64,000 bases of DNA from Roseomonas gilardii subsp. gilardii. Its GTDB lineage: Bacteria > Pseudomonadota > Alphaproteobacteria > Acetobacterales > Acetobacteraceae. The stretch covers positions 2,690,001 to 2,754,000 of the forward strand of contig NZ_CP095554.1 in the NCBI RefSeq assembly GCF_023078375.1. The letters are read 5' to 3'. The translations under genes were made by a program, and so were the position numbers. The notes below the pieces were generated by a model that had not been told where the DNA came from, did no database searches, and saw only the letters and a list, made by a program, of their open reading frames with translations. Of this stretch, positions 1 through 64,000 are shown one piece after another (position 1 is the first letter of the stretch; each line of letters opens with the position of its first letter).

Positions 1-1660
<1,660 letters not shown>

Positions 1661-1853
1661 CTCCCCCACACCGCAGCCCCCCTCAACAAGGGGACACCGC
1701 GCGCAGCACCAAAGCGCACCCGCTCACCACACACACTCACACACCCACCCAACACGCCCCCTCAGAGCAGCCCGCACGCCACAACAGCAGCCTGCCCCAG
1801 ATCCCCCCATCACCCCAGCATCTGGTCGTACACACTACACCCGGTTCCCATCC
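1661..1853 (+). other. 23S-5S internal transcribed spacer
   Basis: About 190 bases of C- and A-rich spacer with short ac-repeat character around 1725-1760. I see no tRNA or gene in it. It belongs to the rRNA precursor and should carry processing signals. Confidence 0.6.
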
Positions 1854-1977
1854 GGTGGCCTGGTGGCCCTAGCGAGGCTGCCACACCCGATCCCATCCCG
1901 AACTCGGCCGTGAAACGCCTCAGCGCCCATGGTACTGCGTCTCAAGACGCGGGAGAGTCGGTCGCCGCCAGGCCGCC
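1854..1977 (+). rRNA. rrf: 5S ribosomal RNA
   Basis: The terminal helix is explicit: ggtggcctgg at 1854 pairs with ccaggccgcc ending at 1977. Internal landmarks of bacterial 5S are present (cccgatcccatcccgaactc and the gggagagtcgg region). Ends are set by the terminal helix and may be off by a few bases. It is the second rRNA of the same operon as the 23S. Confidence 0.93.
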
Positions 1978-2029
1978 CGATGGGAACCCAATCACAACTT
2001 ACGACCAGTTCAGCACACTCAGATCCCAA

Positions 2030-2106
<77 letters not shown>

Positions 2107-2164
2107 AAATCATTTCCCAAAAAATATGCGTCGCACCAGAATCTGCTCGTAAACCGATGCCGAT

Positions 2165-2201
2165 GTTCGTGGTTCCGAAGCGTTTCTCCAGAACCACGAA
2201 C
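2165..2201. terminator. Inverted repeat, candidate bidirectional terminator
   Basis: gttcgtggttc (2165-2175) and gaaccacgaac (2191-2201) form a perfect 11-bp stem with a 15-base loop. It lies between the end of the rRNA/tRNA operon and the end of the convergent dioxygenase gene, where a shared terminator is expected. No strong T-run follows on either strand, so function is inferred from placement. Confidence 0.5.
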
Positions 2202-2208
2202 CCGCCCA

Positions 2209-3003
2209 TCAGACCCGGAACTTGTAGTCCTTGCCCGGCTTCCGCTCGACATCCGGCGGAAAGCTCGCGCGCTTGTCCGCGAAATACTGCGCGCAATGGT
2301 CGCCGTCCGAGAGCAGGTTGTACGTCAGGTACAGGATCCGCCTCGCCGCATCCGTCATGTTCGCTTCCGAGGCGTGAGGGGCGTAGCTGTCGAAGAACAG
2401 CACGTCACCCGGCTCCGTCGGCACGGCAATAAGCTTGAATTTCGCCATCTGCTCGGTGCTCAACGGCTTCCATTCATCGCCGATCAATCCGGCCAGACGC
2501 GGCGCATCGGTCATCTGCAGGCAACCATTCTCTTCCGTGGCACGATCGATGCAGACCAGCGCCGTGACGAAGATCGGCGCATAGACGGACCAGCCGGCCT
2601 GCTGATCCTGATGCGGCTCGAAGCCTGCGCCGCCGGGCATCTTGAAGTTGATCTTGTCCTTGAAGAGCGTCACGGGTCCGCCCATCAGCTGCGCCACGGC
2701 CGCTTCCAGCCGGCTGTCGCGAACGAGATCCTTGAAGCCCTGATGAAAGGGGCAGAAGTTCTCGATGCGCTGGATCACACGCTCGCCGCTGCGCAGCAGG
2801 CTGTCCTCGCGATAGACCATGTGGCGCCCTGGCACCTCAGGAGCGGCCACCAGCTCATCTGTCCAGCGCGAGATCGCCCGCGCTTCCTCCGGACTGTAGA
2901 AGCCGCGCGCCGCGACCCATCCGGTCCTCGCGTAATGCGCCACGTCATCAGCGGAGAGGGGGGCTGCCTTTGTCGGGACGGAAAGCTTCAGAGTCTCGTT
3001 CAT
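2209..3003 (-). CDS. PhyH-family Fe(II)/2-oxoglutarate dioxygenase, possibly acting on AEP
   Basis: 264-residue soluble protein of the phytanoyl-CoA dioxygenase superfamily. The iron triad is visible: an HxD motif in PHQDQQAGW, and a distal His in FFDSYAPHASEAN; an Arg following (ARRILYLTYN) suits 2-oxoglutarate binding. The ATG at 3003 overlaps the TGA of the upstream nucleotidyltransferase (ATGA), so the two are translationally coupled. The same superfamily includes PhnY and related enzymes that hydroxylate C1 of 2-aminoethylphosphonate. Next to a PEP mutase operon, the best guess is modification of AEP or an AEP-lipid headgroup, but the substrate is not shown by sequence. A quinohemoprotein- or ectoine-type PhyH role cannot be excluded. 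Confidence 0.85.
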   Translation of the reverse strand: MNETLKLSVPTKAAPLSADDVAHYARTGWVAARGFYSPEEARAISRWTDELVAAPEVPGRHMVYREDSLLRSGERVIQRIENFCPFHQGFKDLVRDSRLEAAVAQLMGGPVTLFKDKINFKMPGGAGFEPHQDQQAGWSVYAPIFVTALVCIDRATEENGCLQMTDAPRLAGLIGDEWKPLSTEQMAKFKLIAVPTEPGDVLFFDSYAPHASEANMTDAARRILYLTYNLLSDGDHCAQYFADKRASFPPDVERKPGKDYKFRV

Positions 3004-3779
3004 GCCGGGCTCGCAACCTGAAGATGTGGAAGGATGACGTTCTCCGCACGGAGAACGTCCTCGGGAAAGTCGATCTCGGTCCAGGGCAGGTCGCTGATAT
3101 CCACGGCCTGGAAACGGGCCGGCTCGGCCAGGATCAGGTCGCGGATCGCCTCCTCGTATTCGACCTTCTTTTCGCCGCGCTGGACATAATCCTCGCACCG
3201 CGCCGCCAGAAGCCCCGCCATCTCTGGCGAGAAGCGGAAGAAGCCCACAGATTCGCCATGCCAGTCATGCATACGCTCCGGCCTCTTCCGGAAATCCACG
3301 ATCAGCCCATCCCGGAAACAGATCTTCACCGGTTCGTCCCCCGGCTCGATTTCCAGGTCCACCAGCAGGAGATTCTCGCCCGGCGCATGCAGGAGCCGGC
3401 CCAGCATGGCAGGATCGTAGAGAACATCGCCGTCCATCAGGAGCACCGGCCCACCCCACCGCAGCGTGTCCGCCTGCACGGCCAGTGACACGAGGCTACC
3501 CTGGCGGAAATCCGGGTTCTCCACGAAATGCACGCGATCCTGCCAGCCAAGACGCTCGACCTCTGCCCGGATCAGTTCTCCGTGATAGCCGATGGTGATG
3601 GCCACCTGGCGGATGCCATGCGCCTCCAGCGCGGCGAGGTGCCGGGCCAGGAGCGTGTGGCCGCCGAATTCCAGCAGGATCTTGGGCCTGTCATCGGAAC
3701 GGCCCAGGCGCTGTCCGACGCCAGCGGCCAGGATGATCGCGACCGCCTCACATTGCGGCACGGCAAGATATGACGACAA
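3000..3779 (-). CDS. Nucleotidyltransferase (GT-A fold), probable phosphonate cytidylyltransferase
   Basis: 259 residues, single nucleotidyltransferase domain. The N-terminal signature is intact: IILAAGVGQRL followed by RPKILLEFGG. The metal-binding LLMDGDVLYD is present around residue 120, and a second acidic site lies in WTEIDFPEDV near the C terminus. This is the LicC/PntC-like class that activates phosphocholine, sugars-1-phosphate or AEP as nucleotide derivatives. Divergent from the PEP mutase gene with 85 bases between them, and coupled to the downstream dioxygenase. In this setting CTP:AEP cytidylyltransferase (giving CMP-AEP) is the likely role; a sugar nucleotidyltransferase role is the alternative. 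Confidence 0.82.
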   Translation of the reverse strand: MSSYLAVPQCEAVAIILAAGVGQRLGRSDDRPKILLEFGGHTLLARHLAALEAHGIRQVAITIGYHGELIRAEVERLGWQDRVHFVENPDFRQGSLVSLAVQADTLRWGGPVLLMDGDVLYDPAMLGRLLHAPGENLLLVDLEIEPGDEPVKICFRDGLIVDFRKRPERMHDWHGESVGFFRFSPEMAGLLAARCEDYVQRGEKKVEYEEAIRDLILAEPARFQAVDISDLPWTEIDFPEDVLRAENVILPHLQVASPA

Positions 3780-3864
3780 ATCAAGGTTTCCGTTTCTGGC
3801 TTCCGGCCCATTGAACGATAAGGATGACAGTTCGATGTAGGCAAGACCGGCCGACGGTGTCCTC

Positions 3865-5562
3865 GTGCACCTGTCCCGGTTGTTGGGGAACCAAGCTTTG
3901 AGAAGTGATGTGGATCAGCTCGCCGCGCCGCGCCCGGACCAGTCGCGGCGGAAGGAGAGCCGCTTTGCCGCTCTGCGCCGGGAAATCACCTCGCCGACCC
4001 TTTCCTTCCTGATGGAGGCTCATGACGGCCTCTCCGCGAAGATCGTGGAAGAGGCGGGCTTCCGTGGTGTCTGGGCCTCCGGACTCACGACCTCCGCCGC
4101 GCTGGGCCTGCGTGACAGCAACGAGGCATCCTGGACCCAGGTGCTGGACGTGCTGGAATACATGTCCGATGCGACGACGCTGCCGATCCTGGTGGATGGC
4201 GATACGGGCCACGGCAACTTCAACAATGTCCGCCGCTTCGTGCGCAAGCTCTGCGAACGTGGCATTGCTGGCGTGTGCATCGAGGACAAGCTCTTCCCAA
4301 AGACCAACTCCTTCATCGGGGAGGCGCAGCCGCTCGCCGACATCGATGAGTTCTGCGGCCGCATCAAGGCCGGCAAGGACAGCCAGACGGATGATGACTT
4401 TGTCCTTGTCGCGCGTGTCGAGGCGCTGATCTCCGGTCACAGCATGGAGGAGGCGCTGCACCGGGCCGAGCGCTATCACGCGGCTGGCGCCGACGCGATC
4501 CTGATCCACTCCAAGAAGTCGAAGGCCGACGAGATCTTCACCTTCGCGGAACGCTGGGGCCATCGCTGCCCGCTCGTGATCGTGCCGACGATGTACTATG
4601 CGACGCCGACGGATCTGTTCCGCCAGGCGGGCATTTCCACCATCATCTGGGCCAACCACCTGCTGCGCGCCTCGATCACGGCGATGCGCGAGACGGCGGC
4701 GCGCATCCACGAGGATGAGTCGCTGATGCGCGTGGAAGGCAGCGTCGCCTCGGTGAAGGACATCTTCCGCCTTGCCGGCAATGCCGAGCTGGAGGAGGCC
4801 GAGAAGCGCTACCTCCCGGCCCGCGCCGCGGCAGGGGCGGTGGTCCTGGCCGCTTCCGCCGGCGAACTTGGCGGCCTCACCGCGGACCAGCCGAAATGCA
4901 TGGTCGATGTGCGCGGCCAGTCGCTGCTGCAGCGCCTGGTCGGCACGCTGCGCGAGAGTGGTGTCCGCGACGTGTCGGTGGTGCGTGGCTACCGCAAGGA
5001 AGCGGTCGCCATGTCCGGCGTGCGGATGATCGACAACGACCGGTACGCGGAAACGGGCGAGATCTGGTCGCTGGCCCAGGCCCGCGAGGCGATCAAGGGC
5101 GAGACGGTGATCGCCTATGGCGATGTGCTGTTCCGTCGCTACATCCTGGACAGCCTGCTCTCCTCCTCCGCCGACATTGTCGTGGCGGTGGATGCGCTGG
5201 ACAAGACGCAGGACGGCACCCGCCCGAACAAGCGCGATGGTGTGGTGGCCGACAAGCGCTTCTCCGGCGACTATCTCGACGACGCGCCGGCGCATCTCGT
5301 CTCCATGACGCATGGCGGCTCGGCCTCCGAGGAAAGCTGCGGCGAATGGATCGGCCTTGCCCGCTTCAGCGCCCGCGGGGCCCTGTGGCTGCAGGAGGAA
5401 CTCGACGCCATGGCGGCCGAGGGTCTATTGGAGGGCGGTGACATGCCGCTGCTGCTGACGCGCCTCGCCGCGAAGCATCCGGTGCGGGTGAAGTACTTCA
5501 CTGGGCACTGGCTCGACGTGGACACGCTGACCGACCTCGCCGAGGCCCGAAAATTCACCTGA
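3865..5562 (+). CDS. pepM: Phosphoenolpyruvate mutase fused to a nucleotidyltransferase domain
   Basis: Converts PEP to phosphonopyruvate, the C-P bond forming step of phosphonate synthesis. Residues about 40-315 are an isocitrate-lyase-type barrel with the PEP mutase signature [10 protein letters not shown] at 140-149 and the strongly conserved [18 protein letters not shown] region near 50-66. Residues about 321-565 are a second domain, nucleotidyltransferase-like: [16 protein letters not shown] and HWLDVD match its metal and substrate motifs. The nucleotide-binding loop reads [12 protein letters not shown] and lacks the conserved Arg and one Gly of LAAGxGxRL, so activity of this domain is doubtful. 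The start is uncertain: GTG 3865 gives the longest form, but GTG 3910 has a better upstream gagaag. First gene of the plus-strand AEP operon, four bases before ppd. Confidence 0.95.
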
Positions 5563-5566
5563 GACC

Positions 5567-6727
5567 ATGATCACAGCATTGGAGTTTCTCCACGAAGCCG
5601 GCAAAGCCGGCTTCGACTTCTATACGGGCGTGCCCTGTTCCTTCCTGACCCCGCTGATCAACGGCGTCCTGTCCGCGCCGGGCCTCGCCTATGTCGGCGC
5701 AGCCAGCGAGGGGGAGGCCGTGGCCATCGCCGCCGGCGCCTGGCTGGCGGGGCGGCGGACCGTGGTGATGTGCCAGAATTCGGGGCTGGGGAATGCGGTG
5801 AACCCGCTGACCTCGTTGAGCCACCCCTTCCGCATCCCGACCCTCTTCGTCACCACCTGGCGGGGAGAGCCGGGCATTCCGGACGAGCCGCAACACGAGC
5901 TGATGGGGGAGATCACCCAGGACCTGATCGCCCTGATGCGGCTGGAACAGGCGCCTTTCCCGGCCGGGCCCGCAGCCCTGGCACCGGCCCTGGCGCAGGC
6001 CGTCACCCGGATGGAGGCGACCGGGCTTCCCTATGCCTTCGTCATGCGCAAGGGCGACGTGGCCGACAGTCCGCTGGACCAGGCGTCGCGGCCCCTGCCG
6101 CCGCCAGGCCGGCGTTCGGATCACCCGGGGGAGGGCGAGCGCCCCACCCGTGCCGCCGTGCTGGAGCGCTTCCTCTCCATCGTGCCGGAGGAGGCGGCGG
6201 TGGTCGCCACCACCGGCAAATGCGGGCGGGAACTCTTCACCCTCGCGGACCGGGAGCAGCATCTCTATCAGGTCGGCTCCATGGGCGGGGCCAGTGGCAT
6301 GGGTCTGGGCATCGCCCTGAACAGCTCGCGCCTCGTGGTGGTGCTGGATGGTGACGGGGCGGCGCTGATGAAGCTCGGCAGCCTCGCCACGATCGGCGCC
6401 CATGCGCCGGAGCGGCTGGTCCATGTGATCCTGGACAATGGCGTGCACGACTCGACGGGCGGGCAGGCGACGGTCTCCGCCTCGGTGGATTTCGCCGGTG
6501 TCGCGCTGGCCTGCGGCTATCGCACCGCCGCCTCCTGCGCTTCCCTGGGCGGGTTCGAGGCCGCGTTCCGGCAGGCTCTGGCCACGGGCGGCCCGGCGCT
6601 GATCCATGCCCGGATCGCCCCCGGCTCCATGGCGAAGCTCGGCCGCCCGACCGTCAAGCCGCCGGAGGTGGCGCGGCGTTTCCGGGCCTTCCTCGCCCGG
6701 CCGCTCGCGGAGGCGGCTTCCGCGTGA
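5567..6727 (+). CDS. ppd: Phosphonopyruvate decarboxylase
   Basis: 386-residue thiamine diphosphate enzyme that decarboxylates phosphonopyruvate to phosphonoacetaldehyde, pulling the unfavourable PEP mutase reaction forward. The N-terminal half has the pyrimidine-binding domain with the catalytic-type Glu region (AASEGEAVAIAAG) and CQNSGLGNAVNPLTSL, typical of Ppd. The C-terminal half has the ThDP/Mg motif starting VLDGDGAALMKLG and ending LDNGVHDSTG. Length is normal for the family. It follows pepM by four bases, and its TGA overlaps the GTG of the next gene. Confidence 0.96.
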   Translation: MITALEFLHEAGKAGFDFYTGVPCSFLTPLINGVLSAPGLAYVGAASEGEAVAIAAGAWLAGRRTVVMCQNSGLGNAVNPLTSLSHPFRIPTLFVTTWRGEPGIPDEPQHELMGEITQDLIALMRLEQAPFPAGPAALAPALAQAVTRMEATGLPYAFVMRKGDVADSPLDQASRPLPPPGRRSDHPGEGERPTRAAVLERFLSIVPEEAAVVATTGKCGRELFTLADREQHLYQVGSMGGASGMGLGIALNSSRLVVVLDGDGAALMKLGSLATIGAHAPERLVHVILDNGVHDSTGGQATVSASVDFAGVALACGYRTAASCASLGGFEAAFRQALATGGPALIHARIAPGSMAKLGRPTVKPPEVARRFRAFLARPLAEAASA

Positions 6728-7725
6728 TCTGGTCCACCGCCCTCAGCCTCGTCATCGGCCTCGCCGCCTTCCTCACGCTGATCCTCACCAGCGACCCGGC
6801 CCAGATCCTGGCGCTGCTGCTCCAGACGGGCTGGGGCCTGCTGCTGGTGGCGGCGCTGCATGTGCCGCAGATCTTCTGCTCCGCCCTGGGCTGGCAGCCG
6901 CTGATCGAGGACCCGCGCAAGCCGGGGCTGCTGGCGCTCACCAAGCTGCGCTGGGTGCGGGAATCCGCCAATGCCATGCTGCCCTTCGTGCAGGTGGCAG
7001 GAGAGCTGGCGCGGGCGCAGCTCCTGCTCCGCCGCGGGGTCGGACGCATCCGCGTGGTGGCCAGCATCGCCGTCGATCTCGCCACGGAGATGGCCTCGCA
7101 GATCGTCTTCTCCCTGATGGGCGTGGCCGTGCTGCTGCTGATCCCGCATGAGGGCGGCGACACGGTGACGCACTGGCTGATCGCGGCCACGCTGCTCGGC
7201 GGTGGGCTGACTGTGGCCTTCATGCTGGCGCAGCGCTTCGGCCTGTTCCGGCTGGTTGAGAAGATGCTGCCGCGCTTCGCCGCCCGGGCGGGCTGGGCCT
7301 CGCTGGGGGACATGACCGGGCTGAACGAGGCCGTGCTGCGCCTCTACCGCCAGCCGTCGCATCTCTGGCGCAGCGGCGCGGGGCACCTGGCCTCCTGGCT
7401 GATCGGCGTCGTGGAAACCTGGGCGGCGATGTGGCTGCTGGGCATCGAGGCCGGCTTCGCCGAGGCCATGGTGATCGAGAGCCTGGGCCAGGCGGTGCGC
7501 AGCGCCGGCTTCTTCATCCCTGGCGCGCTGGGGGTGCAGGAGGGCGGCTATGTCCTGCTTTGCGGCCTGTTCGGCATTCCGGCCGACCAGGCCCTGGCCC
7601 TGGCGCTGATCCGGCGGCTGCGCGACATGGCCCTGGGCCTGCCGGGGCTGATCGTCTGGCGCTGGGATGCCTCGGGGCCGGGCTTCGGCGGCCCCGCTTT
7701 GGCCGGTGGAATGGGAAAGCACTGA
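6724..7725 (+). CDS. hpnL: HpnL-like integral membrane protein (LPG synthase TM-region family)
   Basis: 333 residues with about eight hydrophobic segments, belonging to the UPF0104/lysylphosphatidylglycerol-synthase transmembrane family. The C-terminal region GFFIPGALGVQEGGYVLL followed by a final RLRDMALGLPGLIVW block matches the hopanoid-associated HpnL subgroup. Function of HpnL is not settled; a flippase or lipid-export role is usually proposed. The GTG at 6724 overlaps the ppd stop codon, and the AEP transaminase begins two bases after its stop, so it is an integral part of the phosphonate operon. This suggests a role in moving a phosphonate-headed or hopanoid lipid across the inner membrane. 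The family is certain; the exact HpnL assignment less so. Confidence 0.8.
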   Translation: MIWSTALSLVIGLAAFLTLILTSDPAQILALLLQTGWGLLLVAALHVPQIFCSALGWQPLIEDPRKPGLLALTKLRWVRESANAMLPFVQVAGELARAQLLLRRGVGRIRVVASIAVDLATEMASQIVFSLMGVAVLLLIPHEGGDTVTHWLIAATLLGGGLTVAFMLAQRFGLFRLVEKMLPRFAARAGWASLGDMTGLNEAVLRLYRQPSHLWRSGAGHLASWLIGVVETWAAMWLLGIEAGFAEAMVIESLGQAVRSAGFFIPGALGVQEGGYVLLCGLFGIPADQALALALIRRLRDMALGLPGLIVWRWDASGPGFGGPALAGGMGKH

Positions 7726-7726
7726 G

Positions 7727-8818
7727 ATGACGGCCGAACCGACCCCCATCCTCCTGACGCCGGGCCCGCTGACCACGCGGATCGAGACGCGGCGGGCCAT
7801 GCTGCGCGACTGGGGCTCGCGCGATCCGGGCTTCATCGCCCTGACCGCGGAGCTGCGGCAGCGGCTGCTGGATGTCGCGAAGGGGCAGGGGAGCCATGTG
7901 GCGGTGCCCCTCCAGGGCTCCGGCACCTTCATCGTCGAGGCCGCGATCGCCACGCTGATCGCGCCGGAGGACAAGCTGCTGGTCCTCTGCAACGGCGCCT
8001 ATGGCGAGCGCATGGTGACCATCGCCCGCCGCCTGGGGCGGCAGGTGGAGGCGCTGCGCTGGCCGGAGGACCGGGTGGCGGAGCCCGCCCGCGTCGCCGG
8101 GGCGCTGCGGGCCGACCCCGCCATCACCCATGTCGCCCTGGTCCATTGCGAGACGACCACCGGCATCCTGAACCCTCTGCCGGAGATCGCCGCCGCCGTG
8201 GCGGAGGCGGGGCGGCACCTGCTGCTGGATGCGATGAGCAGCTTCGGCGCCCTGCCGATCGACCTTTCCGCCCAGCCGGTGGCGGCGGTGCTGGCCTCCT
8301 CGAACAAATGCCTGGAGGGCGTGCCGGGGATCGGTTTCGCCCTGGTGCGCGAGGAGGTCCTGGCGGCGCGCAAGGGCAACAGCCCTTCCGTCAGCCTTGA
8401 CCTGGAGGCGCAGTGGCGCGGTTTCGAGGGCAATGGCCAGTGGCGCTTCACCCCGCCGGTGCAGGTGGTGGCCGCGCTGGTCGAGGCGCTGCGCCTGCTG
8501 GAGGCCGAGGGCGGGCCGGAGGCGCGCCGGGCGCGCTACGGCAACAATCTCCGCACCCTGCTGGCGGGGATGCGGCGCCTGGGCTTCGAACTCTACCTCG
8601 ATGAGGCAGTGCAGGCGCCCATCATCGCCACCTTCCGCTCACCGGAGGGATTCGACTTCCGGCGCTTCTACGACGCGCTGGCGGAGCGGGGCTTCCTGAT
8701 CTACCCGGGCAAGCTGACCCAGGCGGAGAGCTTCCGCATCGGCTGCATCGGCGCGCTGGGGCAGGGGGAGTTCGAGCGGCTCCTCATCGCCGTGGAAGAG
8801 GTCCGGGCCTCCGCCTGA
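7727..8818 (+). CDS. phnW: 2-aminoethylphosphonate--pyruvate transaminase
   Basis: 363-residue fold-type I PLP enzyme interconverting phosphonoacetaldehyde plus alanine and AEP plus pyruvate. The start MTAEPTPILLTPGPLTTR is typical of PhnW. The PLP lysine is Lys194 in SSNKCLEGVPG, with Asp168 of LLLDAMSSFG as cofactor partner. No phosphonoacetaldehyde hydrolase (phnX) is present, while pepM and ppd are directly upstream, so it acts here in the biosynthetic direction making AEP. Last gene of the operon, two bases after hpnL. Confidence 0.95.
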   Translation: MTAEPTPILLTPGPLTTRIETRRAMLRDWGSRDPGFIALTAELRQRLLDVAKGQGSHVAVPLQGSGTFIVEAAIATLIAPEDKLLVLCNGAYGERMVTIARRLGRQVEALRWPEDRVAEPARVAGALRADPAITHVALVHCETTTGILNPLPEIAAAVAEAGRHLLLDAMSSFGALPIDLSAQPVAAVLASSNKCLEGVPGIGFALVREEVLAARKGNSPSVSLDLEAQWRGFEGNGQWRFTPPVQVVAALVEALRLLEAEGGPEARRARYGNNLRTLLAGMRRLGFELYLDEAVQAPIIATFRSPEGFDFRRFYDALAERGFLIYPGKLTQAESFRIGCIGALGQGEFERLLIAVEEVRASA

Positions 8819-8827
8819 AGCGGAGGC
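8807..8827. terminator. Hairpin at the phnW stop codon, candidate terminator
   Basis: gcctccgc (8807-8814) pairs perfectly with gcggaggc (8820-8827) around a five-base loop that contains the phnW stop. It separates two convergent operons. No T-run follows, so the assignment rests on structure and place. Confidence 0.5.
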
Positions 8828-8835
8828 ACCGGGGG

Positions 8836-9326
8836 TTATTGCAGGGCACCCCAGCGCGCCGTCGCGGGCTCCGCATTGGCCCATTTCCAGCCCGTTGCCT
8901 GCCGGCAGATCATGCCCAGGAAGGTCTGCGTCTCTCCTTCCACGGTCAGTGCCAGCTCACGGCAATGCGCCAGGGGGAGTCGATCTCCCGCACCACCTCG
9001 ACCTGTCCCTTGGCGTCGCTATAGCCGAAGGGCAGGTCGTGCTCGATCTTCCAGTCCACCCGCGTGCCGGGCGGCGCCGCTCCGGCCGCCGCGCTGATCG
9101 CGTCCTGCTCGCCCTGGTGCAGCTTGCGGGTCACGTATTTCACGGTCGCGTTGGTACCGGCCTCGACCCCCACCGCCACGGCATAGCCCACCGCCGGGTT
9201 CGTGGTCGCCGCCCCGGTCGCGATGCCGGCGATGCCGCCGACGACACCACCCGCGGAACTGCATCCCGCGAGCATCCCAGCGGACAGCAGAGCCAGCCAG
9301 CCCCCGGCTCTCCCTCCAGCCCTCAC
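8836..9326 (-). pseudogene. Lipoprotein paralogue with a -1 frameshift
   Basis: Small secreted lipoprotein similar along its length to the protein of the upstream gene. GTG 9326 overlaps the upstream stop (GTGA). A signal peptide ends in a clear lipobox MLAGC (Cys22), followed by a Gly/Ala-rich segment and a domain containing VVREID. The frame breaks near 8973-8977, a run of five G on the plus strand. Adding one C on the coding strand restores a C terminus ending ANAEPATARWGALQ, which parallels SAEPATERWGALQ of the neighbour. Uncorrected, the ORF ends at 8946. No function is known. Either a sequencing error or a recent frameshift. Confidence 0.7.
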
Positions 9327-9856
9327 TGCAGCGCGCCCCAGCGCTCGGTGGCGGGTTCGGCGCTGGCCCAGGACCAGCCCTCCTTGTTGCGGCAGATCGC
9401 GGCGGTGAAGAATTCCTGCTTCACGCCCTGCTTCGCCTCCTCCTCCACGGAGAAGATGATCTCGCGGCATTGCAGGTCCTTGCCGCCGATTTCGCGGACC
9501 ACGGTGACCTTGCCGTGCTGGTCGGGGAGGATGGCGGTGTCGTGGACGACCTTCCAGCTCGCCACCTGGCCCAGGGGCACAGGGCCGGCGGCATCGGCGA
9601 TGGCCTGCTGCTCGGTGTGCTGGGCCTTGCGGAAGGCGTATTGCAGCCCGGCCTGGGCGACCGCGCGGACGCCGAAGCCGATGCCGGTCGCCACGGCGCC
9701 GTTATCCGTCACCGCCGTCGCCAGGGCAGCGCCGCCGATACCGGCGACATCCGCCGTGCCTTCCTGCAGCAGGGACTGGCAGGCGCCGAGACCCAGCAGG
9801 GGCGTGAGAAGAAGCAGCCGGACAAGCCGGGGGTGGGAGCGACCGGAGGCTTCCAT
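9323..9856 (-). CDS. Putative lipoprotein of unknown function
   Basis: 177 residues with an N-terminal signal peptide (LVRLLLLTPLLGLGAC) and lipobox Cys26, so likely anchored to a membrane in the periplasm. The mature part has a glycine-rich hydrophobic stretch (GIGGAALATAVTDNGAVATG) reminiscent of glycine-zipper proteins, and a C-terminal domain with paired Cys (LQCREI and AAICRNKEGW). It is the intact member of a tandem pair with the next gene. It lies 44 bases after the CDP-alcohol phosphotransferase gene and is probably in the same transcript. I do not recognise a characterised family. Confidence 0.75.
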   Translation of the reverse strand: MEASGRSHPRLVRLLLLTPLLGLGACQSLLQEGTADVAGIGGAALATAVTDNGAVATGIGFGVRAVAQAGLQYAFRKAQHTEQQAIADAAGPVPLGQVASWKVVHDTAILPDQHGKVTVVREIGGKDLQCREIIFSVEEEAKQGVKQEFFTAAICRNKEGWSWASAEPATERWGALQ

Positions 9857-9900
9857 GCCGTGCCTGGGTATCCTTGGAGAAAGAAGAAGGTATGTGCTGG

Positions 9901-10494
9901 TCAGGAGGCGATCCGGTTCCGCCGCCGCCCGGTCAGCCCCAGCCAGAGCGCGGCCAGCGGCGTGATGACCGCGGCGGCCCAGAGCATCGGCACGGAGAGG
10001 CCGAGCCAGACCAGGACGGGCACGAAGACCATGGCATCGTCGGGATCGACGGTCAGGCCCGGCGCGATCTGGTAGCCGCGCAGCTCGCCCAGCTTCAGCA
10101 CGTTGAGCTGCCAGAACAGCGCCCCGATGCCGAGGCCGGCGACCACGCCCAGGAGTGGTCCGGTGAGGTTCAGGATGGGGATCAGCCCCACGCCGATGCC
10201 GATGAAGGCGATGATGTTCGAGGAGCAGTCGCTGATCAGGTCGTAGCGGTGCCCCATCGCGCTGAACTGCCGGGTCTGCCGCGCCAGTTCGCCATCCGCC
10301 CGGTCGAGCAGCATGGAGAACAGGAAGATCCCGCCTCCGATGGCGGGCCAGGGGGCCGGGCCGGCGAAGGCCAGGGCGGCGGCGATGCCGCCCAGCAGGC
10401 GTAGGGTGGTGATCTGATTGGGAGTCACGCCGGTCGGCGCAACCCGCCGCACCGCCGGCCGGACGATGCGATGAATGATGGTGTCGTGACTCAC
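9901..10494 (-). CDS. CDP-alcohol phosphatidyltransferase family protein
   Basis: 197-residue inner-membrane enzyme of the class that swaps CMP for an alcohol in phospholipid synthesis. The complete active-site signature DxxDGxxAR-x8-GxxxDxxxD is present: LDRADGELAR, eight residues, then GHRYDLISD. Several membrane segments surround it. GTG 10494 is the start, ten bases after the upstream diiron gene. With AEP synthesis and two nucleotidyltransferase domains beside it, I infer transfer of an aminoethylphosphonate group from CMP-AEP to diacylglycerol or another lipid alcohol. A standard role such as phosphatidylglycerophosphate, phosphatidylinositol-like or cardiolipin synthesis is the alternative. 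Confidence 0.88.
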   Translation of the reverse strand: MSHDTIIHRIVRPAVRRVAPTGVTPNQITTLRLLGGIAAALAFAGPAPWPAIGGGIFLFSMLLDRADGELARQTRQFSAMGHRYDLISDCSSNIIAFIGIGVGLIPILNLTGPLLGVVAGLGIGALFWQLNVLKLGELRGYQIAPGLTVDPDDAMVFVPVLVWLGLSVPMLWAAAVITPLAALWLGLTGRRRNRIAS

Positions 10495-10504
10495 GGGGAG
10501 GGTC

Positions 10505-11500
10505 TCAGGCGGCCTGGGCCGCTTCCCTGGGCTTCGGATCGCGCATGAAGCGGCGCGCGATCCGGATGAAGAAGGGCACCGTCACCGGCCGCAGCAGGCG
10601 CGGATCGTAGCCGCCCAGCCGCCGGTCGTTCTCGGCGAGGCAGATGTCGATCAGCTCCGCCGCGCTCATGCTGACGCCGATGGACTGGGAATTGGCGGTG
10701 AAGTTCGTGTCCTTCGAGGCGCCGCTCATGTCGCGCGCCATCACCAGGCGGTCCCAGACCAGCACCGCCCAGACGGCGGCGGTCTTGGCCAGGAAATACG
10801 GCTTGCGCCACCAGGGCTGCTGCTTGCGCTTCCAGGCCGCCCAGTTGGCGAAGAAGAGGATGTGCCGGCTTTCCTCCTGGATCACCGGTTCGAAGGTCTC
10901 CACCAGATCGGGCGGGAAGAAGCCGGAGCGCCGCGCCGCCTCGAACAGGCCGAAGGCGAAGAAGCTGTCGATGCACTCGCTGTAGCCCGTGCGCATCCAG
11001 CCCCATTCGGTGTCCTTGAAGCCGGTGTATTCCGGCTCCGGCTCCAGCACCACGCCATAGGCCTCGACAAGGTTGGACAGCACCACCTTGTGCCGCGCCT
11101 CCTCGTTGCCATCCATGACCATCGCTTCCTTGAGCAGCGGGTCCTCGATGGTGGCGGCGTAGTCGAGCACGCGCAGCGAGGCCCGGCCCTCGGTCTGCAC
11201 GGCGATGTCCCAGATCGGCAGGCCGGTGAGGCGGGCATGCGCCTCCGGGTCCAGCTTCGGCCAGTCCAGCACGCGGGGCTTGTAGGGGTTGTGCGTCTCC
11301 AGCAGCATCCGTGCGAACATCACCATGTGGTCATGGCTGCCGATGCGGATGCGGCCTGGCTTGTCGAAGGTCCAGTACCGTGCCGTCCTGTCGGCGGCGG
11401 CCACGATCATGCTGTTGAGCGGGACATCCCATTCGGCCGGGTGTTCGGCATTGCCATCGAACGCTCCGGGCGGCACGGGTCTTGACGACATGGACAACAC
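10505..11500 (-). CDS. Ferritin-like diiron protein of unknown function
   Basis: 331 residues. Two ExxRH-type motifs (GNEEARHKVV and IQEESRHILFFANW) spaced about 85 residues apart, with an intervening acidic helix (YSECIDSFFAFGLFEA), are what a carboxylate-bridged diiron four-helix bundle looks like. Such proteins include desaturases, hydroxylases and oxidases. Start is GTG 11500 or ATG 11491. It is first in the minus-strand unit with the CDP-alcohol phosphotransferase and the lipoproteins, and divergent from hpnN with about 150 bases between them that should hold both promoters. A lipid-modifying oxygenase is a reasonable guess, not shown. Confidence 0.75.
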   Translation of the reverse strand: MLSMSSRPVPPGAFDGNAEHPAEWDVPLNSMIVAAADRTARYWTFDKPGRIRIGSHDHMVMFARMLLETHNPYKPRVLDWPKLDPEAHARLTGLPIWDIAVQTEGRASLRVLDYAATIEDPLLKEAMVMDGNEEARHKVVLSNLVEAYGVVLEPEPEYTGFKDTEWGWMRTGYSECIDSFFAFGLFEAARRSGFFPPDLVETFEPVIQEESRHILFFANWAAWKRKQQPWWRKPYFLAKTAAVWAVLVWDRLVMARDMSGASKDTNFTANSQSIGVSMSAAELIDICLAENDRRLGGYDPRLLRPVTVPFFIRIARRFMRDPKPREAAQAA

Positions 11501-11653
11501 CGATGATAGCGCCGGGCAACCCCCGACCGGCCTTCCTGCTTAGCCACCGTCCGGCCGGGATGCAACGTCACGCGCCATCCCCCGGGCTTCTGCCCCGCCC
11601 GCCGGGGCCGGACAACGCGACACCGGCTCTCATGCGTCACGCCGGAGGGGGCC

Positions 11654-14339
11654 ATGCCAGAGGACCCGGACCGCATGGTTCATGCCCCCCACGACCTGCC
11701 CGCCGCCACGCCGGCCTCTCTCACGGGGCGGATCGTCGGCGCCTGCTGCCGCCATGCCTGGTGGGTCGTGCTGCTGGCCCTGTTGCTGACCGGGGCCGCC
11801 GGCCTGTACAGCACCCGGCACTTCGCCATGACGACCGACACGGCGGAGCTGATCTCCCCGGACCTGCCCTACCGGCAGCGGGAGATCGCGCTCAACGCCG
11901 CCTTCCCGCAATACCAGGACATGACCGTGGTGGTGCTGGACGGGGCCACGCCGGAACTGGCGGAACTCGGCGCGGCGCGGCTCTATGACCGGCTGAAAGG
12001 GAGGGAGGACCTGTTCCGCAGCGTCCGCCGCCCCGATGGCGGCCCCTTCTTCGCCCGCTACGGCCTGATGCTGCTGCCGCTGGCGGAGGTGCAGGCCAAT
12101 ACCGACCAGCTCATCCAGGCGCAGCCCTTCCTCGGGCCGCTGGCCGCCGATCCCAGCCTGCGCGGGGTGATGGGGGCGCTGGATACGGTGCTGCTCGGCG
12201 TGGAGCGCGGGCAGGCGACGCTGGAGGACATCCGCCGCCCGCTGGAGGCCCTGGCCACCAGCTTCGATGCCGTGGCAGCGGGCAGGCCGGGCTTCTTCTC
12301 CTGGCGCAACCTCTTCTCCGACCAGCCGGCCGGCGTGCGGGAGACCCGCAAGTTCATCCTGGTCCAGGCGAAGCTCGACTACGGCTCGCTGGAGCCCGGC
12401 GCCCGGGCCAGCACCGCGATCCGCGAGGCGGCGCGCGAGCTGGGGCTGGACGCGGCGCGGGGCGTGACCGTGCGCCTGACGGGCAGCGTGCCGCTTTCGG
12501 ATGAGGAATTCGCCACCCTGGCGGAAGGTGCCTCGCTGATGGGCATCGCCATGGTCGTCTGCCTCGTCGCCATGGTCTGGCTCGCCGTGCGCTCCTGGCG
12601 CTTCACCCTGGCGATCCTGCTCAGCACCATCCTCGGCCTAGTGCTGACGGCCGGGGCGGGGCTGCTGGTGATCGGGCGCTTCAACCTGATCTCGGTGGCC
12701 TTCATCCCGCTCTTCGTCGGGCTGGGGGTGGATTTCGGCATCCAGGTTTCCGTCCGCGCCCGGGCGGAGCGCCTGCGCCACCCGGCGCTGGGCGATGCGC
12801 TGGTGGCGGCGGGAAACGCCGTGGGCGGCTCGCTGGCCCTGGCGGCGGCGGCCATCGCGGCGGGGTTCTTCGCTTTCCTGCCCACCAGCTATATCGGCGT
12901 CTCGGAGCTCGGGGCCATCGCCGGGGTGGGGATGGTGGTGGCCTTCGTGCTCAGCATCACGCTGCTGCCGGCGCTCCTGACCCTGCTGCGCCCGGCGGGC
13001 GAGGCGAGGGAGGTCGGCTTCGCTGCCCTGGCCCCGCTCGAGACCTGGCTGCACCGCCGCCACCGGGGTGATCGCCGCCGCGGTGCTGCTGGTCGTCGGA
13101 TCGGTGGCGCTGATGCCGCGGCTGACCTTCGACTTCAACCCGTTGCACCTGCGCAGCGAGAAGGTGGAATCGGTCTCGACGATCGAGGACCTGATGAAGG
13201 ACCCCGACCGCTCCCCCTATACGATCGACGTGCTGACCCCCTCGCTGGCCGAGGCCGATGCGCTGGCGAAGCGCATCGCGCCGCTGCCGGAGGTGGCCCA
13301 GGTCGTCACCCTGGACAGCTTCGTGCCGGGCCAGCAGGAGGAGAAGCTGGCCGCCATCCATGACGCCGCCGACCTCCTTTCCCTGACGCTGGACCCGGTG
13401 AGCGTCCGCCCGCCGCCCACCGACGCCGAGCTGGTGGAGAGCTTCCGCGCCACGGGTGCCGGGCTGCGCCGCGCGGCGGGGGAGGCGAAGGATGCCAAAG
13501 CCGGGGCTGGGGCCGAGGCCGCGCGGAGCCTCGCCACGGCGCTGGAGCATCTGGTGGCCGCCTCGCCGGATGTGCGGGCGCGGGCCTCGGAGGCGGTGAT
13601 CACCCCGCTGCGCGTGCTGCTCGCCCAGATCCGCGACATGCTCTCGGCCGGGCCGGTGACGGTGGAGACGCTGCCGCCGGAGCTGCGCGCCGACTGGGTC
13701 GCAGCCGACGGGCAGGCACGGGTGCAGGTCTTCCCCCAGGGCGGCACCAGCAGCAACGAGGCGCTGCGCCGCTTCGCCGCGGCGGTGCAGGCGGTGGCGC
13801 CCCAGGCCACCGGCGCCCCCATCTCGCTGCAGGAGGCGGGGGACAGCATCGTCCATGCTTTCCTCCAGGCCGGGGTGCTCTCGGCCATCGTCATCACCCT
13901 GCTCCTGGCCCTGGTGCTGCGGCGGGTGCGGGACGTGCTGCTGACGATTCTGCCGGTGATCGCCAGCGGGCTGCTGACCCTGGGCGCCTGCGTGCTGCTG
14001 AGGGAGCCGCTGAACTTCGCCAACATCATCGCTCTGCCGCTGCTCTTCGGCATCGGCGTGGCCTTCAACATCTACTACGTGATGGCCTGGCGGCAGGGGG
14101 AGGCGGCGCTGCTGTCCAGCAGCCTGACCCGGGCCATCGTCTTCAGCGCCCTGACCACCGCCACGGGCTTCGGCAGCCTCTGGCTCTCCACCCATCCGGG
14201 CACGGCGAGCATGGGGCGGCTGCTGATGATCTCGCTCGCCTGCGTGCTGCTGGTGATCCTGCTGCTGCAGCCGGCGCTGCTGGCGAAGCCGGCAGCCGGG
14301 AAGCGTGGCCCTGGGAAGCCTGGCCCCGGGAGGCGCTGA
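11654..14339 (+). pseudogene. hpnN: Hopanoid RND transporter HpnN, frame broken near 13065
   Basis: RND/MMPL-type exporter that moves hopanoids to the outer membrane. About 890 residues if the frame is repaired. The first half (from 11654) has one N-terminal membrane helix, a periplasmic loop and a five-helix block including FIPLFVGLGVDFGIQ. The second half (13068-14339) repeats this with ALPLLFGIGVAFNIYYVM. The two frames join at a gggg run, 13065-13068: removing one G gives a continuous WLHRRHR-VIAAAVLL. Whether it is a real mutation or a base-calling error is open. Plus-strand gene facing the minus-strand hpnM. Confidence 0.88.
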
Positions 14340-14355
14340 CCCGCCCTCAGGCGGG
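14340..14355. terminator. Hairpin between convergent hpnN and hpnM
   Basis: cccgcc and ggcggg around a four-base ctca loop, spanning the hpnN stop and the hpnM stop. A short GC-rich stem that could stop transcription from both sides; no T-run. Confidence 0.45.
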
Positions 14356-14970
14356 CTTCATCAGCCGGTCGCTGAGCTCGTTCAGCCGCTGCACCAGGGT
14401 CGCCGCGCCCTGGCGGACAGAGGCCGCGAATTCCGACCGGCGGATGCTCAGCTCGCTGATCGAATCGTGCAGCACGTCGGTGATGCGCCAGGCCCCGTCC
14501 GCCTGATGCATGCGGTAGGTGAGGTCCACCGGCTTGCCGGCGGGGTTCAGCAGCCGGCTCACCACGATCTTCTCGTCGCCCCGGTTCTCGACCCGCTGGG
14601 TCTCGAAGCTCTGGCCGCTGTAGCCGTCGAAATTGCTGGCGTAGCTGGCGATGGTCATCCGGGTGAAGGCCTGGATGACCGCTTGCTGCTCCTGCGGGGT
14701 GAAGGAGGGCCAGCGGGCCCCCACGGCGAAGCGGGACATGGCCGGGATGTCGAAGACCGCCTGCACCACCGGGGCGAGCTGCTGGTAGCGGCCCTGGATG
14801 CCCAGCGCCTGTGCCCGCTTCATCACGTCGAGCAACGCGGCGTGCAGCCGCTCGATCTGCGCCGCCGCGGGGTCGGCAGGCTGGGCCATGGCGGGCCGGT
14901 GCATGGCGACCGGGGCGAGGGCGGAGAGCAGGACGGCCGCAAGGAGCCCCTGCCGGCGGGAGATGGGCAT
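14347..14970 (-). CDS. hpnM: Hopanoid-associated MlaC/Ttg2D-like protein HpnM
   Basis: 207-residue periplasmic protein of the MlaC (toluene-tolerance Ttg2D) family, the lipid-carrier type usually paired with HpnN. The ATG at 14970 was chosen because it gives a signal peptide (MPISRRQGLLAAVLL, cleavage after AMA) with a Tat-like SRRQGLL; longer upstream reading has no signal. Family features: FTPQEQQAVIQAFTRMTIASYA and a C-terminal beta region with LTYRMHQADGAWRITDV. It converges on hpnN rather than following it, unlike the usual same-strand arrangement. Confidence 0.86.
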   Translation of the reverse strand: MPISRRQGLLAAVLLSALAPVAMHRPAMAQPADPAAAQIERLHAALLDVMKRAQALGIQGRYQQLAPVVQAVFDIPAMSRFAVGARWPSFTPQEQQAVIQAFTRMTIASYASNFDGYSGQSFETQRVENRGDEKIVVSRLLNPAGKPVDLTYRMHQADGAWRITDVLHDSISELSIRRSEFAASVRQGAATLVQRLNELSDRLMKPA

Positions 14971-15463
14971 GCCTGTGTTTCCCCGGCGGGCGGTGCCTTG
15001 GCAAGTCCGGCCAGGAAGCGAGCGCGGCGGCTCTGCACACAGCTTCGTGGGCAAACCCATGTTCCGGCAGTCGGGCGGTCCGGACTGTGGCTCGTGGGCC
15101 ACAATCCCGACGGAAGAATGTGCTCACCGGGTTGTTGCCCTGCATCAACAGCCCCAATCAGGAAAGGATGAACCCGACTGGCACGGTCTGGAACCCGGGA
15201 ACTGCCCTCGCTGCCTGGAAAGACGGTCTGCCCGGGGAAGCCCCGGCAAGCCTTGGTGCGGAGGGCAGGGCCGGTGTGCGGCCTGTGCGGGCGTGAAGTC
15301 CGGCCATGCGTGCTAGGAGCGCGGGCGAGGCTCGCAGAATCCCGGCCGGGCACCGGACAGCGCGTCGGGACGATGGAACCCTGGCTGCCCGTCGTGGCAG
15401 CCGTGAGAGACAGCCCTGGCTGCCCCACCGGGCAGCCGCAGAGAGACAGCAAGGAGCGCGGCT
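14971..15463. other. hpnM-hpnH divergent intergenic region
   Basis: Nearly 500 bases without a convincing gene; ORFs here have no recognisable content. It must hold the promoters for hpnM (minus) and hpnH (plus). The only clear structure is the pair of repeated hairpins next to hpnH, listed separately. I saw no known riboswitch signature. Confidence 0.5.
15379..15449 (+). repeat. Two tandem hairpin units in the hpnH leader
   Basis: Two successive units of 35 and 36 bases (15379-15413 and 15414-15449). Each starts ccctggctgcc, folds into a ggctgcc/ggcagcc stem-loop (15383-15402 and 15418-15437; the second has an 8-bp stem with a four-base loop) and ends gagagacag. The second unit ends one base before the aaggag ribosome-binding site of hpnH. 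In the mRNA this gives twin stem-loops just before the start, a plausible control element. Function is inferred only from position and repetition. Confidence 0.6.
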
Positions 15464-16639
<1,176 letters not shown>

Positions 16640-17270
16640 GGTGCGGAACGCCCTCTCCGCCTCGATCCCGGTGCGGACCAGCGCCGGGATCTGAAGCGGG
16701 TCCCGCAGCAGCGAGCCGAGCACGGCGAGTGGCGCCATGCGCCCGTCCGGCCGCATGCCCACCATGGCGGCCGGGGGCAGGTTGCGCCGGGCGGAATCGG
16801 AGATCACGCGCGCCACGGCGAAGGGCAGCCCGTACCGCTGTGCCACCCGGCCCGCGATATGGGATTCCATGTCCACCGCCACGGCGCCGGAGGCCTTGCG
16901 CAGATTGGCCTTCCAGCGCGCTCCGGTGACCATTTCGTCCGACCCCGCCACCAGCCCCGGCATGGCGCCGGGCAGGTAGTGCAGCAGCCATTCCGCCCAT
17001 TCCGGATGGGTGGGGATGCGGCTGTACCCGTCCAGCACCGCCCCGGCCACCACCCAGTCGCCCGGTTCCAGCCCCGGGGCGAGGGCGCCGGCCAGGCCGG
17101 TGCTCAGGATGCCGCGCACCTGAGGCGCCAGGCGCTCCAGCTCCGCCTCCAGCCGCGCGGCATCGCCGCCGCCGGTGACGGCGAGAATGCCGGGACCGGA
17201 CACGATCCGGGCTTCCCGCCGCAAGCCCGTCGCGGCGAGGAGTATCGGGGGGATCGGGGTCACGGGTGGC

Positions 17271-19286
17271 TCAGAGGCCCCAGGAAGGCTGGGTCGCGTT
17301 GCCCTTGCGCAGGTTGCGGTAGCGCGCCACGGCCCAGAGCGGGAAGAAGCGCGCATAGCCGTGGTAGCGGAGGTAGAAGACGCGCGGGAAGCCGCCGCCC
17401 GTATAGGCTTCCTGGTTCCACAGGCCGTTCTCGTCCTGCTGCGCCTGGAGATAGGCGACGCCGCGCGCCACGGCGGGATCATCCACATAGCCCGCCGCCA
17501 TCAGTCCGAGCAGCGCCCAGGCGGTTTGGCAGGGATTGGACGGCGCCTTCTCATAGCCGCGGTAGTCGAGCTTGTAGCTCTCGCAATCCTCGCCCCAGCC
17601 ACCATCCTCGTTCTGGATGCGCCGCAGCCATTCCGCGCCGCGCCGCACGGTCGGATGCTCCGACGTCCAGCCCGCGGCGTTCAGCCCGCAAAGGGCCGAC
17701 CAGGTGCCGTAGATGTAGTTGACGCCCCAGCGGCCGAACCAGCTTCCATCGGCTTCCTGCTCGCGCACGATATAGTCCAGCGCGGCGCGCATCCGGGGGT
17801 TCGCCTCGGTCTCGCCGAGCTGCGCCAGCATCGCCACGCAGCGCGCGCTGACATCCACCGTCGGCGGGTCGAGCAGGGCGCCGTGATCGGCGAAGGGGAT
17901 GTTGTTCAGGTAGTGGTAGCTGTTGTCCGCATCGAAGGCGCCCCAGCCGCCGTTGCGGCTCTGCAGCCCGATCGTCCATTCCGCGCCGCGCGCGATGGAT
18001 TCGTCGAAATTCTCGCCCGGCTCCAGCCTGCGGCGGGCGCGGTCCATCGCCATCACCACCACGGCGGTGTCGTCGAGATCCGGGTAATGCGCGTTGCGGT
18101 ACTGGAAGGCCCAGCCGCCGGGGCGCACATCGGGGCGGATCTCGGCCCAGTCGCCGCGCACCTCCAGCTCCTGCAAGGGCTTCAGCCAGGCCAGGCCCTT
18201 CTCCACCGCCTCGCCATGCTCCAGCTCGCCTGCCTCCATCAGCGCGTGGCAGGTCAGCGCCGTGTCCCAGACGGGGGAGACGCAAGGCTGGCAATAGGCC
18301 TCGTCCTCGCCGACGATCAGCAGCTTCTCCACCGAGGCGCGGGCGATGGCGCGATCCGGATGATCCTCCGGATAGCCGAGCACGTCGTACATCATCACGC
18401 TGTTGGCCATGGCCGGGTAGATCGCGCCCAGCCCGTCCTCGCCATTCAGCCGCTCGCGCACGAAATCCACGCACCAGTCGATGGCGCGCTGGCGCGAGCC
18501 CTTGGGCCAGAGCGGCTCGGCGGCCTTGAGGCCGAGATCGAGGCTGTTGAAGAACAGCGCCCAGCCCGGCTTGCGATGCGTCTTCGCCCGTCGCAGCCGC
18601 AGGCGGTCGCGGGGCAGGAAGAGCTCGGGGATATGGACGCCGCGCGCGTTGCGGGCACGCGCCTTCTTGGCCTGCAATACCAGTAGCGGCACGATCACCG
18701 TGCGGGCCCAATAGGCCATCTTGCTCAGATGAATCGGGAACCAGCGCGGCAGCAGCACCATCTCCACCGGCATGGAGGGCACGCGGCTCCAGGAAATCTC
18801 GCCATACATGGCAAGGAGGATGCGCGTGAAGACATTGGCGGCGCCCGCTCCGCCACGGGCCAGCAGCGCCTCGCGCGCCCGCACCATATGCGGCGCGTCG
18901 GGGCTGTCGCCGATCATCTTCAGGCAGAAATACGCCTTCACCGTCGCGCTGATATCGAAGGCGCCGCCATGGAAGAGCGGCCAGCCGCCATGATCGCCCT
19001 GGATGCGGCGCAGGTAGTTGCCGATGCGCCGCTCCAGCTCCAGGTCCTCGGGCTCGCCCAGATGGTGACGCAGCAGGACGTACTCGGCGGGGATGGTGGC
19101 GTCGGCCTCCAGCTCGAAGACCCAGTGCCCGTCCTCGCGCTGCAGGCTCTTCAGCGCCTGCGCCGCGCTCTTCACCATGGCATCGAGCGCCGCGGGACTC
19201 ACGGTCCCGGGGATTCCGGATGTCATGGCAGGGGAAAGATCGTCGGGGGTGTTGTCCTGCGGTACACCAGCCGGTGCGTCGAACAT
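17271..19286 (-). CDS. shc: Squalene-hopene cyclase
   Basis: 671-residue monotopic membrane enzyme that cyclises squalene to hopene/hopanol. The catalytic DxDD acid motif is at residues 403-406 (YPDLDDTAVV). Several QW repeats are visible, for example QREDGHW, QGDHGGW, QSRNGGWGAFD, QNEDGGWGE and QQDENGLW. Length is typical of the family. It is twelve bases after hpnE and seven before hpnG. Also named hpnF. No sign of damage. Confidence 0.98.
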   Translation of the reverse strand: MFDAPAGVPQDNTPDDLSPAMTSGIPGTVSPAALDAMVKSAAQALKSLQREDGHWVFELEADATIPAEYVLLRHHLGEPEDLELERRIGNYLRRIQGDHGGWPLFHGGAFDISATVKAYFCLKMIGDSPDAPHMVRAREALLARGGAGAANVFTRILLAMYGEISWSRVPSMPVEMVLLPRWFPIHLSKMAYWARTVIVPLLVLQAKKARARNARGVHIPELFLPRDRLRLRRAKTHRKPGWALFFNSLDLGLKAAEPLWPKGSRQRAIDWCVDFVRERLNGEDGLGAIYPAMANSVMMYDVLGYPEDHPDRAIARASVEKLLIVGEDEAYCQPCVSPVWDTALTCHALMEAGELEHGEAVEKGLAWLKPLQELEVRGDWAEIRPDVRPGGWAFQYRNAHYPDLDDTAVVVMAMDRARRRLEPGENFDESIARGAEWTIGLQSRNGGWGAFDADNSYHYLNNIPFADHGALLDPPTVDVSARCVAMLAQLGETEANPRMRAALDYIVREQEADGSWFGRWGVNYIYGTWSALCGLNAAGWTSEHPTVRRGAEWLRRIQNEDGGWGEDCESYKLDYRGYEKAPSNPCQTAWALLGLMAAGYVDDPAVARGVAYLQAQQDENGLWNQEAYTGGGFPRVFYLRYHGYARFFPLWAVARYRNLRKGNATQPSWGL

Positions 19287-19298
19287 TTCGCAGCAGCC

Positions 19299-20564
19299 TC
19301 AGTTCATGATGGAGAGGGCCAGAGCGGCAGCCCTCTCTCCGGAGCGCAAGGCGCCCTCGATGGTGGAAGGAAGTCCGGTATCCGTCCAATCACCCGCCAG
19401 GAACAGGTTGGTCCAGCGGGTGCGGGCGGATGGCCGCCTTGCGTCCTGCGCGGGCGTGGCGGCGAAGGTGGCGCGTTTCTCCTTCACGATGCGCCAAGGG
19501 GGCAGGGGCGCGGTGAGTCCATGCACGCGTGCGATGTCGCTCCAGATGCGCCGGGCCAGCGCCTCCGGATCGGCCTCCAGCAGCGCGTCGGCATTGCTGA
19601 CGGTGACGGAGAAGCGGTCGGGGAAAGCGAAGATCCATTCCGCCGTGCCGCAGACCACGCCGACCATCGGCTCCGTGCCTTCCGGCGGCGCCAGCCGGAA
19701 ATGCGCGTTCAGGATGGCGCGGAAATCATCCGGTGCCTCCAGCCCCGGCACCATTTCCGAGGCCACCCAGGGCGGCACGGCCAGCACCACGGCCTCATTC
19801 CGTCCGACCGGTACGAGGCCATCGGCGAAGGCCAGGGCGGAAACCCGCTCGCCGTCGAATTCCAGCCCGCGCAGACGGCGGGACAGGCGGATCTCGGTCC
19901 CCTCGCGCCGCAGATGCGCCAGGGCCGGGTCCACGAAGGCGGCCGCCAGGGTCGGCTCGGCGATGCGCGGGCGGCAGGCGGCGCCGCCTTTGGCCAGGCT
20001 GTCCCGCACCACCGCGCCGGCGAGGTCCGCGGAGCCTTCCTCCGGGCGGGTGTTCAGGGCGGCGACCAGGAAGGGCCGGAGCAGGCGTTCCCAGAGCGGG
20101 CCGGAGCAGTCCAGCACCTCGTCGATCCGCTTGCCAGGATGCGGGCGCAGCAGCCTGCCGAGGGCGAGGTAGCCCGCCGCCGTGGTGCCGGGCACGCGGC
20201 GGGAGGGGCTGAGGATCCACCAGGGCAAGGGGCCGTCATTCGGCCGCAGCCGCCAGGAATCCCCGTCGCGCAGGTCGGTGAAGGCGAAATCCGCCGTCTC
20301 CGGCCCGGCCAGCCGGTCCTCCGCCCCGATCGCGGCGAGGTAACGGGCCACGGCCTCGTTGCCGGACAGGACGAGGTGGTTGCCGTTGTCGATCACCAGA
20401 TCAAGCTGGCTGTCGCGATAGGAACGGCAGCGCCCCCCGGCCTGGGAGGCCGATTCCGACAGCGCCACCGGCTGCCCATGTCCGGCCAGCGCCACCGCCG
20501 CCGAGAGCCCGGCCAGCCCGGCCCCCACCACATGGGCCCGCCTCTGCATGTCAGGTCCGCTCAT
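19299..20564 (-). CDS. hpnE: Hydroxysqualene dehydroxylase HpnE (FAD-dependent)
   Basis: 421 residues. Reduces hydroxysqualene to squalene, the last step of the HpnCDE route. An N-terminal dinucleotide-binding motif HVVGAGLAGLSAAVAL is followed by the glycine-rich QAGGRCRSY typical of amine-oxidase/desaturase flavoproteins. The C terminus has LFLAGDWTDTGLPSTIEG, the second FAD motif. ATG 20564 overlaps the hpnD stop (ATGA). A much longer upstream reading of the frame lies inside hpnD and is not the gene. Confidence 0.94.
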   Translation of the reverse strand: MSGPDMQRRAHVVGAGLAGLSAAVALAGHGQPVALSESASQAGGRCRSYRDSQLDLVIDNGNHLVLSGNEAVARYLAAIGAEDRLAGPETADFAFTDLRDGDSWRLRPNDGPLPWWILSPSRRVPGTTAAGYLALGRLLRPHPGKRIDEVLDCSGPLWERLLRPFLVAALNTRPEEGSADLAGAVVRDSLAKGGAACRPRIAEPTLAAAFVDPALAHLRREGTEIRLSRRLRGLEFDGERVSALAFADGLVPVGRNEAVVLAVPPWVASEMVPGLEAPDDFRAILNAHFRLAPPEGTEPMVGVVCGTAEWIFAFPDRFSVTVSNADALLEADPEALARRIWSDIARVHGLTAPLPPWRIVKEKRATFAATPAQDARRPSARTRWTNLFLAGDWTDTGLPSTIEGALRSGERAAALALSIMN

Positions 20565-21421
20565 CCGAACAGCCCGTGGCGCGCCACGATCCAGAGCAGG
20601 TGCGGCTTGCCGATCCGCACCCTCCGGCGCGGCGCCCGCCAGCCCTGGGCCAGCATCCCATCCAGGATGCGGCGGTACACCGCCCCCATCAGGCGCGGGG
20701 CCATGAGCCGGCCACGGGGCCGGGACCGCATGACCCGGTCCGCCCCGGCGAAATGCGCCAGGGCTTCGCTGGCCAGGGCATGGCAGGCGATGTCCACGCG
20801 CGGGTCGGCGACCACCGCCTCCGGGTCGTCCATGAGGGCGGCCGGAATGCCGGCGGCCGCCAGTTCCTCGCGCGGCAGATAGAGCCGCCCGATCGCGGCA
20901 TCCTCGTCCAGGTCGCGCAGGATGTTGGTCAGTTGCAGCGCCATGCCGAGGCTGTGCGACAGGGCGAGGCCGGGCGCTTCCTCCATGCCGAAGACGCGGC
21001 AGGACAGGCGGCCCACCGCGCAGGCCACGCGGTCGCAATAGAGATTCAGGGTGGCGCGGTCGGGGGCGCGGATATCGCTCTCGACATCCATCGCCATTCC
21101 CTCGACGACGGCCAGGAAATCCTCCAGCCGCAGCCCGTAGCGGCGCACCGCCTCCTGCAGGAAGGCCGCGCGCCCGGCGGGCCGTCCGGAGAAGAGCGCG
21201 GCGAGATCGCGCCGCCACTCCTCCAGTTCGGCGGCCCGGACGGGGCGGGGGCGCGTGCCGTCATCGGCGATGTCGTCCACCTGCCGGCAGAAGGCATAGA
21301 TGGCGAACATGCCCGCCCGTTCCGGCTTGGGCAGCAGGCGCATGGCGGCATAGAAGGAACTGCCGGAAACCTGCCGCTCCAGCGCGGCCAGGTCGTCGGA
21401 TGTGCTCACGGCGGCTGTCAC
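20561..21421 (-). CDS. hpnD: Presqualene diphosphate synthase HpnD
   Basis: 286 residues, squalene/phytoene synthase family. Condenses two farnesyl diphosphates to presqualene diphosphate. Both aspartate-rich motifs are complete: FCRQVDDIADD near residue 55 and QLTNILRDLDEDAAIGR near 170. The GTG at 21421 is four bases past the hpnC stop and is preferred to an ATG inside hpnC; the first residues are not conserved, so the start is moderately certain. Confidence 0.93.
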   Translation of the reverse strand: MTAAVSTSDDLAALERQVSGSSFYAAMRLLPKPERAGMFAIYAFCRQVDDIADDGTRPRPVRAAELEEWRRDLAALFSGRPAGRAAFLQEAVRRYGLRLEDFLAVVEGMAMDVESDIRAPDRATLNLYCDRVACAVGRLSCRVFGMEEAPGLALSHSLGMALQLTNILRDLDEDAAIGRLYLPREELAAAGIPAALMDDPEAVVADPRVDIACHALASEALAHFAGADRVMRSRPRGRLMAPRLMGAVYRRILDGMLAQGWRAPRRRVRIGKPHLLWIVARHGLFG

Positions 21422-21425
21422 CTTG

Positions 21426-22382
21426 TCATTCCCGCCGTCGCGGCTCCTTTTCCGTCCCGCCGGCATCCGCCCCCTCGGGCGATGACGCGGGTGGCCATGT
21501 GTCTCTCCGCGAGGACCAGCCCCACCGGATGCCCCAACGGGCGCCCAGCGTTCCCACCGCCCCCAGCAGGGCGAGGCCCAGCGCCTCGGACCGCCGGTGA
21601 TGCACCCGCTCCGCCAGCGGATCGCGCCGGAGCAGCCGAATCGTCAGGCTTTCCGCCAGTTTCTGGATCACTCCTACTTCCACAGAGAGATGCAGATCCT
21701 GGATCTGTGTCGAAAAAGCGCGTGAGGCATCCAGCAATCCGGCCGTTTTCTCCGCCAGCGTGGCGATCACGCCACGCAGGGCCGGGCTGGCGGCGGGGGC
21801 ATCCAGGGCCTCCACCCCGATCCCGGCCTGTTCCAGCAGGTCCTGCGGAAGATAGACCCGGTCCAGCTTCCGGCGGTCCTTGGCGCAGTCCTGCAGGTGG
21901 TTGATCACCTGCAGGGCGCTGCACAGCGCATCGTTGCGGGGCCAGAGCGCCCGGCTTTCGCCATGCACATCCAGCACGAAGCGCCCGACCGGGGAGGCGG
22001 AATAGCGGCAGTAGTCCATCAGCTCCGCCCAGTCGGCGTAGCGGAGCCTGGTCACGTCCCGGCGGAAGGCTTCCAGCAGGTCCAGCGGGTGCTGCTCGTC
22101 CAGTCCGCGCTCGCGCAGCACCCGGTGGAGCGCCTCGCCCTCCGGATTGGCGCCCGCCTCGCCCCGCAGCCCGCGCTCCATGCGGGCGAGCTGTTCCAGC
22201 TTCTCCGCGGGAGAGGCGGTGGGGTGGTCGGCCACGTCATCGGCGATCCGGGCGAAGCGGTAGAAGGCCAGGATGGCCGGGCGGTGCCGGGCGCTGACGA
22301 GATGCGAGGCGACGGGGAAGTTCTCGTCCCCGGACCCCTTGCCGGAAGCGAGATCGGCGGCCTGGGCCGTGGCGGAGGTCAT
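21426..22382 (-). CDS. hpnC: Hydroxysqualene synthase HpnC
   Basis: 318 residues, second squalene-synthase-like protein. Converts presqualene diphosphate to hydroxysqualene. It has FYRFARIADDVADH and NHLQDCAKDRRKLDRVYLP, where the second motif is the altered form expected for HpnC rather than a DxxxD pair as in HpnD. The C-terminal 40 residues are charged and low in complexity. ATG 22382 overlaps the hpnB stop (ATGA). Confidence 0.93.
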   Translation of the reverse strand: MTSATAQAADLASGKGSGDENFPVASHLVSARHRPAILAFYRFARIADDVADHPTASPAEKLEQLARMERGLRGEAGANPEGEALHRVLRERGLDEQHPLDLLEAFRRDVTRLRYADWAELMDYCRYSASPVGRFVLDVHGESRALWPRNDALCSALQVINHLQDCAKDRRKLDRVYLPQDLLEQAGIGVEALDAPAASPALRGVIATLAEKTAGLLDASRAFSTQIQDLHLSVEVGVIQKLAESLTIRLLRRDPLAERVHHRRSEALGLALLGAVGTLGARWGIRWGWSSRRDTWPPASSPEGADAGGTEKEPRRRE

Positions 22383-23590
22383 GGCCGGGCCTTCCCGGTG
22401 CCGGTGTGGGGGCCGGTGTGGGTGCCCTGGCCGGCCTGCGCCTGGGCGCGGCCCTTCCACATGCCGCCCCGGCCCAGCCGGACATCGAGCGCGGAGCGCA
22501 GGGTGAAGACCGTGTAGGCGAGGCCGATGGCGGGCAGGGCGAGGCCCCAGAGCACCGCGCCCGGCGGTGAGATCCGGTAGAAGCGGAGCATTGGGTGGAA
22601 GGCCAGGGCCATCAGCCCCCAGGCCAGGAAGCCCAGGACCTGCGCCCAGCCGCCAGCGAAGAGGGCCAGCAGCACCGGCAGCATATAGGTCACGACCATA
22701 CCCAGCACCGTCCCGGCCAGGAGCCGGGGCGAGTAGCCGAGCTGGGCATAGGCGGAGCGGGACACCATGCGCCCGATCTCCGCCACGCTGCGATAGGGGC
22801 GCAGGCTGGTGGCGCGGTAGGTCAGGCTGAGGCGGATCGGCCCCTGCGCCTTCAGCCGGCGGCCCAGGGCGCAGTCGTCGATGATCTCATGCCGGATGGA
22901 ATCGATGCCCCCCGCCGCCTCCAGCGCCGTGCGGCGGACCAGCATGCAGCCCCCGGCGGCGGCGGCCATCGGGTTGCGGTCGTCGGACACCCAGCGGAAG
23001 GGGTAGAGCATCTGGAAGAAGAAGACGAAGGCGGGGATCAGGAAGCGCTCCGCCGCATTGGCGCAGGACAGTTCCGCCATCAGCGAGACCAGGGCACAGC
23101 GGTCGCGCTCCGCCCGCGCCACCAGGGCGCGCAGGTTGGTCGGCGTATGGCCGATATCGGCATCGGTCAGCAGCAGGTATTCCGGCGGCGCTTCGTCGCC
23201 GCTGTCGCAGGCATGGGCCACGCCCTGGCGCACCGCCCAGAGCTTGCCGGTCCAGCCCTGGGGGAGCGGGGTACCGGGCAGCACCTCCAGCCGCTCCGCG
23301 GCGCCGGGGATGGCGCGGGCGGCATCGGCCGTGCCGTCGGTGCTGCCATCATCCACCAGGATGACGCGGAAGGGGCCGGGATAGCGCTGCGCCAGCAGGC
23401 TGCCGACCGAGCGGGCGATGACATCGGCCTCGTTGCGGGCGGGGACCACGGCGGTGACGGCGGGCCAGGAGGCGGGGTCGGGGGCCTCGTCCCGGTCGTC
23501 GCGGTCGCGGGCCAGCCAGAAGCCCCCACGTGCCAGCAGCATGACGAGCCAGATCGCCACGGGCACCAGGCCAAGCAGAAAGAGAAGCAT
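22379..23590 (-). CDS. hpnB: Hopanoid-associated glycosyltransferase HpnB
   Basis: 403-residue membrane-bound family 2 glycosyltransferase. One N-terminal helix, then a GT-A domain with VVPARNEADVI, ILVDDGSTDGT, LLTDADIGH and a late acidic motif EIIDDCALGRR, and three to four C-terminal helices. The C-terminal tail has a short repetitive GTHTGPHTGTGKA segment. Its precise acceptor is not established. The ATG at 23590 directly abuts the hpnA stop at 23591. Confidence 0.9.
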   Translation of the reverse strand: MLLFLLGLVPVAIWLVMLLARGGFWLARDRDDRDEAPDPASWPAVTAVVPARNEADVIARSVGSLLAQRYPGPFRVILVDDGSTDGTADAARAIPGAAERLEVLPGTPLPQGWTGKLWAVRQGVAHACDSGDEAPPEYLLLTDADIGHTPTNLRALVARAERDRCALVSLMAELSCANAAERFLIPAFVFFFQMLYPFRWVSDDRNPMAAAAGGCMLVRRTALEAAGGIDSIRHEIIDDCALGRRLKAQGPIRLSLTYRATSLRPYRSVAEIGRMVSRSAYAQLGYSPRLLAGTVLGMVVTYMLPVLLALFAGGWAQVLGFLAWGLMALAFHPMLRFYRISPPGAVLWGLALPAIGLAYTVFTLRSALDVRLGRGGMWKGRAQAQAGQGTHTGPHTGTGKARP

Positions 23591-24637
23591 TCAGTGCAGG
23601 TAGCCTGCCTCGCGGAACCAGGCCAGGGCATCGGCCACGCCCTGCTGGTAGGGGCGGGCGCTGTAGCCCAGTTCCCGTTCCGCCTTCGCCGAGGAAAAGA
23701 ACATCCGGTAGCGCGACATCCGCAGCCCATCGACAGTGAGCAGCGGCTCCTTTCCGGTGATCTGCGCCATCGCCTCGAAACCATAGGCGAGGGGGTAGAG
23801 TGGGCCACGCGGCAGGCTGATCTGCGGCGGTTTCCGCCCGGTCAGCCCGGCGATCACAGCCAGGAGCTCCTTCAGCGAGACATTCTCGCCACCCAGGATG
23901 TAGCGCTCCCCGATCCGCCCGCGCTCGAAGGCCAGGAGATGGCCGGCGGCGATGTCGTCCACATGCGCGAAGTTCAGGCCGGTATCGACGAAGGCGGGCA
24001 TCTTGCCGCGCGCCGCGTCCAGGATCATGCGCCCGGTGGGCGTCGGGCGGATGTCGCGCGGTCCGATCGGAGTGGAGGGGTTCACGATGACGGCCGGGAG
24101 CTTCTCCTTCGCCACCATCTCCTCGACCACCCTTTCGGCCCAGGTCTTGGACCGCTTGTAGACGCCGATCGCCTCCTGCGGCGCGGCGGGGGAGGTCTCG
24201 TCCACAGGGCCGGTGGCCCCGGCGAGCCTGAGCGTGGCCACGCTGCTCGTATAGACGATGCGCTCCACACCCTCCTTCAGAGCGGCGCGCATCAGGTTGC
24301 GCGTGCCCTCGACATTGGCGCGGGTCATCACCGAGGGGTCGGGCGCCCAGAGCCGGTAATCCGCCGCCACATGGAAAAGATGGCGCATGCCCTTGAGCGC
24401 CGCGGCGAGCGAGGCGGGGTCGGTGAGATCGCCCTGCACCACCTCGAAGCCCAGGCCGGACAGGTTGCCGCGCGGGCTGGTCGGGCGGATCAGGGCCCGC
24501 ACCTCCAGCCCGCGGGCATGAAGGCTGCGTGCCACGGCGGAGCCGAGAAAGCCGGACGCTCCGGTGACCAGGACCTTGTCGCCGGGGCGAAGAGGCACCG
24601 GGGCCGGGAGATCAGTCCGGTTGCCAGCCTGTTCCAT
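23591..24637 (-). CDS. hpnA: Hopanoid-associated sugar epimerase HpnA
   Basis: 348-residue extended short-chain dehydrogenase. NAD(P)-binding VTGASGFLGSAVARSL near residue 25 and the active-site pair YTSSVAT and YKRSKTWAE are visible. First gene of the seven-gene minus-strand hopanoid operon. ATG 24637 gives the family-like N terminus; earlier starts in the frame add a low-complexity Arg/Pro stretch. Thought to modify the nucleotide sugar or the ribosyl side chain in extended hopanoids; the reaction is unproven. Confidence 0.92.
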   Translation of the reverse strand: MEQAGNRTDLPAPVPLRPGDKVLVTGASGFLGSAVARSLHARGLEVRALIRPTSPRGNLSGLGFEVVQGDLTDPASLAAALKGMRHLFHVAADYRLWAPDPSVMTRANVEGTRNLMRAALKEGVERIVYTSSVATLRLAGATGPVDETSPAAPQEAIGVYKRSKTWAERVVEEMVAKEKLPAVIVNPSTPIGPRDIRPTPTGRMILDAARGKMPAFVDTGLNFAHVDDIAAGHLLAFERGRIGERYILGGENVSLKELLAVIAGLTGRKPPQISLPRGPLYPLAYGFEAMAQITGKEPLLTVDGLRMSRYRMFFSSAKAERELGYSARPYQQGVADALAWFREAGYLH

Positions 24638-25080
24638 CGATTCGGGGTGCTCCGGATGGGTCTGTCCCGCGGCGGACCATGGCGGCCCGGGCTTCCCTCC
24701 GGTTGGCCGGGCGCGAGGCGGGGTTCCGGCGGAAGCTAGCGCAAGCGGGCTGGGGGTGAAATGCCCCTGGCGCAATTATGACGGAAAAACAGGTCGATAG
24801 GTCCTGGCATGGCGGGAAAGGGGTGCCATGCACGGTATGTTTGTGCATCTGGGCGGCGACAGGGCCTCCGGTGGAGAAAGTGCCGGCACGGGAGGTCTGT
24901 CACGAAAATTGACGCTTCACGCAACCTTTCAGCGTTCAGGGAGATTTTTATCTATTATGAGGATGTGTCTCCTGATATGAGACATTCCATAAGATGCTTC
25001 GCCGCTTGCAGCGTTCACCGTTCCTGAACGCTTTCCATGCGGAACTGATGCCCGGACACCGAACGGAAGGTTTGCCTGCG
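24638..25080. promoter_or_regulatory. Divergent intergenic region upstream of hpnA
   Basis: About 440 bases, markedly more AT-rich from 24900 to 25000 than the flanks. It should carry the promoter of the hpnA operon (minus) and of the small gene at 25081 (plus). A TTGACG box at about 24911 could be a plus-strand -35. An inverted repeat tgtctc-N7-gagaca lies at about 24965-24983 and could be an operator or leader hairpin. No gene seen; a longer reading of the small downstream ORF would start at 24994. Confidence 0.4.
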
Positions 25081-25326
25081 ATGGACATGAACTGGATCGG
25101 ACAGCCCCTCGGCCAGGACACCCTGCCCCCGCGCGTGAACGAGGATCCAACCCTGCTGGCCTCCATCGATGAGGATCTGCGCCAGGCTTCCGCCGCCATC
25201 GACGCGGCGCTGGTGTCCCCGATGCGTGCGATCAAGGCGCAGCACATCGCGCGGGCCATGGCGCATATGGCCGAAGCCCAGCGCGTCCAGCGCATGCTGG
25301 AAGTCGCCGCGCAGCGCGGGGGCTGA
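25081..25326 (+). CDS. Small hypothetical protein
   Basis: 81 residues from ATG 25081 (MDMNWIGQPLGQD), or 110 from 24994. The C-terminal two thirds is a likely amphipathic alpha-helical segment (LRQASAAIDAALVSP, HIARAMAHMAEAQRVQRML). No motif recognised. It is taken as real because codon-position GC fits coding sequence and the AT-rich promoter-like region is upstream. No function can be given. Confidence 0.5.
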   Translation: MDMNWIGQPLGQDTLPPRVNEDPTLLASIDEDLRQASAAIDAALVSPMRAIKAQHIARAMAHMAEAQRVQRMLEVAAQRGG

Positions 25327-25357
25327 GAGCACCTCGCCCAAGCGAGACGGCCGGGGA

Positions 25358-25777
25358 TCAGCCGAAGGGGCGCAAACCGCCCTGCCATCCCGGCGAATAT
25401 AACGAGACCATGGCCCGAAGCGGATCCTCCCCGGATTCCGCTTCTGCCATCTCTTCCGGCAGAGCCGGCTTGGCCAGGCGCAACAGAAGTTGCCGCGGCG
25501 GAAGCTTCCGCTCCTGCCGACCCGTCCCGCAACGCTCGACCCGTTCTTCATGCCGGGCGGCCTGCAACGCCGCCAAAGGCGTGGTCAGCCGGCGCATTTC
25601 CCGTTGCACCACATCCGGCGACCAATCCCGGTGCGCCGCTTCGAAGGTGGCGGAGGCTGCGGCCCAGGCTTCGCCATCGGAATAGCCCGATCGCCGCAGT
25701 TCCTCGTACCGCCGGGCGGCCTCGCGGGCTACGAGAAGGTCGAGTGTCGCAGGGGGAGGGGTGGATTCGTGCGCCAT
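25358..25777 (-). CDS. Hypothetical protein
   Basis: 139 residues, soluble, rich in Arg and Glu. The N-terminal half is helical (ARRYEELRRSGYSDGEAWAAASATFEAAHRDWSPD) with a pattern like a short helix-turn-helix or EF-like repeat, but no family is recognised. The ATG at 25777 is the only good start. Ends 31 bases from the end of the convergent small gene. Confidence 0.5.
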   Translation of the reverse strand: MAHESTPPPATLDLLVAREAARRYEELRRSGYSDGEAWAAASATFEAAHRDWSPDVVQREMRRLTTPLAALQAARHEERVERCGTGRQERKLPPRQLLLRLAKPALPEEMAEAESGEDPLRAMVSLYSPGWQGGLRPFG

Positions 25778-25943
25778 GGGCGAAGGTTAGCGAACAAAGA
25801 ACAAATAGCGAACAAAAACCTCATGCGAAGAGCCGCCCGGTGTGGGCAGTGTGACGTTCTGGGATCAGGCATGATGCGCCATAGGGCCAAGGGGCTGGTG
25901 GAGGCCAGTCCCGCGAACCAGATCACGGCTATGATGAGGAAAT

Positions 25944-26017
25944 TGGCTGGGGAACCTGGATTCGAACCAAGACTGCCCGAGTCAGAGTCGGGAGTTCTAC
26001 CGTTAAACTATTCCCCA
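25944..26017 (-). tRNA. tRNA-Gln (CTG anticodon)
   Basis: 74 bases on the minus strand with an encoded CCA. The acceptor stem is tggggaa/ttcccca, the anticodon loop ctctgac giving CTG, and the T-loop ttcgaat. It reads CAG codons. It lies 126 bases upstream of the oppositely oriented Ppx/GppA gene; ORFs running through it are not coding. Confidence 0.95.
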
Positions 26018-26143
26018 GAGGCCGGTCCGTATGTCCCGGTCGCTGACGAGGCGCGAGATAGCATCGGTCCCCGTGGCCTGCAACCACCCCAGCGCATGAA
26101 AGCTCTTGCCCAGGCGCATAGGCTCCCGGATCATGACACTCCC

Positions 26144-27507
26144 ATGGCGACGATGAGCCACCTTCCGACCTGTCGCCCTGGCCCGGCCCTTGCTGCGCCG
26201 GTCCATGCGGCGATCGATCTCGGGACGAACAACTGCCGTCTCCTGCTGGCCGCGCCCGGCGGTCCGGAAGGTTTTCGTGTCGTCGACAGCTTCAGCCGTA
26301 TCGTGCGCCTGGGGGAGGGGCTGGGCCGGACCGGCAGCCTGACCAGCAGTGCCGTGGACCGTGCCCTGGGGGCGCTGGCCGCCTGTCGGGACAAGCTGGC
26401 GCGGCGCCCGATCCATGCGGCGCGCGCCGTCGCCACGGAAGCCTGCCGCCGGGCCGCCAATGGCGCGGATTTCCTGCGGCGCGCGGAATCGGCCCTGGGC
26501 CTGCCGATCGAGGTGATCTCGCCGCGCGAGGAAGCGGTCCTGGCCATGGAATCCTGTGCCCCCCTGATGGCTCAGGCGGACCGGCGAATCCTGCTCTTCG
26601 ACATCGGCGGCGGCTCGACCGAGATCGCCTGGATCCGCACGCCGCGCGAGCCGGGCGATCAGCCATCGCTGATCGGCTATGTCTCCGTCCCGGTGGGGGT
26701 GGTGACAGTGGCGGAGCAGGCGGGCGCGCTCTGCGACAGCCGCCAGGGCTTCGCCGCCCTGGTGGAGGAGATCGCCTCCAGGCTCGAACCCTTCAACGCC
26801 GTCCATTGCATCCGGCAGGAGATGCGCGCCGGCGGGGTCAGCCTGATGGGCACCAGCGGCACGGTCACCACCCTGGCCGGCATCGCCCTGGACCTTCCGC
26901 GCTATTCGCGCCCGCTGGTGGATGGGCAGGTGCTGGGCATCGACACCGCGGATGCGGCCCTGCACCGGCTGCTGTCCCTGGGGCGGGAGGGCATGGCGGC
27001 GCATCCCTGCATCGGCCCGGAGCGGATGGACTTCGTCCTGCCGGCCTGGTGGAGGAGATCGCCTCCAGGCTCGAACCCTTCAACGCCGTCCATTGCATCC
27101 GGCAGGAGATGCGCGCCGGCGGGGTCAGCCTGATGGGCACCAGCGGCACGGTCACCACCCTGGCCGGCATCGCCCTGGACCTTCCGCGCTATTCGCGCCC
27201 GCTGGTGGATGGGCAGGTGCTGGGCATCGACACCGCGGATGCGGCCCTGCACCGGCTGCTGTCCCTGGGGCGGGAGGGCATGGCGGCGCATCCCTGCATC
27301 GGCCCGGAGCGGATGGACTTCGTCCTGCCGGGCTGCGCCATCTATGCCGCCATTCGCCGCACCTGGCCGGCCCCGCGCCTCACCGTCTGCGACCGTGGGC
27401 TGCGGGAGGGCATGCTGTTGCGGATGATGCGCCATGGCCGCCCCGCCATCGGGCGGCGCGGGCGGGACTGGCCGGCGGCACGCGGGTTCAGCGCCGCGAC
27501 GCACTGA
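26144..27507 (+). pseudogene. Ppx/GppA-family phosphatase, broken by a 287-bp tandem duplication
   Basis: Exopolyphosphatase/guanosine pentaphosphate phosphatase family, ASKHA fold. The start is ATG 26144 or 26153, giving AAIDLGTNNCRLLLA close to the N terminus; FDIGGGSTEIAWI is the second phosphate motif. Bases 26758-27044 are repeated exactly at 27045-27331. Because 287 is not divisible by three, the frame ends at 27133 and the true C terminus (GCAIYAAIRRTWPAPRLTV and on, stop 27507) is read from the second copy in another frame. Deleting one copy restores a single ORF of about 358 residues. Either a real recent duplication or an assembly artefact. Confidence 0.85.
26758..27331. repeat. Perfect 287-bp tandem direct repeat
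   Basis: Two head-to-tail copies, 26758-27044 and 27045-27331, with no difference that I could find. The boundaries are at ctggtggaggag (start) and gtcctgccgg (end). Inside the Ppx/GppA gene. Confidence 0.95.
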
Positions 27508-27668
27508 GAGCCCGATTGAGAATGGCCGCGGGTCGGTCTGGCGGGTCTTTTCCGCGCCGGGGGCGTCAGGCTCTTGCCCCGATGCCCCGCATCGGGGCGG
27601 CGGACCTTCCTGCCCGGCACGAAAAATCCCTCGCCAGCCCTCCGCCGCCCCATTCTCAATCGGGCTCT
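27507..27668. repeat. Palindromic (MITE-like) element
   Basis: Perfect 19-bp terminal inverted repeats: agagcccgattgagaatgg (27507-27525) against its complement at 27650-27668. Inside, a second arm (about 27533-27560) is imperfectly complementary to about 27615-27642, and the centre is a perfect hairpin, ccccgatgc/gcatcgggg. The whole 162 bases can thus fold on itself. The outer end coincides with the gppA TGA, and tga also follows the right end (27668-27670), consistent with a 3-bp target duplication. No ORF. It may be a miniature mobile element or a REP-like unit; it could also terminate gppA transcription. Confidence 0.7.
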
Positions 27669-27740
27669 GAGCGCCGGGCCCGCGCTTTCGGGCCTGGCCG
27701 CCCCTGCTCCATCCGGGGCGACCTGCTCTATAAGGGTGGC

Positions 27741-28415
27741 ATGAAACCTCCCGCCGATCGCGGCCTCACCGCGCGCCTGCGCACCGCCAAGGGCCGGACG
27801 ACCGCCTCCCAGCGCTGGCTGGAGCGGCAGATCAACGACCCCTATGTCCGCGCCGCCAAGGCTGCCGGATGGCGCTCGCGTGCCGCCTTCAAGCTGCTGG
27901 AACTGGATGAGCGCTTCAAGCTGCTGAAGCCCGGGCAGCGCGTGGTGGATCTGGGCGCCGCGCCCGGGGGCTGGACCCAGGTCGCGCTGAAGGCGATCGG
28001 CGACCATGGCCGGGTGGTCGGGCTGGACCTGCTGCCGATCGACCCCATCCCCGGCGCGATCCTGCTGGAAGGCGACTTCACCGAGCAGGCGGGCGAGGAT
28101 GCGGTGCTGGCGGCGCTGGACGGGCAGGCGGATCTGGTGCTCTCCGACATGGCACCCAACACCACCGGGCACAACGCGACCGACCATCTGCGGATCATGG
28201 GGTTGGTGGAGCTGGCCGCGGATTTCGCGCGCCGTGTCCTGGCGCCGGGCGGCGGCTTCGTGGCGAAGGTCTTCCAGGGCGGCACGGAGAAGGAACTGCT
28301 GGCCGCCCTCAAGCGGGACTATGCCCAGGTGCGCCATGCCAAGCCGCCGGCCAGCCGCAAGGACAGTGCCGAGGCCTATGTCGTGGCCCAGGGGTTCCGC
28401 GGCTCAAACGATTGA
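27741..28415 (+). CDS. rlmE: 23S rRNA 2'-O-ribose methyltransferase RlmE
   Basis: 224 residues, FtsJ/RrmJ family, methylates U2552 of 23S rRNA. AdoMet motif VVDLGAAPGGWTQVALK around residue 73 and the catalytic Lys-Asp-Lys-Glu elements: SRAAFKLLELDE, DLVLSDMAPNTTGHNATDH, GGGFVAKVFQGG and SRKDSAEAYVVAQGFRG. The N-terminal extension (RTAKGRTTASQRWLERQINDPY) is as in alphaproteobacterial RlmE. An 11-bp unit covering the stop codon is duplicated in tandem (28406-28427). Confidence 0.95.
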   Translation: MKPPADRGLTARLRTAKGRTTASQRWLERQINDPYVRAAKAAGWRSRAAFKLLELDERFKLLKPGQRVVDLGAAPGGWTQVALKAIGDHGRVVGLDLLPIDPIPGAILLEGDFTEQAGEDAVLAALDGQADLVLSDMAPNTTGHNATDHLRIMGLVELAADFARRVLAPGGGFVAKVFQGGTEKELLAALKRDYAQVRHAKPPASRKDSAEAYVVAQGFRGSND

Positions 28416-28426
28416 GAAACGATTGA

Positions 28427-30100
<1,674 letters not shown>

Positions 30101-30110
30101 AACCCCTCCC

Positions 30111-30131
30111 GGCCCGGCGGCAAGCCGGGCC
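30111..30131 (+). terminator. Hairpin after guaB
   Basis: ggcccggc pairs with gccgggcc around a five-base loop, eleven bases after the guaB stop. A tttt tract occurs only about 20 bases later, so a classical intrinsic terminator is uncertain. Confidence 0.45.
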
Positions 30132-30226
30132 CGGAAGCATCCCTTTTCATGCAACCCGCCCCGGGCCGAGGCGCTGCCATCCAGGCGCCTCCCCGGGGCG
30201 TCGCTCGTTCAGGCAGAATCCTTGAG

Positions 30227-31576
30227 ATGACCCCCGCCGCCCGTATCGCCGCCGCCATCGCCCTGCTGGAGCAACTGGAGGCCCAGCCCCGCCGCCCGGC
30301 GGATGCGGTGGCCAACGAGTTCTTCCGGGCACGCCGCTATATCGGGGGCGGCGACCGCCGCGCGGTGGCGGAGCGTGCCTGGGGCGTGGTGCGGGAGAGG
30401 CTGCGCCTCGACTGGCATCTGGCGCGCGTCGGTGGCCAGCCGACGCCGCGCCTGCTGGTCGCGACCCATATGCTCCTGGTCTCGGAGGAATCCCTCCAGT
30501 CCGTGCTCGCCACCTTCCATGGCGAGCGCCATGCCGAGGCCCCCCTGGAGGCCGGCGAGCGCCGCGTCCTGTCCGCCCTGCGGCCGCCCCTCCTGCGTCC
30601 GGAGATGCCTGAGGAGGTCCGCCTCAACATCCCCGGCTGGGCCCTGCCGGGCTTCCGTGAGCGTTTCGGCCCGGAACTGCCGCAGGCGGCGAAGGCCATG
30701 ATGGAAACGGCCCCGCTGGACCTGCGGGCGAACCTGCTGAAGGGCACGCGCGAGGGGGCGATCGCCGCCCTGGCGGCGGAGGGCATCGCAGCGCGGCCCA
30801 CGGCCCTGTCCCCCTGGGGCCTGCGGCTGGCGGAGCGGCAGCCGATCCTGGCCACCCGCGCTTTCCGGGAAGGGCTGGTGGAGATCCAGGACGAGGGCTC
30901 GCAGCTCATCGCCCTGCTGGCCGATGCGCGGCCCGGCATGCGGGTCGCCGATTACTGCGCCGGGGCGGCAGGCAAGACCCTCGCCATGGCGGCGGCCATG
31001 GGCAATCGCGGGCGGATCGTGGCCTGTGACGTCTCCGTGCCGCGCCTCTCCGGGGCCGCCCAGCGCCTGCGCCGGGCCGGGGTGGACAATGCCGAGACAC
31101 ATCTGCTGGTGCTCGGCGACCGTTGGGCCAAGCGCCGGGCGGGACAGTTCGACCGCGTCCTGGTGGATGCGCCCTGCACCGGCACCGGCACCTGGCGGCG
31201 CAATCCCGATGCCCGGCTGCGCACCGGGGCGGAGGATCTGGCCGAGCTCCAGGTGAAGCAGGGCGAGATATTGCGGCGCGCGGCTTCCCTGGTGCGCCCC
31301 GGGGGAAAGCTGGTCTACGCTACCTGCTCGGTCCTGCCCGAGGAGGATGAGGTGCAGGTGCGGGAGTTTCTGAGCGGCCATCCGGAGTTCCGGACGGTGC
31401 CGTTGGCGGAGGCCTGGGCACAGGGCTTCGCCGGATGGGAAGGGGAGGCGGCTCCGGCCAGCCCCGGTGACGGCCTGGGTGCCGGGGGGGATTTCCTGGC
31501 CCTGGCGCCCCACCGGCAGGACACGGACGGCTTCTTCTGTGCCGTGCTGGAGCGGCGGGAGGCCGGGGGGTCATGA
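30227..31576 (+). CDS. RsmB/NOP-family RNA cytosine-C5 methyltransferase
   Basis: 449 residues. Catalytic domain of the NOL1/NOP2/Sun class: motif IV with catalytic Cys in VDAPCTGTGTWRRNPDARLR, the second Cys in YATCSVLPEEDEV, AdoMet site VADYCAGAAGKTLAMAAAMG. The N-terminal part is helical and shorter than the NusB domain of E. coli RsmB. ATG 30227 follows a tgag and gives the family-like MTPAARIAAAIALLEQ. Likely target is m5C967 of 16S rRNA, by family. Confidence 0.9.
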   Translation: MTPAARIAAAIALLEQLEAQPRRPADAVANEFFRARRYIGGGDRRAVAERAWGVVRERLRLDWHLARVGGQPTPRLLVATHMLLVSEESLQSVLATFHGERHAEAPLEAGERRVLSALRPPLLRPEMPEEVRLNIPGWALPGFRERFGPELPQAAKAMMETAPLDLRANLLKGTREGAIAALAAEGIAARPTALSPWGLRLAERQPILATRAFREGLVEIQDEGSQLIALLADARPGMRVADYCAGAAGKTLAMAAAMGNRGRIVACDVSVPRLSGAAQRLRRAGVDNAETHLLVLGDRWAKRRAGQFDRVLVDAPCTGTGTWRRNPDARLRTGAEDLAELQVKQGEILRRAASLVRPGGKLVYATCSVLPEEDEVQVREFLSGHPEFRTVPLAEAWAQGFAGWEGEAAPASPGDGLGAGGDFLALAPHRQDTDGFFCAVLERREAGGS

Positions 31577-32136
31577 CCGCCATCCGCCGCGCCCGGCCGC
31601 AGGATGCCTTCGCCATCGGTGCCGTGCATGTCGCGGCCTGGCGGGATTCCTATGCGGGGCTGCTGCCGGATGCCTATCTGGCCAACCTCTCGCCGCAAAG
31701 GATCGGCGCTGGCTACGGCCAGGGGCTGATCGCCCGGCGGGAGGGCGAGGCGATCTTCGTCGCCGAGACGCCGGAGCCCGCCCGGCGGGTGGTGGGCTTC
31801 GCCTCCGCCGGCCATGCCCGGCGTGCCGGGATGGGAACCCGTTGGGGTGAGGGGGAGATCGCCACCCTCTATGTCCTCAGCGACTACCGGGACCAGGGGA
31901 TCGGCCGCCGGCTGCTGCGCGCTTCCGCCGCGCATCTGGCGGCCATCGGATGCGCCTCGGCCATGCTCTGGGTGCTGTCCGACAACCATGCCCGCTTCTT
32001 CTACCGCCATCTCGGCGGCCGTCCGGTGGCGCGGGAGGTCATCCAGGTCGGCGGCCGGGCGGTGGAGCAGACCGCCATCGCCTGGGACCCGATCGAGACC
32101 CTGCTCGACGCCACCGCCGTTTCATCCCGCGGCTGA
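31573..32136 (+). CDS. GNAT-family N-acetyltransferase
   Basis: 187 residues with the GNAT acetyl-CoA site: [20 protein letters not shown] around residue 95 to 115, and the C-terminal [18 protein letters not shown] overlaps the preceding stop (ATGA), so it is translated with the RNA methyltransferase. Substrate unknown. Confidence 0.88.
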
Positions 32137-32192
32137 CCTGCCCTGCGCAGGAAGAGGTTGACGCGGAGGCATCCGGCGTGCTTCGCGCCGCC

Positions 32193-33806
32193 ATGGCCGA
32201 CCCCATCGCGACGACTCACGTCACCCCCGCTCCCGCCTCGGCGCAAGAGGCCGCCGGCGGGCATGACCGCATCCTGATCCTCGACTTCGGCAGCCAGGTG
32301 ACGCAGCTCATCGCGCGCCGGCTGCGCGAGAGCGGGGTGTATTGCGAGATCTGGCCCTTCACCGCCAGCGATGACCGCATCCGCGACTTCCAGCCGCGCG
32401 GCATCATCCTGTCCGGCGGCCCGGCCAGCGTGACCGAGGGCGAAAGCCCCCGCGCGCCGAAGGTGGTCTTCGAGCTCGGCCTGCCGGTGCTCGGCATCTG
32501 CTACGGGCAGCAGACCATGTGCGCCCAGCTCGGCGGGCTGGTGGAAAGCGGCCATCACCGCGAGTTCGGCCGCGCCTTCGTCGAGATCACCGATGCCTGC
32601 GCCCTGACGCAGGGGGTCTGGGAGAAGGGAGCGCGCGAGCAAGTCTGGATGAGCCATGGCGACCGCGTGACGCGCCTGCCGGAAGGCTTCCGCCCGGTGG
32701 GCGTGAGCGAGGGCGCGCCGCTGGCCATCATCGCCGATGACAGCCGCCGCTATTACGGTGTGCAGTTCCATCCGGAGGTGGTCCACACGCCGCATGGCGC
32801 CGCGCTGCTGCGGAATTTCACGCACACGGTCTGCGGCTGCAAGGGCGACTGGACCATGGGCGCCTTCCGCGCCGAGGAGATCGCCCGCATCCGCGCCCAG
32901 GTCGGCTCCGGCCGGGTGATCTGCGGCCTGTCCGGCGGCGTGGATTCCTCCGTCGCCGCGGTGCTGATCCACGAGGCGATCGGCGACCAGCTCACCTGCA
33001 TTTATGTCGATCACGGGCTGATGCGTGGTGGAGAGACGGAGCAGGTGCTCGCGACCTTCCGCGACCGCTTCAACATCAAGCTGGTGCATCGCGACGCCTC
33101 CGAACTCTTCCTCGGCGCGCTGAAGGGCGTCACCGACCCGGAGGTGAAGCGCAAGACCATCGGGCGGCTGTTCATCGAGGTCTTCGAGGAGGAGCAGGCC
33201 AAGATCGGCGGCGCCGACTTCCTGGCCCAGGGCACGCTTTATCCCGACGTGATCGAGAGCGTCTCCGCCACCGGCGGCCCCTCCGTCACCATCAAGTCGC
33301 ACCACAATGTCGGCGGCCTGCCCGAGAACATGCGCATGAAGCTCGTGGAGCCGCTGCGCGAGCTGTTCAAGGATGAGGTCCGCGCCCTGGGGCGCGAGCT
33401 GGGCATGCCCGAGGCCATCGTCGGCCGCCACCCCTTCCCGGGGCCGGGCCTGGCCATCCGGATCCCGGGCGAGGTGACGCGCGAGAAGGTGCGGATCCTG
33501 CAGCAGGCGGATGCCGTCTTCCTGGAGGAGATCCGCAATGCCGGCCTCTATGACGCGATCTGGCAGGCCTTCGCCGTGCTGCTGCCTGTCCGCACCGTCG
33601 GCGTGATGGGCGATGGACGGACCTACGACCAGGCCTGCGCGCTGCGCGCCGTCACCAGCACGGACGGCATGACGGCGGATGTCTATCCCTTCGAGATCGC
33701 CTTCCTGAGCCGGGTTGCCAACCGGATCGTCAACGAGGTGCGCGGGATCAACCGTGTTGCCTATGACGTGACCAGCAAGCCGCCTGGAACCATCGAATGG
33801 GAGTAA
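32193..33806 (+). CDS. guaA: GMP synthase (glutamine-hydrolysing)
   Basis: 537 residues. Amidates XMP to GMP. N-terminal class I glutamine amidotransferase with Cys in GICYGQQTM and the His-Glu pair in [12 protein letters not shown] pyrophosphatase loop [13 protein letters not shown] near residue 240; C-terminal dimerisation domain ending PPGTIEWE, the universal GuaA terminus. The ATG at 32193 gives a typical 20-residue N-terminal extension. With guaB in the same stretch it completes IMP-to-GMP conversion. Confidence 0.98.
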
Positions 33807-33895
33807 ACCGGCGCTTGTTCGCCGGGCGGTAGCACGGCGACGCTCGACCCACCGGCCTCCGACGGGACGGAGGCCCCTGGGAAGGGTAAGACACG

Positions 33896-34927
33896 ATGCG
33901 CATGACGAGCGTCGCGGCGGCCGCCCTGGCCTCCGCCTTTTTCGCGTTTCCGGCCTCTCAGCAGGCTGCGGCCCAGCCGGCCGCCGATACCATGGGGGCC
34001 ATCAAGCAGCGCGGCTACCTGCTTTGCGGCACCGCCGGCAACAATGTGGGATTCAGCCTGCCGGACAGCCAGGGCGTGATGCGCGGCATCGATTCCGACA
34101 CCTGCAAGGCGGTGGCTGCCGCCGTGCTGGGCGATGCCAACAAGGTCCGCTTCATCCCGACCACCGCGCAGAACCGCTTCACGGCGTTGCAATCGGGCGA
34201 GGTGGACATGCTGGTGCGCTCCACCACCTGGACGCTGGGGCGGGAGGCGGCGCTGGGCCTCGAATTCGCCGCGGTGAACTTCTACGATGGCACCGGCTTC
34301 GCGGTGAAGACGGCCTCCGGCGTGAAATCGGTCAAGGATCTGGATGGCGCCTCGGTCTGCGTGCAGCCGGGCTCGACCACCGAGTTGAACCTCACCGACT
34401 ATTTCCGCAGCAACAACATGAAGTTCACCCCGGTGGTGATCGAGAATGTGGAGGAGATCCGCAATGCCTTCATCAGCGGCCGCTGCGACGCCTTCACCAC
34501 CGACGCCTCCTCGCTCGCCTCCTTCCGCTTCAGCCAGGGCGCCAATGCGGACCAGTACACGATCCTGCCGGAAATCATCTCCAAGGAGCCGCTGGGCTCC
34601 ATGGTCCGCAAGGGCGACTGGAAGTTCTTCGACATCGTGAAGTGGACGCATTTCGCCCAGCTCACCGCGGAGGAGCTCGGCATGACCTCGAAGAACATCG
34701 ACAGCTTCGTGGACAACAGCAACCCCGAGATCCAGCGCTTCATGGGCAAGAGCGGCGACCTGGGCAAGATGCTCGGCGTGGCGCCGGACTGGGCCGTGCA
34801 GGTGGTCAAACAGGTCGGCAACTATGGCGAGGTCTGGGACCGCAACATCACCCCGATGGGCGTGCAGCGCGGGCCGAACAACCTCTGGAACAAGGGCGGT
34901 CTCCAGTACCCGCCGCCGATGCGCTGA
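33896..34927 (+). CDS. Amino-acid ABC transporter substrate-binding protein (AapJ-like)
   Basis: 343-residue periplasmic binding protein, family 3. Signal peptide MRMTSVAAAALASAFFAF ending in AAAQP. Hallmarks of the general L-amino-acid binder: GIDSDTCKAVAAAVLGD, TTAQNRFTALQSGEVDML, and GRCDAFTTDASSLAS. The single Cys pair (CGT and SDTC) agrees with AapJ proteins. No permease or ATPase genes adjoin it, so the membrane components must be elsewhere. 89 bases separate it from guaA. Confidence 0.92.
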   Translation: MRMTSVAAAALASAFFAFPASQQAAAQPAADTMGAIKQRGYLLCGTAGNNVGFSLPDSQGVMRGIDSDTCKAVAAAVLGDANKVRFIPTTAQNRFTALQSGEVDMLVRSTTWTLGREAALGLEFAAVNFYDGTGFAVKTASGVKSVKDLDGASVCVQPGSTTELNLTDYFRSNNMKFTPVVIENVEEIRNAFISGRCDAFTTDASSLASFRFSQGANADQYTILPEIISKEPLGSMVRKGDWKFFDIVKWTHFAQLTAEELGMTSKNIDSFVDNSNPEIQRFMGKSGDLGKMLGVAPDWAVQVVKQVGNYGEVWDRNITPMGVQRGPNNLWNKGGLQYPPPMR

Positions 34928-34934
34928 GCCGGCT

Positions 34935-34963
34935 GGCCGGGAAGAGGTCCCTTCCTCCCGGCC
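34935..34963. terminator. Hairpin between convergent genes
   Basis: ggccggga pairs with tcccggcc (inner part imperfect) in the 44-base gap between the binding-protein gene and the convergent nuclease-family gene. Followed by ctctatcctc on the plus strand, not a T-run. Confidence 0.45.
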
Positions 34964-34971
34964 CTCTATCC

Positions 34972-35955
34972 TCAGAAGCGCAGCGTCAGCAGGACCGCGT
35001 CGTGGTCGGACAGGACCTTGCCGACCTCGTCCACCGAGGACATCATCGCGGGCGCCTCGGCGGTCAGGCCGCGCGTGCAGAACCAATCGAGCTGCCGCGG
35101 GTTCAGGCCGTTGCTCCAGGTGCTGCGGCGGGTGGTGACGCCGGCCAGGTTGCAGCCGGACCAGTCATAGCCCCGCGCCACCGACTCGGCGAACAGCATC
35201 TCCTCCGGATCGTCATGACCGCCCGGCGCCACTTTCGTGTTGAGGTCGCCGCCGATCAGCACCGGCAATGAGCCGGCATAGGCATCCAGCGCATCCAACA
35301 GCCCGCGCATCTGCCTGGCGCGCCCGGCGAAGTCGGCACGGCTTTCCAGATGCACCGAGCAGCCGACGAACTCCCGGCCGCCGTATTGGAAGGTCGCCGC
35401 CACCGCCATGCGCGCGCCGATGCGTTTCTGCCCGCCGGGCGGGTCGATGAACCAGTCCGCGGCCTCCGCCAGCCGGATCACCACCGGGTCGCGGAAGGGC
35501 AGGGCACTGGTGAAGCCGTTGCCATGGAAGCCAAGCCGGTTGTCGGCCGCGGGGTCGTCATAGGCGATGGGCGCCGGCATCGGCGCCAGTTCCAGGAATT
35601 CCAGCGCATAGGCATAGCCATGGCCGAGGAGGCCGGCGAGGTCGCGCGTGGTGTGGCGCTGCCCCGTGCGCAGCATGCCAGAATCCATCTCGGACAGGAG
35701 GACCAGCGCCACCCCCTGCTGTCGCAGCAGGCGGGCTGCCGCATCCGGATAGAGGCAGCGCTCCAGGTTCCAGGCCGCCACGCGCAGCAGGGCCTGCTCC
35801 GCCGGCCGCGGCGCGGCGACGGATTCGATCTCGCCGAAGGCCTGGACCGAGGCCATGGCGCCGTCATGCGCCTCGCGCCGGGGCGGCAGGGCCGCGAATT
35901 CCGCGCGCCGTTCCAGCGGCACGGGGGACAGGTTCTGGACGGGTTTGCTGGACAT
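34972..35955 (-). CDS. Endonuclease/exonuclease/phosphatase-family protein
   Basis: 327 residues. EEP-fold motifs in order: VAAWNLERC (metal-binding Asn), LLSEMDSGM (Glu), GCSVHLES (His), IGGDLNTK (Asp-Asn) and VLSDHDAVLL (Asp-His). These form the metal and catalytic site of DNase I-like phosphodiesterases. No signal peptide seen with ATG 35955. The substrate could be nucleic acid, a phospholipid headgroup or an inositol phosphate; nothing in the context decides. Confidence 0.85.
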   Translation of the reverse strand: MSSKPVQNLSPVPLERRAEFAALPPRREAHDGAMASVQAFGEIESVAAPRPAEQALLRVAAWNLERCLYPDAAARLLRQQGVALVLLSEMDSGMLRTGQRHTTRDLAGLLGHGYAYALEFLELAPMPAPIAYDDPAADNRLGFHGNGFTSALPFRDPVVIRLAEAADWFIDPPGGQKRIGARMAVAATFQYGGREFVGCSVHLESRADFAGRARQMRGLLDALDAYAGSLPVLIGGDLNTKVAPGGHDDPEEMLFAESVARGYDWSGCNLAGVTTRRSTWSNGLNPRQLDWFCTRGLTAEAPAMMSSVDEVGKVLSDHDAVLLTLRF

Positions 35956-36184
35956 GGCGGCGGTCCGGATTCCACAGGCTGCGGGGAGCGTCCCGCTAAT
36001 CACCGGATGGTGAGGTGGCCAGTGAAGCTTTGGCGTCGATGCCCGCGGGGAAGCGCCTCATCGCCTGTGGAAAACGGGGAAAGAGGGGATAAGGCGGTGC
36101 CCGTCACGCGTCCGGCGACAGGCCGAGAAGCGGGGAAAGCCAGGATTGCCGCGGGCTTTCGTGCTTTCCAGCTGCTGGCCCGGG

Positions 36185-36232
36185 CCACAAAACCTAGATG
36201 CCTTTCCCTGGAGCCTTACCAGATGTGGTGTT
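36185..36232 (+). promoter_or_regulatory. Candidate pair of NrdR boxes upstream of nrdA
   Basis: ccacaaaacctagatg (36185-36200) and taccagatgtggtgtt (36217-36232) are two 16-base imperfect palindromes resembling the NrdR box, with 16 bases between them, so the centres are 32 bases (three helical turns) apart, as NrdR requires. They lie about 100 bases before the nrdA start in a locally AT-richer stretch of the 358-base gap. The rest of that gap holds nothing I recognise. Confidence 0.4.
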
Positions 36233-36313
36233 AAGAATGTCGCCCCGACTCCTTGGTCGGGTTCCGCTTCCATGTTTCACCGTCCCCCGGACCTGCCTAA
36301 GGAGAGGACCGCC

Positions 36314-38184
36314 ATGTTCGATGCCGTTCAGCTTGAGGGGCATGGCCAGGTCACGATCGACCGTTCCCGCGACGCGCTGCTCACCGATTTCGGCAAGGCG
36401 ACGCTCGACGACCGCTACCTGTTGCCTGGCGAATCCTATCAGGACCTCTTCGCCCGCGTCGCCAGCGCCTATGGCGACGACGCCGCGCATGCGCAGCGCA
36501 TCTACGACTACATCTCGAAGCTCTGGTTCATGCCGGCGACGCCGGTGCTGTCCAATGGCGGCACGACGCGCGGGCTGCCGATCTCCTGCTTCCTGAACGA
36601 GGCGGATGACAGCCTCGACGGCATCGTCGGCCTCTGGAACGAGAATGTCTGGCTGGCCTCCAAGGGCGGCGGCATCGGCTCCTACTGGGGCAATCTGCGC
36701 TCGATCGGCGAGAAGGTCGGCCAGAACGGCAAGACCTCCGGCATCGTGCCCTTCATCCGCGTGATGGACAGCCTGACCCTGGCGATCTCCCAGGGCTCGC
36801 TGCGCCGCGGCTCGGCCGCCGTGTACCTGCCGGTCTCGCATCCCGAGATCGAGGAGTTCATCGACATCCGCCGCCCGACCGGCGGTGACCCGAACCGAAA
36901 GGCGCTGAACCTCCACCACGGCATCCTGATCCCCGATGCCTTCATGCGCGCGGTGGAGGCCGACGAGGAATGGGCGCTGACCAGCCCCAAGGACGGCGCG
37001 GTCATCCGCAAGATCTCGGCGCGCGGCCTCTGGATCCGCATCCTGCTGGCGCGGATCGAGCAGGGCGAGCCCTACATCATCTACAGCGACGCGGTGAACA
37101 ACGCGCGGCCGGAATACCACAAGCTGGCCGGGCTGGAGGTGAAGACCTCCAACCTCTGTTCCGAGATCACCCTGCCCACGGGCCGCGACCAGCATGGGCA
37201 GCAGCGCACGTCTGCACGGCCGTCTGCTGCCTCTCCTCGCTGAACTTCGAGACCTGGTTCGAGTGGAAGGACCATCCGACCTTCATCGAGGACGTGATGC
37301 GCTTCCTCGACAACGTGCTGCAGAGCTTCATCGACACCGCGCCCGACAGCATGGCCCGCGCGCGCTACAGCGCCATGCGCGAGCGTTCGGTGGGCCTTGG
37401 CGTGATGGGATTCCACTCCTTCCTCCAGGCGCAGAACGTGCCTTTCGAGAGCGTGGTGGCGAAGGTCTGGAACAAGCGGATGTTCAAGCATATCCGCGCC
37501 CAGGCCGATGCCGCCAGCATCAAGCTCGCCAATGAGCGTGGCCCTTGCCCCGATGCGGCGGAGTATGGCTTCAACGAGCGCTTCTCGAACAAGATGGCGA
37601 TCGCGCCCACCGCCTCGATCAGCGTCATCTGCGGCGGCGCCTCGGCCGGCATCGAGCCCATCGCGGCGAATGTCTATAACCACAAGACGCTGTCCGGTTC
37701 CTTCATCGTGCGCAACGCGCATCTGAAGAAGGTGCTGGCGAAGCATGGCCGCGACGACGACGACACCTGGACCAGCATCACCGTCAACAAGGGCTCGGTG
37801 CAACACCTGGATTTCCTGAGCGAGCAGGAGAAGGCGGTGTTCAAGACCGCCTTCGAACTGGACCAGCGCTGGGTGATCGAGCACGCCGCCGACCGCACGC
37901 CCTTCATCTGCCAGGCACAGTCGGTGAACCTCTTCCTGCCCGCCAACGTGCACAAGCGCGACCTGCACCAGATCCACTTCCAGGCCTGGAAGAAGGGCAT
38001 GAAGTCGCTCTACTACTGCCGCTCGCTCTCCATCCAGCGCGCCGACACGATCAGCGAGAAGGTGGCGGTACAGCCCTCGCTGGGCGCGGCCGCCGTGCCG
38101 GATGACGTGCAGATCCCGCTGCCGCTGGTGGCGCAGCCGGCGGGCGGGACCACCAATTACGAGGAATGCCTGGCCTGTCAGTAG
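36314..38184 (+). pseudogene. nrdA: Ribonucleotide reductase large subunit, frame broken by an 8-bp insertion
   Basis: Class I alpha subunit, about 620 residues if repaired. Makes deoxynucleotides together with NrdB. No N-terminal ATP-cone domain. Active-site elements: PISCFLNEADDS, NLCSEITLPTG, and AVCCLSSLNFETW; the C terminus ends YEECLACQ with the redox Cys pair. Between gcgcacg and gccgtc the bases tctgcacg (37211-37218) are extra. Without them RTAVCCL reads through; with them the first frame stops at 37243. The gene is normally essential, so either there is another RNR, or the insertion is not real. Confidence 0.9.
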
Positions 38185-38351
38185 GCAGCGCCGGAGCCAT
38201 CCTCGGCGAGGGCGGCCAGCGGGCCGCCCGGACCATCGGCGGTGGGGAAGGGAGTGCCCGGCCTGGACGGCGCCGGCCCGCAGCCCGCAACCCCGCGCCG
38301 GAGGCAACGAACCGACGTCCAGACGGACCAGAACAGACAGCGAGACGCCCC

Positions 38352-39419
38352 ATGCCCGACGGCCACAGCCCCACCGACGAGATCCCGACGCATTTCGACC
38401 TGCTGACCGCCAACCCGGTCTACAAGCCCTTCCGCTACCCCTGGGCCTATGACGCTTGGCTGACGCAGCAGCGCGTCCACTGGCTGCCGGAAGAGGTGCC
38501 GATGGCCGATGACGTGAAGGACTGGCAGAAGAACCTGTCCGAGGTGGAGCGCAACCTCGTGACGCAGATCTTCCGCTTCTTCACGCAGTCGGACGTGGAG
38601 GTGAACAACTGCTACATGAAGCACTACTCCCAGGTGTTCAAGCCGACGGAGGTGCTCATGATGCTGTCGGCCTTCTCGAACATCGAGACGGTGCATATCG
38701 CGGCCTACAGCCATCTCCTCGACACGATCGGCATGCCCGAGATCGAGTACCAGGCCTTCCTCAAGTACAAGGAGATGAAGGACAAGTACGACTACATGCA
38801 GAGCTTCTCGGTCGAGAACAAGACCGAGATCGCCAAGACCCTGGCCGCCTTCGGCGCCTTCACCGAAGGGCTGCAGCTCTTCGCCTCCTTCGCGATCCTG
38901 CTGAACTTCCCCCGCTTCAACAAGATGAAGGGAATGGGGCAGATCGTCACCTGGTCGGTGCGCGACGAGACTCTGCACTGCCTCTCCGTGATCAAGCTCT
39001 TCCGCACCTTCGTGCAGGAGAATCCGGAGATCTGGACGGCCGAGCTGCGCCGCGAGATCACCCAGATCTGCGAGACGATCGTGGAGCACGAGGACTCCTT
39101 CATCGACCTCGCCTTCGAACTGGGCGACGTGCAGGGGCTGACCGCGCCGGAGGTGAAGCAGTACATCCGCTTCATCGCCGATCGCCGGTTGCAGCAGCTC
39201 GGCCTGGAGCCGGTCTACCGGATCGAGCGCAACCCGCTGCCCTGGCTCGACGAGATGCTGAACGCGATCGAGCACACGAATTTCTTCGAGAACCGGGCCA
39301 CGGAGTATTCGAAGGCTTCCACAACCGGAAGTTGGGAAGAGGCTTTCGAGGACAGCGTTTTCAACGCGCCCGGCCAGGAAGCGGGAGACGCCGCTGGTTC
39401 CGAACGCCCTCGCCACTGA
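38352..39419 (+). CDS. nrdB: Ribonucleotide reductase small subunit
   Basis: 355-residue diiron protein carrying the tyrosyl radical. Ligands and radical site are in place: Asp in TQSDVEVNN, Glu-x-x-His and Tyr in NIETVHIAAYSHLL, Glu in EGLQLFASF, and Glu-x-x-His in VRDETLHCLSV. ATG 38352 gives a family-like N terminus. 167 bases after nrdA, same strand, so one operon. The C-terminal 30 residues, which should dock in NrdA, are present. Confidence 0.96.
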   Translation: MPDGHSPTDEIPTHFDLLTANPVYKPFRYPWAYDAWLTQQRVHWLPEEVPMADDVKDWQKNLSEVERNLVTQIFRFFTQSDVEVNNCYMKHYSQVFKPTEVLMMLSAFSNIETVHIAAYSHLLDTIGMPEIEYQAFLKYKEMKDKYDYMQSFSVENKTEIAKTLAAFGAFTEGLQLFASFAILLNFPRFNKMKGMGQIVTWSVRDETLHCLSVIKLFRTFVQENPEIWTAELRREITQICETIVEHEDSFIDLAFELGDVQGLTAPEVKQYIRFIADRRLQQLGLEPVYRIERNPLPWLDEMLNAIEHTNFFENRATEYSKASTTGSWEEAFEDSVFNAPGQEAGDAAGSERPRH

Positions 39420-39430
39420 GAGGAACGGAT

Positions 39431-39463
39431 GGGACACCGCCCAATGATTGCAGGCGGTGTCTC
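39431..39463 (+). terminator. Intrinsic terminator after nrdB
   Basis: An 11-bp stem (39431-39441 with 39453-39463, one G-T pair) with an 11-base loop, eleven bases past the nrdB stop. An AT-rich tail with a ttt tract follows. The best terminator candidate in the window. Confidence 0.65.
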
Positions 39464-39603
39464 AAAATATGCGTTTCTTTGATTGAAAATGACGGTACAG
39501 TGGCGGGGTTTCGTGGCACGCTGGCAATGGATAGATTGGGCTGCGTGTATTCGGCGAAATCGCGTCAATCTGTCCGATCATAGGGTGGGGTGCCGGCCTC
39601 GAC

Positions 39604-39882
39604 ATGGCTGAGAACGATAGCAGCGAGACGACGAAGCCGGGCACGCGCCCAGGCTCGGCCCCGAGGCAGACACGCCGCCTCTCGGACAAGATTCTGATTG
39701 CCTTCCATCACGCCTGCGACCAGGAGGATTTCGAGGTCGCGGAAGACCTGCTGCGGCTCCTTGAGGTCATGCTGACCCGCAAGCCGGTGCATCCGGACGT
39801 CAATCGCCGGAAGAACATGGAAAGCCTCGTCGCCGCGCATGAGCGGCTCTGGCTGCTGCGGCACCCGGAAGCGCAGGGCTGA
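39604..39882 (+). CDS. Small conserved-looking hypothetical protein
   Basis: 92 residues. A disordered charged N terminus (to about residue 25), then a helical region (LSDKILIAFHHACDQEDFEVAEDLLRLLEVML is helical) ending MESLVAAHERLWLLRH. Looks like a short TPR-like hairpin. Its own AT-rich upstream region suggests separate transcription after the nrdB terminator. No function known to me. Confidence 0.65.
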   Translation: MAENDSSETTKPGTRPGSAPRQTRRLSDKILIAFHHACDQEDFEVAEDLLRLLEVMLTRKPVHPDVNRRKNMESLVAAHERLWLLRHPEAQG

Positions 39883-39896
39883 ACCGGGCAGGCGGC

Positions 39897-40658
39897 TCAG
39901 CCGGGCAGGGCCGTGCCCTGCCGCAGCACCGCCTCCGCCCCGGCGGACCAGCCCTGGCCTTCATGCAGCACCAGCCCCGGCAGCACCCGGTCCGGTCCCC
40001 GCCGCCCCCGCCAGCCCTGAAGCAGCACGCGCTTCGCCTCCCGTCCCGCCCTGGGCCAGAGCGGAAAGAGCGACACCGCCCCGAAGCCGGCCTCGCGTAA
40101 GGCCGCCCAGCCCTCGCCATGCCGGTGCGCCGGCAGGATCAGCGTCGCCGATCCGCCCATGCGCACGCCCCGGGCCAGGACCTGGGCCCAGAGCCGCAGC
40201 GGCGCCGGCTCCGCCTCATGCACCGCCGCCGCCCGGCGCGGGTCGGGGGAGGCGGTGCCGCCGGTCCAGTAGGGCGGGTTGGCCAGCCCATGCGCCGCGA
40301 ATCCCTGGCCGGGCAGGGCATCCGGCTCCGCGATATCCGCCGTCCGGATCGTGGCGCGCCCCTCCCAGCCGTTCCGGCGCAGGTTCTCCGCCGCCAGCGT
40401 GGCGAGTCCGGGGTCACGCTCGACCCCGATGCCGGTGAGGTCCGGAACGCGGGCCAGCAGGCAGAGCAGCGCGGCGCCGCTGCCGCAGCCGAGCTCCAGC
40501 ACCGCCTCGCCGGGCCTGGCCGGCACATGCGCGGCCAGCATCACCGCATCCAGCCCCGCCCGCAGTCCGTCGGACGGCTGATGGAGCAGGACCCGGCCAT
40601 CGAGCAGCCGGTCCTCGGTGATCCCAGGGGTGATTCCGGGGGAGGGGACGGGCGTCAC
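39897..40658 (-). CDS. TrmN6-like methyltransferase
   Basis: 253 residues, class I AdoMet methyltransferase. VLELGCGSGAALLCLLARV is the AdoMet motif, and ANPPYW the NPPY motif of adenine-N6 methyltransferases. This fits the tRNA1(Val) A37 methyltransferase (YfiC/TrmN6) family; the substrate is by family only. Start GTG 40658 overlaps the stop of the upstream small gene (GTGA). Confidence 0.85.
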   Translation of the reverse strand: MTPVPSPGITPGITEDRLLDGRVLLHQPSDGLRAGLDAVMLAAHVPARPGEAVLELGCGSGAALLCLLARVPDLTGIGVERDPGLATLAAENLRRNGWEGRATIRTADIAEPDALPGQGFAAHGLANPPYWTGGTASPDPRRAAAVHEAEPAPLRLWAQVLARGVRMGGSATLILPAHRHGEGWAALREAGFGAVSLFPLWPRAGREAKRVLLQGWRGRRGPDRVLPGLVLHEGQGWSAGAEAVLRQGTALPG

Positions 40659-40867
40659 GCTCCCGCCTCTCCCGCCTCCCGCAGCACGGCCTCGGCGGCC
40701 CGCGCATCCTCCTGCCGGACCGCGAGACGGCGCGGGAAGGCGCCGATCCCGCCCTCCACGGCACTGACATGGGCGTCGAGGACGAAGGAGGGGATGCCCG
40801 CATCCCGCAGCAGGGCCTGCAGGAAGCTCAGGCGGACGGGGTCGAGGCCAGTGGCCAGGATGTGCAT
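40655..40867 (-). CDS. DUF2007-type small protein
   Basis: 70 residues: LATGLDPVRLSFLQALLRDAGIPSFVLDAHVSAVEG is the pattern of the DUF2007 putative signal-transducing proteins, with a ferredoxin-like fold. Coupled by GTGA overlap to the methyltransferase. Role unknown. Confidence 0.8.
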   Translation of the reverse strand: MHILATGLDPVRLSFLQALLRDAGIPSFVLDAHVSAVEGGIGAFPRRLAVRQEDARAAEAVLREAGEAGA

Positions 40868-40958
40868 GCGTGCTCCGGCAGTGTTGTGGGCCGCGCGCCT
40901 TGGCGTGGCTGCCTGTCATGGTTATGTTGCCGGCCGGTCTTCTAAGGTCATTTTCTGC

Positions 40959-41978
40959 TTGAGCGTAGCCGTCACGCCGACGCCCGACGACGAGAATCCC
41001 GAGGCTGCGCTCGTGGTTCTGACCGAGCTGGTCCGCGACGACCTGGAGCTGTGCAACCGGCTCATCGTCGAGCACATGGACAGCCCGGTGTCCCTGATCC
41101 CGCAGCTCGCCGCGCATATCGTCGCGGCCGGGGGCAAGCGGCTGCGGCCGCTGCTCACCCTGGCCGCCGCGCGCATGTGCGGCTACCGGGGGGAGCGCCA
41201 TGCCGCCCTGGCCGCCTGTGTGGAGTTCCTGCACACCGCCACGCTGCTGCATGACGACGTGGTGGACGAAAGCTCCCTGCGCCGCGGCCAGGCCAGCGCC
41301 AATGCGCTGTTCGGCAACAAGCCCTCGGTGCTGGTGGGGGATTTCCTCTTCGCCCGCGCCTTCCAGTTGATGGTGCGCGACGGCTCGCTGCGCGTGCTCG
41401 CGATCCTGAGCCAGGCCGCCGCCACGATCGTGGAGGGCGAGGTGCTGCAACTCGTCATCCAGAACGACACTGCCACGACCGAGGAGCAGTACCTCCAGGT
41501 CATCGCCGGCAAGACCGCCGCGCTCTTCGCCGCCGCCACCGAGATCGGCGCCGTGGTGGCCGACCGGCCGGAGGCCGAGGCCCAGGCGCTGCATGCCTAT
41601 GGCCGCGACCTCGGCATGGCCTTCCAGCTCGTGGACGACGCTCTGGACTATTCGGCGCGGCAGGCCGAGCTGGGCAAGACGGTCGGCGACGATTTCCGCG
41701 AGGGCAAGATCACCCTCCCGGTCCTGCTGGCCTTCCAGCGCGGCGACGAGGAAGAGCGCGTCTTCTGGCGCCGGGTGCTGGAGGAGCGGGAGCAGGACGA
41801 GGGCGACCTGGAACATGCCCTGCACCTGATGCGCCGGCACGATACCCTGGGCGCCACCCTGGCACTGGCCGAGACCTATGGCCGCTCGGCGCAACAGGCG
41901 CTGGAACTCTTCCCTCCGGGGCCGGAGCGGCAGGCCCTGTCCGACATCATCCGCTTCTGCATCGCCCGCGCCCGCTGA
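40959..41978 (+). CDS. ispB: Polyprenyl (octa/decaprenyl) diphosphate synthase
   Basis: 339 residues, trans-isoprenyl diphosphate synthase making the ubiquinone side chain. Both Asp-rich motifs: LLHDDVVDE and QLVDDALDY. KRLRPLLTLAAA and KTAALFAAATEIGA are family landmarks. TTG 40959 is used as start (SVAVTPTPDDENPEAAL); a later GTG at about residue 18 is possible. Chain length cannot be read from sequence; decaprenyl is usual in this group. It could also feed the isoprenoid pool shared with hopanoids only indirectly. Confidence 0.9.
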   Translation: MSVAVTPTPDDENPEAALVVLTELVRDDLELCNRLIVEHMDSPVSLIPQLAAHIVAAGGKRLRPLLTLAAARMCGYRGERHAALAACVEFLHTATLLHDDVVDESSLRRGQASANALFGNKPSVLVGDFLFARAFQLMVRDGSLRVLAILSQAAATIVEGEVLQLVIQNDTATTEEQYLQVIAGKTAALFAAATEIGAVVADRPEAEAQALHAYGRDLGMAFQLVDDALDYSARQAELGKTVGDDFREGKITLPVLLAFQRGDEEERVFWRRVLEEREQDEGDLEHALHLMRRHDTLGATLALAETYGRSAQQALELFPPGPERQALSDIIRFCIARAR

Positions 41979-41995
41979 GGCGCGAGGCGATGGGC

Positions 41996-42016
41996 GGGGA
42001 GGGCGGTACCCTCCCC
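41996..42016. terminator. Hairpin between convergent genes
   Basis: ggggaggg and ccctcccc with a five-base loop, a perfect 8-bp GC stem in the 48-base gap between the prenyl synthase and the SDR gene. Confidence 0.5.
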
Positions 42017-42026
42017 ATCCGCCGCG

Positions 42027-42782
42027 TCAGCCGCGCCCGACGAAGGGCATGGCGGTGGCCATGATGGTCATGTTCTGCACATTCGCATCGAGCGGCAGGG
42101 CGGCCATATGGGCGACGGCGCGCCCGACATGCATCACGTCCATCCGCGGCTCCACCATCATCCGCCCATCCGCCTGCGGCACGCCCCGGGTCATGCGCTC
42201 GGTCATCTCGGTCGCGGCATTGCCCACGTCGATCTGGCCACAGGCGATGTTGTGCTTGCGCCCGTCCAGGCTGATCGACTTGGTCAGGCCGCTGACGGCG
42301 TGCTTGGTGGCGGTATAGGGCGCGCTGCCCGGCCGGGGGGCATAGGCGCTGATCGAGCCGTTGTTGATGATGCGGCCGCCCTTCGGGTCCTGCGCCTTCA
42401 TCATCGCATAGGCGGCGCGGGCGCAGAGGAAGGCGCCGTTCAGATTGGCCGCCACCACGCCGAACCAGTCGTCGTCGCTGATTTCGTCGAAATCCACGGC
42501 GGGGCTGCCGCGCCCGGCATTGTTGAACAGCAGGTCCAGCCGTCCCCAGCGCCGCTTCACCGCGTCGAAGAGCGCCGCCACCGAGGCCGGGTCGCTGATG
42601 TCGCCGGGCACCGGCAGGCAGCGGCCGCCATGCTCGCCTGCGCGCGCCACCGTCTCCTCCAGCGCATCGCGCCGCCGCCCGGCCAGGGCCACCGACCAGC
42701 CATCGGCCAGCAGCGCCAGCGTGGCGGCGCGCCCGATTCCCGAGCCGGCGCCCGTCACCACCGCGATCCGTGATTCCGTCAT
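42027..42782 (-). CDS. Short-chain dehydrogenase/reductase
   Basis: 251 residues, classical [20 protein letters not shown], the serine in NNGSISA and the catalytic YTATK are present. Acts on an unknown alcohol/ketone with NAD(P). No operon partner; 88 bases from the transglutaminase gene end. Confidence 0.92.
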
Positions 42783-42870
42783 GTCATTCCACTCCCTTGG
42801 AGGTCAGGTGCAGCCTGCGTCGCCCGCCATGGGGCGGCAAGACAAGGGCGTGCATGCCTGGGGGAAGGTG

Positions 42871-43738
42871 TCAGCCCTCCTCGACCGGCGCCAGATCCAC
42901 GCCGACCTCCAGCTTGTGCCGCCCGCCGCCCAGGATGATGCCGCGCAGCGGCGAGACATCGCCGAAATCGCGCCCCCAGCCGAGCAGCACATGCTCCTCC
43001 GAGAGCAGGATGTCGTTGGTCGGGTCCAGGTCCAGCCAGCCGAGCTCCGGCCCCAGCCAGGCGCCGACCCAGGCATGCGACATGTCGGCGCCGACCCGCC
43101 GCGGCTGCCCCGGCGGCGGATAGGTGCGGATATAGCCGGAGGTGTAGCGCGCCGGCAGGCCGAGGGCGCGCAGCCCGGCGATCATCACATGGGAGAAGTC
43201 CTGGCAGACGCCCTCGCGGCGGCGCAGCACCTCCTCCACCGGGGTGGCGATGCCGGTGACGCCGGAGCGGAAGCGGAACTCCTTCCTGAAGCGGGAATTC
43301 AGGTCCAGCAGCCCCTCCAGCACCGGCCGCCCGGGGGGAAGGAGGCGGCGGCGAAGTCCCGGGCCGCCTCGCCCACCCGGACCATGGGGCTGGGGAAGGT
43401 GAACTCCGCCGCCTCCGGATCGCGCCGCGCCATGGCCGCCACCTCCTCCCAGGGCAGGGTCGAGCCGGCGGGGGAGGAGGCGGGAAGCGCACATCCACCA
43501 CCGCCTCGGTCACCACCTCGAACCTCTCATGCGGGCTGTCGAGGAAGAGCCAGGTGACGTGGTTGCCGAAATGGTCCCGCCCGGTGGTGATCCGGGCGGC
43601 CTCCGGCGTGCTGGTCAGCTTCGTGCTCAGCACGCGCTGCGCGGGCAGTTCGCGCGGCGTCAGGCAGAGCATGTGCGTCGCCATCTCCACCGGGTGGCCA
43701 TAGGCATAGCTGGTGACGTGCCGGACACGCAGGATCAT
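42871..43738 (-). pseudogene. Transglutaminase-like protein, two -1 frameshifts
   Basis: Bacterial transglutaminase/papain-like fold with the N-terminal domain MILRVRHVTSYAYGHPV. Catalytic Cys-His-Asp in GVCQDFSHVMIAGLRALG, MSHAWVGAW and LDLDPTND. The frame changes twice: at a G5 run, 43470-43474, and at a G6 run, 43333-43338 (C-runs on the coding strand). Adding one C to each joins three frames into one protein of about 289 residues. ATG overlaps the stop of the ATP-grasp/alpha-E gene, the usual partner of this transglutaminase; the set is thought to ligate or crosslink small peptides. Confidence 0.85.
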
Positions 43739-46191
43739 GCCAATCCCCGCCCGATGACCGGGACGAGCGCCCGCGCCTGCGGCAGCAGGGTGAAGTACCG
43801 TCGCGAGATCCCCTCGGCCAGATTGCCCGCGCGCTCCTCCACCCCCCGCAACCGGCCGGGTACGTCGCCCGCCGGGCCCTCGGCGATGGCGAAGGCCTCC
43901 TGCGACAGGGCCTCCGCCTCCCTGGCCAGGCCATCATCCTGGCCGCCCAGGTTCTCCAGCAGCTCGCGGGCCCGGGCGAACTGGAAGCCCAGCCCGCGGG
44001 GATTGCCGGGATCGGCCAGGACCAGCCGCAGCACGGGTTCCGCCTGCGGTGCGGCCAGATAGCGGGTGCGGTAGGTGATCACGGAATCGCACAACTCCAG
44101 GGCGAGGCGCAGCCCGGCCTCCAGCCGCGCCGGCGGCTGGTCGAGCGCCATGGACAGGGCGGAGGCGACGGACTGGGCGCGCTCCACCCGGCGCCCGAGG
44201 TCCAGGAAGGTATGGGCGCCGCCGCGCACCATGTTCTCCGCGGCCACCCCGGCCACCCCGGCGGCGTAGCGCATGGCGGCACGGTGGAGCTGGGACAGGG
44301 ATTGCAGGTCGCGCACCCGGGGCAGCTTGTCCCGCATCTCCCGCAAAGGCTGCAGGAAGGCGTCGTGCATATCGCCGGTCTGCCGGTCGCGCGTGGCCTC
44401 GACCAGCCGGGCGATGCGCCCGAAGGCGCGTGACAGGGCCTCGTCGGGCCGGGCGGCGCGCAGCAGGGCCCGGCGCAGCGGCCCGGCATCCCCGGCGACG
44501 GGGAAGTCCTCCACCTTCACCAGCCCGGCGGGGACCAGGCAGCGGGCCAGGGTGTGCAGCTCCGCCAACTCGTGCGGCAGCAGGGCGTCGCGCTCCAGCC
44601 GCACCAGGGCCGCGCGCGACAGGCGGGCGGCGGTGTCCAGCCGCTCCACGTAGCGGCCCAGCCAGAACAGGTTGTCCCCCGCCCGCGACGGCATGCCGGC
44701 CGCCATCCGGCGCAGCGCCAGTGGCGGCGACTGGAGGGTGGGGGGCAGCCCGGCCTCCGCCTCGTCCTCCAGCACCCAGACATCCTTCGACAGCCCGCCC
44801 TCCGGCACCCGCGTGAAGGCATGGGCGCCGTCCTCGATGACATGGGCGAAGCCGCCAGGCAGCACCCGCCAGCCGGGCGCGCCGCCCATCTCATCGCTGG
44901 CCACAAACATGCGGAGCCGCACCGGAAGAGGCACCTTGGCGCCGGTCCCGTCCTCCCCGGCATCGCTCACCCAGCAAGGCGCCTGCGAGGGCGGGGAGAT
45001 TTCCGTGGCTGCCCAGCTCTCCGGCCGGGCCTCCAGCCGCGCGAGAAGGGCCTCGTTCGAAAGATCGAGATGCAGGGCCGGGACGCGTGGATCGGTGGCG
45101 GAGCGCAGCATCCAGCGTCCCGGCGCGGCGCGAACCTCCTCCAGCGCGGCCGGATCGCCCAGCCAGAGGGTGCGCAGCCCCGGCAGCCGCAGAGCCTCGC
45201 CCAGCAGCGCCTCGCAGAGACACGGCAGGAAGGCAGCCAGGGCGGGGGCTTCCGCCATGTCGGCGCCCGGGTCGTTGATGATCCGCACCGCGCCGTTGCG
45301 GGCGGCATCCATCAGCCCGACCACGCCACCGGCGGCGGGGGCATCGGATTCCAGCGGGTCCAGCAGATGACCCTGCATCCGCCGGAGCAGCGCGCCGATC
45401 GGCTGCAGCCCGCGCAGCGTCTTCAGGTAGAGCCGGCCCCGCCGCACCGTGAGGTCTCCCGGCTCCACCGGGATGCAGTCCAGCGCCTGGGTCAGCACCA
45501 CGTTCTCCGCCCAGTTCGGATCGCCCACGGCGGGGGTGAGCAGGGCCATGGCGTCTTCCTCATGCCCGGGTGGCAGGGCATGGCGGAGCGAGAGCTGCCA
45601 GGCCTCCAGGAAGGGCCGCACCGGTCGCAGCGGTACCCGGCGGAAGAGCTCCGGCATGGTGCGGGCGAGCAGGCGGCGGTTCTCCAGCGCCTGCGCCAGC
45701 CCGGCCATGCGGGCGATGGAATCCCCGGCCACGCGCCACTGCCCGTCCTGCCCCCGTTGCAGGTCCGTCGCCAGCATGCTGAGCATGGGCGGGCGCGGCA
45801 CCGGGCCGGTGGTGCGGCAGGCGCGCAGGAAGCCGGTATTGTTGAAGACCAGCTCGGCCGGCAGCAGCCCCTCGGCCAGCAGCCGCTGGGGGCCGTAGAT
45901 ATCCTCCAGCACCCGCTCCAGCAGCCGGGCCCGTTGCGCCAGCCCCTGCTCCAGACGGGCGAATTCCCCCGCCGGGATGGGCATGGGCAACAGGTCGCAG
46001 CGCCAGGCCGTCACCCGCTCCTCGGAGGGCAGGAGGGAGGCGATCCCGTCCTCCTCCAGGACCCGGTGCAGGCTGAGGGCGCGATCCGACAGGTCGCCGC
46101 CGGACAGGCCCGACAGCGCGCCCAGGATGCCGCGCCAGTGCGGGCGGATCCGGCCCTGGCCATCCACCATCTCGTCGGCGGCGACGCTCAT
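43735..46191 (-). CDS. Circularly permuted ATP-grasp and alpha-E domain fusion
   Basis: 818 residues. Residues about 1-470 are the circularly permuted ATP-grasp domain (DUF404/DUF407): the region YGPQRLLAEGLLPAELV, WRVAGDSIARMAGLAQALENR, and a KTLRGLQPIGALLRRM-type loop. Residues about 500-818 are the alpha-E domain (DUF403), starting SRAGDNLFWLGRYVERLD. In many bacteria these are separate genes; here they are fused. By family, an amide/peptide ligase that works with the transglutaminase downstream. Chemistry unproven. Divergent from the HAD gene with 195 bases between. Confidence 0.9.
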   Translation of the reverse strand: MSVAADEMVDGQGRIRPHWRGILGALSGLSGGDLSDRALSLHRVLEEDGIASLLPSEERVTAWRCDLLPMPIPAGEFARLEQGLAQRARLLERVLEDIYGPQRLLAEGLLPAELVFNNTGFLRACRTTGPVPRPPMLSMLATDLQRGQDGQWRVAGDSIARMAGLAQALENRRLLARTMPELFRRVPLRPVRPFLEAWQLSLRHALPPGHEEDAMALLTPAVGDPNWAENVVLTQALDCIPVEPGDLTVRRGRLYLKTLRGLQPIGALLRRMQGHLLDPLESDAPAAGGVVGLMDAARNGAVRIINDPGADMAEAPALAAFLPCLCEALLGEALRLPGLRTLWLGDPAALEEVRAAPGRWMLRSATDPRVPALHLDLSNEALLARLEARPESWAATEISPPSQAPCWVSDAGEDGTGAKVPLPVRLRMFVASDEMGGAPGWRVLPGGFAHVIEDGAHAFTRVPEGGLSKDVWVLEDEAEAGLPPTLQSPPLALRRMAAGMPSRAGDNLFWLGRYVERLDTAARLSRAALVRLERDALLPHELAELHTLARCLVPAGLVKVEDFPVAGDAGPLRRALLRAARPDEALSRAFGRIARLVEATRDRQTGDMHDAFLQPLREMRDKLPRVRDLQSLSQLHRAAMRYAAGVAGVAAENMVRGGAHTFLDLGRRVERAQSVASALSMALDQPPARLEAGLRLALELCDSVITYRTRYLAAPQAEPVLRLVLADPGNPRGLGFQFARARELLENLGGQDDGLAREAEALSQEAFAIAEGPAGDVPGRLRGVEERAGNLAEGISRRYFTLLPQARALVPVIGRGLA

Positions 46192-46386
46192 CCCGGACAG
46201 GGTCCGGCGGGCATGGGTGTGGTGGGCAGGGCGGCGCTCATCCCGTCATCTAACCGGGCTGGCCCCCGATACGCCAGCCGGTGCCCGGGCCGGGGAGGAC
46301 AGATTCCGGACGTGGTGGCTGACTTCCGGGGTGGAAGCGGGCAGTCTGCCGCCCGATCCATCCCCCCGACCGCGAGGAATCCCGGC

Positions 46387-47019
46387 ATGGCCGCCGAACA
46401 GCGCAGCATCGTCATCTTCGACCTCGGCGGCGTGCTGGTGGACTGGGACCCGCGCCATCTCTACCGTCGGCTCTTTCCCGGGGACGAGGCGGGGATGGAG
46501 CGGTTCCTGGCCGAGGTCTGCACCAACGAATGGAACCTGCAACAGGATGCCGGGCGAAGCTGGGCCGAGGCCACCGCCCTGCTGCGCGCCCAGCATCCGG
46601 GGCAGGAGGCGCTGATCGACGCCTTCCACCACCGCTGGCCGGAGATGATCCGGGGTGCGATCGACGGCACGGTGGCGATCCTGCGCGAACTGCACGAGGC
46701 CAGGGTGCCCCTCTACGCCCTGACCAACTGGTCCGCCGAGACCTATCCGGTGGCGGAGGAACGCTTCGACTTCCTGGGCTGGTTCCGGGGCGTGGTGGTG
46801 TCGGGACAGGAAAAGCTGATCAAGCCCGATCCACGGATCTACCGCCTGCTGCTGGAGCGCTTCGGGGTGGACCCGCGACAGGCTGTCTATATCGACGACA
46901 ATCCCCGAAACGCGCAGGCGGCCAGCGATCTCGGGATGCATGGCATCCATTTCATCTCGCCCGAACATCTGCGGGCGGATCTGGTGGCGCTGGGCCTGCC
47001 GGTGGCGCCGCTCGCCTGA
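46387..47019 (+). CDS. HAD-superfamily hydrolase (haloacid dehalogenase-like)
   Basis: 210 residues. HAD motifs: FDLGGVLVDWD (nucleophile Asp), ALTNWS (motif II), KLIKPDPRIY (motif III Lys) and YIDDNPRNAQAA (motif IV). YihX/epoxide-hydrolase-like subclass, probably a sugar-phosphate phosphatase. The longer upstream reading is not needed; ATG 46387 starts MAAEQRSIVIFDLGG. Confidence 0.92.
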   Translation: MAAEQRSIVIFDLGGVLVDWDPRHLYRRLFPGDEAGMERFLAEVCTNEWNLQQDAGRSWAEATALLRAQHPGQEALIDAFHHRWPEMIRGAIDGTVAILRELHEARVPLYALTNWSAETYPVAEERFDFLGWFRGVVVSGQEKLIKPDPRIYRLLLERFGVDPRQAVYIDDNPRNAQAASDLGMHGIHFISPEHLRADLVALGLPVAPLA

Positions 47020-47024
47020 CACTT

Positions 47025-47041
47025 CCGGGGCGGCGCCCCGG
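47025..47041. terminator. Hairpin between convergent genes
   Basis: ccggggc and gccccgg with a three-base loop in the 36-base gap between the HAD and creatininase genes. No T-run. Confidence 0.45.
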
Positions 47042-47055
47042 TCAGGACACCCTGG

Positions 47056-47868
47056 TCAGGGCGCCTCCGGCATGTCGCGCAGCCAGGCGTCGAGATCCAC
47101 CGCCGCCACCTGCTGCCAGAGTTCCGCCATGCGCCGGGCGGCGAAGTCCAGCAGCGCTTCGCCCATCTCCGCCGTGGCCTTCGCGGCATCGCCCACGGCC
47201 CCGGCCGGGTTCAGGTCCTGCGCCTGCCAGGCCAGGCTGGCGCCCAGGGCGGAGGCGATGGCGGGAGCGCCTTCCTCCAGCCGCTGCTTCGCGCTGGGGA
47301 AATCGGCCATGGCGGCGCGATCCACATCCTGGGGCGAGAGGCGCAGCATCAGGGCCGTCTCGTCCCGCCCGGCATGGATGCCGTAGCGCGCCTCCACCGG
47401 ATCGGCGAGGCCCTCCGGCCGGCCCATCCGGTCCCAGTGGCTGCCGATCGCCAGGATGCGGTTCCCGGCGCGGAGGCGGCGGCAGGCGACCTCCAGCATC
47501 GCGCCGTTGCCGCCATGGGCGTTCATCACCACCAGCCGCCGCACCCCGGCGCGCGCCACGCTGGCGCCGATCCCGGTGACGAGGCGGAGGAAGCCTTCCT
47601 CATCCAGCGTCAGCGTGCCGGGAAAGGCCAGATGCTCCACCGAGAGCCCCACCGCCTGATGGGGCAGCACCAGCAACGGCAGCTCCGGCGGGCAATGGAT
47701 CAGCGCCCGGGCCAGGATGCCGGCATTGATGGTCTGGTCGGTGGAAACGGGCAGATGCGGCCCGTGCTGCTCCGTGGCGGCGATGGGCAGGACCGCCACC
47801 GTGTTCTCCGGCAGGTCCCGGAACTCCGGCCAGCGCAGCTCGGCCCAGAAACGCGTGCGGATCGGCAT
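47056..47868 (-). CDS. Creatininase-family amidohydrolase
   Basis: 270 residues. Metal and active-site motifs of the family: LPIAATEQHGPHLPVSTD, MNAHGGNGAMLEV and HAGRDETALML. Family members cleave cyclic amides (creatinine) or formylated ring-opened intermediates such as in riboflavin synthesis (ArfB/MftE-like). It follows adenine deaminase by 66 bases on the same strand, which hints at a purine- or ring-degradation role. Confidence 0.88.
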   Translation of the reverse strand: MPIRTRFWAELRWPEFRDLPENTVAVLPIAATEQHGPHLPVSTDQTINAGILARALIHCPPELPLLVLPHQAVGLSVEHLAFPGTLTLDEEGFLRLVTGIGASVARAGVRRLVVMNAHGGNGAMLEVACRRLRAGNRILAIGSHWDRMGRPEGLADPVEARYGIHAGRDETALMLRLSPQDVDRAAMADFPSAKQRLEEGAPAIASALGASLAWQAQDLNPAGAVGDAAKATAEMGEALLDFAARRMAELWQQVAAVDLDAWLRDMPEAP

Positions 47869-47934
47869 GGCGGCAGCCTCCTTTTCCCCGGTGATGGCAA
47901 CGCCGGAAACCTGGTTCCGGCGTCGCGTCAGCCT

Positions 47935-49746
47935 TCAGGACGGAACCGGCTCTCCCCCGACCGGCAGGGCCGGGTCGCGTACCTCCCCGGTGCCGCCATC
48001 GGTGATGCCGAGATCGGTCGGATGCGGCCCGGGATTGCAGGCCAGCGAGATGCCGGTCACGCCACGGAAGACCCGGAAGGGCGGCTTCCACGGCATCACC
48101 GCATCCGCCGCCGCGCGCAGGCGGGCGAAGCTGGCGGCGGTCTCCTCCGGCGGCGTCTCGGCCAGCAGCCCGGCGATGGGCAGGGGCATCACCCCCGTCA
48201 CCCGCCCGCCCGCCGCCACGGCCATGCCGCCGCCGCAGGCGATCAGCGCATTGGCGGCGGCCGCCATATCCGCCGGGTCGCGGCCCAGCACCAGCAGGTT
48301 GTGGTTGTCATGGCTGATCGTGGTGGCCACGGCGCCTTCCGGCTCGCCCCAGCCATCGGCGAGGCAGAGCATCGGCGCCGGATCGCGCCGCCCATGCCGG
48401 TGGAGGATGGCGATCAGCGCATGGCCCGGCGGCAGCTCGGCGATGCCATCGCGCACGGTGACCTTGGCCTCGGCCCAGTGGACCACGCGGGCGCCGCCGA
48501 CCACGGGCAGGCGTGCCTTGCCGTTGCCGATGCCCTTCACCCGCAGGCGGAAGGCATCCGGCACCTGGGGCGCCAGCTTCACCGTGTCGCGCGGCGCGCC
48601 GGACAGGTCGCGGGGCAGGGCTTCGAGCATCCGGCCGCCCTGCGCCACGAGGCGCCCGGCGACATAGACCCGCTCCACCACCATGCCGGGCAGGTCGGAG
48701 AGCACGGCGATCTCCGCCCGCCGCCCGGGGGCGATCAGGCCGATATCGTCGCGCTTCAGCCGCAGCGCCGAGTTCAGCGTCGCCATGCGGATCGCCAGCA
48801 CCGGGTTCAGCCCGCGCGCCACCAGCCGCGCCAGCGTGTCGCGCAGCCCTCCCTTGGCCACCAGCTCGTCCGGGAAGATATCGTCCGTGCAGGCCACCAG
48901 ATTGGCCGGGAAAACCGGCAGGGACAGGATCGCCGCCACGGCGCCGGGCAGGACGTTGTCGTGGCTGCCGCGCAGCTCCACCGTCAGCCCTGCCCGCAAC
49001 TTGGCCAGCAGGTCCTCGCCGGAGGTGATCTCGTGGTCCGAGGTCACGCCGGAGGCGGCATAGGCCTGGAGCGCGGCGCCCGTCAGGTCCCGCCCATGGC
49101 CGTTGACATTCTTGCCCGCCGCCATGCCGGCCGCGACGATGCCCTCCATCCGTGCGCTGCCGGAGAGCACGCCGGCCATGTCCATGACCTCGGCCACGCC
49201 CGCGACCTCGGGCCAGGACAGCATCTCCCGCATCTCCTCCGGCCCGATCTCGGCGCCCGCCACCTCCAGCCCGGGGGCGGAAGGGACGCAGGACGGGGCG
49301 GCGACCAGCACGCGCAGCGGCAGGCCGCGCGCCGCCTCCACCGCCCATCGCACGCCCGGAACGCCCAGCACATTGGCCAACTCGTGCGGGTCCCAGACCG
49401 TGGTGGTGACCCCGTGCGGCACGACGGTGCTGGCATAGTCCACGGGGGCCATGAAGGAGGATTCGAAATGCAGGTGGTTGTCCACGAAGCCGGGCGCCAG
49501 GAAGCGTCCCGCCAGGTCGTGAACCTCCGCCGCATCGGCGCGCGTGCCGGGCGGGTGCACGGAGGCGATCAGCCCGCCGACCAGCCCGACATCCGCCGCG
49601 CGCAGCTCGCCGGTCGCGACATCGACCACCGTGCCGCCGGTGAGCAGCAGGTCGAAGGGCGCCTTGCCATCTTCCCCACCCTGGGCCGCCTGAACGGCGC
49701 GGCGGCGGGTCTCCGCGGCGATGGGGGCTTCGGGGGCGAAGTTCAT
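47935..49746 (-). CDS. ade: Adenine deaminase
   Basis: 603 residues, amidohydrolase superfamily. Deaminates adenine to hypoxanthine. PGFVDNHLHFESSFMAP carries the metal-binding HxH, then VVPHGVTTTVWDPHELANVLG, NGHGRDL and GVTSDHEIT; the C-terminal domain has TTISHDNHNLLVLG, specific to this family. ATG 49746 overlaps the stop of the binding-protein gene (ATGA). An extended N terminus of about 25 residues is slightly unusual. Confidence 0.94.
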   Translation of the reverse strand: MNFAPEAPIAAETRRRAVQAAQGGEDGKAPFDLLLTGGTVVDVATGELRAADVGLVGGLIASVHPPGTRADAAEVHDLAGRFLAPGFVDNHLHFESSFMAPVDYASTVVPHGVTTTVWDPHELANVLGVPGVRWAVEAARGLPLRVLVAAPSCVPSAPGLEVAGAEIGPEEMREMLSWPEVAGVAEVMDMAGVLSGSARMEGIVAAGMAAGKNVNGHGRDLTGAALQAYAASGVTSDHEITSGEDLLAKLRAGLTVELRGSHDNVLPGAVAAILSLPVFPANLVACTDDIFPDELVAKGGLRDTLARLVARGLNPVLAIRMATLNSALRLKRDDIGLIAPGRRAEIAVLSDLPGMVVERVYVAGRLVAQGGRMLEALPRDLSGAPRDTVKLAPQVPDAFRLRVKGIGNGKARLPVVGGARVVHWAEAKVTVRDGIAELPPGHALIAILHRHGRRDPAPMLCLADGWGEPEGAVATTISHDNHNLLVLGRDPADMAAAANALIACGGGMAVAAGGRVTGVMPLPIAGLLAETPPEETAASFARLRAAADAVMPWKPPFRVFRGVTGISLACNPGPHPTDLGITDGGTGEVRDPALPVGGEPVPS

Positions 49747-51341
49747 GGTGCCTTGCTCACGCTGGTGGCGAGCGTCATCTCGTCGGTGCGGGCCTCGTAG
49801 CGCAGCCCCTTCCGCATCGCCCAGGTGTTGGTCTGGAAATAGAGCGGGATCAGCGCCTGCTGATCGACGATCGCCATGCGCGTGGCCTCGCGGCTGATGC
49901 GCTCGCGCTCCTTGTCATCCATGGTGGTGCGGGCCTGCTCGATCAGCCGATCGATCGCGGCATTGCTGAAGCGCCCGCGATTGGCCGGGCCGAAGCCGCG
50001 CGACGGGTCCACCGTGTGGATCAGAGCCTCCAGCATCCCCAGCACCTCCGGATTGGGCGAGAAGCCGGACAGGTTCACCGAGTATTTGAGCTGCGCCGCC
50101 TCGCTCAGCCAGGTGCCACGCGGCTTCGTCTCCACCGTGGCGGCGAGGCCGGCGCGGCTCCACATCTGCCCGATCGCCTGCACCACCTGCTCGTCATTCA
50201 CATAGCGGTCGTTCGGCCCGTTGATCTGCACCGCGAAGCCTTCCGGATAGCCCGCCTCGGCCAGCAGCTTCTTCGCACCCGCGAGGTCGAAGGGCTGCGG
50301 CTTCGCCAGTTCCGGGGAGGCGCCGAAATAGCCCGGCGGCGCGAGGTCGTTGCTCGGCAGGCCCTGGCCCTGCATGACGCGGGAGACGATAGCCTCCCGG
50401 TTGATCGCCATGGACAGCGCCTTGCGCACCCGCACGTCGCGCAGCGGATTGGGAATCGGCTTGCCGTCGCGGCCGGCGATATGCGGCGTCACCTCGCGGT
50501 CGCTGTCCAGCACCAGGAACATCAGCCGGTTGGAGGGGCTGACGGCGGTGGCGAAATTCGCATCCTTGGCGAAGCGGTCGAACTGGTCCGTCGGCACGAT
50601 CTCGATCAGATCGACATCGCCCGCGCGCAGCGCGGCGGTGCGGGCGCCGGCATTGGCGATGGGGCGGAACTCGACCCGCCGGAAGGCGGGCTTCGGCCCG
50701 GCGAACTCCTCATAGCGCTCCATCACCGCCACGCCGCCGGGCGTCCAGGAGACGTAGCGATAGGGGCCCGTGCCGACCATGCCCTTGCCGGCATTGAAAT
50801 CGGCGGTGGAAAGCCCCTCGGCCGCATGCCTGGCCAGGATCATCACCATGGACAGGTAGTTCGCCATCAGCGGCGTCGGCGTGTGGGTGTGGATGCGCAG
50901 CGTCTGCGCGTCCACCTGCTCCACCGACTTCACCGGCCGGGTGTAGGTGTTGAGCGAGGAGGGCGAGTTCGGCACGTCGCCGGCGCGGGCGAGGGTGAAG
51001 GCCACGTCGTCCACCGTCACCGGCGTGCCGTCCTGGAAGCGCGCCGCCGGGTTCAGCCTGATCTCCCAGGTCAGGTCGTCCACCACGCGCCATTCGGTCG
51101 CCAGCGCCGGGCGCAGCACCTGCCGCGCATCCTGCTCCATCAGCGGCTGGAAGTAGTGGCGGCCATAGGCGTAGTTGGTGATCAGGCTGGCGAAATGCGG
51201 GTCGATGCTGGTCGGCCCCGCCTCCATGCCGATGCGCAGCGTGTTGGAATCCTGGGCTGCGGCCGGTGCCGCGACCGCCAGCGCCCCGCCGGCCAGGAGA
51301 GTGGAGGCGAGCAGGGCGTCGCGAAGGCGGGGGAGGCGCAT
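49743..51341 (-). CDS. ABC transporter substrate-binding protein, family 5
   Basis: 532 residues, periplasmic. Signal peptide MRLPRLRDALLASTLLAGG ending APAAAQD chosen ATG 51341. Family-5 features: EAGPTSIDPHFASLITNYAYG, VKSVEQVDAQTLRIHT, DVRVRKALSMAINREAI. These normally bind peptides, nickel or opines. It heads a unit with ade and the creatininase but without permease genes, so the ligand might be a nucleoside or purine-containing compound; that is a guess from context. Confidence 0.9.
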   Translation of the reverse strand: MRLPRLRDALLASTLLAGGALAVAAPAAAQDSNTLRIGMEAGPTSIDPHFASLITNYAYGRHYFQPLMEQDARQVLRPALATEWRVVDDLTWEIRLNPAARFQDGTPVTVDDVAFTLARAGDVPNSPSSLNTYTRPVKSVEQVDAQTLRIHTHTPTPLMANYLSMVMILARHAAEGLSTADFNAGKGMVGTGPYRYVSWTPGGVAVMERYEEFAGPKPAFRRVEFRPIANAGARTAALRAGDVDLIEIVPTDQFDRFAKDANFATAVSPSNRLMFLVLDSDREVTPHIAGRDGKPIPNPLRDVRVRKALSMAINREAIVSRVMQGQGLPSNDLAPPGYFGASPELAKPQPFDLAGAKKLLAEAGYPEGFAVQINGPNDRYVNDEQVVQAIGQMWSRAGLAATVETKPRGTWLSEAAQLKYSVNLSGFSPNPEVLGMLEALIHTVDPSRGFGPANRGRFSNAAIDRLIEQARTTMDDKERERISREATRMAIVDQQALIPLYFQTNTWAMRKGLRYEARTDEMTLATSVSKAP

Positions 51342-51435
51342 GGCGGGGGGGGTCCGGTGGCAGTGATTTCTGGCGCGTGGCATGATACCGCCCGGCGCCG
51401 GAAAGCAAGCCCGCAGACCGGCCTGGAGACGAATT
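51342..51435. promoter_or_regulatory. Divergent promoter region
   Basis: 94 bases between the binding-protein operon (minus) and the M20 hydrolase/nucleoside hydrolase unit (plus). Both promoters must lie here, suggesting joint control. A ggag seven bases before ATG 51436 is a fair ribosome-binding site. Confidence 0.45.
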
Positions 51436-52621
51436 ATGCCCTCACCGGAGGATCTCGCCCCTCTCGCCCCGGCCATGACCGCCTGGCGCCGCGACATCCA
51501 CGCCCATCCGGAACTCGGCTTCGAGGAGACACGCACCGCCGCGCTGGTGGCGAAGGAACTGCGCGAGGCCGGGATCGAGGTGACGGAGGGGCTGGGCGGG
51601 ACCGGCGTGGTCGGCACGCTGCGCGGCAAGGGGGGAGCGGCGGGGGCAACCGTGCCATCGGCCTGCGCGCGGACATGGACGCCCTGGCGATGGGCGAGGT
51701 GACGGGGCTTCCCTATGCCAGCACCAGGCCCGGCACGATGCATGCCTGCGGCCATGACGGACACACCGCCATGCTGCTTGGCGCGGCGAAGTGGCTGGCG
51801 CGGAATCCGGACCGCTTCTCCGGCACGGTGCATTTCATCTTCCAGCCCGCCGAGGAAGGGCTCGGCGGCGCCGACCGCATGATCCGGGAGGGCCTCTTCG
51901 AGACCTTCCCCGTCGATGCGGTCTACGGCCTGCACAACATGCTCGACATGCCGGTGGGCAGCATCGCCGTGCCGCGCAGCCGCGCCCTGGCCAGCGCCGA
52001 TACCTGGGAGGCGGTCTTCACCGGCAAGGGGGGCATGGCGCGCGGCCGCATCTGGCGGCGGATGCGACGCTGGCGGCGGCGCAGTTCATCACCGCCCTGC
52101 ACAGCATCGTCGCCCGCAACATCGACCCGTTGCAGAGCGGCGTCGTCAGCGTCGGCCATATCGCGGCGGGCGATGCCAAGGCGCCGAACGTGATCCCGGC
52201 CACCGTCACGGTACGCGGCACCGCCCGTGCCTTCCGCAACGAGGAACGCGAGCTGCTGGAACGCCGCATCCTGGCCATCGCGGAGAATACCGCCGCGACG
52301 CATGAGGTGACGGTGGAGGCCCGCTACATCCACGGCACGCCGCCGACGGTGAACCATGCGGAGCAGGTGCAGGTCGCCCTGCGTGCCGCCCGCGCCACGG
52401 TGGGCGAGGCCCTGGTGGATGACGATCCGGAGCCGATCACCCCGGGCGAGGATTTCTCCTTCATGCTGCTGCAGCGCCCGGGGGCCTTCGCCTTCATCGG
52501 CATGGGCGCGCCGCGCCACCCCGAGGGCTACCAGCACAACCCGCATTACGATTTCAACGACGAGATCGTCGCGCACGGCGCCGCCTACTGGTGCAGCCTC
52601 GTCGAGACCGAGCTGGGATGA
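51436..52621 (+). pseudogene. M20-family amidohydrolase, two -1 frameshifts
   Basis: IAL/hippurate-hydrolase-type metallopeptidase, about 395 residues when repaired. N terminus MTAWRRDIHAHPELGFEE, metal site GTMHACGHDGHTAML, FQPAEEGLGGADRM, and a late PGEDFSFMLLQRPGAF. Frame breaks at a G5 run, 51642-51646, and a G6 run, 52028-52033; one added G at each gives continuous GGNRAIGLRADMDAL and KGGHGARPHLAADAT. Probably cleaves an N-acyl amino acid. Its TGA overlaps the nucleoside hydrolase ATG. Confidence 0.87.
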
Positions 52622-53562
52622 CCGCGCCGCGCACCACCGTCATCGACTGCGACCCGGGGACGGATGACGCGCTGGCGCTCTGGCTGGCCCTGGCCTCGCC
52701 GGAGCTGGATGTCGCGCTGGTGACGGTCTGCGGCGGCAATGTCGGGCTGGAACGGACCCTCGCCAATGCCCGCGCCATCACCGGGCTGACCGGACGGGCC
52801 GTGCCGGTGGTGGGCGGGGCGAGCCGCCCGCTGCTGGGCGAGTTCCGCTCCGAGACGGCGGTGCATGCGGCGGATGGGCTGGCGGGAGTCCGCCTGCCGG
52901 AAGGGCCGCCTGCCGTGCCCGGCCGGGCGGCGGATGCCATCCGGGACCTGCTGCGCCGTTCGGCCCCGGGCGCGGTGACGCTGATCGGCCTGGCACCGGC
53001 CACGAACCTCGCCCTGGCCCTGGCCGCCGAACCCGAACTGCATGACCGCGTGCGCGAGATCGTGCTGATGACGGGCGCCTGGGGCGAAGGGAACTGGACC
53101 CCCTCGGCCGAGTTCAACGCCGCCTCCGACCCCGAGGCGCTGGCCGCCGTGGTCGCCACCGGCCTACCGGTCAGCTTCGTGACCCTGGACCTCACCGCCC
53201 AGGCCCTCGTCACCCCCGCCGTGGTGGAACGGCTGGCCAGCACACGAGAGGGGGCGGGGCAGGGAGCCTGCCTGGAAGCCGCCTGCGCCATCCTGCGCAA
53301 CGTGCCGGCCTCCCGCCGCTTCGGGCAGCGCGGCTTTCCGCTGCACGACCCCTGTGCCGTCGCGCTGGCACTCTGGCCGGATCTGTTCGTGGTCCGGGAA
53401 GCCTGGGTGGAGGTGGAATGCGGCACCGGCATCGGCCGGGGGCGCACGCATATCGACCGGTGGAACCGGATGCGCCGGACGCCGAACATCCGCATCGCGG
53501 AAAGGCTGGAACCGGAACGGTTCTTCGCGGCCCTGGCCGGGCGGCTGGCCTCGTTGCCATGA
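52618..53562 (+). CDS. Nucleoside hydrolase
   Basis: 314 residues, IUNH family. Hydrolyses nucleosides to base and ribose. The N-terminal calcium site is VIDCDPGTDDALAL; further GGN, the NAASDPEA block and HDPCAVALALWPDLF complete the active site. Coupled to the M20 gene by ATGA overlap. Purine or pyrimidine preference cannot be read, but adenine deaminase in the divergent unit favours purine salvage. Confidence 0.94.
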   Translation: MTAPRTTVIDCDPGTDDALALWLALASPELDVALVTVCGGNVGLERTLANARAITGLTGRAVPVVGGASRPLLGEFRSETAVHAADGLAGVRLPEGPPAVPGRAADAIRDLLRRSAPGAVTLIGLAPATNLALALAAEPELHDRVREIVLMTGAWGEGNWTPSAEFNAASDPEALAAVVATGLPVSFVTLDLTAQALVTPAVVERLASTREGAGQGACLEAACAILRNVPASRRFGQRGFPLHDPCAVALALWPDLFVVREAWVEVECGTGIGRGRTHIDRWNRMRRTPNIRIAERLEPERFFAALAGRLASLP

Positions 53563-53603
53563 AGCATCGCGGCCCCGTCGCGCGGGACAGGCGGAGCCTG
53601 GGC

Positions 53604-53912
53604 TCAGCTCGCCCGGGCGCTCCGTGGCGTGGGGAGTTCCACCTGCTGTTGCAGCCACGAGGCGGCATCCGGCGGCAGGCCGTCCGTGGCGATGTCCTCC
53701 GCCATGCGCATCACCAGGATCGGCCCGGTGATCCCGTTTCGTCGCAGGGCGCCACGGAGGTGCTGGGAAAGGTAGTTCACCGACATGTCGCTTGAGACGA
53801 AGAGGGCGTTTGCGTTGGCGATCCAGTGGCTCTCGGAGACTTCCCAGATCGCCTGCTCCAGCACCTCGGTCGCGCCGTGTGGCAAGTCGTACAAGACCAG
53901 AATGAGCGACAT
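53604..53912 (-). CDS. Small protein, Cas2/SinR-like ferredoxin fold suspected
   Basis: 102 residues from ATG 53912 (longer form from 53927). It starts MSLILVLYDLPHGATEVLEQ and continues HWIANANALFVSSDMSVNYL, with a pattern of beta-helix-beta-beta-helix. It resembles the short SinR/VapD/Cas2-like proteins in the YDL motif and the W-x-F-V-SS strand. No CRISPR or Cas1 is near. Role unknown; the relation is my reading, not an alignment. Confidence 0.6.
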   Translation of the reverse strand: MSLILVLYDLPHGATEVLEQAIWEVSESHWIANANALFVSSDMSVNYLSQHLRGALRRNGITGPILVMRMAEDIATDGLPPDAASWLQQQVELPTPRSARAS

Positions 53913-54000
53913 CTCACCACGTTCCACGCTTCAGGGCAGGTGAGGATACGAATAGGCCCAACGCGTATCCAGTTCCACACTTTCAAGAAGACGGGAGAAA

Positions 54001-54745
54001 ATGCCGCCTATGACAAAAATCATCGGCCATCGCGGCGGTGCATTTTTGTGGCCCGAGAACAGTATTGATGGGTTCCGTCACGCCACTCAGCTTAAAGTTG
54101 AGTTTTGTGAATGCGACATACATCTTTCGGTTGATAAGCAGCCGATTGTGCATCACGACGCCAGGCTGGAGCGAACTTCCGAGGGGCAGGGCCTCCTGGC
54201 CGACCATCGAGCCGAGGAACTGACCCGGCTCCGCCTGCGCGGGGCGGGCGGCGAGCGCATCCCGCATCTGAGGGATGTCGTCGAACTGGTCGCGGCCTCC
54301 GTCTCCGGCCTGCAGGTCGAGATCAAGGCCGATACGGGGGAAGCCCTATCCGGGCCTCCTGGAAGCGGCGCTTCCGATCCTGGACCGGCTTGGGATGCGG
54401 GGGCGCTGCGGCATCATCGCCTTCCACGCGCCCACCGCCGCCGCGGCTCAGGCAGCGGGCGGCTTCGATCACGTCGCCTGGCTCTTCGAGCCGGCCATGT
54501 TGGAAAGCCTCGGCCTGCCGGGAGTTGTCGGCGTGGCGAGGGCGTATGGGCTTTCCATGGTGGAAACCCATGCCAGCGTGATGGATGCGGAGCTTGCGGC
54601 CGGGTTGCGGGCGGCCGGGCTGCGGATCGCCGTCTGGGGCGGCAACCATGCGGACAGCATCGCCCGCATGCTGGATCTGGGCGTGGATGCGATGGCCAGC
54701 GACGACCCTGTGCTGGCCATGCGGATGCGGCAGGAGCGGGAATAG
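54001..54745 (+). pseudogene. Glycerophosphodiester phosphodiesterase, one frameshift
   Basis: GDPD TIM barrel of about 247 residues when repaired. IIGHRGGAFLWPENS (His and Glu), ECDIHLSVDKQPIVHHD (Glu-x-Asp and the catalytic His). The second half (PYPGLLEAALPILDRLG, VAWLFEPAML, WGGNHADSIARMLDLGVDAM) is in another frame. One G too many in the G5 run, 54336-54340, explains it. ATG 54001 has ggag nearby. The first 160 bases are clearly richer in A and T, with codons such as aaa, ttt and gtt, unlike the rest. It may hydrolyse headgroup glycerophosphodiesters. Confidence 0.85.
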
Positions 54746-54757
54746 GCGCCCCTTCCC

Positions 54758-54783
54758 GGGCAGGCGGAAGGAACCGCCCGCCC
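54758..54783. terminator. Hairpin between convergent genes
   Basis: gggcaggcgg pairs with ccgcccgccc with one mismatch around a six-base loop in the 65-base gap after the GDPD gene. Confidence 0.45.
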
Positions 54784-54810
54784 AGCCCAGGGGCCGGAGC
54801 ACCCGGAAGC

Positions 54811-55122
54811 TTATTCCGTGGAGAAGCGGAAGGCCCCGCCCGCCGGCGGTGCCGGTTCGGCGGGGGCCGCCGCACCCTGTTGCTGCTGCTGCGCCTGCCG
54901 GGCACGCGCCTCCAGCTCCTGCAACAGCCGGGTGATGCTGCCGATCAGCCCAGGAAGCTGGGTCAGCGGCAGGACGAGCTGGCCCGCCGGGGCGGGCTGG
55001 CCGTCCGTTCCGGTCTGGCCCAGGGTGAAGCGCGCCACGCCATGGCGCACCTGGGCATCGATGACCCCGTCACTGAAGATGCAGGGGAGTGCGGCCGGGG
55101 CCGGCTTGCTGTTACTGCTCAC
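54811..55122 (-). CDS. Small third gene of the type I secretion operon
   Basis: 103 residues, soluble. N-terminal beta-rich part (PCIFSDGVIDAQVRHGVARFTLG, then QLVLPLTQLPGLIGSI), a helix with a Q-run (LLQELEARARQAQQQQQ), and a disordered Pro/Ala tail. GTG 55122 lies inside the end of the HlyD gene (11-base overlap), so it is co-translated with the secretion proteins. No signal peptide. I know of similar small proteins beside secretion or oligomer genes but no defined role. Confidence 0.65.
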   Translation of the reverse strand: MSSNSKPAPAALPCIFSDGVIDAQVRHGVARFTLGQTGTDGQPAPAGQLVLPLTQLPGLIGSITRLLQELEARARQAQQQQQGAAAPAEPAPPAGGAFRFSTE

Positions 55123-56485
55123 GGAAGGCCCTGTGGAAGCTGTCGATCAGAGGCTGCATCATGTAGCGGAAGAAACTCCGCTCGCCGATCTTGATCTGTG
55201 CCTCCACCGGCATGCCGGCCTTCAGCGAGACATTCTCCAGCTTGGCCAACTGGTCCGGCTCGATCACGATCTGCGCGCGGTAGTACTCCGTGCCGCGCTG
55301 CGGTTCCTGGTTCACGTCGCCACCCACGAAGGTGACATGCCCGTGCAGATAGGGCACCAGCCGCTGCTTGAAGGCCGGCAGCCGCACCTCGGCTTCCAGC
55401 CCGTTATGGACCACGTCGATATCGGTGGGGGAGACCTTCACCTCCGCCACCAGGCGGTCGCGGTCGGGCACGATCTCCAGCACCGTGTCGCCGGGCTTCA
55501 CCACGGCGCCGGGGTTGAAGAAATGGCTGTTGAGCACGACGCCATCCACCGGCGCCACGATCTCGCGCCGTGTGGAGACATCCTGCGCGGCGCGGATGCG
55601 TTCCTCCAGCTCGCGCAGCTTGGTGTCCACCTCCCGCGCATCGGTGGAGGCTTCCTGCACGCGCTGGTCGCGCGCGTTGCGGAGCTGGTTCCGGGTCTCG
55701 GTGATCTGGGCCTCGGCCCGTTCGACCTGACCCTGGAGGTCGGAGATATTGCCCTCGGCCGAGGCGATCTGCCGTTGCAGACCCAGCAGGCGCGGCATCC
55801 GCTCCAGCCCCTGCGCCACCAGCGCCTTCACATCCGACTCCTCCCGCCGCAGCAGGTCGAGCTGGCGCTGCTGGCTGGTGATCTGGGCGCGGGTCGAAAG
55901 GATGGAGGCGCTGTACTGGCCCAGCCGGGCCTCCAGCACCTGGATCTGGCTGGCGAGACTGGCGAGGCGGCTGGCGAAGAGGATGCTCTGCCCCGTCATC
56001 GCCTCCCGCGCACGGGGGTCTTCGGAGGCGAGCAGCTCCCGCGGATAGGCGACGGCCGTGGCGCCCGCCACCTCGGCCGCGTCCCGCGCCGCCTGTGCCA
56101 TCAGGGCCCAGCGGGTGCCGCGCGAGCTCTCCAGCGTGGCATCGGACTGGGTGTCGTCCAGCCGCATCAGGATCTGGCCGGCCTTCACCTCGTCACCGTC
56201 GCGGACCAGGATCTCCCGCACGATGCCGCCTTCCAGGTGCTGCACGGCGCGGCGGTTGCCCTCGGCCTTGATGATGCCCGGGGCGATGGCGGCCTCGCTC
56301 AGCGGTGCGGTGAAGGACCAGGTGCCGAAGCCGCCGACGAAGAGCGCGATGCTGGCGATGCCGAGCAGCATCGGCCCACGCGTCCGGGGGCGCGGCATGT
56401 CCAGCACCAGTTCCGGCAGGCCCGGGTGCTGTGCCGGGGCGGGGGTCAGGGCGCTGCCGGGCGGCAGGGCGATATTCGCGCTCAT
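55112..56485 (-). CDS. HlyD-family periplasmic adaptor of a type I secretion system
   Basis: 457 residues. One N-terminal membrane helix (LLGIASIALFVGGFGTWSF), a lipoyl-like half HLEGGIVREILVRDGDEV, a long coiled coil (residues about 140-300), then IVAPVDGVVLNSHFFNPGAVV, the conserved second half, and a C-terminal beta domain. Membrane-fusion protein of the PrtE/HlyD kind. ATG 56485 overlaps the (frame-corrected) stop of the ABC gene. An outer-membrane TolC partner and a cargo gene are not in the window. Confidence 0.92.
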   Translation of the reverse strand: MSANIALPPGSALTPAPAQHPGLPELVLDMPRPRTRGPMLLGIASIALFVGGFGTWSFTAPLSEAAIAPGIIKAEGNRRAVQHLEGGIVREILVRDGDEVKAGQILMRLDDTQSDATLESSRGTRWALMAQAARDAAEVAGATAVAYPRELLASEDPRAREAMTGQSILFASRLASLASQIQVLEARLGQYSASILSTRAQITSQQRQLDLLRREESDVKALVAQGLERMPRLLGLQRQIASAEGNISDLQGQVERAEAQITETRNQLRNARDQRVQEASTDAREVDTKLRELEERIRAAQDVSTRREIVAPVDGVVLNSHFFNPGAVVKPGDTVLEIVPDRDRLVAEVKVSPTDIDVVHNGLEAEVRLPAFKQRLVPYLHGHVTFVGGDVNQEPQRGTEYYRAQIVIEPDQLAKLENVSLKAGMPVEAQIKIGERSFFRYMMQPLIDSFHRAFREQ

Positions 56486-58232
56486 GCGGCAACTCCAGGC
56501 TGGCCGGGCAGGGGGTGGGGCCACGCGGCGCGGCCACGGCCGGACGCGGGCCCATGACGCGGCTCAGCACCTCCTGCCGCGGGCCGAAGGCCTCGATCTG
56601 CCCGTCACGCAGCAGCATCACCTTGTCCACGCCCTGGACCAGGACGGGACGGTGGCTCACCAGCACCACGGTGGTGCCGTGCCCGCGCAACTCGCGCAAC
56701 GCACTCAGCAGGCGTGCCTCGGCATCGCCGTCGAGGCTGCTGTCGGGCTCGTCCAGCACCAGCAGCTTCGGCCGGCCGAAGAGCGCGCGGGCCAGGCCCA
56801 CGAGCTGCCGCTGCCCGCCGGAAAGCTGCTGCCCCGCCTCGCCGACCTCGGTGTCATAGCCCTGCGGCAGGCGCAGGATCATCTCATGGCAGCCGGCCAG
56901 CTTCGCCGCGGCGAAGACATCCTCCGGCTCCGCCTCTCCCATGCGGGCGATGTTGCGGAAGACGCTGCCCTCGAACAGCTCCACATCCTGCGGCAGATAG
57001 CCGAGATGGCGGCCGAGATCCTCGCGCAGCCAAGTGGAGACATCCGCCCCGTCGAGCCGCGCGGCGCCGGCGCTTGGTGCCAGGGTGCCGATCAGCAGGC
57101 GGACCAGCGTGGTCTTGCCGGCGGCGGAGGGGCCGATGATGGCCACGCTCTCCCCCGCCTCGATCGTGAAGCTCAGCCCCTTGATCACCGCAGCCGTCTG
57201 TCCCGGCGGCGCATAGGCGAGGCGCTCGGCCACCAGCCGGCCCTTGGGCTCCGGCAGCGGCATGCCCGCCGGCCGCAGGCGCGGCAGCGCCAGGAAGGCC
57301 TTCAGGCGGTTCAGCGCCTGGCGCACCTGCACCAGCCCCTTCCAGCCGGCGATCATCTGCTCCACCGGCGCCAGGGCGCGGCCCATGATGATCGAGCCCG
57401 CGATGGAGGCGCCGGAGGTCAGCTCCTGCCGCAGCACCAGCCAGGCGCCGAGGCCCAGGATGGCGATCTGCAGGGCCAGCCGGGTGAACTTGGTCACCGA
57501 CATCAGCAGCGCCGCACGGTTCGCGGCGCGCTCCTGCTGCGGCGTGCCCTCGGCCACGGCCTCCCGCCAGCGGCGCAGCACCGCGGGGGCCATGCCCATG
57601 CTGTCGATCACCTCGGCGTTGCGGATCAGCATCTCCGCCCGGCGGTTGGCGAGCAGGCTGGCCGTGCCCGCCTGCTTCAGCAGGGGGGAGGTCACCGCCT
57701 CGCCCAGCAGGGTCAGCAGGAAGAGCAGGACGGCGCCGCCCAGGGCCACCGAGCCGAGCAGCGGATGGAGCAGGAAGATCACCGCCAGATAGATGGGCAC
57801 CCAGGGCACGTCATAGAGCGCGAGCGCCGCCGGGCTGCCGAGCCAGTTGCGGGCCAGGGAAAGGTCCCGCAGCGCCTCGGTGCGGTAGGTCCGGCCGCGC
57901 AACTGGGCCTCCAGCGCGCGCAGGAACCCTTCGGGCGCCACCCGGGCCTCGATCCAGCCGGCGGCGCGCTGCATCACCTGCCCGCGCACACCTTCCAGCA
58001 CCGCGAGGAGCAGGATCGCGCTGCCCGCGACCACGGTCAGCCAGAGCAGCGTGTCGGTGCTGCGCGTCGCCAGGACCCGGTCGAAGACCTGCATCATGTA
58101 AAGGGAAATCGTGAGCTGCAGCACGTTCACCACGCCGCTGAACAGGGCCACGCCCACGAATTGCTGGCGGCAGGCGGCCAATGCCCGCGACAACACGGTG
58201 TCCTTTTCCCGGATCTCCTTGGGAAGTGTCAT
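56482..58232 (-). pseudogene. Type I secretion ABC transporter (PrtD-like), frameshift at the C terminus
   Basis: About 583 residues. Membrane domain with ATRSTDTLLWLTVVAG and SPAALALYDVPWVPIYL; ATPase with Walker A IGPSAAGKTTLVRLLIG, signature QLSGGQRQLVGLARALF and Walker B LLVLDEPDSSLDG. No N-terminal C39 peptidase domain. As written the frame runs on into the HlyD gene with no stop until 56193. One added C in the G5 run on the plus strand, 56511-56515, gives RGPTPLPGQPGVAA and a TGA overlapping the HlyD ATG. ATG 58232 follows ggaaagg. Core motifs are unaffected, so the protein may work either way. Confidence 0.9.
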
Positions 58233-58376
58233 ACGGAATTCCTTTCCAGGGAGGAGGCGGGGGCACAGTGGGTCGTGGGGTAGTCCAATACCAACGAAAA
58301 GGTTCCTAAAGGTTAACGAGTACAACCGCTAGTATAGGACGACCTCACGAGAGTTTGTATTAATTCTGTGATGGAA

Positions 58377-59300
58377 TCAATATCGTGACGGAATCGAAAG
58401 ATAAGCCATCCGCTTGGCCTCCCGCCGTCCCTGGGTGACGGTGTCCAGGATCAGGCCGCAGGCGATCGAGAGCCAGGCCAGGATGGTCAGCCCGACCGAT
58501 GCCAGGAAGCTCGGCATGCGCGGCACCAGCCCGGTTTCCAGATAGGTTTCCAGCACCGGCACCATCAGCAACGCCGCCAGCAGCAGGAGCAGCGCGGCAA
58601 GGCCGCCGAAGAAGGGCAGGGGGCGTTCCCGCCGCACCAGCGCGGCGATGGTGCGCAGGATGCGGATGCCGTCGCGGATCGTGTGCAGCTTGGAGGCCGA
58701 GCCGGCCGGACGCTCCCGGTAGGGGGTGGCAAGCTCGCCGACCGGCAGGCGCAGTTCCAGGGCATGGACGGTGAACTCGGTTTCCGTCTCGAAGCCGTTC
58801 GCCAGGGCGGGAAAGGACTTCACGAAGCGCCGCGAGAAGGTGCGGTACCCCGAGAGCATGTCGGTGATCCGGTCGCCGAAGACGAGCCGGACCATGCCGG
58901 TCAGCATCAGGTTGCCGAAGCGGTGCCCTGGGCGGTAGGCGCCCACGCTCTCATCCACCCGGATGGCGGTGACCATGTCCAGCCGCTCCTCCAGCAGCCG
59001 CCGCACCATCTCCGGCGCCGCCGAGGCGTCGTAGGTGCCGTCGCCATCCACCAGCACATAGGCGTCGGCCTCGATATCGGCGAACATCCGCCGGACCACG
59101 CTGCCCTTGCCGGGCTGGCTTTCCGAGCGCACGACCGCCCCGGCCTCGGCGGCGACCTGCCGCGTCCGGTCGGTGCTGTTGTTGTCATAGACATAGATGG
59201 TGGCCCCGGGCAGGGCGGCGCGGAAGCCGCGCACCACCTCGCCCACGGCGGCTTCCTCGTCCCGGCAGGGGACGAGCACGGCGATGCGGGGTTCCGTCAT
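58377..59300 (-). CDS. Family 2 glycosyltransferase (polyprenyl-phosphate sugar transferase-like)
   Basis: 307 residues. GT-A domain with VLVPCRDEEAAV, VYDNNSTDRT, VLVDGDGTYD, and a late RPAGSASKLHTIRDG element, then two C-terminal membrane helices. It resembles dolichol/undecaprenyl-phosphate mannose or glucose synthases. ATG 59300 overlaps the gtrA stop. Together they fit a lipid-linked sugar flipping and transfer pair for cell-surface glycan modification. Confidence 0.9.
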   Translation of the reverse strand: MTEPRIAVLVPCRDEEAAVGEVVRGFRAALPGATIYVYDNNSTDRTRQVAAEAGAVVRSESQPGKGSVVRRMFADIEADAYVLVDGDGTYDASAAPEMVRRLLEERLDMVTAIRVDESVGAYRPGHRFGNLMLTGMVRLVFGDRITDMLSGYRTFSRRFVKSFPALANGFETETEFTVHALELRLPVGELATPYRERPAGSASKLHTIRDGIRILRTIAALVRRERPLPFFGGLAALLLLLAALLMVPVLETYLETGLVPRMPSFLASVGLTILAWLSIACGLILDTVTQGRREAKRMAYLSIPSRY

Positions 59301-59734
59301 CGGTCGGTGAAGACGAAGCGGCGGGACAGGGCGAAGTTCCCGCCCATGCCGGCCAGCGCGCCGGCGGCCACGCCGAGCACGGGGTGCGCCGCGACCAGCG
59401 GCAGTTTGGACAGGAGCAGGGCGTAGGTTCCGTAATTCAGGGCAAAGCCGATGAGATTCACCAGGAGGAAGCGCGCCCATTGCCGGTGCGCCGGCCCGGC
59501 GCCGCGGCCGCGGAAGGTCCAGGCCCGGTTCAGTGCCCAGGTGGTGGTGGCCGCCGCGAGATAGGACAGCACCCGCCCGCCATAAGGGCCGGCGCCAAGG
59601 GCGATGGCCGCCATGAGCACCGTGGAATCGACCACGAATCCGATGCCGCCGACCACGCCGAAGCGCCACATCTGCCTCAGCACGGCCCGGATCTCCGGTC
59701 CGTTTCGGTCGGTCGTGGCAAGGCTGGCCTCCAT
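59297..59734 (-). CDS. GtrA-family membrane protein
   Basis: 145 residues with four membrane helices. RFGVVGGIGFVVDSTVL, TWALNRAWTFRG and NFALSRRFVF are the GtrA-family hallmarks. Thought to flip polyprenyl-phosphate-linked sugars; coupled by ATGA overlap to the glycosyltransferase. Start ATG 59734. Confidence 0.9.
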   Translation of the reverse strand: MEASLATTDRNGPEIRAVLRQMWRFGVVGGIGFVVDSTVLMAAIALGAGPYGGRVLSYLAAATTTWALNRAWTFRGRGAGPAHRQWARFLLVNLIGFALNYGTYALLLSKLPLVAAHPVLGVAAGALAGMGGNFALSRRFVFTDR

Positions 59735-59870
59735 GACGCAGGGCAATAGGCGAGCAGCGCGTGAAAGCCAAGCGGCGGGCAATACGTTCCGTTACGGAGG
59801 CGGGGGCTTGCGCCGCGTCCGGGGGCAGGCTTCCCTCCGTGACAAACCCGACATCTGGAGAGGTTGTCCG

Positions 59871-61502
59871 ATGTTCCGCCGTGATCTCCTGGCCGGCGTC
59901 GCCCTGGCCGGAATGGCCTCCGCCCTGCCGAAGGACGGCTATGCCCAGGCGGCGAAGCCCGCAGCCACGCCTGCCGCCCCTGGGGCCGCCGCGCCGCGCG
60001 TGCTGAAGTTCATCCCGCAGGCCGACCTCGCCGTGGTCGATCCCATCGTCACCACGGCCTATGTCACCCGCCACCACGGCTTCCTCGTCTGGGACACGCT
60101 CTACGGCTATGACGAGGACTACAAGCCGCAGCCGCAGATGGCGGAGGGGCACAAGGTCGAGGAGGATGGCCGCCGCGTCACCATCACCCTGCGCGACGGG
60201 CTGAAGTTCCATGACGGACAGCCGGTGAAGGCGGTGGACTGCGTCACCTCCATCCACCGCTGGGCGGCACGCGACGCGCTGGGCCAGGCGCTGATGGCGG
60301 TCACGGAGGAGCTCTCGGCGCCGGACGAGAAGACCATCCTCTTCCGGCTGAAGAAGCCTTTCCCACTGCTTTTCGATGCGCTGGGCAAGCCCTCCACCCC
60401 GATCTGCTTCATCATGCCGGAGCGTATCGCCAAGACCGACCCGGCCACGCCGGTGAAGGAGATCATCGGCTCCGGCCCCTTCCAGTGGGTGGCCGAGGAG
60501 CGGGTGCCCGGCTCGAAGATCGTCTACAAGCGCTTCGAAGGCTATGTGCCGCGCAAGGACGGCACGCCGAGCTGGACCGCCGGGCCGAAGGTCGCGCATT
60601 TCGACCGGATCGAATGGATGGTGATCCCGGACGCGGCCACCGCCTCCAACGCCCTGACCAATGGCGAGATGGACTGGTGGGAACAGCCCACCGCCGACCT
60701 CCAGCCGGTGCTGCGGAAGGACCGCAACATCGTGGTCGAGATCCCCGACCCGACCGGTCTGGTGGGGATCTGCCGCTTCAACCAGCTCCATCCGCCATTC
60801 AACAACCCGGCCATCCGCCGCGCCCTGCTCGGCGCGGTGAACCAGGCGGACTTCATGACCGCGGTGATCGGCGAGGACCGCAGCCTGTGGCGTGACAAGG
60901 TCGGCTTCTTCCCGCCGGATACGCCCATGGCCAGCGATGCCGGGATGGAGGCGCTGACCAGCCCGCGCGACTACGACAAGGTGAAGGCCGATCTGAAGGC
61001 GGCCGGCTACAAGGGCGAGAAGATCACCCTGATCGCCGCCTCGGACTTCCCCTCGCTGAACGCGCTGGCCCAGGTCGGCGCCGACATGTTCAAGAAGGCG
61101 GGGATGGAGGTGGAGTTCATCTCCACCGACTGGGGCTCCGTGGTGCAGCGGCGCGCCAGCCGCGAGCCCCCGTCCAAGGGCGGCTGGAGCGTCTTCTTCA
61201 CCTTCTGGGCCGGACTCGACCTGTTCAACCCGGGCGTCAGCCAGTCCCTGCGCGGCAATGGCGACAAGGCATGGTTCGGCTGGCCGACCGCGCCGAAGCT
61301 GGAGGAGTTGCGCAACGCCTGGCTGGAAGCGCCGGACCTGGAGGCCCAGAAGAAGCTCGCGGCCGAGATCCAGAAGCAGGCGTTCGAGGACGTGCCCTAC
61401 CTTCCTCTGGGCCAGTATTTCCAGGCCACCGCCTATCGCCGCACCCTGAGTGGCGTCCTGAAGGGCATGCCGCTTTTCTGGAACGTGCAGCGCACGGCCT
61501 GA
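59871..61502 (+). CDS. ABC transporter substrate-binding protein, family 5 (first of two)
   Basis: 543 residues. N terminus MFRRDLLAGVALAGM is a weak Tat/Sec signal ending GYAQA, then a Pro/Ala linker. Family-5 landmarks: HGFLVWDTLYGYDEDY, RDGLKFHDGQPVKAVDCV, CFIMPERIAKTDP, NPAIRRALLGAVNQ. It is clearly paralogous to the next binding protein in the same order of motifs. Ligand likely a peptide or similar; permease gene follows the second one. Confidence 0.93.
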   Translation: MFRRDLLAGVALAGMASALPKDGYAQAAKPAATPAAPGAAAPRVLKFIPQADLAVVDPIVTTAYVTRHHGFLVWDTLYGYDEDYKPQPQMAEGHKVEEDGRRVTITLRDGLKFHDGQPVKAVDCVTSIHRWAARDALGQALMAVTEELSAPDEKTILFRLKKPFPLLFDALGKPSTPICFIMPERIAKTDPATPVKEIIGSGPFQWVAEERVPGSKIVYKRFEGYVPRKDGTPSWTAGPKVAHFDRIEWMVIPDAATASNALTNGEMDWWEQPTADLQPVLRKDRNIVVEIPDPTGLVGICRFNQLHPPFNNPAIRRALLGAVNQADFMTAVIGEDRSLWRDKVGFFPPDTPMASDAGMEALTSPRDYDKVKADLKAAGYKGEKITLIAASDFPSLNALAQVGADMFKKAGMEVEFISTDWGSVVQRRASREPPSKGGWSVFFTFWAGLDLFNPGVSQSLRGNGDKAWFGWPTAPKLEELRNAWLEAPDLEAQKKLAAEIQKQAFEDVPYLPLGQYFQATAYRRTLSGVLKGMPLFWNVQRTA

Positions 61503-61940
61503 CCCGGAGGGCATGGCCCCTTTCCTTGAAGGGGCTGTGCCAGGGGCCGTTGGCCCCGCCTTCCAGGCCAATACTGGAACGGCACAGGAATTCGCTGGTA
61601 TTTTCTTCCAGAACAGCGCGCTGCTCCGTTTTCCTCAGAAAATGCACGAGGATAAATATCCTCCTTTTCGTCACGTTTGAGCAATACTGGCGACATTTTT
61701 CCGTGAAGGAGCAACCGTTTTCCCCTCGCGGACACCATGGCGCCTCGTGTTAAGCTTCCTGTCAGGAAGGTGACGCTTCTCCGGCTCCCCACGACCGTTT
61801 CAGGCGGCGGGTGGCCCGGGGGTGGCACGCATTGTGCTGGCTGACGGCAAGGTTCCAACAGGCACGGCTTTCGCCGTTCCTGACCGGAGCCTTTCCCGTA
61901 TGGCCGCTCTCCCGGGCGCCGCTTTGGAGATTCGTTATCG
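61503..61940 (+). other. Intergenic region between the two binding-protein genes
   Basis: About 440 bases without a gene, AT-rich at 61570-61760. It holds a gcccctt/aaggggc hairpin at about 61515 and a ggggcc/ggcccc one next to it, likely ending the first gene, a palindrome gaggataaatatcctc at 61648-61663, and a cttcct-gtc-aggaag hairpin at 61755-61769. A separate promoter for the second gene is probable, so the paralogues need not be coregulated. Confidence 0.5.
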
Positions 61941-63539
61941 ATGGATCGACGTTCGTTCCTGAGGACTGGCGCCGGATTGGGCATCGCTGCCGCGACAGCG
62001 GGCCTTTCCGCCCCCGCCCTGGCGCAGGGCGCGGGGGCGCGGACGCTGCGCTTCGTCCCTCAGGCGAACCTCGCCAATTTCGATCCGATCTGGGGCACCC
62101 AGTATGTGGTGCGCAACGCCGCCACCCTGGTCTGGGATACGCTCTACGGCGTGGACAGCAAGCTCCAGCCGCAGCGGCAGATGGCGGAAGGCGAGGAGGT
62201 CACCCCGGACGGCCTGCTCTGGACCTTCCGGCTGCGGGAGGGGCTGAAATTCCATGACGGCGCGCCGGTGCTGGCGAAGGACGTGGTGGCCAGCCTGAAC
62301 CGCTGGGCGGTGCGCGACCCGATGGGCCAGATGATCCGGGCCCTGCAGAACGAGCTGGCGGCGGTGGACGACCGCACCATCCGCTGGTCGCTGAAGAAGC
62401 CCTATCCCAAGATGCTGCTCGCCCTGGGCAAGGTGAACGCACCCTGTGCCTTCATCATGCCGGAGCGGATCGCGAAGACCGACCCCTTCGAGCAGATCAA
62501 GGACTATGTCGGCTCCGGCCCCTATCGCTTCCTGCGCGAGGAATGGGTGCCGGGCGCCAAGGCGGTCTTCGTGAGGTTCGACGGCTACAGGCCGCGGCAG
62601 GAGCCCGGCTCCTGGCTGGCCGGCGGCAAGCAGGCGCTGGCGGAGCGGATCGAGTGGATCGTCATGCCCGACGCCGCCACCGCCTCCGCCGCCTTGCAGA
62701 ACGGTGAGATCGACTGGTGGGAAAGCCCGATCAGCGACCTGATCCCGGTGCTGAAGGCCAACCGCAACATCCTGGTCGATATCGCCGATCCGCTCGGCAA
62801 TATCGGCAATTTCCGCTTCAACCACACGCAGCCGCCCTTCGACGACGTGAAGGTGCGCCACGCGGTGATGACCGCGCTGGACCAGGAAGACTACATGAAG
62901 GCGATCGTCGGCAACGACGACAGCCTGTGGAAGCCGATGGCCGGCTACTTCACCCCCGGCACGCCGCTCTATACCGAGGCGGGCGGTGAAATGCTGAAGA
63001 TGCGCAACATCGAGGCGGCGCGGAAGCTACTCGCCGCCTCCTCCTATGACGGCCGCCCCGTCACCTGCATCGTGGCGCAGGACCAGCCGATCACCAAGGC
63101 GCAGGGCGACGTCACCGCCGACCTGCTGCAGCGCATCGGCTTCAAGCTCGATTTCGTGGCGACGGACTGGGGCACGGTGGGCTCCCGCCGCGCGGTGAAG
63201 GGGCCGCCGAGCCAGGGCGGCTGGAACATGTTCCACACCTGGCATGCCGGCGGAGACTGCATCAACCCGGCGGCCTACACGCCGATCCGCGCCAATGGCG
63301 ACGGCGCCTGGTTCGGCTGGCCGAAATCGGATGCGGTCGAGGCGGCGCGTGACGAATGGTTCGCCGCGCCGGATTTCGCGGCCGAGAAGGCGGCCATCGA
63401 CAAGCTCAACATCGCGGCGGTGGAGGCGGGCCTCTACGCCCCCACCGGGTTCTTCCTGTCCTACCAGGCATGGCGGCGGAACGTCTCCGGCGTGGTGCAG
63501 GCACCGTTCCCTGTCTTCTGGGGCGTTTCCAAGGCATAA
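61941..63539 (+). CDS. ABC transporter substrate-binding protein, family 5 (second of two)
   Basis: 532 residues. Signal MDRRSFLRTGAGLG with a twin-arginine motif RRSFL and cleavage after ALAQ suggests Tat export. Same motif order as its upstream paralogue: LVWDTLYGVDS, REGLKFHDGAPV, AFIMPERIAKTDP, DVKVRHAVMTALDQ. Six bases before the permease start, so this one is the operon member of the DppB-type transporter. Confidence 0.94.
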   Translation: MDRRSFLRTGAGLGIAAATAGLSAPALAQGAGARTLRFVPQANLANFDPIWGTQYVVRNAATLVWDTLYGVDSKLQPQRQMAEGEEVTPDGLLWTFRLREGLKFHDGAPVLAKDVVASLNRWAVRDPMGQMIRALQNELAAVDDRTIRWSLKKPYPKMLLALGKVNAPCAFIMPERIAKTDPFEQIKDYVGSGPYRFLREEWVPGAKAVFVRFDGYRPRQEPGSWLAGGKQALAERIEWIVMPDAATASAALQNGEIDWWESPISDLIPVLKANRNILVDIADPLGNIGNFRFNHTQPPFDDVKVRHAVMTALDQEDYMKAIVGNDDSLWKPMAGYFTPGTPLYTEAGGEMLKMRNIEAARKLLAASSYDGRPVTCIVAQDQPITKAQGDVTADLLQRIGFKLDFVATDWGTVGSRRAVKGPPSQGGWNMFHTWHAGGDCINPAAYTPIRANGDGAWFGWPKSDAVEAARDEWFAAPDFAAEKAAIDKLNIAAVEAGLYAPTGFFLSYQAWRRNVSGVVQAPFPVFWGVSKA

Positions 63540-63545
63540 GGGTCC

Positions 63546-64000
63546 ATGTTCTCGTACATCCTCCGCCGATCGTGGCGACGATCCCCGTGATGGTGATCGT
63601 CGCGCTCTTCGTCTTCTCGCTGCTCTATTTCGCGCCGGGCGATCCGGCGGCGGTGATCGCCGGCGACCAGGCGACGCCCGCCGATGTGGAGCGCATCCGC
63701 GCCACCCTCGGCCTGGACCGCCCCTTCCTGGTGCGCTTCGGCGAATGGGCCTGGCACATCATCCAGGGTGACCTCGGCACCTCGATCTTCACCAACCTGC
63801 CGGTCAGCACGATGATCGCGCAGCGCATCGAGCCGACGCTGTCCCTGATGGTGCTGACCCTGCTGATCGCCATCACCGTGGCTGTGCCGATGGGCGTGGT
63901 CGCAGCCTGGAAGGCGGGCTCCTGGATCGACCGCTTCGTGATGGGCTTCGCGGTGCTGGGCTTCTCGGTGCCGACCTTCGTGGTGGGCTACCTGCTCGCC
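63546..64000 (+). pseudogene. DppB/OppB-type ABC permease, partial, frameshift near its start
   Basis: N-terminal part of a binding-protein-dependent permease; it continues past the window. ATG 63546 reads MFSYILRR and then stops. From 63572 in another frame it reads VATIPVMVIVALFVFSLLYF, then FAPGDPAAVIAGDQATPADV, LGLDRPFLVRFGEW and GDLGTSIF, the OppB hallmarks. One base is missing near 63567-63571 (CGA-TC-GTG); adding one gives MFSYILRRLVATIP. It is not at a homopolymer. Error or mutation is open. Confidence 0.85.

Follow-up and report, generated by a model that had tools for sequence, protein, structure and literature searches.

Genes predicted to make an aminoethylphosphonate (AEP) head group are embedded within the hopanoid genes of the window, the 64,000-nucleotide stretch of Roseomonas gilardii subsp. 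gilardii DNA analysed here. Because the AEP genes sit among hopanoid genes and because their relatives accompany hopanoid genes, an undescribed phosphonate-headed hopanoid is suggested, in which AEP or hydroxy-AEP would be passed via CMP-AEP onto a hopanoid polyol; we give this product about an even chance. The genes present, their unbroken motifs and their conserved co-occurrence give good support to a putative route that leads through AEP and CMP-AEP to a CDP-alcohol-type transfer, with a lipid alcohol as acceptor. The preliminary description of this DNA had proposed such an AEP phosphonolipid pathway, and that part stands as a reading of the genes; it missed the hopanoid setting and left the acceptor generic.

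Gene content of the locus

The phosphonate gene set lies at 2.2-11.5 kb of the window, where all genes named in the preliminary description are present with scores far above chance (Table 1). The PepM fusion, Ppd, the AEP transaminase, the two nucleotidyltransferase domains and PhyH score above their family cut-offs. The preliminary description ended at 11.5 kb, after about 9 kb, but a profile search of the window showed that the gene array continues across a hopanoid cluster as far as about 22.5 kb. The ~11 kb after the phosphonate set encodes HpnN, HpnM and a hopanoid polyol gene cluster (HpnH, HpnG, SHC, HpnE, HpnD and HpnC), the genes of which all score above cut-offs. The hpnN gene is frameshifted here and its frame is intact in locus L004.

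Table 1. Features of the joint phosphonate and hopanoid array, in window coordinates.
Feature	Coordinates	Strand	Evidence
PhyH-family Fe(II)/2OG dioxygenase; candidate AEP hydroxylase (or side-chain hydroxylase)	2212..3003	-	PhyH 82.8 bits, cut-off 22
PntC-like nucleotidyltransferase, candidate CTP:AEP cytidylyltransferase	3000..3779	-	NTP_transf_3 63.5 bits, cut-off 27
PEP mutase (PepM) fused to second NTP_transf_3 domain, one 565-aa frame	3865..5562	+	TIGR02320 388.8 bits, cut-off 319.6
Ppd, phosphonopyruvate decarboxylase	5567..6727	+	TIGR03297 417.4 bits, cut-off 312.5
HpnL, hopanoid-associated membrane protein, inside phosphonate operon	6724..7725	+	TIGR03476 290.5 bits, cut-off 195.7
PhnW, AEP transaminase	7667..8818	+	TIGR03301 436.8 bits, cut-off 360.8; TIGR02326 432.7 bits, cut-off 400.8
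CDP-alcohol phosphotransferase (PF01066); candidate phosphonate transferase to lipid alcohol	9901..10494	-	CDP-OH_P_transf 50.2 bits, cut-off 22
Ferritin/R2-like diiron protein, hopanoid-associated	10505..11500	-	diiron-type ligand pattern and ferritin/R2-like predicted fold
hpnN hopanoid transporter, two overlapping frames (frameshifted)	11654..14339	+	NF052374 574 and 534 bits on halves, each below whole-protein cut-off 1100
HpnM (MlaC-like)	14347..15102	-	TIGR03481 195.8 bits, cut-off 160.1
HpnH adenosyl-hopene transferase	15464..16639	+	TIGR03470 540.6 bits, cut-off 225
HpnG hopanoid-associated phosphorylase	16556..17488	-	TIGR03468 218.8 bits, cut-off 187.1
Squalene-hopene cyclase (SHC)	17271..19286	-	TIGR01507 749 bits, cut-off 431
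HpnE	19299..21218	-	TIGR03467 395.9 bits, cut-off 283
HpnD	20561..21466	-	TIGR03465 317.8 bits, cut-off 278.6
HpnC	21426..22499	-	TIGR03464 281.1 bits, cut-off 250.5

The EDKxxxxxNS motif of PEP mutase was found in the PepM translation (10 letters) and is kept in 115 of 117 related rows. The NTP_transf_3 domain fused to PepM is nearest to LicC (1jyk, E 1.5e-10), and the top PDB sequence match of the separate PntC-like nucleotidyltransferase is 6pd1 (nucleotidyl transferase/aminotransferase class V, E 3.3e-14), which we take to be PntC, an AEP cytidylyltransferase. In the PntC-like protein AAGxGxRL...PK and the conserved aspartates are intact, with the motif residues 97-100% conserved over 81 rows.

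The CDP-alcohol phosphotransferase, previously credited with a full active site, carries the complete D-x2-D-G-x2-A-R-x8-G-x3-D-x3-D motif, and both motif and fold are those of CDP-alcohol phosphotransferases. No NCBIfam model of known substrate class reached its cut-off with this protein (best 42 bits vs 350). Its alignment profile also matched pentatricopeptide chains in the PDB, where no stretch passed alone, and these matches were taken as spurious.

Alignment to relatives places the true start of PhyH near 3003, the open frame at 2209-3198 being too long, and its presumed iron ligands (H131, D133 and H210) are invariant in 38 of 38 aligned sequences. Assignment as a methylphosphonate hydroxylase was rejected: the nearest NCBIfam model, NF052437, gave 167.1 bits, far under its cut-off of 500, which marks a relative and not a member. 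The membrane protein, earlier placed in the flippase-like UPF0104 class, is present, but it scores as HpnL and falls below cut-off with the general flippase model TIGR00374 (22 bits). HpnL rows adjoining Ppd or PhnW fall in one clade in 29 of 31 cases (support 86). Neither Pfam nor NCBIfam gave a match for the diiron protein; its ligand pattern is diiron-type and its predicted fold ferritin/R2-like, and it is a possible R2-like ligand-binding oxidase. It is present as described, but its assignment to the phosphonate set was not borne out: it fits the hopanoid side better because it is also found in hpn regions that lack this PepM (L200, L205, L208 and L213), in three of them beside HpnL.

Co-occurrence with hopanoid genes

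The preliminary description suggested a co-occurrence search in Acetobacteraceae; here co-occurrence was examined across Alphaproteobacteria, in 337 genomes. HpnH was found in 38 of 38 genomes that this PepM matched strongly and in 54 of the 299 others (p = 4e-25, a value that overstates independence because genomes share ancestry). Genomes without this PepM are those with no match at E<=1e-100, so defined that the 54 HpnH-only genomes include three with a weaker, unfused PepM-like match (G206, G216 and G456), and one region counted as PepM-negative (L172, G378) holds a PepM fragment and a nucleotidyltransferase. Five of the 38 PepM matches do not run singly through both domains (two pieces in G484, partial in G426, G457 and G157, the PepM part alone in G462). 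PepM occurs in two of the five genomes labelled family f1 in this draw, the source genome counted. Where PepM and HpnH share a contig (16 genomes), they lie <=15 kb apart in 13; in the other 25 of the 38 genomes they are not shown close, being on separate contigs in 22 and far apart in 3. The linkage recurs across nine alphaproteobacterial families.

Gene neighbourhoods were counted with author-set score thresholds, below which matches exist (the phosphotransferase at 37 bits in L170, PhyH at 37 bits in L198), in 37 PepM regions and in 80 PepM loci, the best among 451 found; some genomes are in both sets, and contig ends truncate many loci. PhyH is present in 32 of the 80 loci and 10 of the 37 regions, and the diiron protein in 15 of the 80 loci. 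Of 54 PepM-negative hpn regions, none showed the phosphotransferase at its threshold; it was not found in 19 of the 37 PepM regions, some of which are cut by contig ends.

The joint phosphonate-hopanoid cluster also occurs on a Roseomonas marmotae plasmid and in a betaproteobacterium. Profiles from clusters that we named IspH, HpnA and HpnB by eye match, on the R. marmotae plasmid, genes that bear the annotations ispH, hpnA and glycosyltransferase; in the inspected stretch of this plasmid our own profile detected no PhyH. Among plasmid-collection records, one of nine from Mycetohabitans and one of four from Burkholderia were inspected. The Mycetohabitans 2OG-Fe(II) gene was not matched by the PhyH profile, and the Burkholderia and Cupriavidus records gave no scoring hopanoid gene over 18-20 kb. 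A rhizobial plasmid carries a phosphonate cluster, with an unfused PepM, and a CDP-alcohol gene in a stretch with no hopanoid gene; its phosphotransferase gave no match to the phosphotransferase profile built here.

Proposed product and competing acceptors

The sequence supports the enzyme families, the intact motifs and the conserved linkage to hopanoid genes; we infer that CMP-AEP would form, that its phosphonate would be transferred, that a hopanoid would be the acceptor, that hydroxylation may occur and that HpnL would have the role given below. In the proposed pathway PepM would convert PEP to phosphonopyruvate, Ppd would decarboxylate this to the aldehyde and PhnW would aminate the aldehyde to AEP, a possible substrate for hydroxylation by the PhyH enzyme. 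AEP would be converted to CMP-AEP by one of the nucleotidyltransferase domains or by both, and the CDP-alcohol phosphotransferase would move the phosphonate from CMP to a hydroxyl of bacteriohopanepolyol, which the neighbouring SHC, HpnH and HpnG would help to supply. Within the envelope, the product would be dealt with by HpnL, HpnM and HpnN. Bacteriohopanetetrol-AEP would have a calculated [M+H]+ of 654.486 and its hydroxy form 670.481, the latter sharing its formula with bacteriohopanetetrol-phosphoethanolamine. It is an evenly poised proposal that phosphonohopanoids form a new lipid class, with AEP or 1-hydroxy-AEP joined via phosphonate to bacteriohopanepolyol, a dedicated CDP-alcohol phosphotransferase and a dedicated HpnL, and with Roseomonas relatives, many MAG-only Rhodospirillales and some Burkholderiaceae as makers.

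The main rival to the hopanoid acceptor is a glycerolipid, possible though rather less probable, in which CMP-AEP would react with diacylglycerol to give a phosphonate analogue of phosphatidylethanolamine, hopanoids would be co-made for the same outer-membrane state, and HpnL, HpnM and HpnN would be shared transport parts. The solved structures near the phosphotransferase include CDP-diacylglycerol-using enzymes, which counts against the hopanoid. A free-standing glycerolipid, however, has no evident reason to be restricted to HpnH genomes, and the window-type operon has its own HpnL clade. Transfer to lipid A, an envelope glycan or ceramide is unlikely. AEP is known on glycans (PMC6697681), yet no LicD or capsule genes were noticed among the recurrent neighbours (named by eye, the small clusters annotated in part). 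Several Rhodospirillales MAG clusters carry two or three CDP-alcohol genes, and therefore more than one acceptor is possible there. Serine palmitoyltransferase (NF047599) is above cut-off in the source genome and in 42 of the 337 genomes, but in just 3 of the 38 PepM genomes, the source included, and ceramide was rejected as a general acceptor.

We regard it as very improbable that the phosphonate is diffusible, or that AEP is used catabolically, and that the genes lie beside hopanoid genes by accident. PepM and Ppd are synthetic enzymes, whereas PhnW can also have a catabolic role. The preliminary description had noted no degradative gene, which holds for the genes of the set, and a profile search of the genome gave nothing above the phnX cut-off; a C-P lyase gene, PhnJ, does lie elsewhere in the genome (G000:C1:932558, 489 bits, cut-off 25). 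Accidental proximity is at odds with a linkage that recurs in nine families, on a plasmid and in a betaproteobacterium. We also considered whether the phosphonate head replaces the cyclitol ether, and rejected this: HpnJ (E<=1e-60) was found in 10 of 38 PepM genomes vs 17 of 54 HpnH-only genomes (p 0.65), showing no exclusion, and, among the PepM genomes, in 1 of 13 with close linkage vs 9 of 25 others (p 0.12).

Several results count against the phosphonate-headed hopanoid: the 25 genomes in which PepM and HpnH are not shown close, the 19 PepM regions in which no phosphotransferase was found, the sparse occurrence of PhyH, the lack of HpnJ replacement, the Burkholderia and Cupriavidus records and the rhizobial plasmid. 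So does a 2025 study of Muricoccus (Roseomonas) pecuniae DSM 25622, whose strain number is that of locus L028, which reports hopanoid polyols at just 0.1 mg/g, as one species (PMC12583986). Whole-cell degradation still counts a C-35-linked head if the vicinal hydroxyls are free, and therefore an abundant product of such form was not made in the DSM 25622 culture. If the phosphonohopanoid reading is true, hopanoids gain a phosphorus head, and AEP, described as the commonest marine phosphonate (PMC9381506), is tied to sterol-like lipids and the hopanoid fossil record. HpnL, given in a large hopanoid survey as having no established function, would gain its first testable substrate; the main text of that survey contains no word starting "phosphon".

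Relation to known systems

Bacteriovorax stolpii makes hydroxy-AEP sphingolipids with a 1-hydroxy-AEP head, a lipid like the proposed product in this head; its backbone is ceramide, whereas 35 of the 38 PepM genomes have no serine palmitoyltransferase above cut-off. IPCT-DIPPS (4mnd) and AF2299 (4q7c) are each one polypeptide, while the window holds separate genes, and the substrate of IPCT-DIPPS is inositol, not AEP. The Pnt pathway shares with the window PepM-NTP fusions and CMP activation of AEP, but there the indications are of LicD/glycosyltransferase contexts, and neither "CDP-alcohol" nor "hopanoid" occurs in the main text of that report (PMC6697681).

The gene set with HpnL and the suggestion of a "terpene-phosphonate" are already published. 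A pepM-ppd-AEPT-NTPT-CDP-APT-OG-Fe(II)-hpnL cluster of lichen Nostoc and Burkholderia, the same gene set as in the window with hpnL named, was read as phosphonolipid synthesis (PMC5987646, Fig. 7 legend), with Yu et al. 2013 cited for phosphonolipid pathways. The word "hopanoid" does not occur in the main text of that report, whereas the window set lies among hopanoid synthesis genes and co-occurs with them. The passage on Roseomonas in PMC8776678, which relies on antiSMASH and one family, gives no phosphotransferase, HpnL, acceptor or co-occurrence test, unlike the present analysis. It links hopene cyclase and PEP mutase in several species, of which it names three, suggests an undiscovered terpene-phosphonate, and concerns the genus of the window.

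Phosphonate and hopanoid genes of the window

The genome that holds the window (4.62 Mb, two contigs) is near Roseomonas mucosa, its PepM being 97% identical to that of R. mucosa ATCC BAA-692 (L004). Ahead of the phosphonate genes lie the last part of an rRNA unit and a tRNA. The named families of this set pass Pfam or NCBIfam cut-offs, and the gene list of the preliminary description is therefore correct, save that its UPF0104 membrane protein is, by a wide score margin, HpnL. The PhyH protein is related only distantly to methylphosphonate hydroxylase, and no Pfam or NCBIfam family covers the diiron protein. Every hopanoid gene except the split hpnN exceeds its NCBIfam cut-off, and as these genes fill the adjoining stretch, the phosphonate set forms one end of a hopanoid cluster.

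Gene array of the window and the phnJ gene elsewhere in the same genome
Feature	Position	Strand	Remark
PhyH dioxygenase		minus	after tRNA
Nucleotidyltransferase		minus	after PhyH
PepM-NTP fusion, Ppd, HpnL, PhnW		plus	after nucleotidyltransferase
Two small overlapping frames	8946-9856		between phnW and phosphotransferase
CDP-alcohol phosphotransferase	9901-10494	minus	after PhnW
Diiron protein	10505-11500	minus	after phosphotransferase
hpnN	11654-14339		two overlapping frames, shift near 13.07 kb
HpnN, HpnM, HpnH, HpnG, squalene-hopene cyclase, HpnE, HpnD, HpnC	11.65 to 22.5 kb		NCBIfam
phnJ (C-P lyase)	G000:C1:932558-933373		outside window, 489 bits

The hpnN gene is a single intact long frame in L004, and its shift in the window is either a sequencing error or a true lesion of the hopanoid transporter. 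Of the two small frames, one has a start resembling a lipobox (LGAC). Neither was matched by tblastn at 1e-5 in the best 80 of 451 PepM loci, L004 included, and neither falls into a Pfam or NCBIfam family. With phnJ, the strain may degrade phosphonates too.

Association of PepM with hopanoid genes

Of 337 evenly drawn alphaproteobacterial genomes, 38 were PepM-positive (match at E<=1e-100), 33 with one match spanning both domains and five with split or partial matches. HpnH exceeded its cut-off in all 38, which span 19 labelled families, versus 54 of the remaining 299 (Fisher p 4e-25, treating relatives as independent). Among genomes with weaker matches, to the PepM part only, HpnH was present in 3 of 8. 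The rule extends to families in which hopanoids are uncommon, HpnH occurring in 13/119 genomes of the Sphingomonas carrier's family and 27/199 of the Caulobacter carrier's. PepM and HpnH share a contig in 16 of the 38 genomes, separated by 6 to 14 kb in 13 (nine families) and far apart in three. For 33 of the 80 PepM loci (best 80 of 451) the source genomes were considered as well; HpnH was over cut-off in 31 of the 32 covered, and the sole exception, a metagenome-assembled genome (MAG), has a piece of HpnH where a contig ends.

Open frames from these 80 loci were clustered jointly with those of the window, gene names unused. Recurrent neighbours of PepM were Ppd, the separate nucleotidyltransferase, the phosphotransferase, PhnW and PhyH on the phosphonate side and, on the hopanoid side, HpnL, HpnM, HpnH, HpnN, squalene-hopene cyclase (SHC) and HpnG, together with IspH, HpnA, HpnD, HpnE, HpnB and HpnC, the last six identified by eye; the diiron protein, an MlaA-like lipoprotein and rarer families also recurred. 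By our own score thresholds, at least one of SHC, HpnH, HpnG, HpnN and HpnM was present in 44 of the 80 loci, many of which are broken by contig ends. In Rhodospirillales MAGs, at least six loci (L058, L061, L062, L077, L079, L082) have hopanoid genes on either side of the phosphonate genes.

Again with self-set thresholds, we compared 37 PepM-centred regions with those around HpnH in the 54 genomes that lack this PepM but have HpnH. The phosphotransferase (18/37 versus 0/54), the separate nucleotidyltransferase (21/37 versus 1/54, the one region containing a PepM fragment) and PhyH (10/37 versus 0/54) thus belong with the phosphonate module, while HpnL (13/37 versus 12/54), HpnM, HpnN and HpnA are found in both sets. 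The diiron protein, present in four of the 54 regions, therefore goes rather with hopanoids. This protein, R2/ferritin-like by predicted fold, accompanies hopanoid genes both where phosphonate genes are present (the window) and where they are not (L200, L205, L208, L213), and is a candidate hopanoid oxygenase.

HpnL is the hinge of the two modules. In the operon type of Roseomonas, Sphingomonas and Caulobacter it is placed between Ppd and PhnW, and it was over cut-off in all 23 carrier genomes tested. Of the HpnL rows with Ppd or PhnW close by, 29 of 31 fall into one clade among the HpnL proteins from hopanoid clusters; its support, 86, is not strong. The HpnL proteins of many MAG clusters make up another clade. 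A Sphingomonas genome (G013) has two copies, one inside the operon and the other about 13 kb from HpnH. HpnL has no established function according to PMC12583986.

The cassette moves and recurs. On the 430-kb plasmid p1318-3 of Roseomonas marmotae (L215, NZ_CP061094.1), near two IS701 transposase genes, it comprises hpnA, a glycosyltransferase, hpnC, D and E, shc, the hopanoid-associated phosphorylase, hpnH and ispH, with the phosphotransferase, PhnW, HpnL, Ppd, PepM, nucleotidyltransferase, a polyprenyl synthetase and an MMPL transporter. The betaproteobacterial plasmid pBRH01 of Mycetohabitans rhizoxinica carries the phosphotransferase, a 2OG-Fe(II) oxygenase that our PhyH profile does not match, HpnL, nucleotidyltransferase, PepM, Ppd and aminotransferase, then dxs, an MMPL transporter, ispH, hpnH, hpnA and shc, among others. 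By contrast, a rhizobial conjugative plasmid of Sinorhizobium medicae (L219, NZ_CP104150.1) bears a separate type of phosphonate cluster, with unfused PepM, aminotransferase, cytidylyltransferase and CDP-alcohol genes; this stretch has no hopanoid genes, and its CDP-alcohol gene is unmatched by our phosphotransferase profile.

Putative route and acceptor of the head group

PepM, Ppd and PhnW, as established for these families, would yield 2-aminoethylphosphonate (AEP). Activation could fall to the separate nucleotidyltransferase, the PepM-fused domain or both, either being a candidate for the substrate. The former keeps its motif across 81 rows, and the latter (113 rows) retains a lysine and aspartates that belong to the fold. 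The closest PDB entry to the separate enzyme is 6pd1, a nucleotidyl transferase/aminotransferase class V protein, which we take to be PntC of T. denticola. The PntC enzyme from T. denticola is described in PMC6697681. The phosphotransferase has the full motif and an additional D-x-D-D near its C-terminal end, both invariant in 48 aligned relatives (selected for carrying the motif), and its confidently predicted structure is nearest to AF2299 and phosphatidylinositol-phosphate synthases. IPCT-DIPPS, in which a cytidylyltransferase feeds a CDP-alcohol transferase, serves as the working model. PhyH, whose presumed iron ligands are kept in 38/38 aligned rows, could produce hydroxy-AEP or modify the hopanoid side chain; it is absent from many carriers, and its step is therefore optional.

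The preliminary description proposed an AEP phosphonolipid of open acceptor. The genomic dependence on hopanoids points to a bacteriohopanepolyol, a reading that we consider evenly poised, while diacylglycerol is a tenable if rather less probable acceptor. We grade them so because of several observations. M. pecuniae DSM 25622, whose strain number is also that of L028, gave in culture 0.1 mg/g polyols, all of one polyol species, which was less than in any other organism that yielded polyols (PMC12583986). A head linked at C-35 that left vicinal hydroxyls free would nevertheless be counted by the whole-cell periodate method used there. This leaves scarcity of the product in that culture, an attachment that blocks the diols, or a non-hopanoid acceptor. 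Neither hopanoid linkage nor a nearby phosphotransferase is seen in some PepM genomes, the cluster does not exclude HpnJ, and the window's genome has the C-P lyase gene. One Burkholderia cenocepacia and one Cupriavidus record retain the operon with HpnL, and no hopanoid gene scored within 18-20 kb of it.

The same gene set, hpnL included, was interpreted as phosphonolipid synthesis in lichen Nostoc and Burkholderia (PMC5987646), whose main text does not mention hopanoids. PMC8776678 reports that several Roseomonas species, three of them named, have a hopene cyclase linked to PEP mutase, and proposes an undiscovered terpene-phosphonate; near hpn clusters, PMC12583986 reports no obvious new candidate genes beyond hpnA, B, L and M. 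Among the matches listed for hopanoids with phosphonates, phosphonolipids or AEP, we found no report of a hopanoid-phosphonate molecule. Nor did we find in print the strict PepM-HpnH co-occurrence, the linkage across nine families and two classes, the tie to hopanoids of this HpnL and the diiron protein in carriers and non-carriers alike, or a definite, testable structure for such a lipid.

Further CDP-alcohol genes and a record label

A second CDP-alcohol gene without the last Asp of the motif accounts for 36 of 112 tree rows (L058, L061, L077, L126, L127 and others), all within one branch of 39 (support 90) whose other three rows are intact; its product is possibly an enzyme whose chemistry is altered, or a pseudo-enzyme that acts as a partner. 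The motif is intact in a third CDP-alcohol clade, a distant one of 15 rows. The record titled Mycobacterium sp. KBS0706 (L017), in which the operon's PepM is 76-77% like that of the window, as in Inquilinus (L019), is probably a mislabelled alphaproteobacterium.
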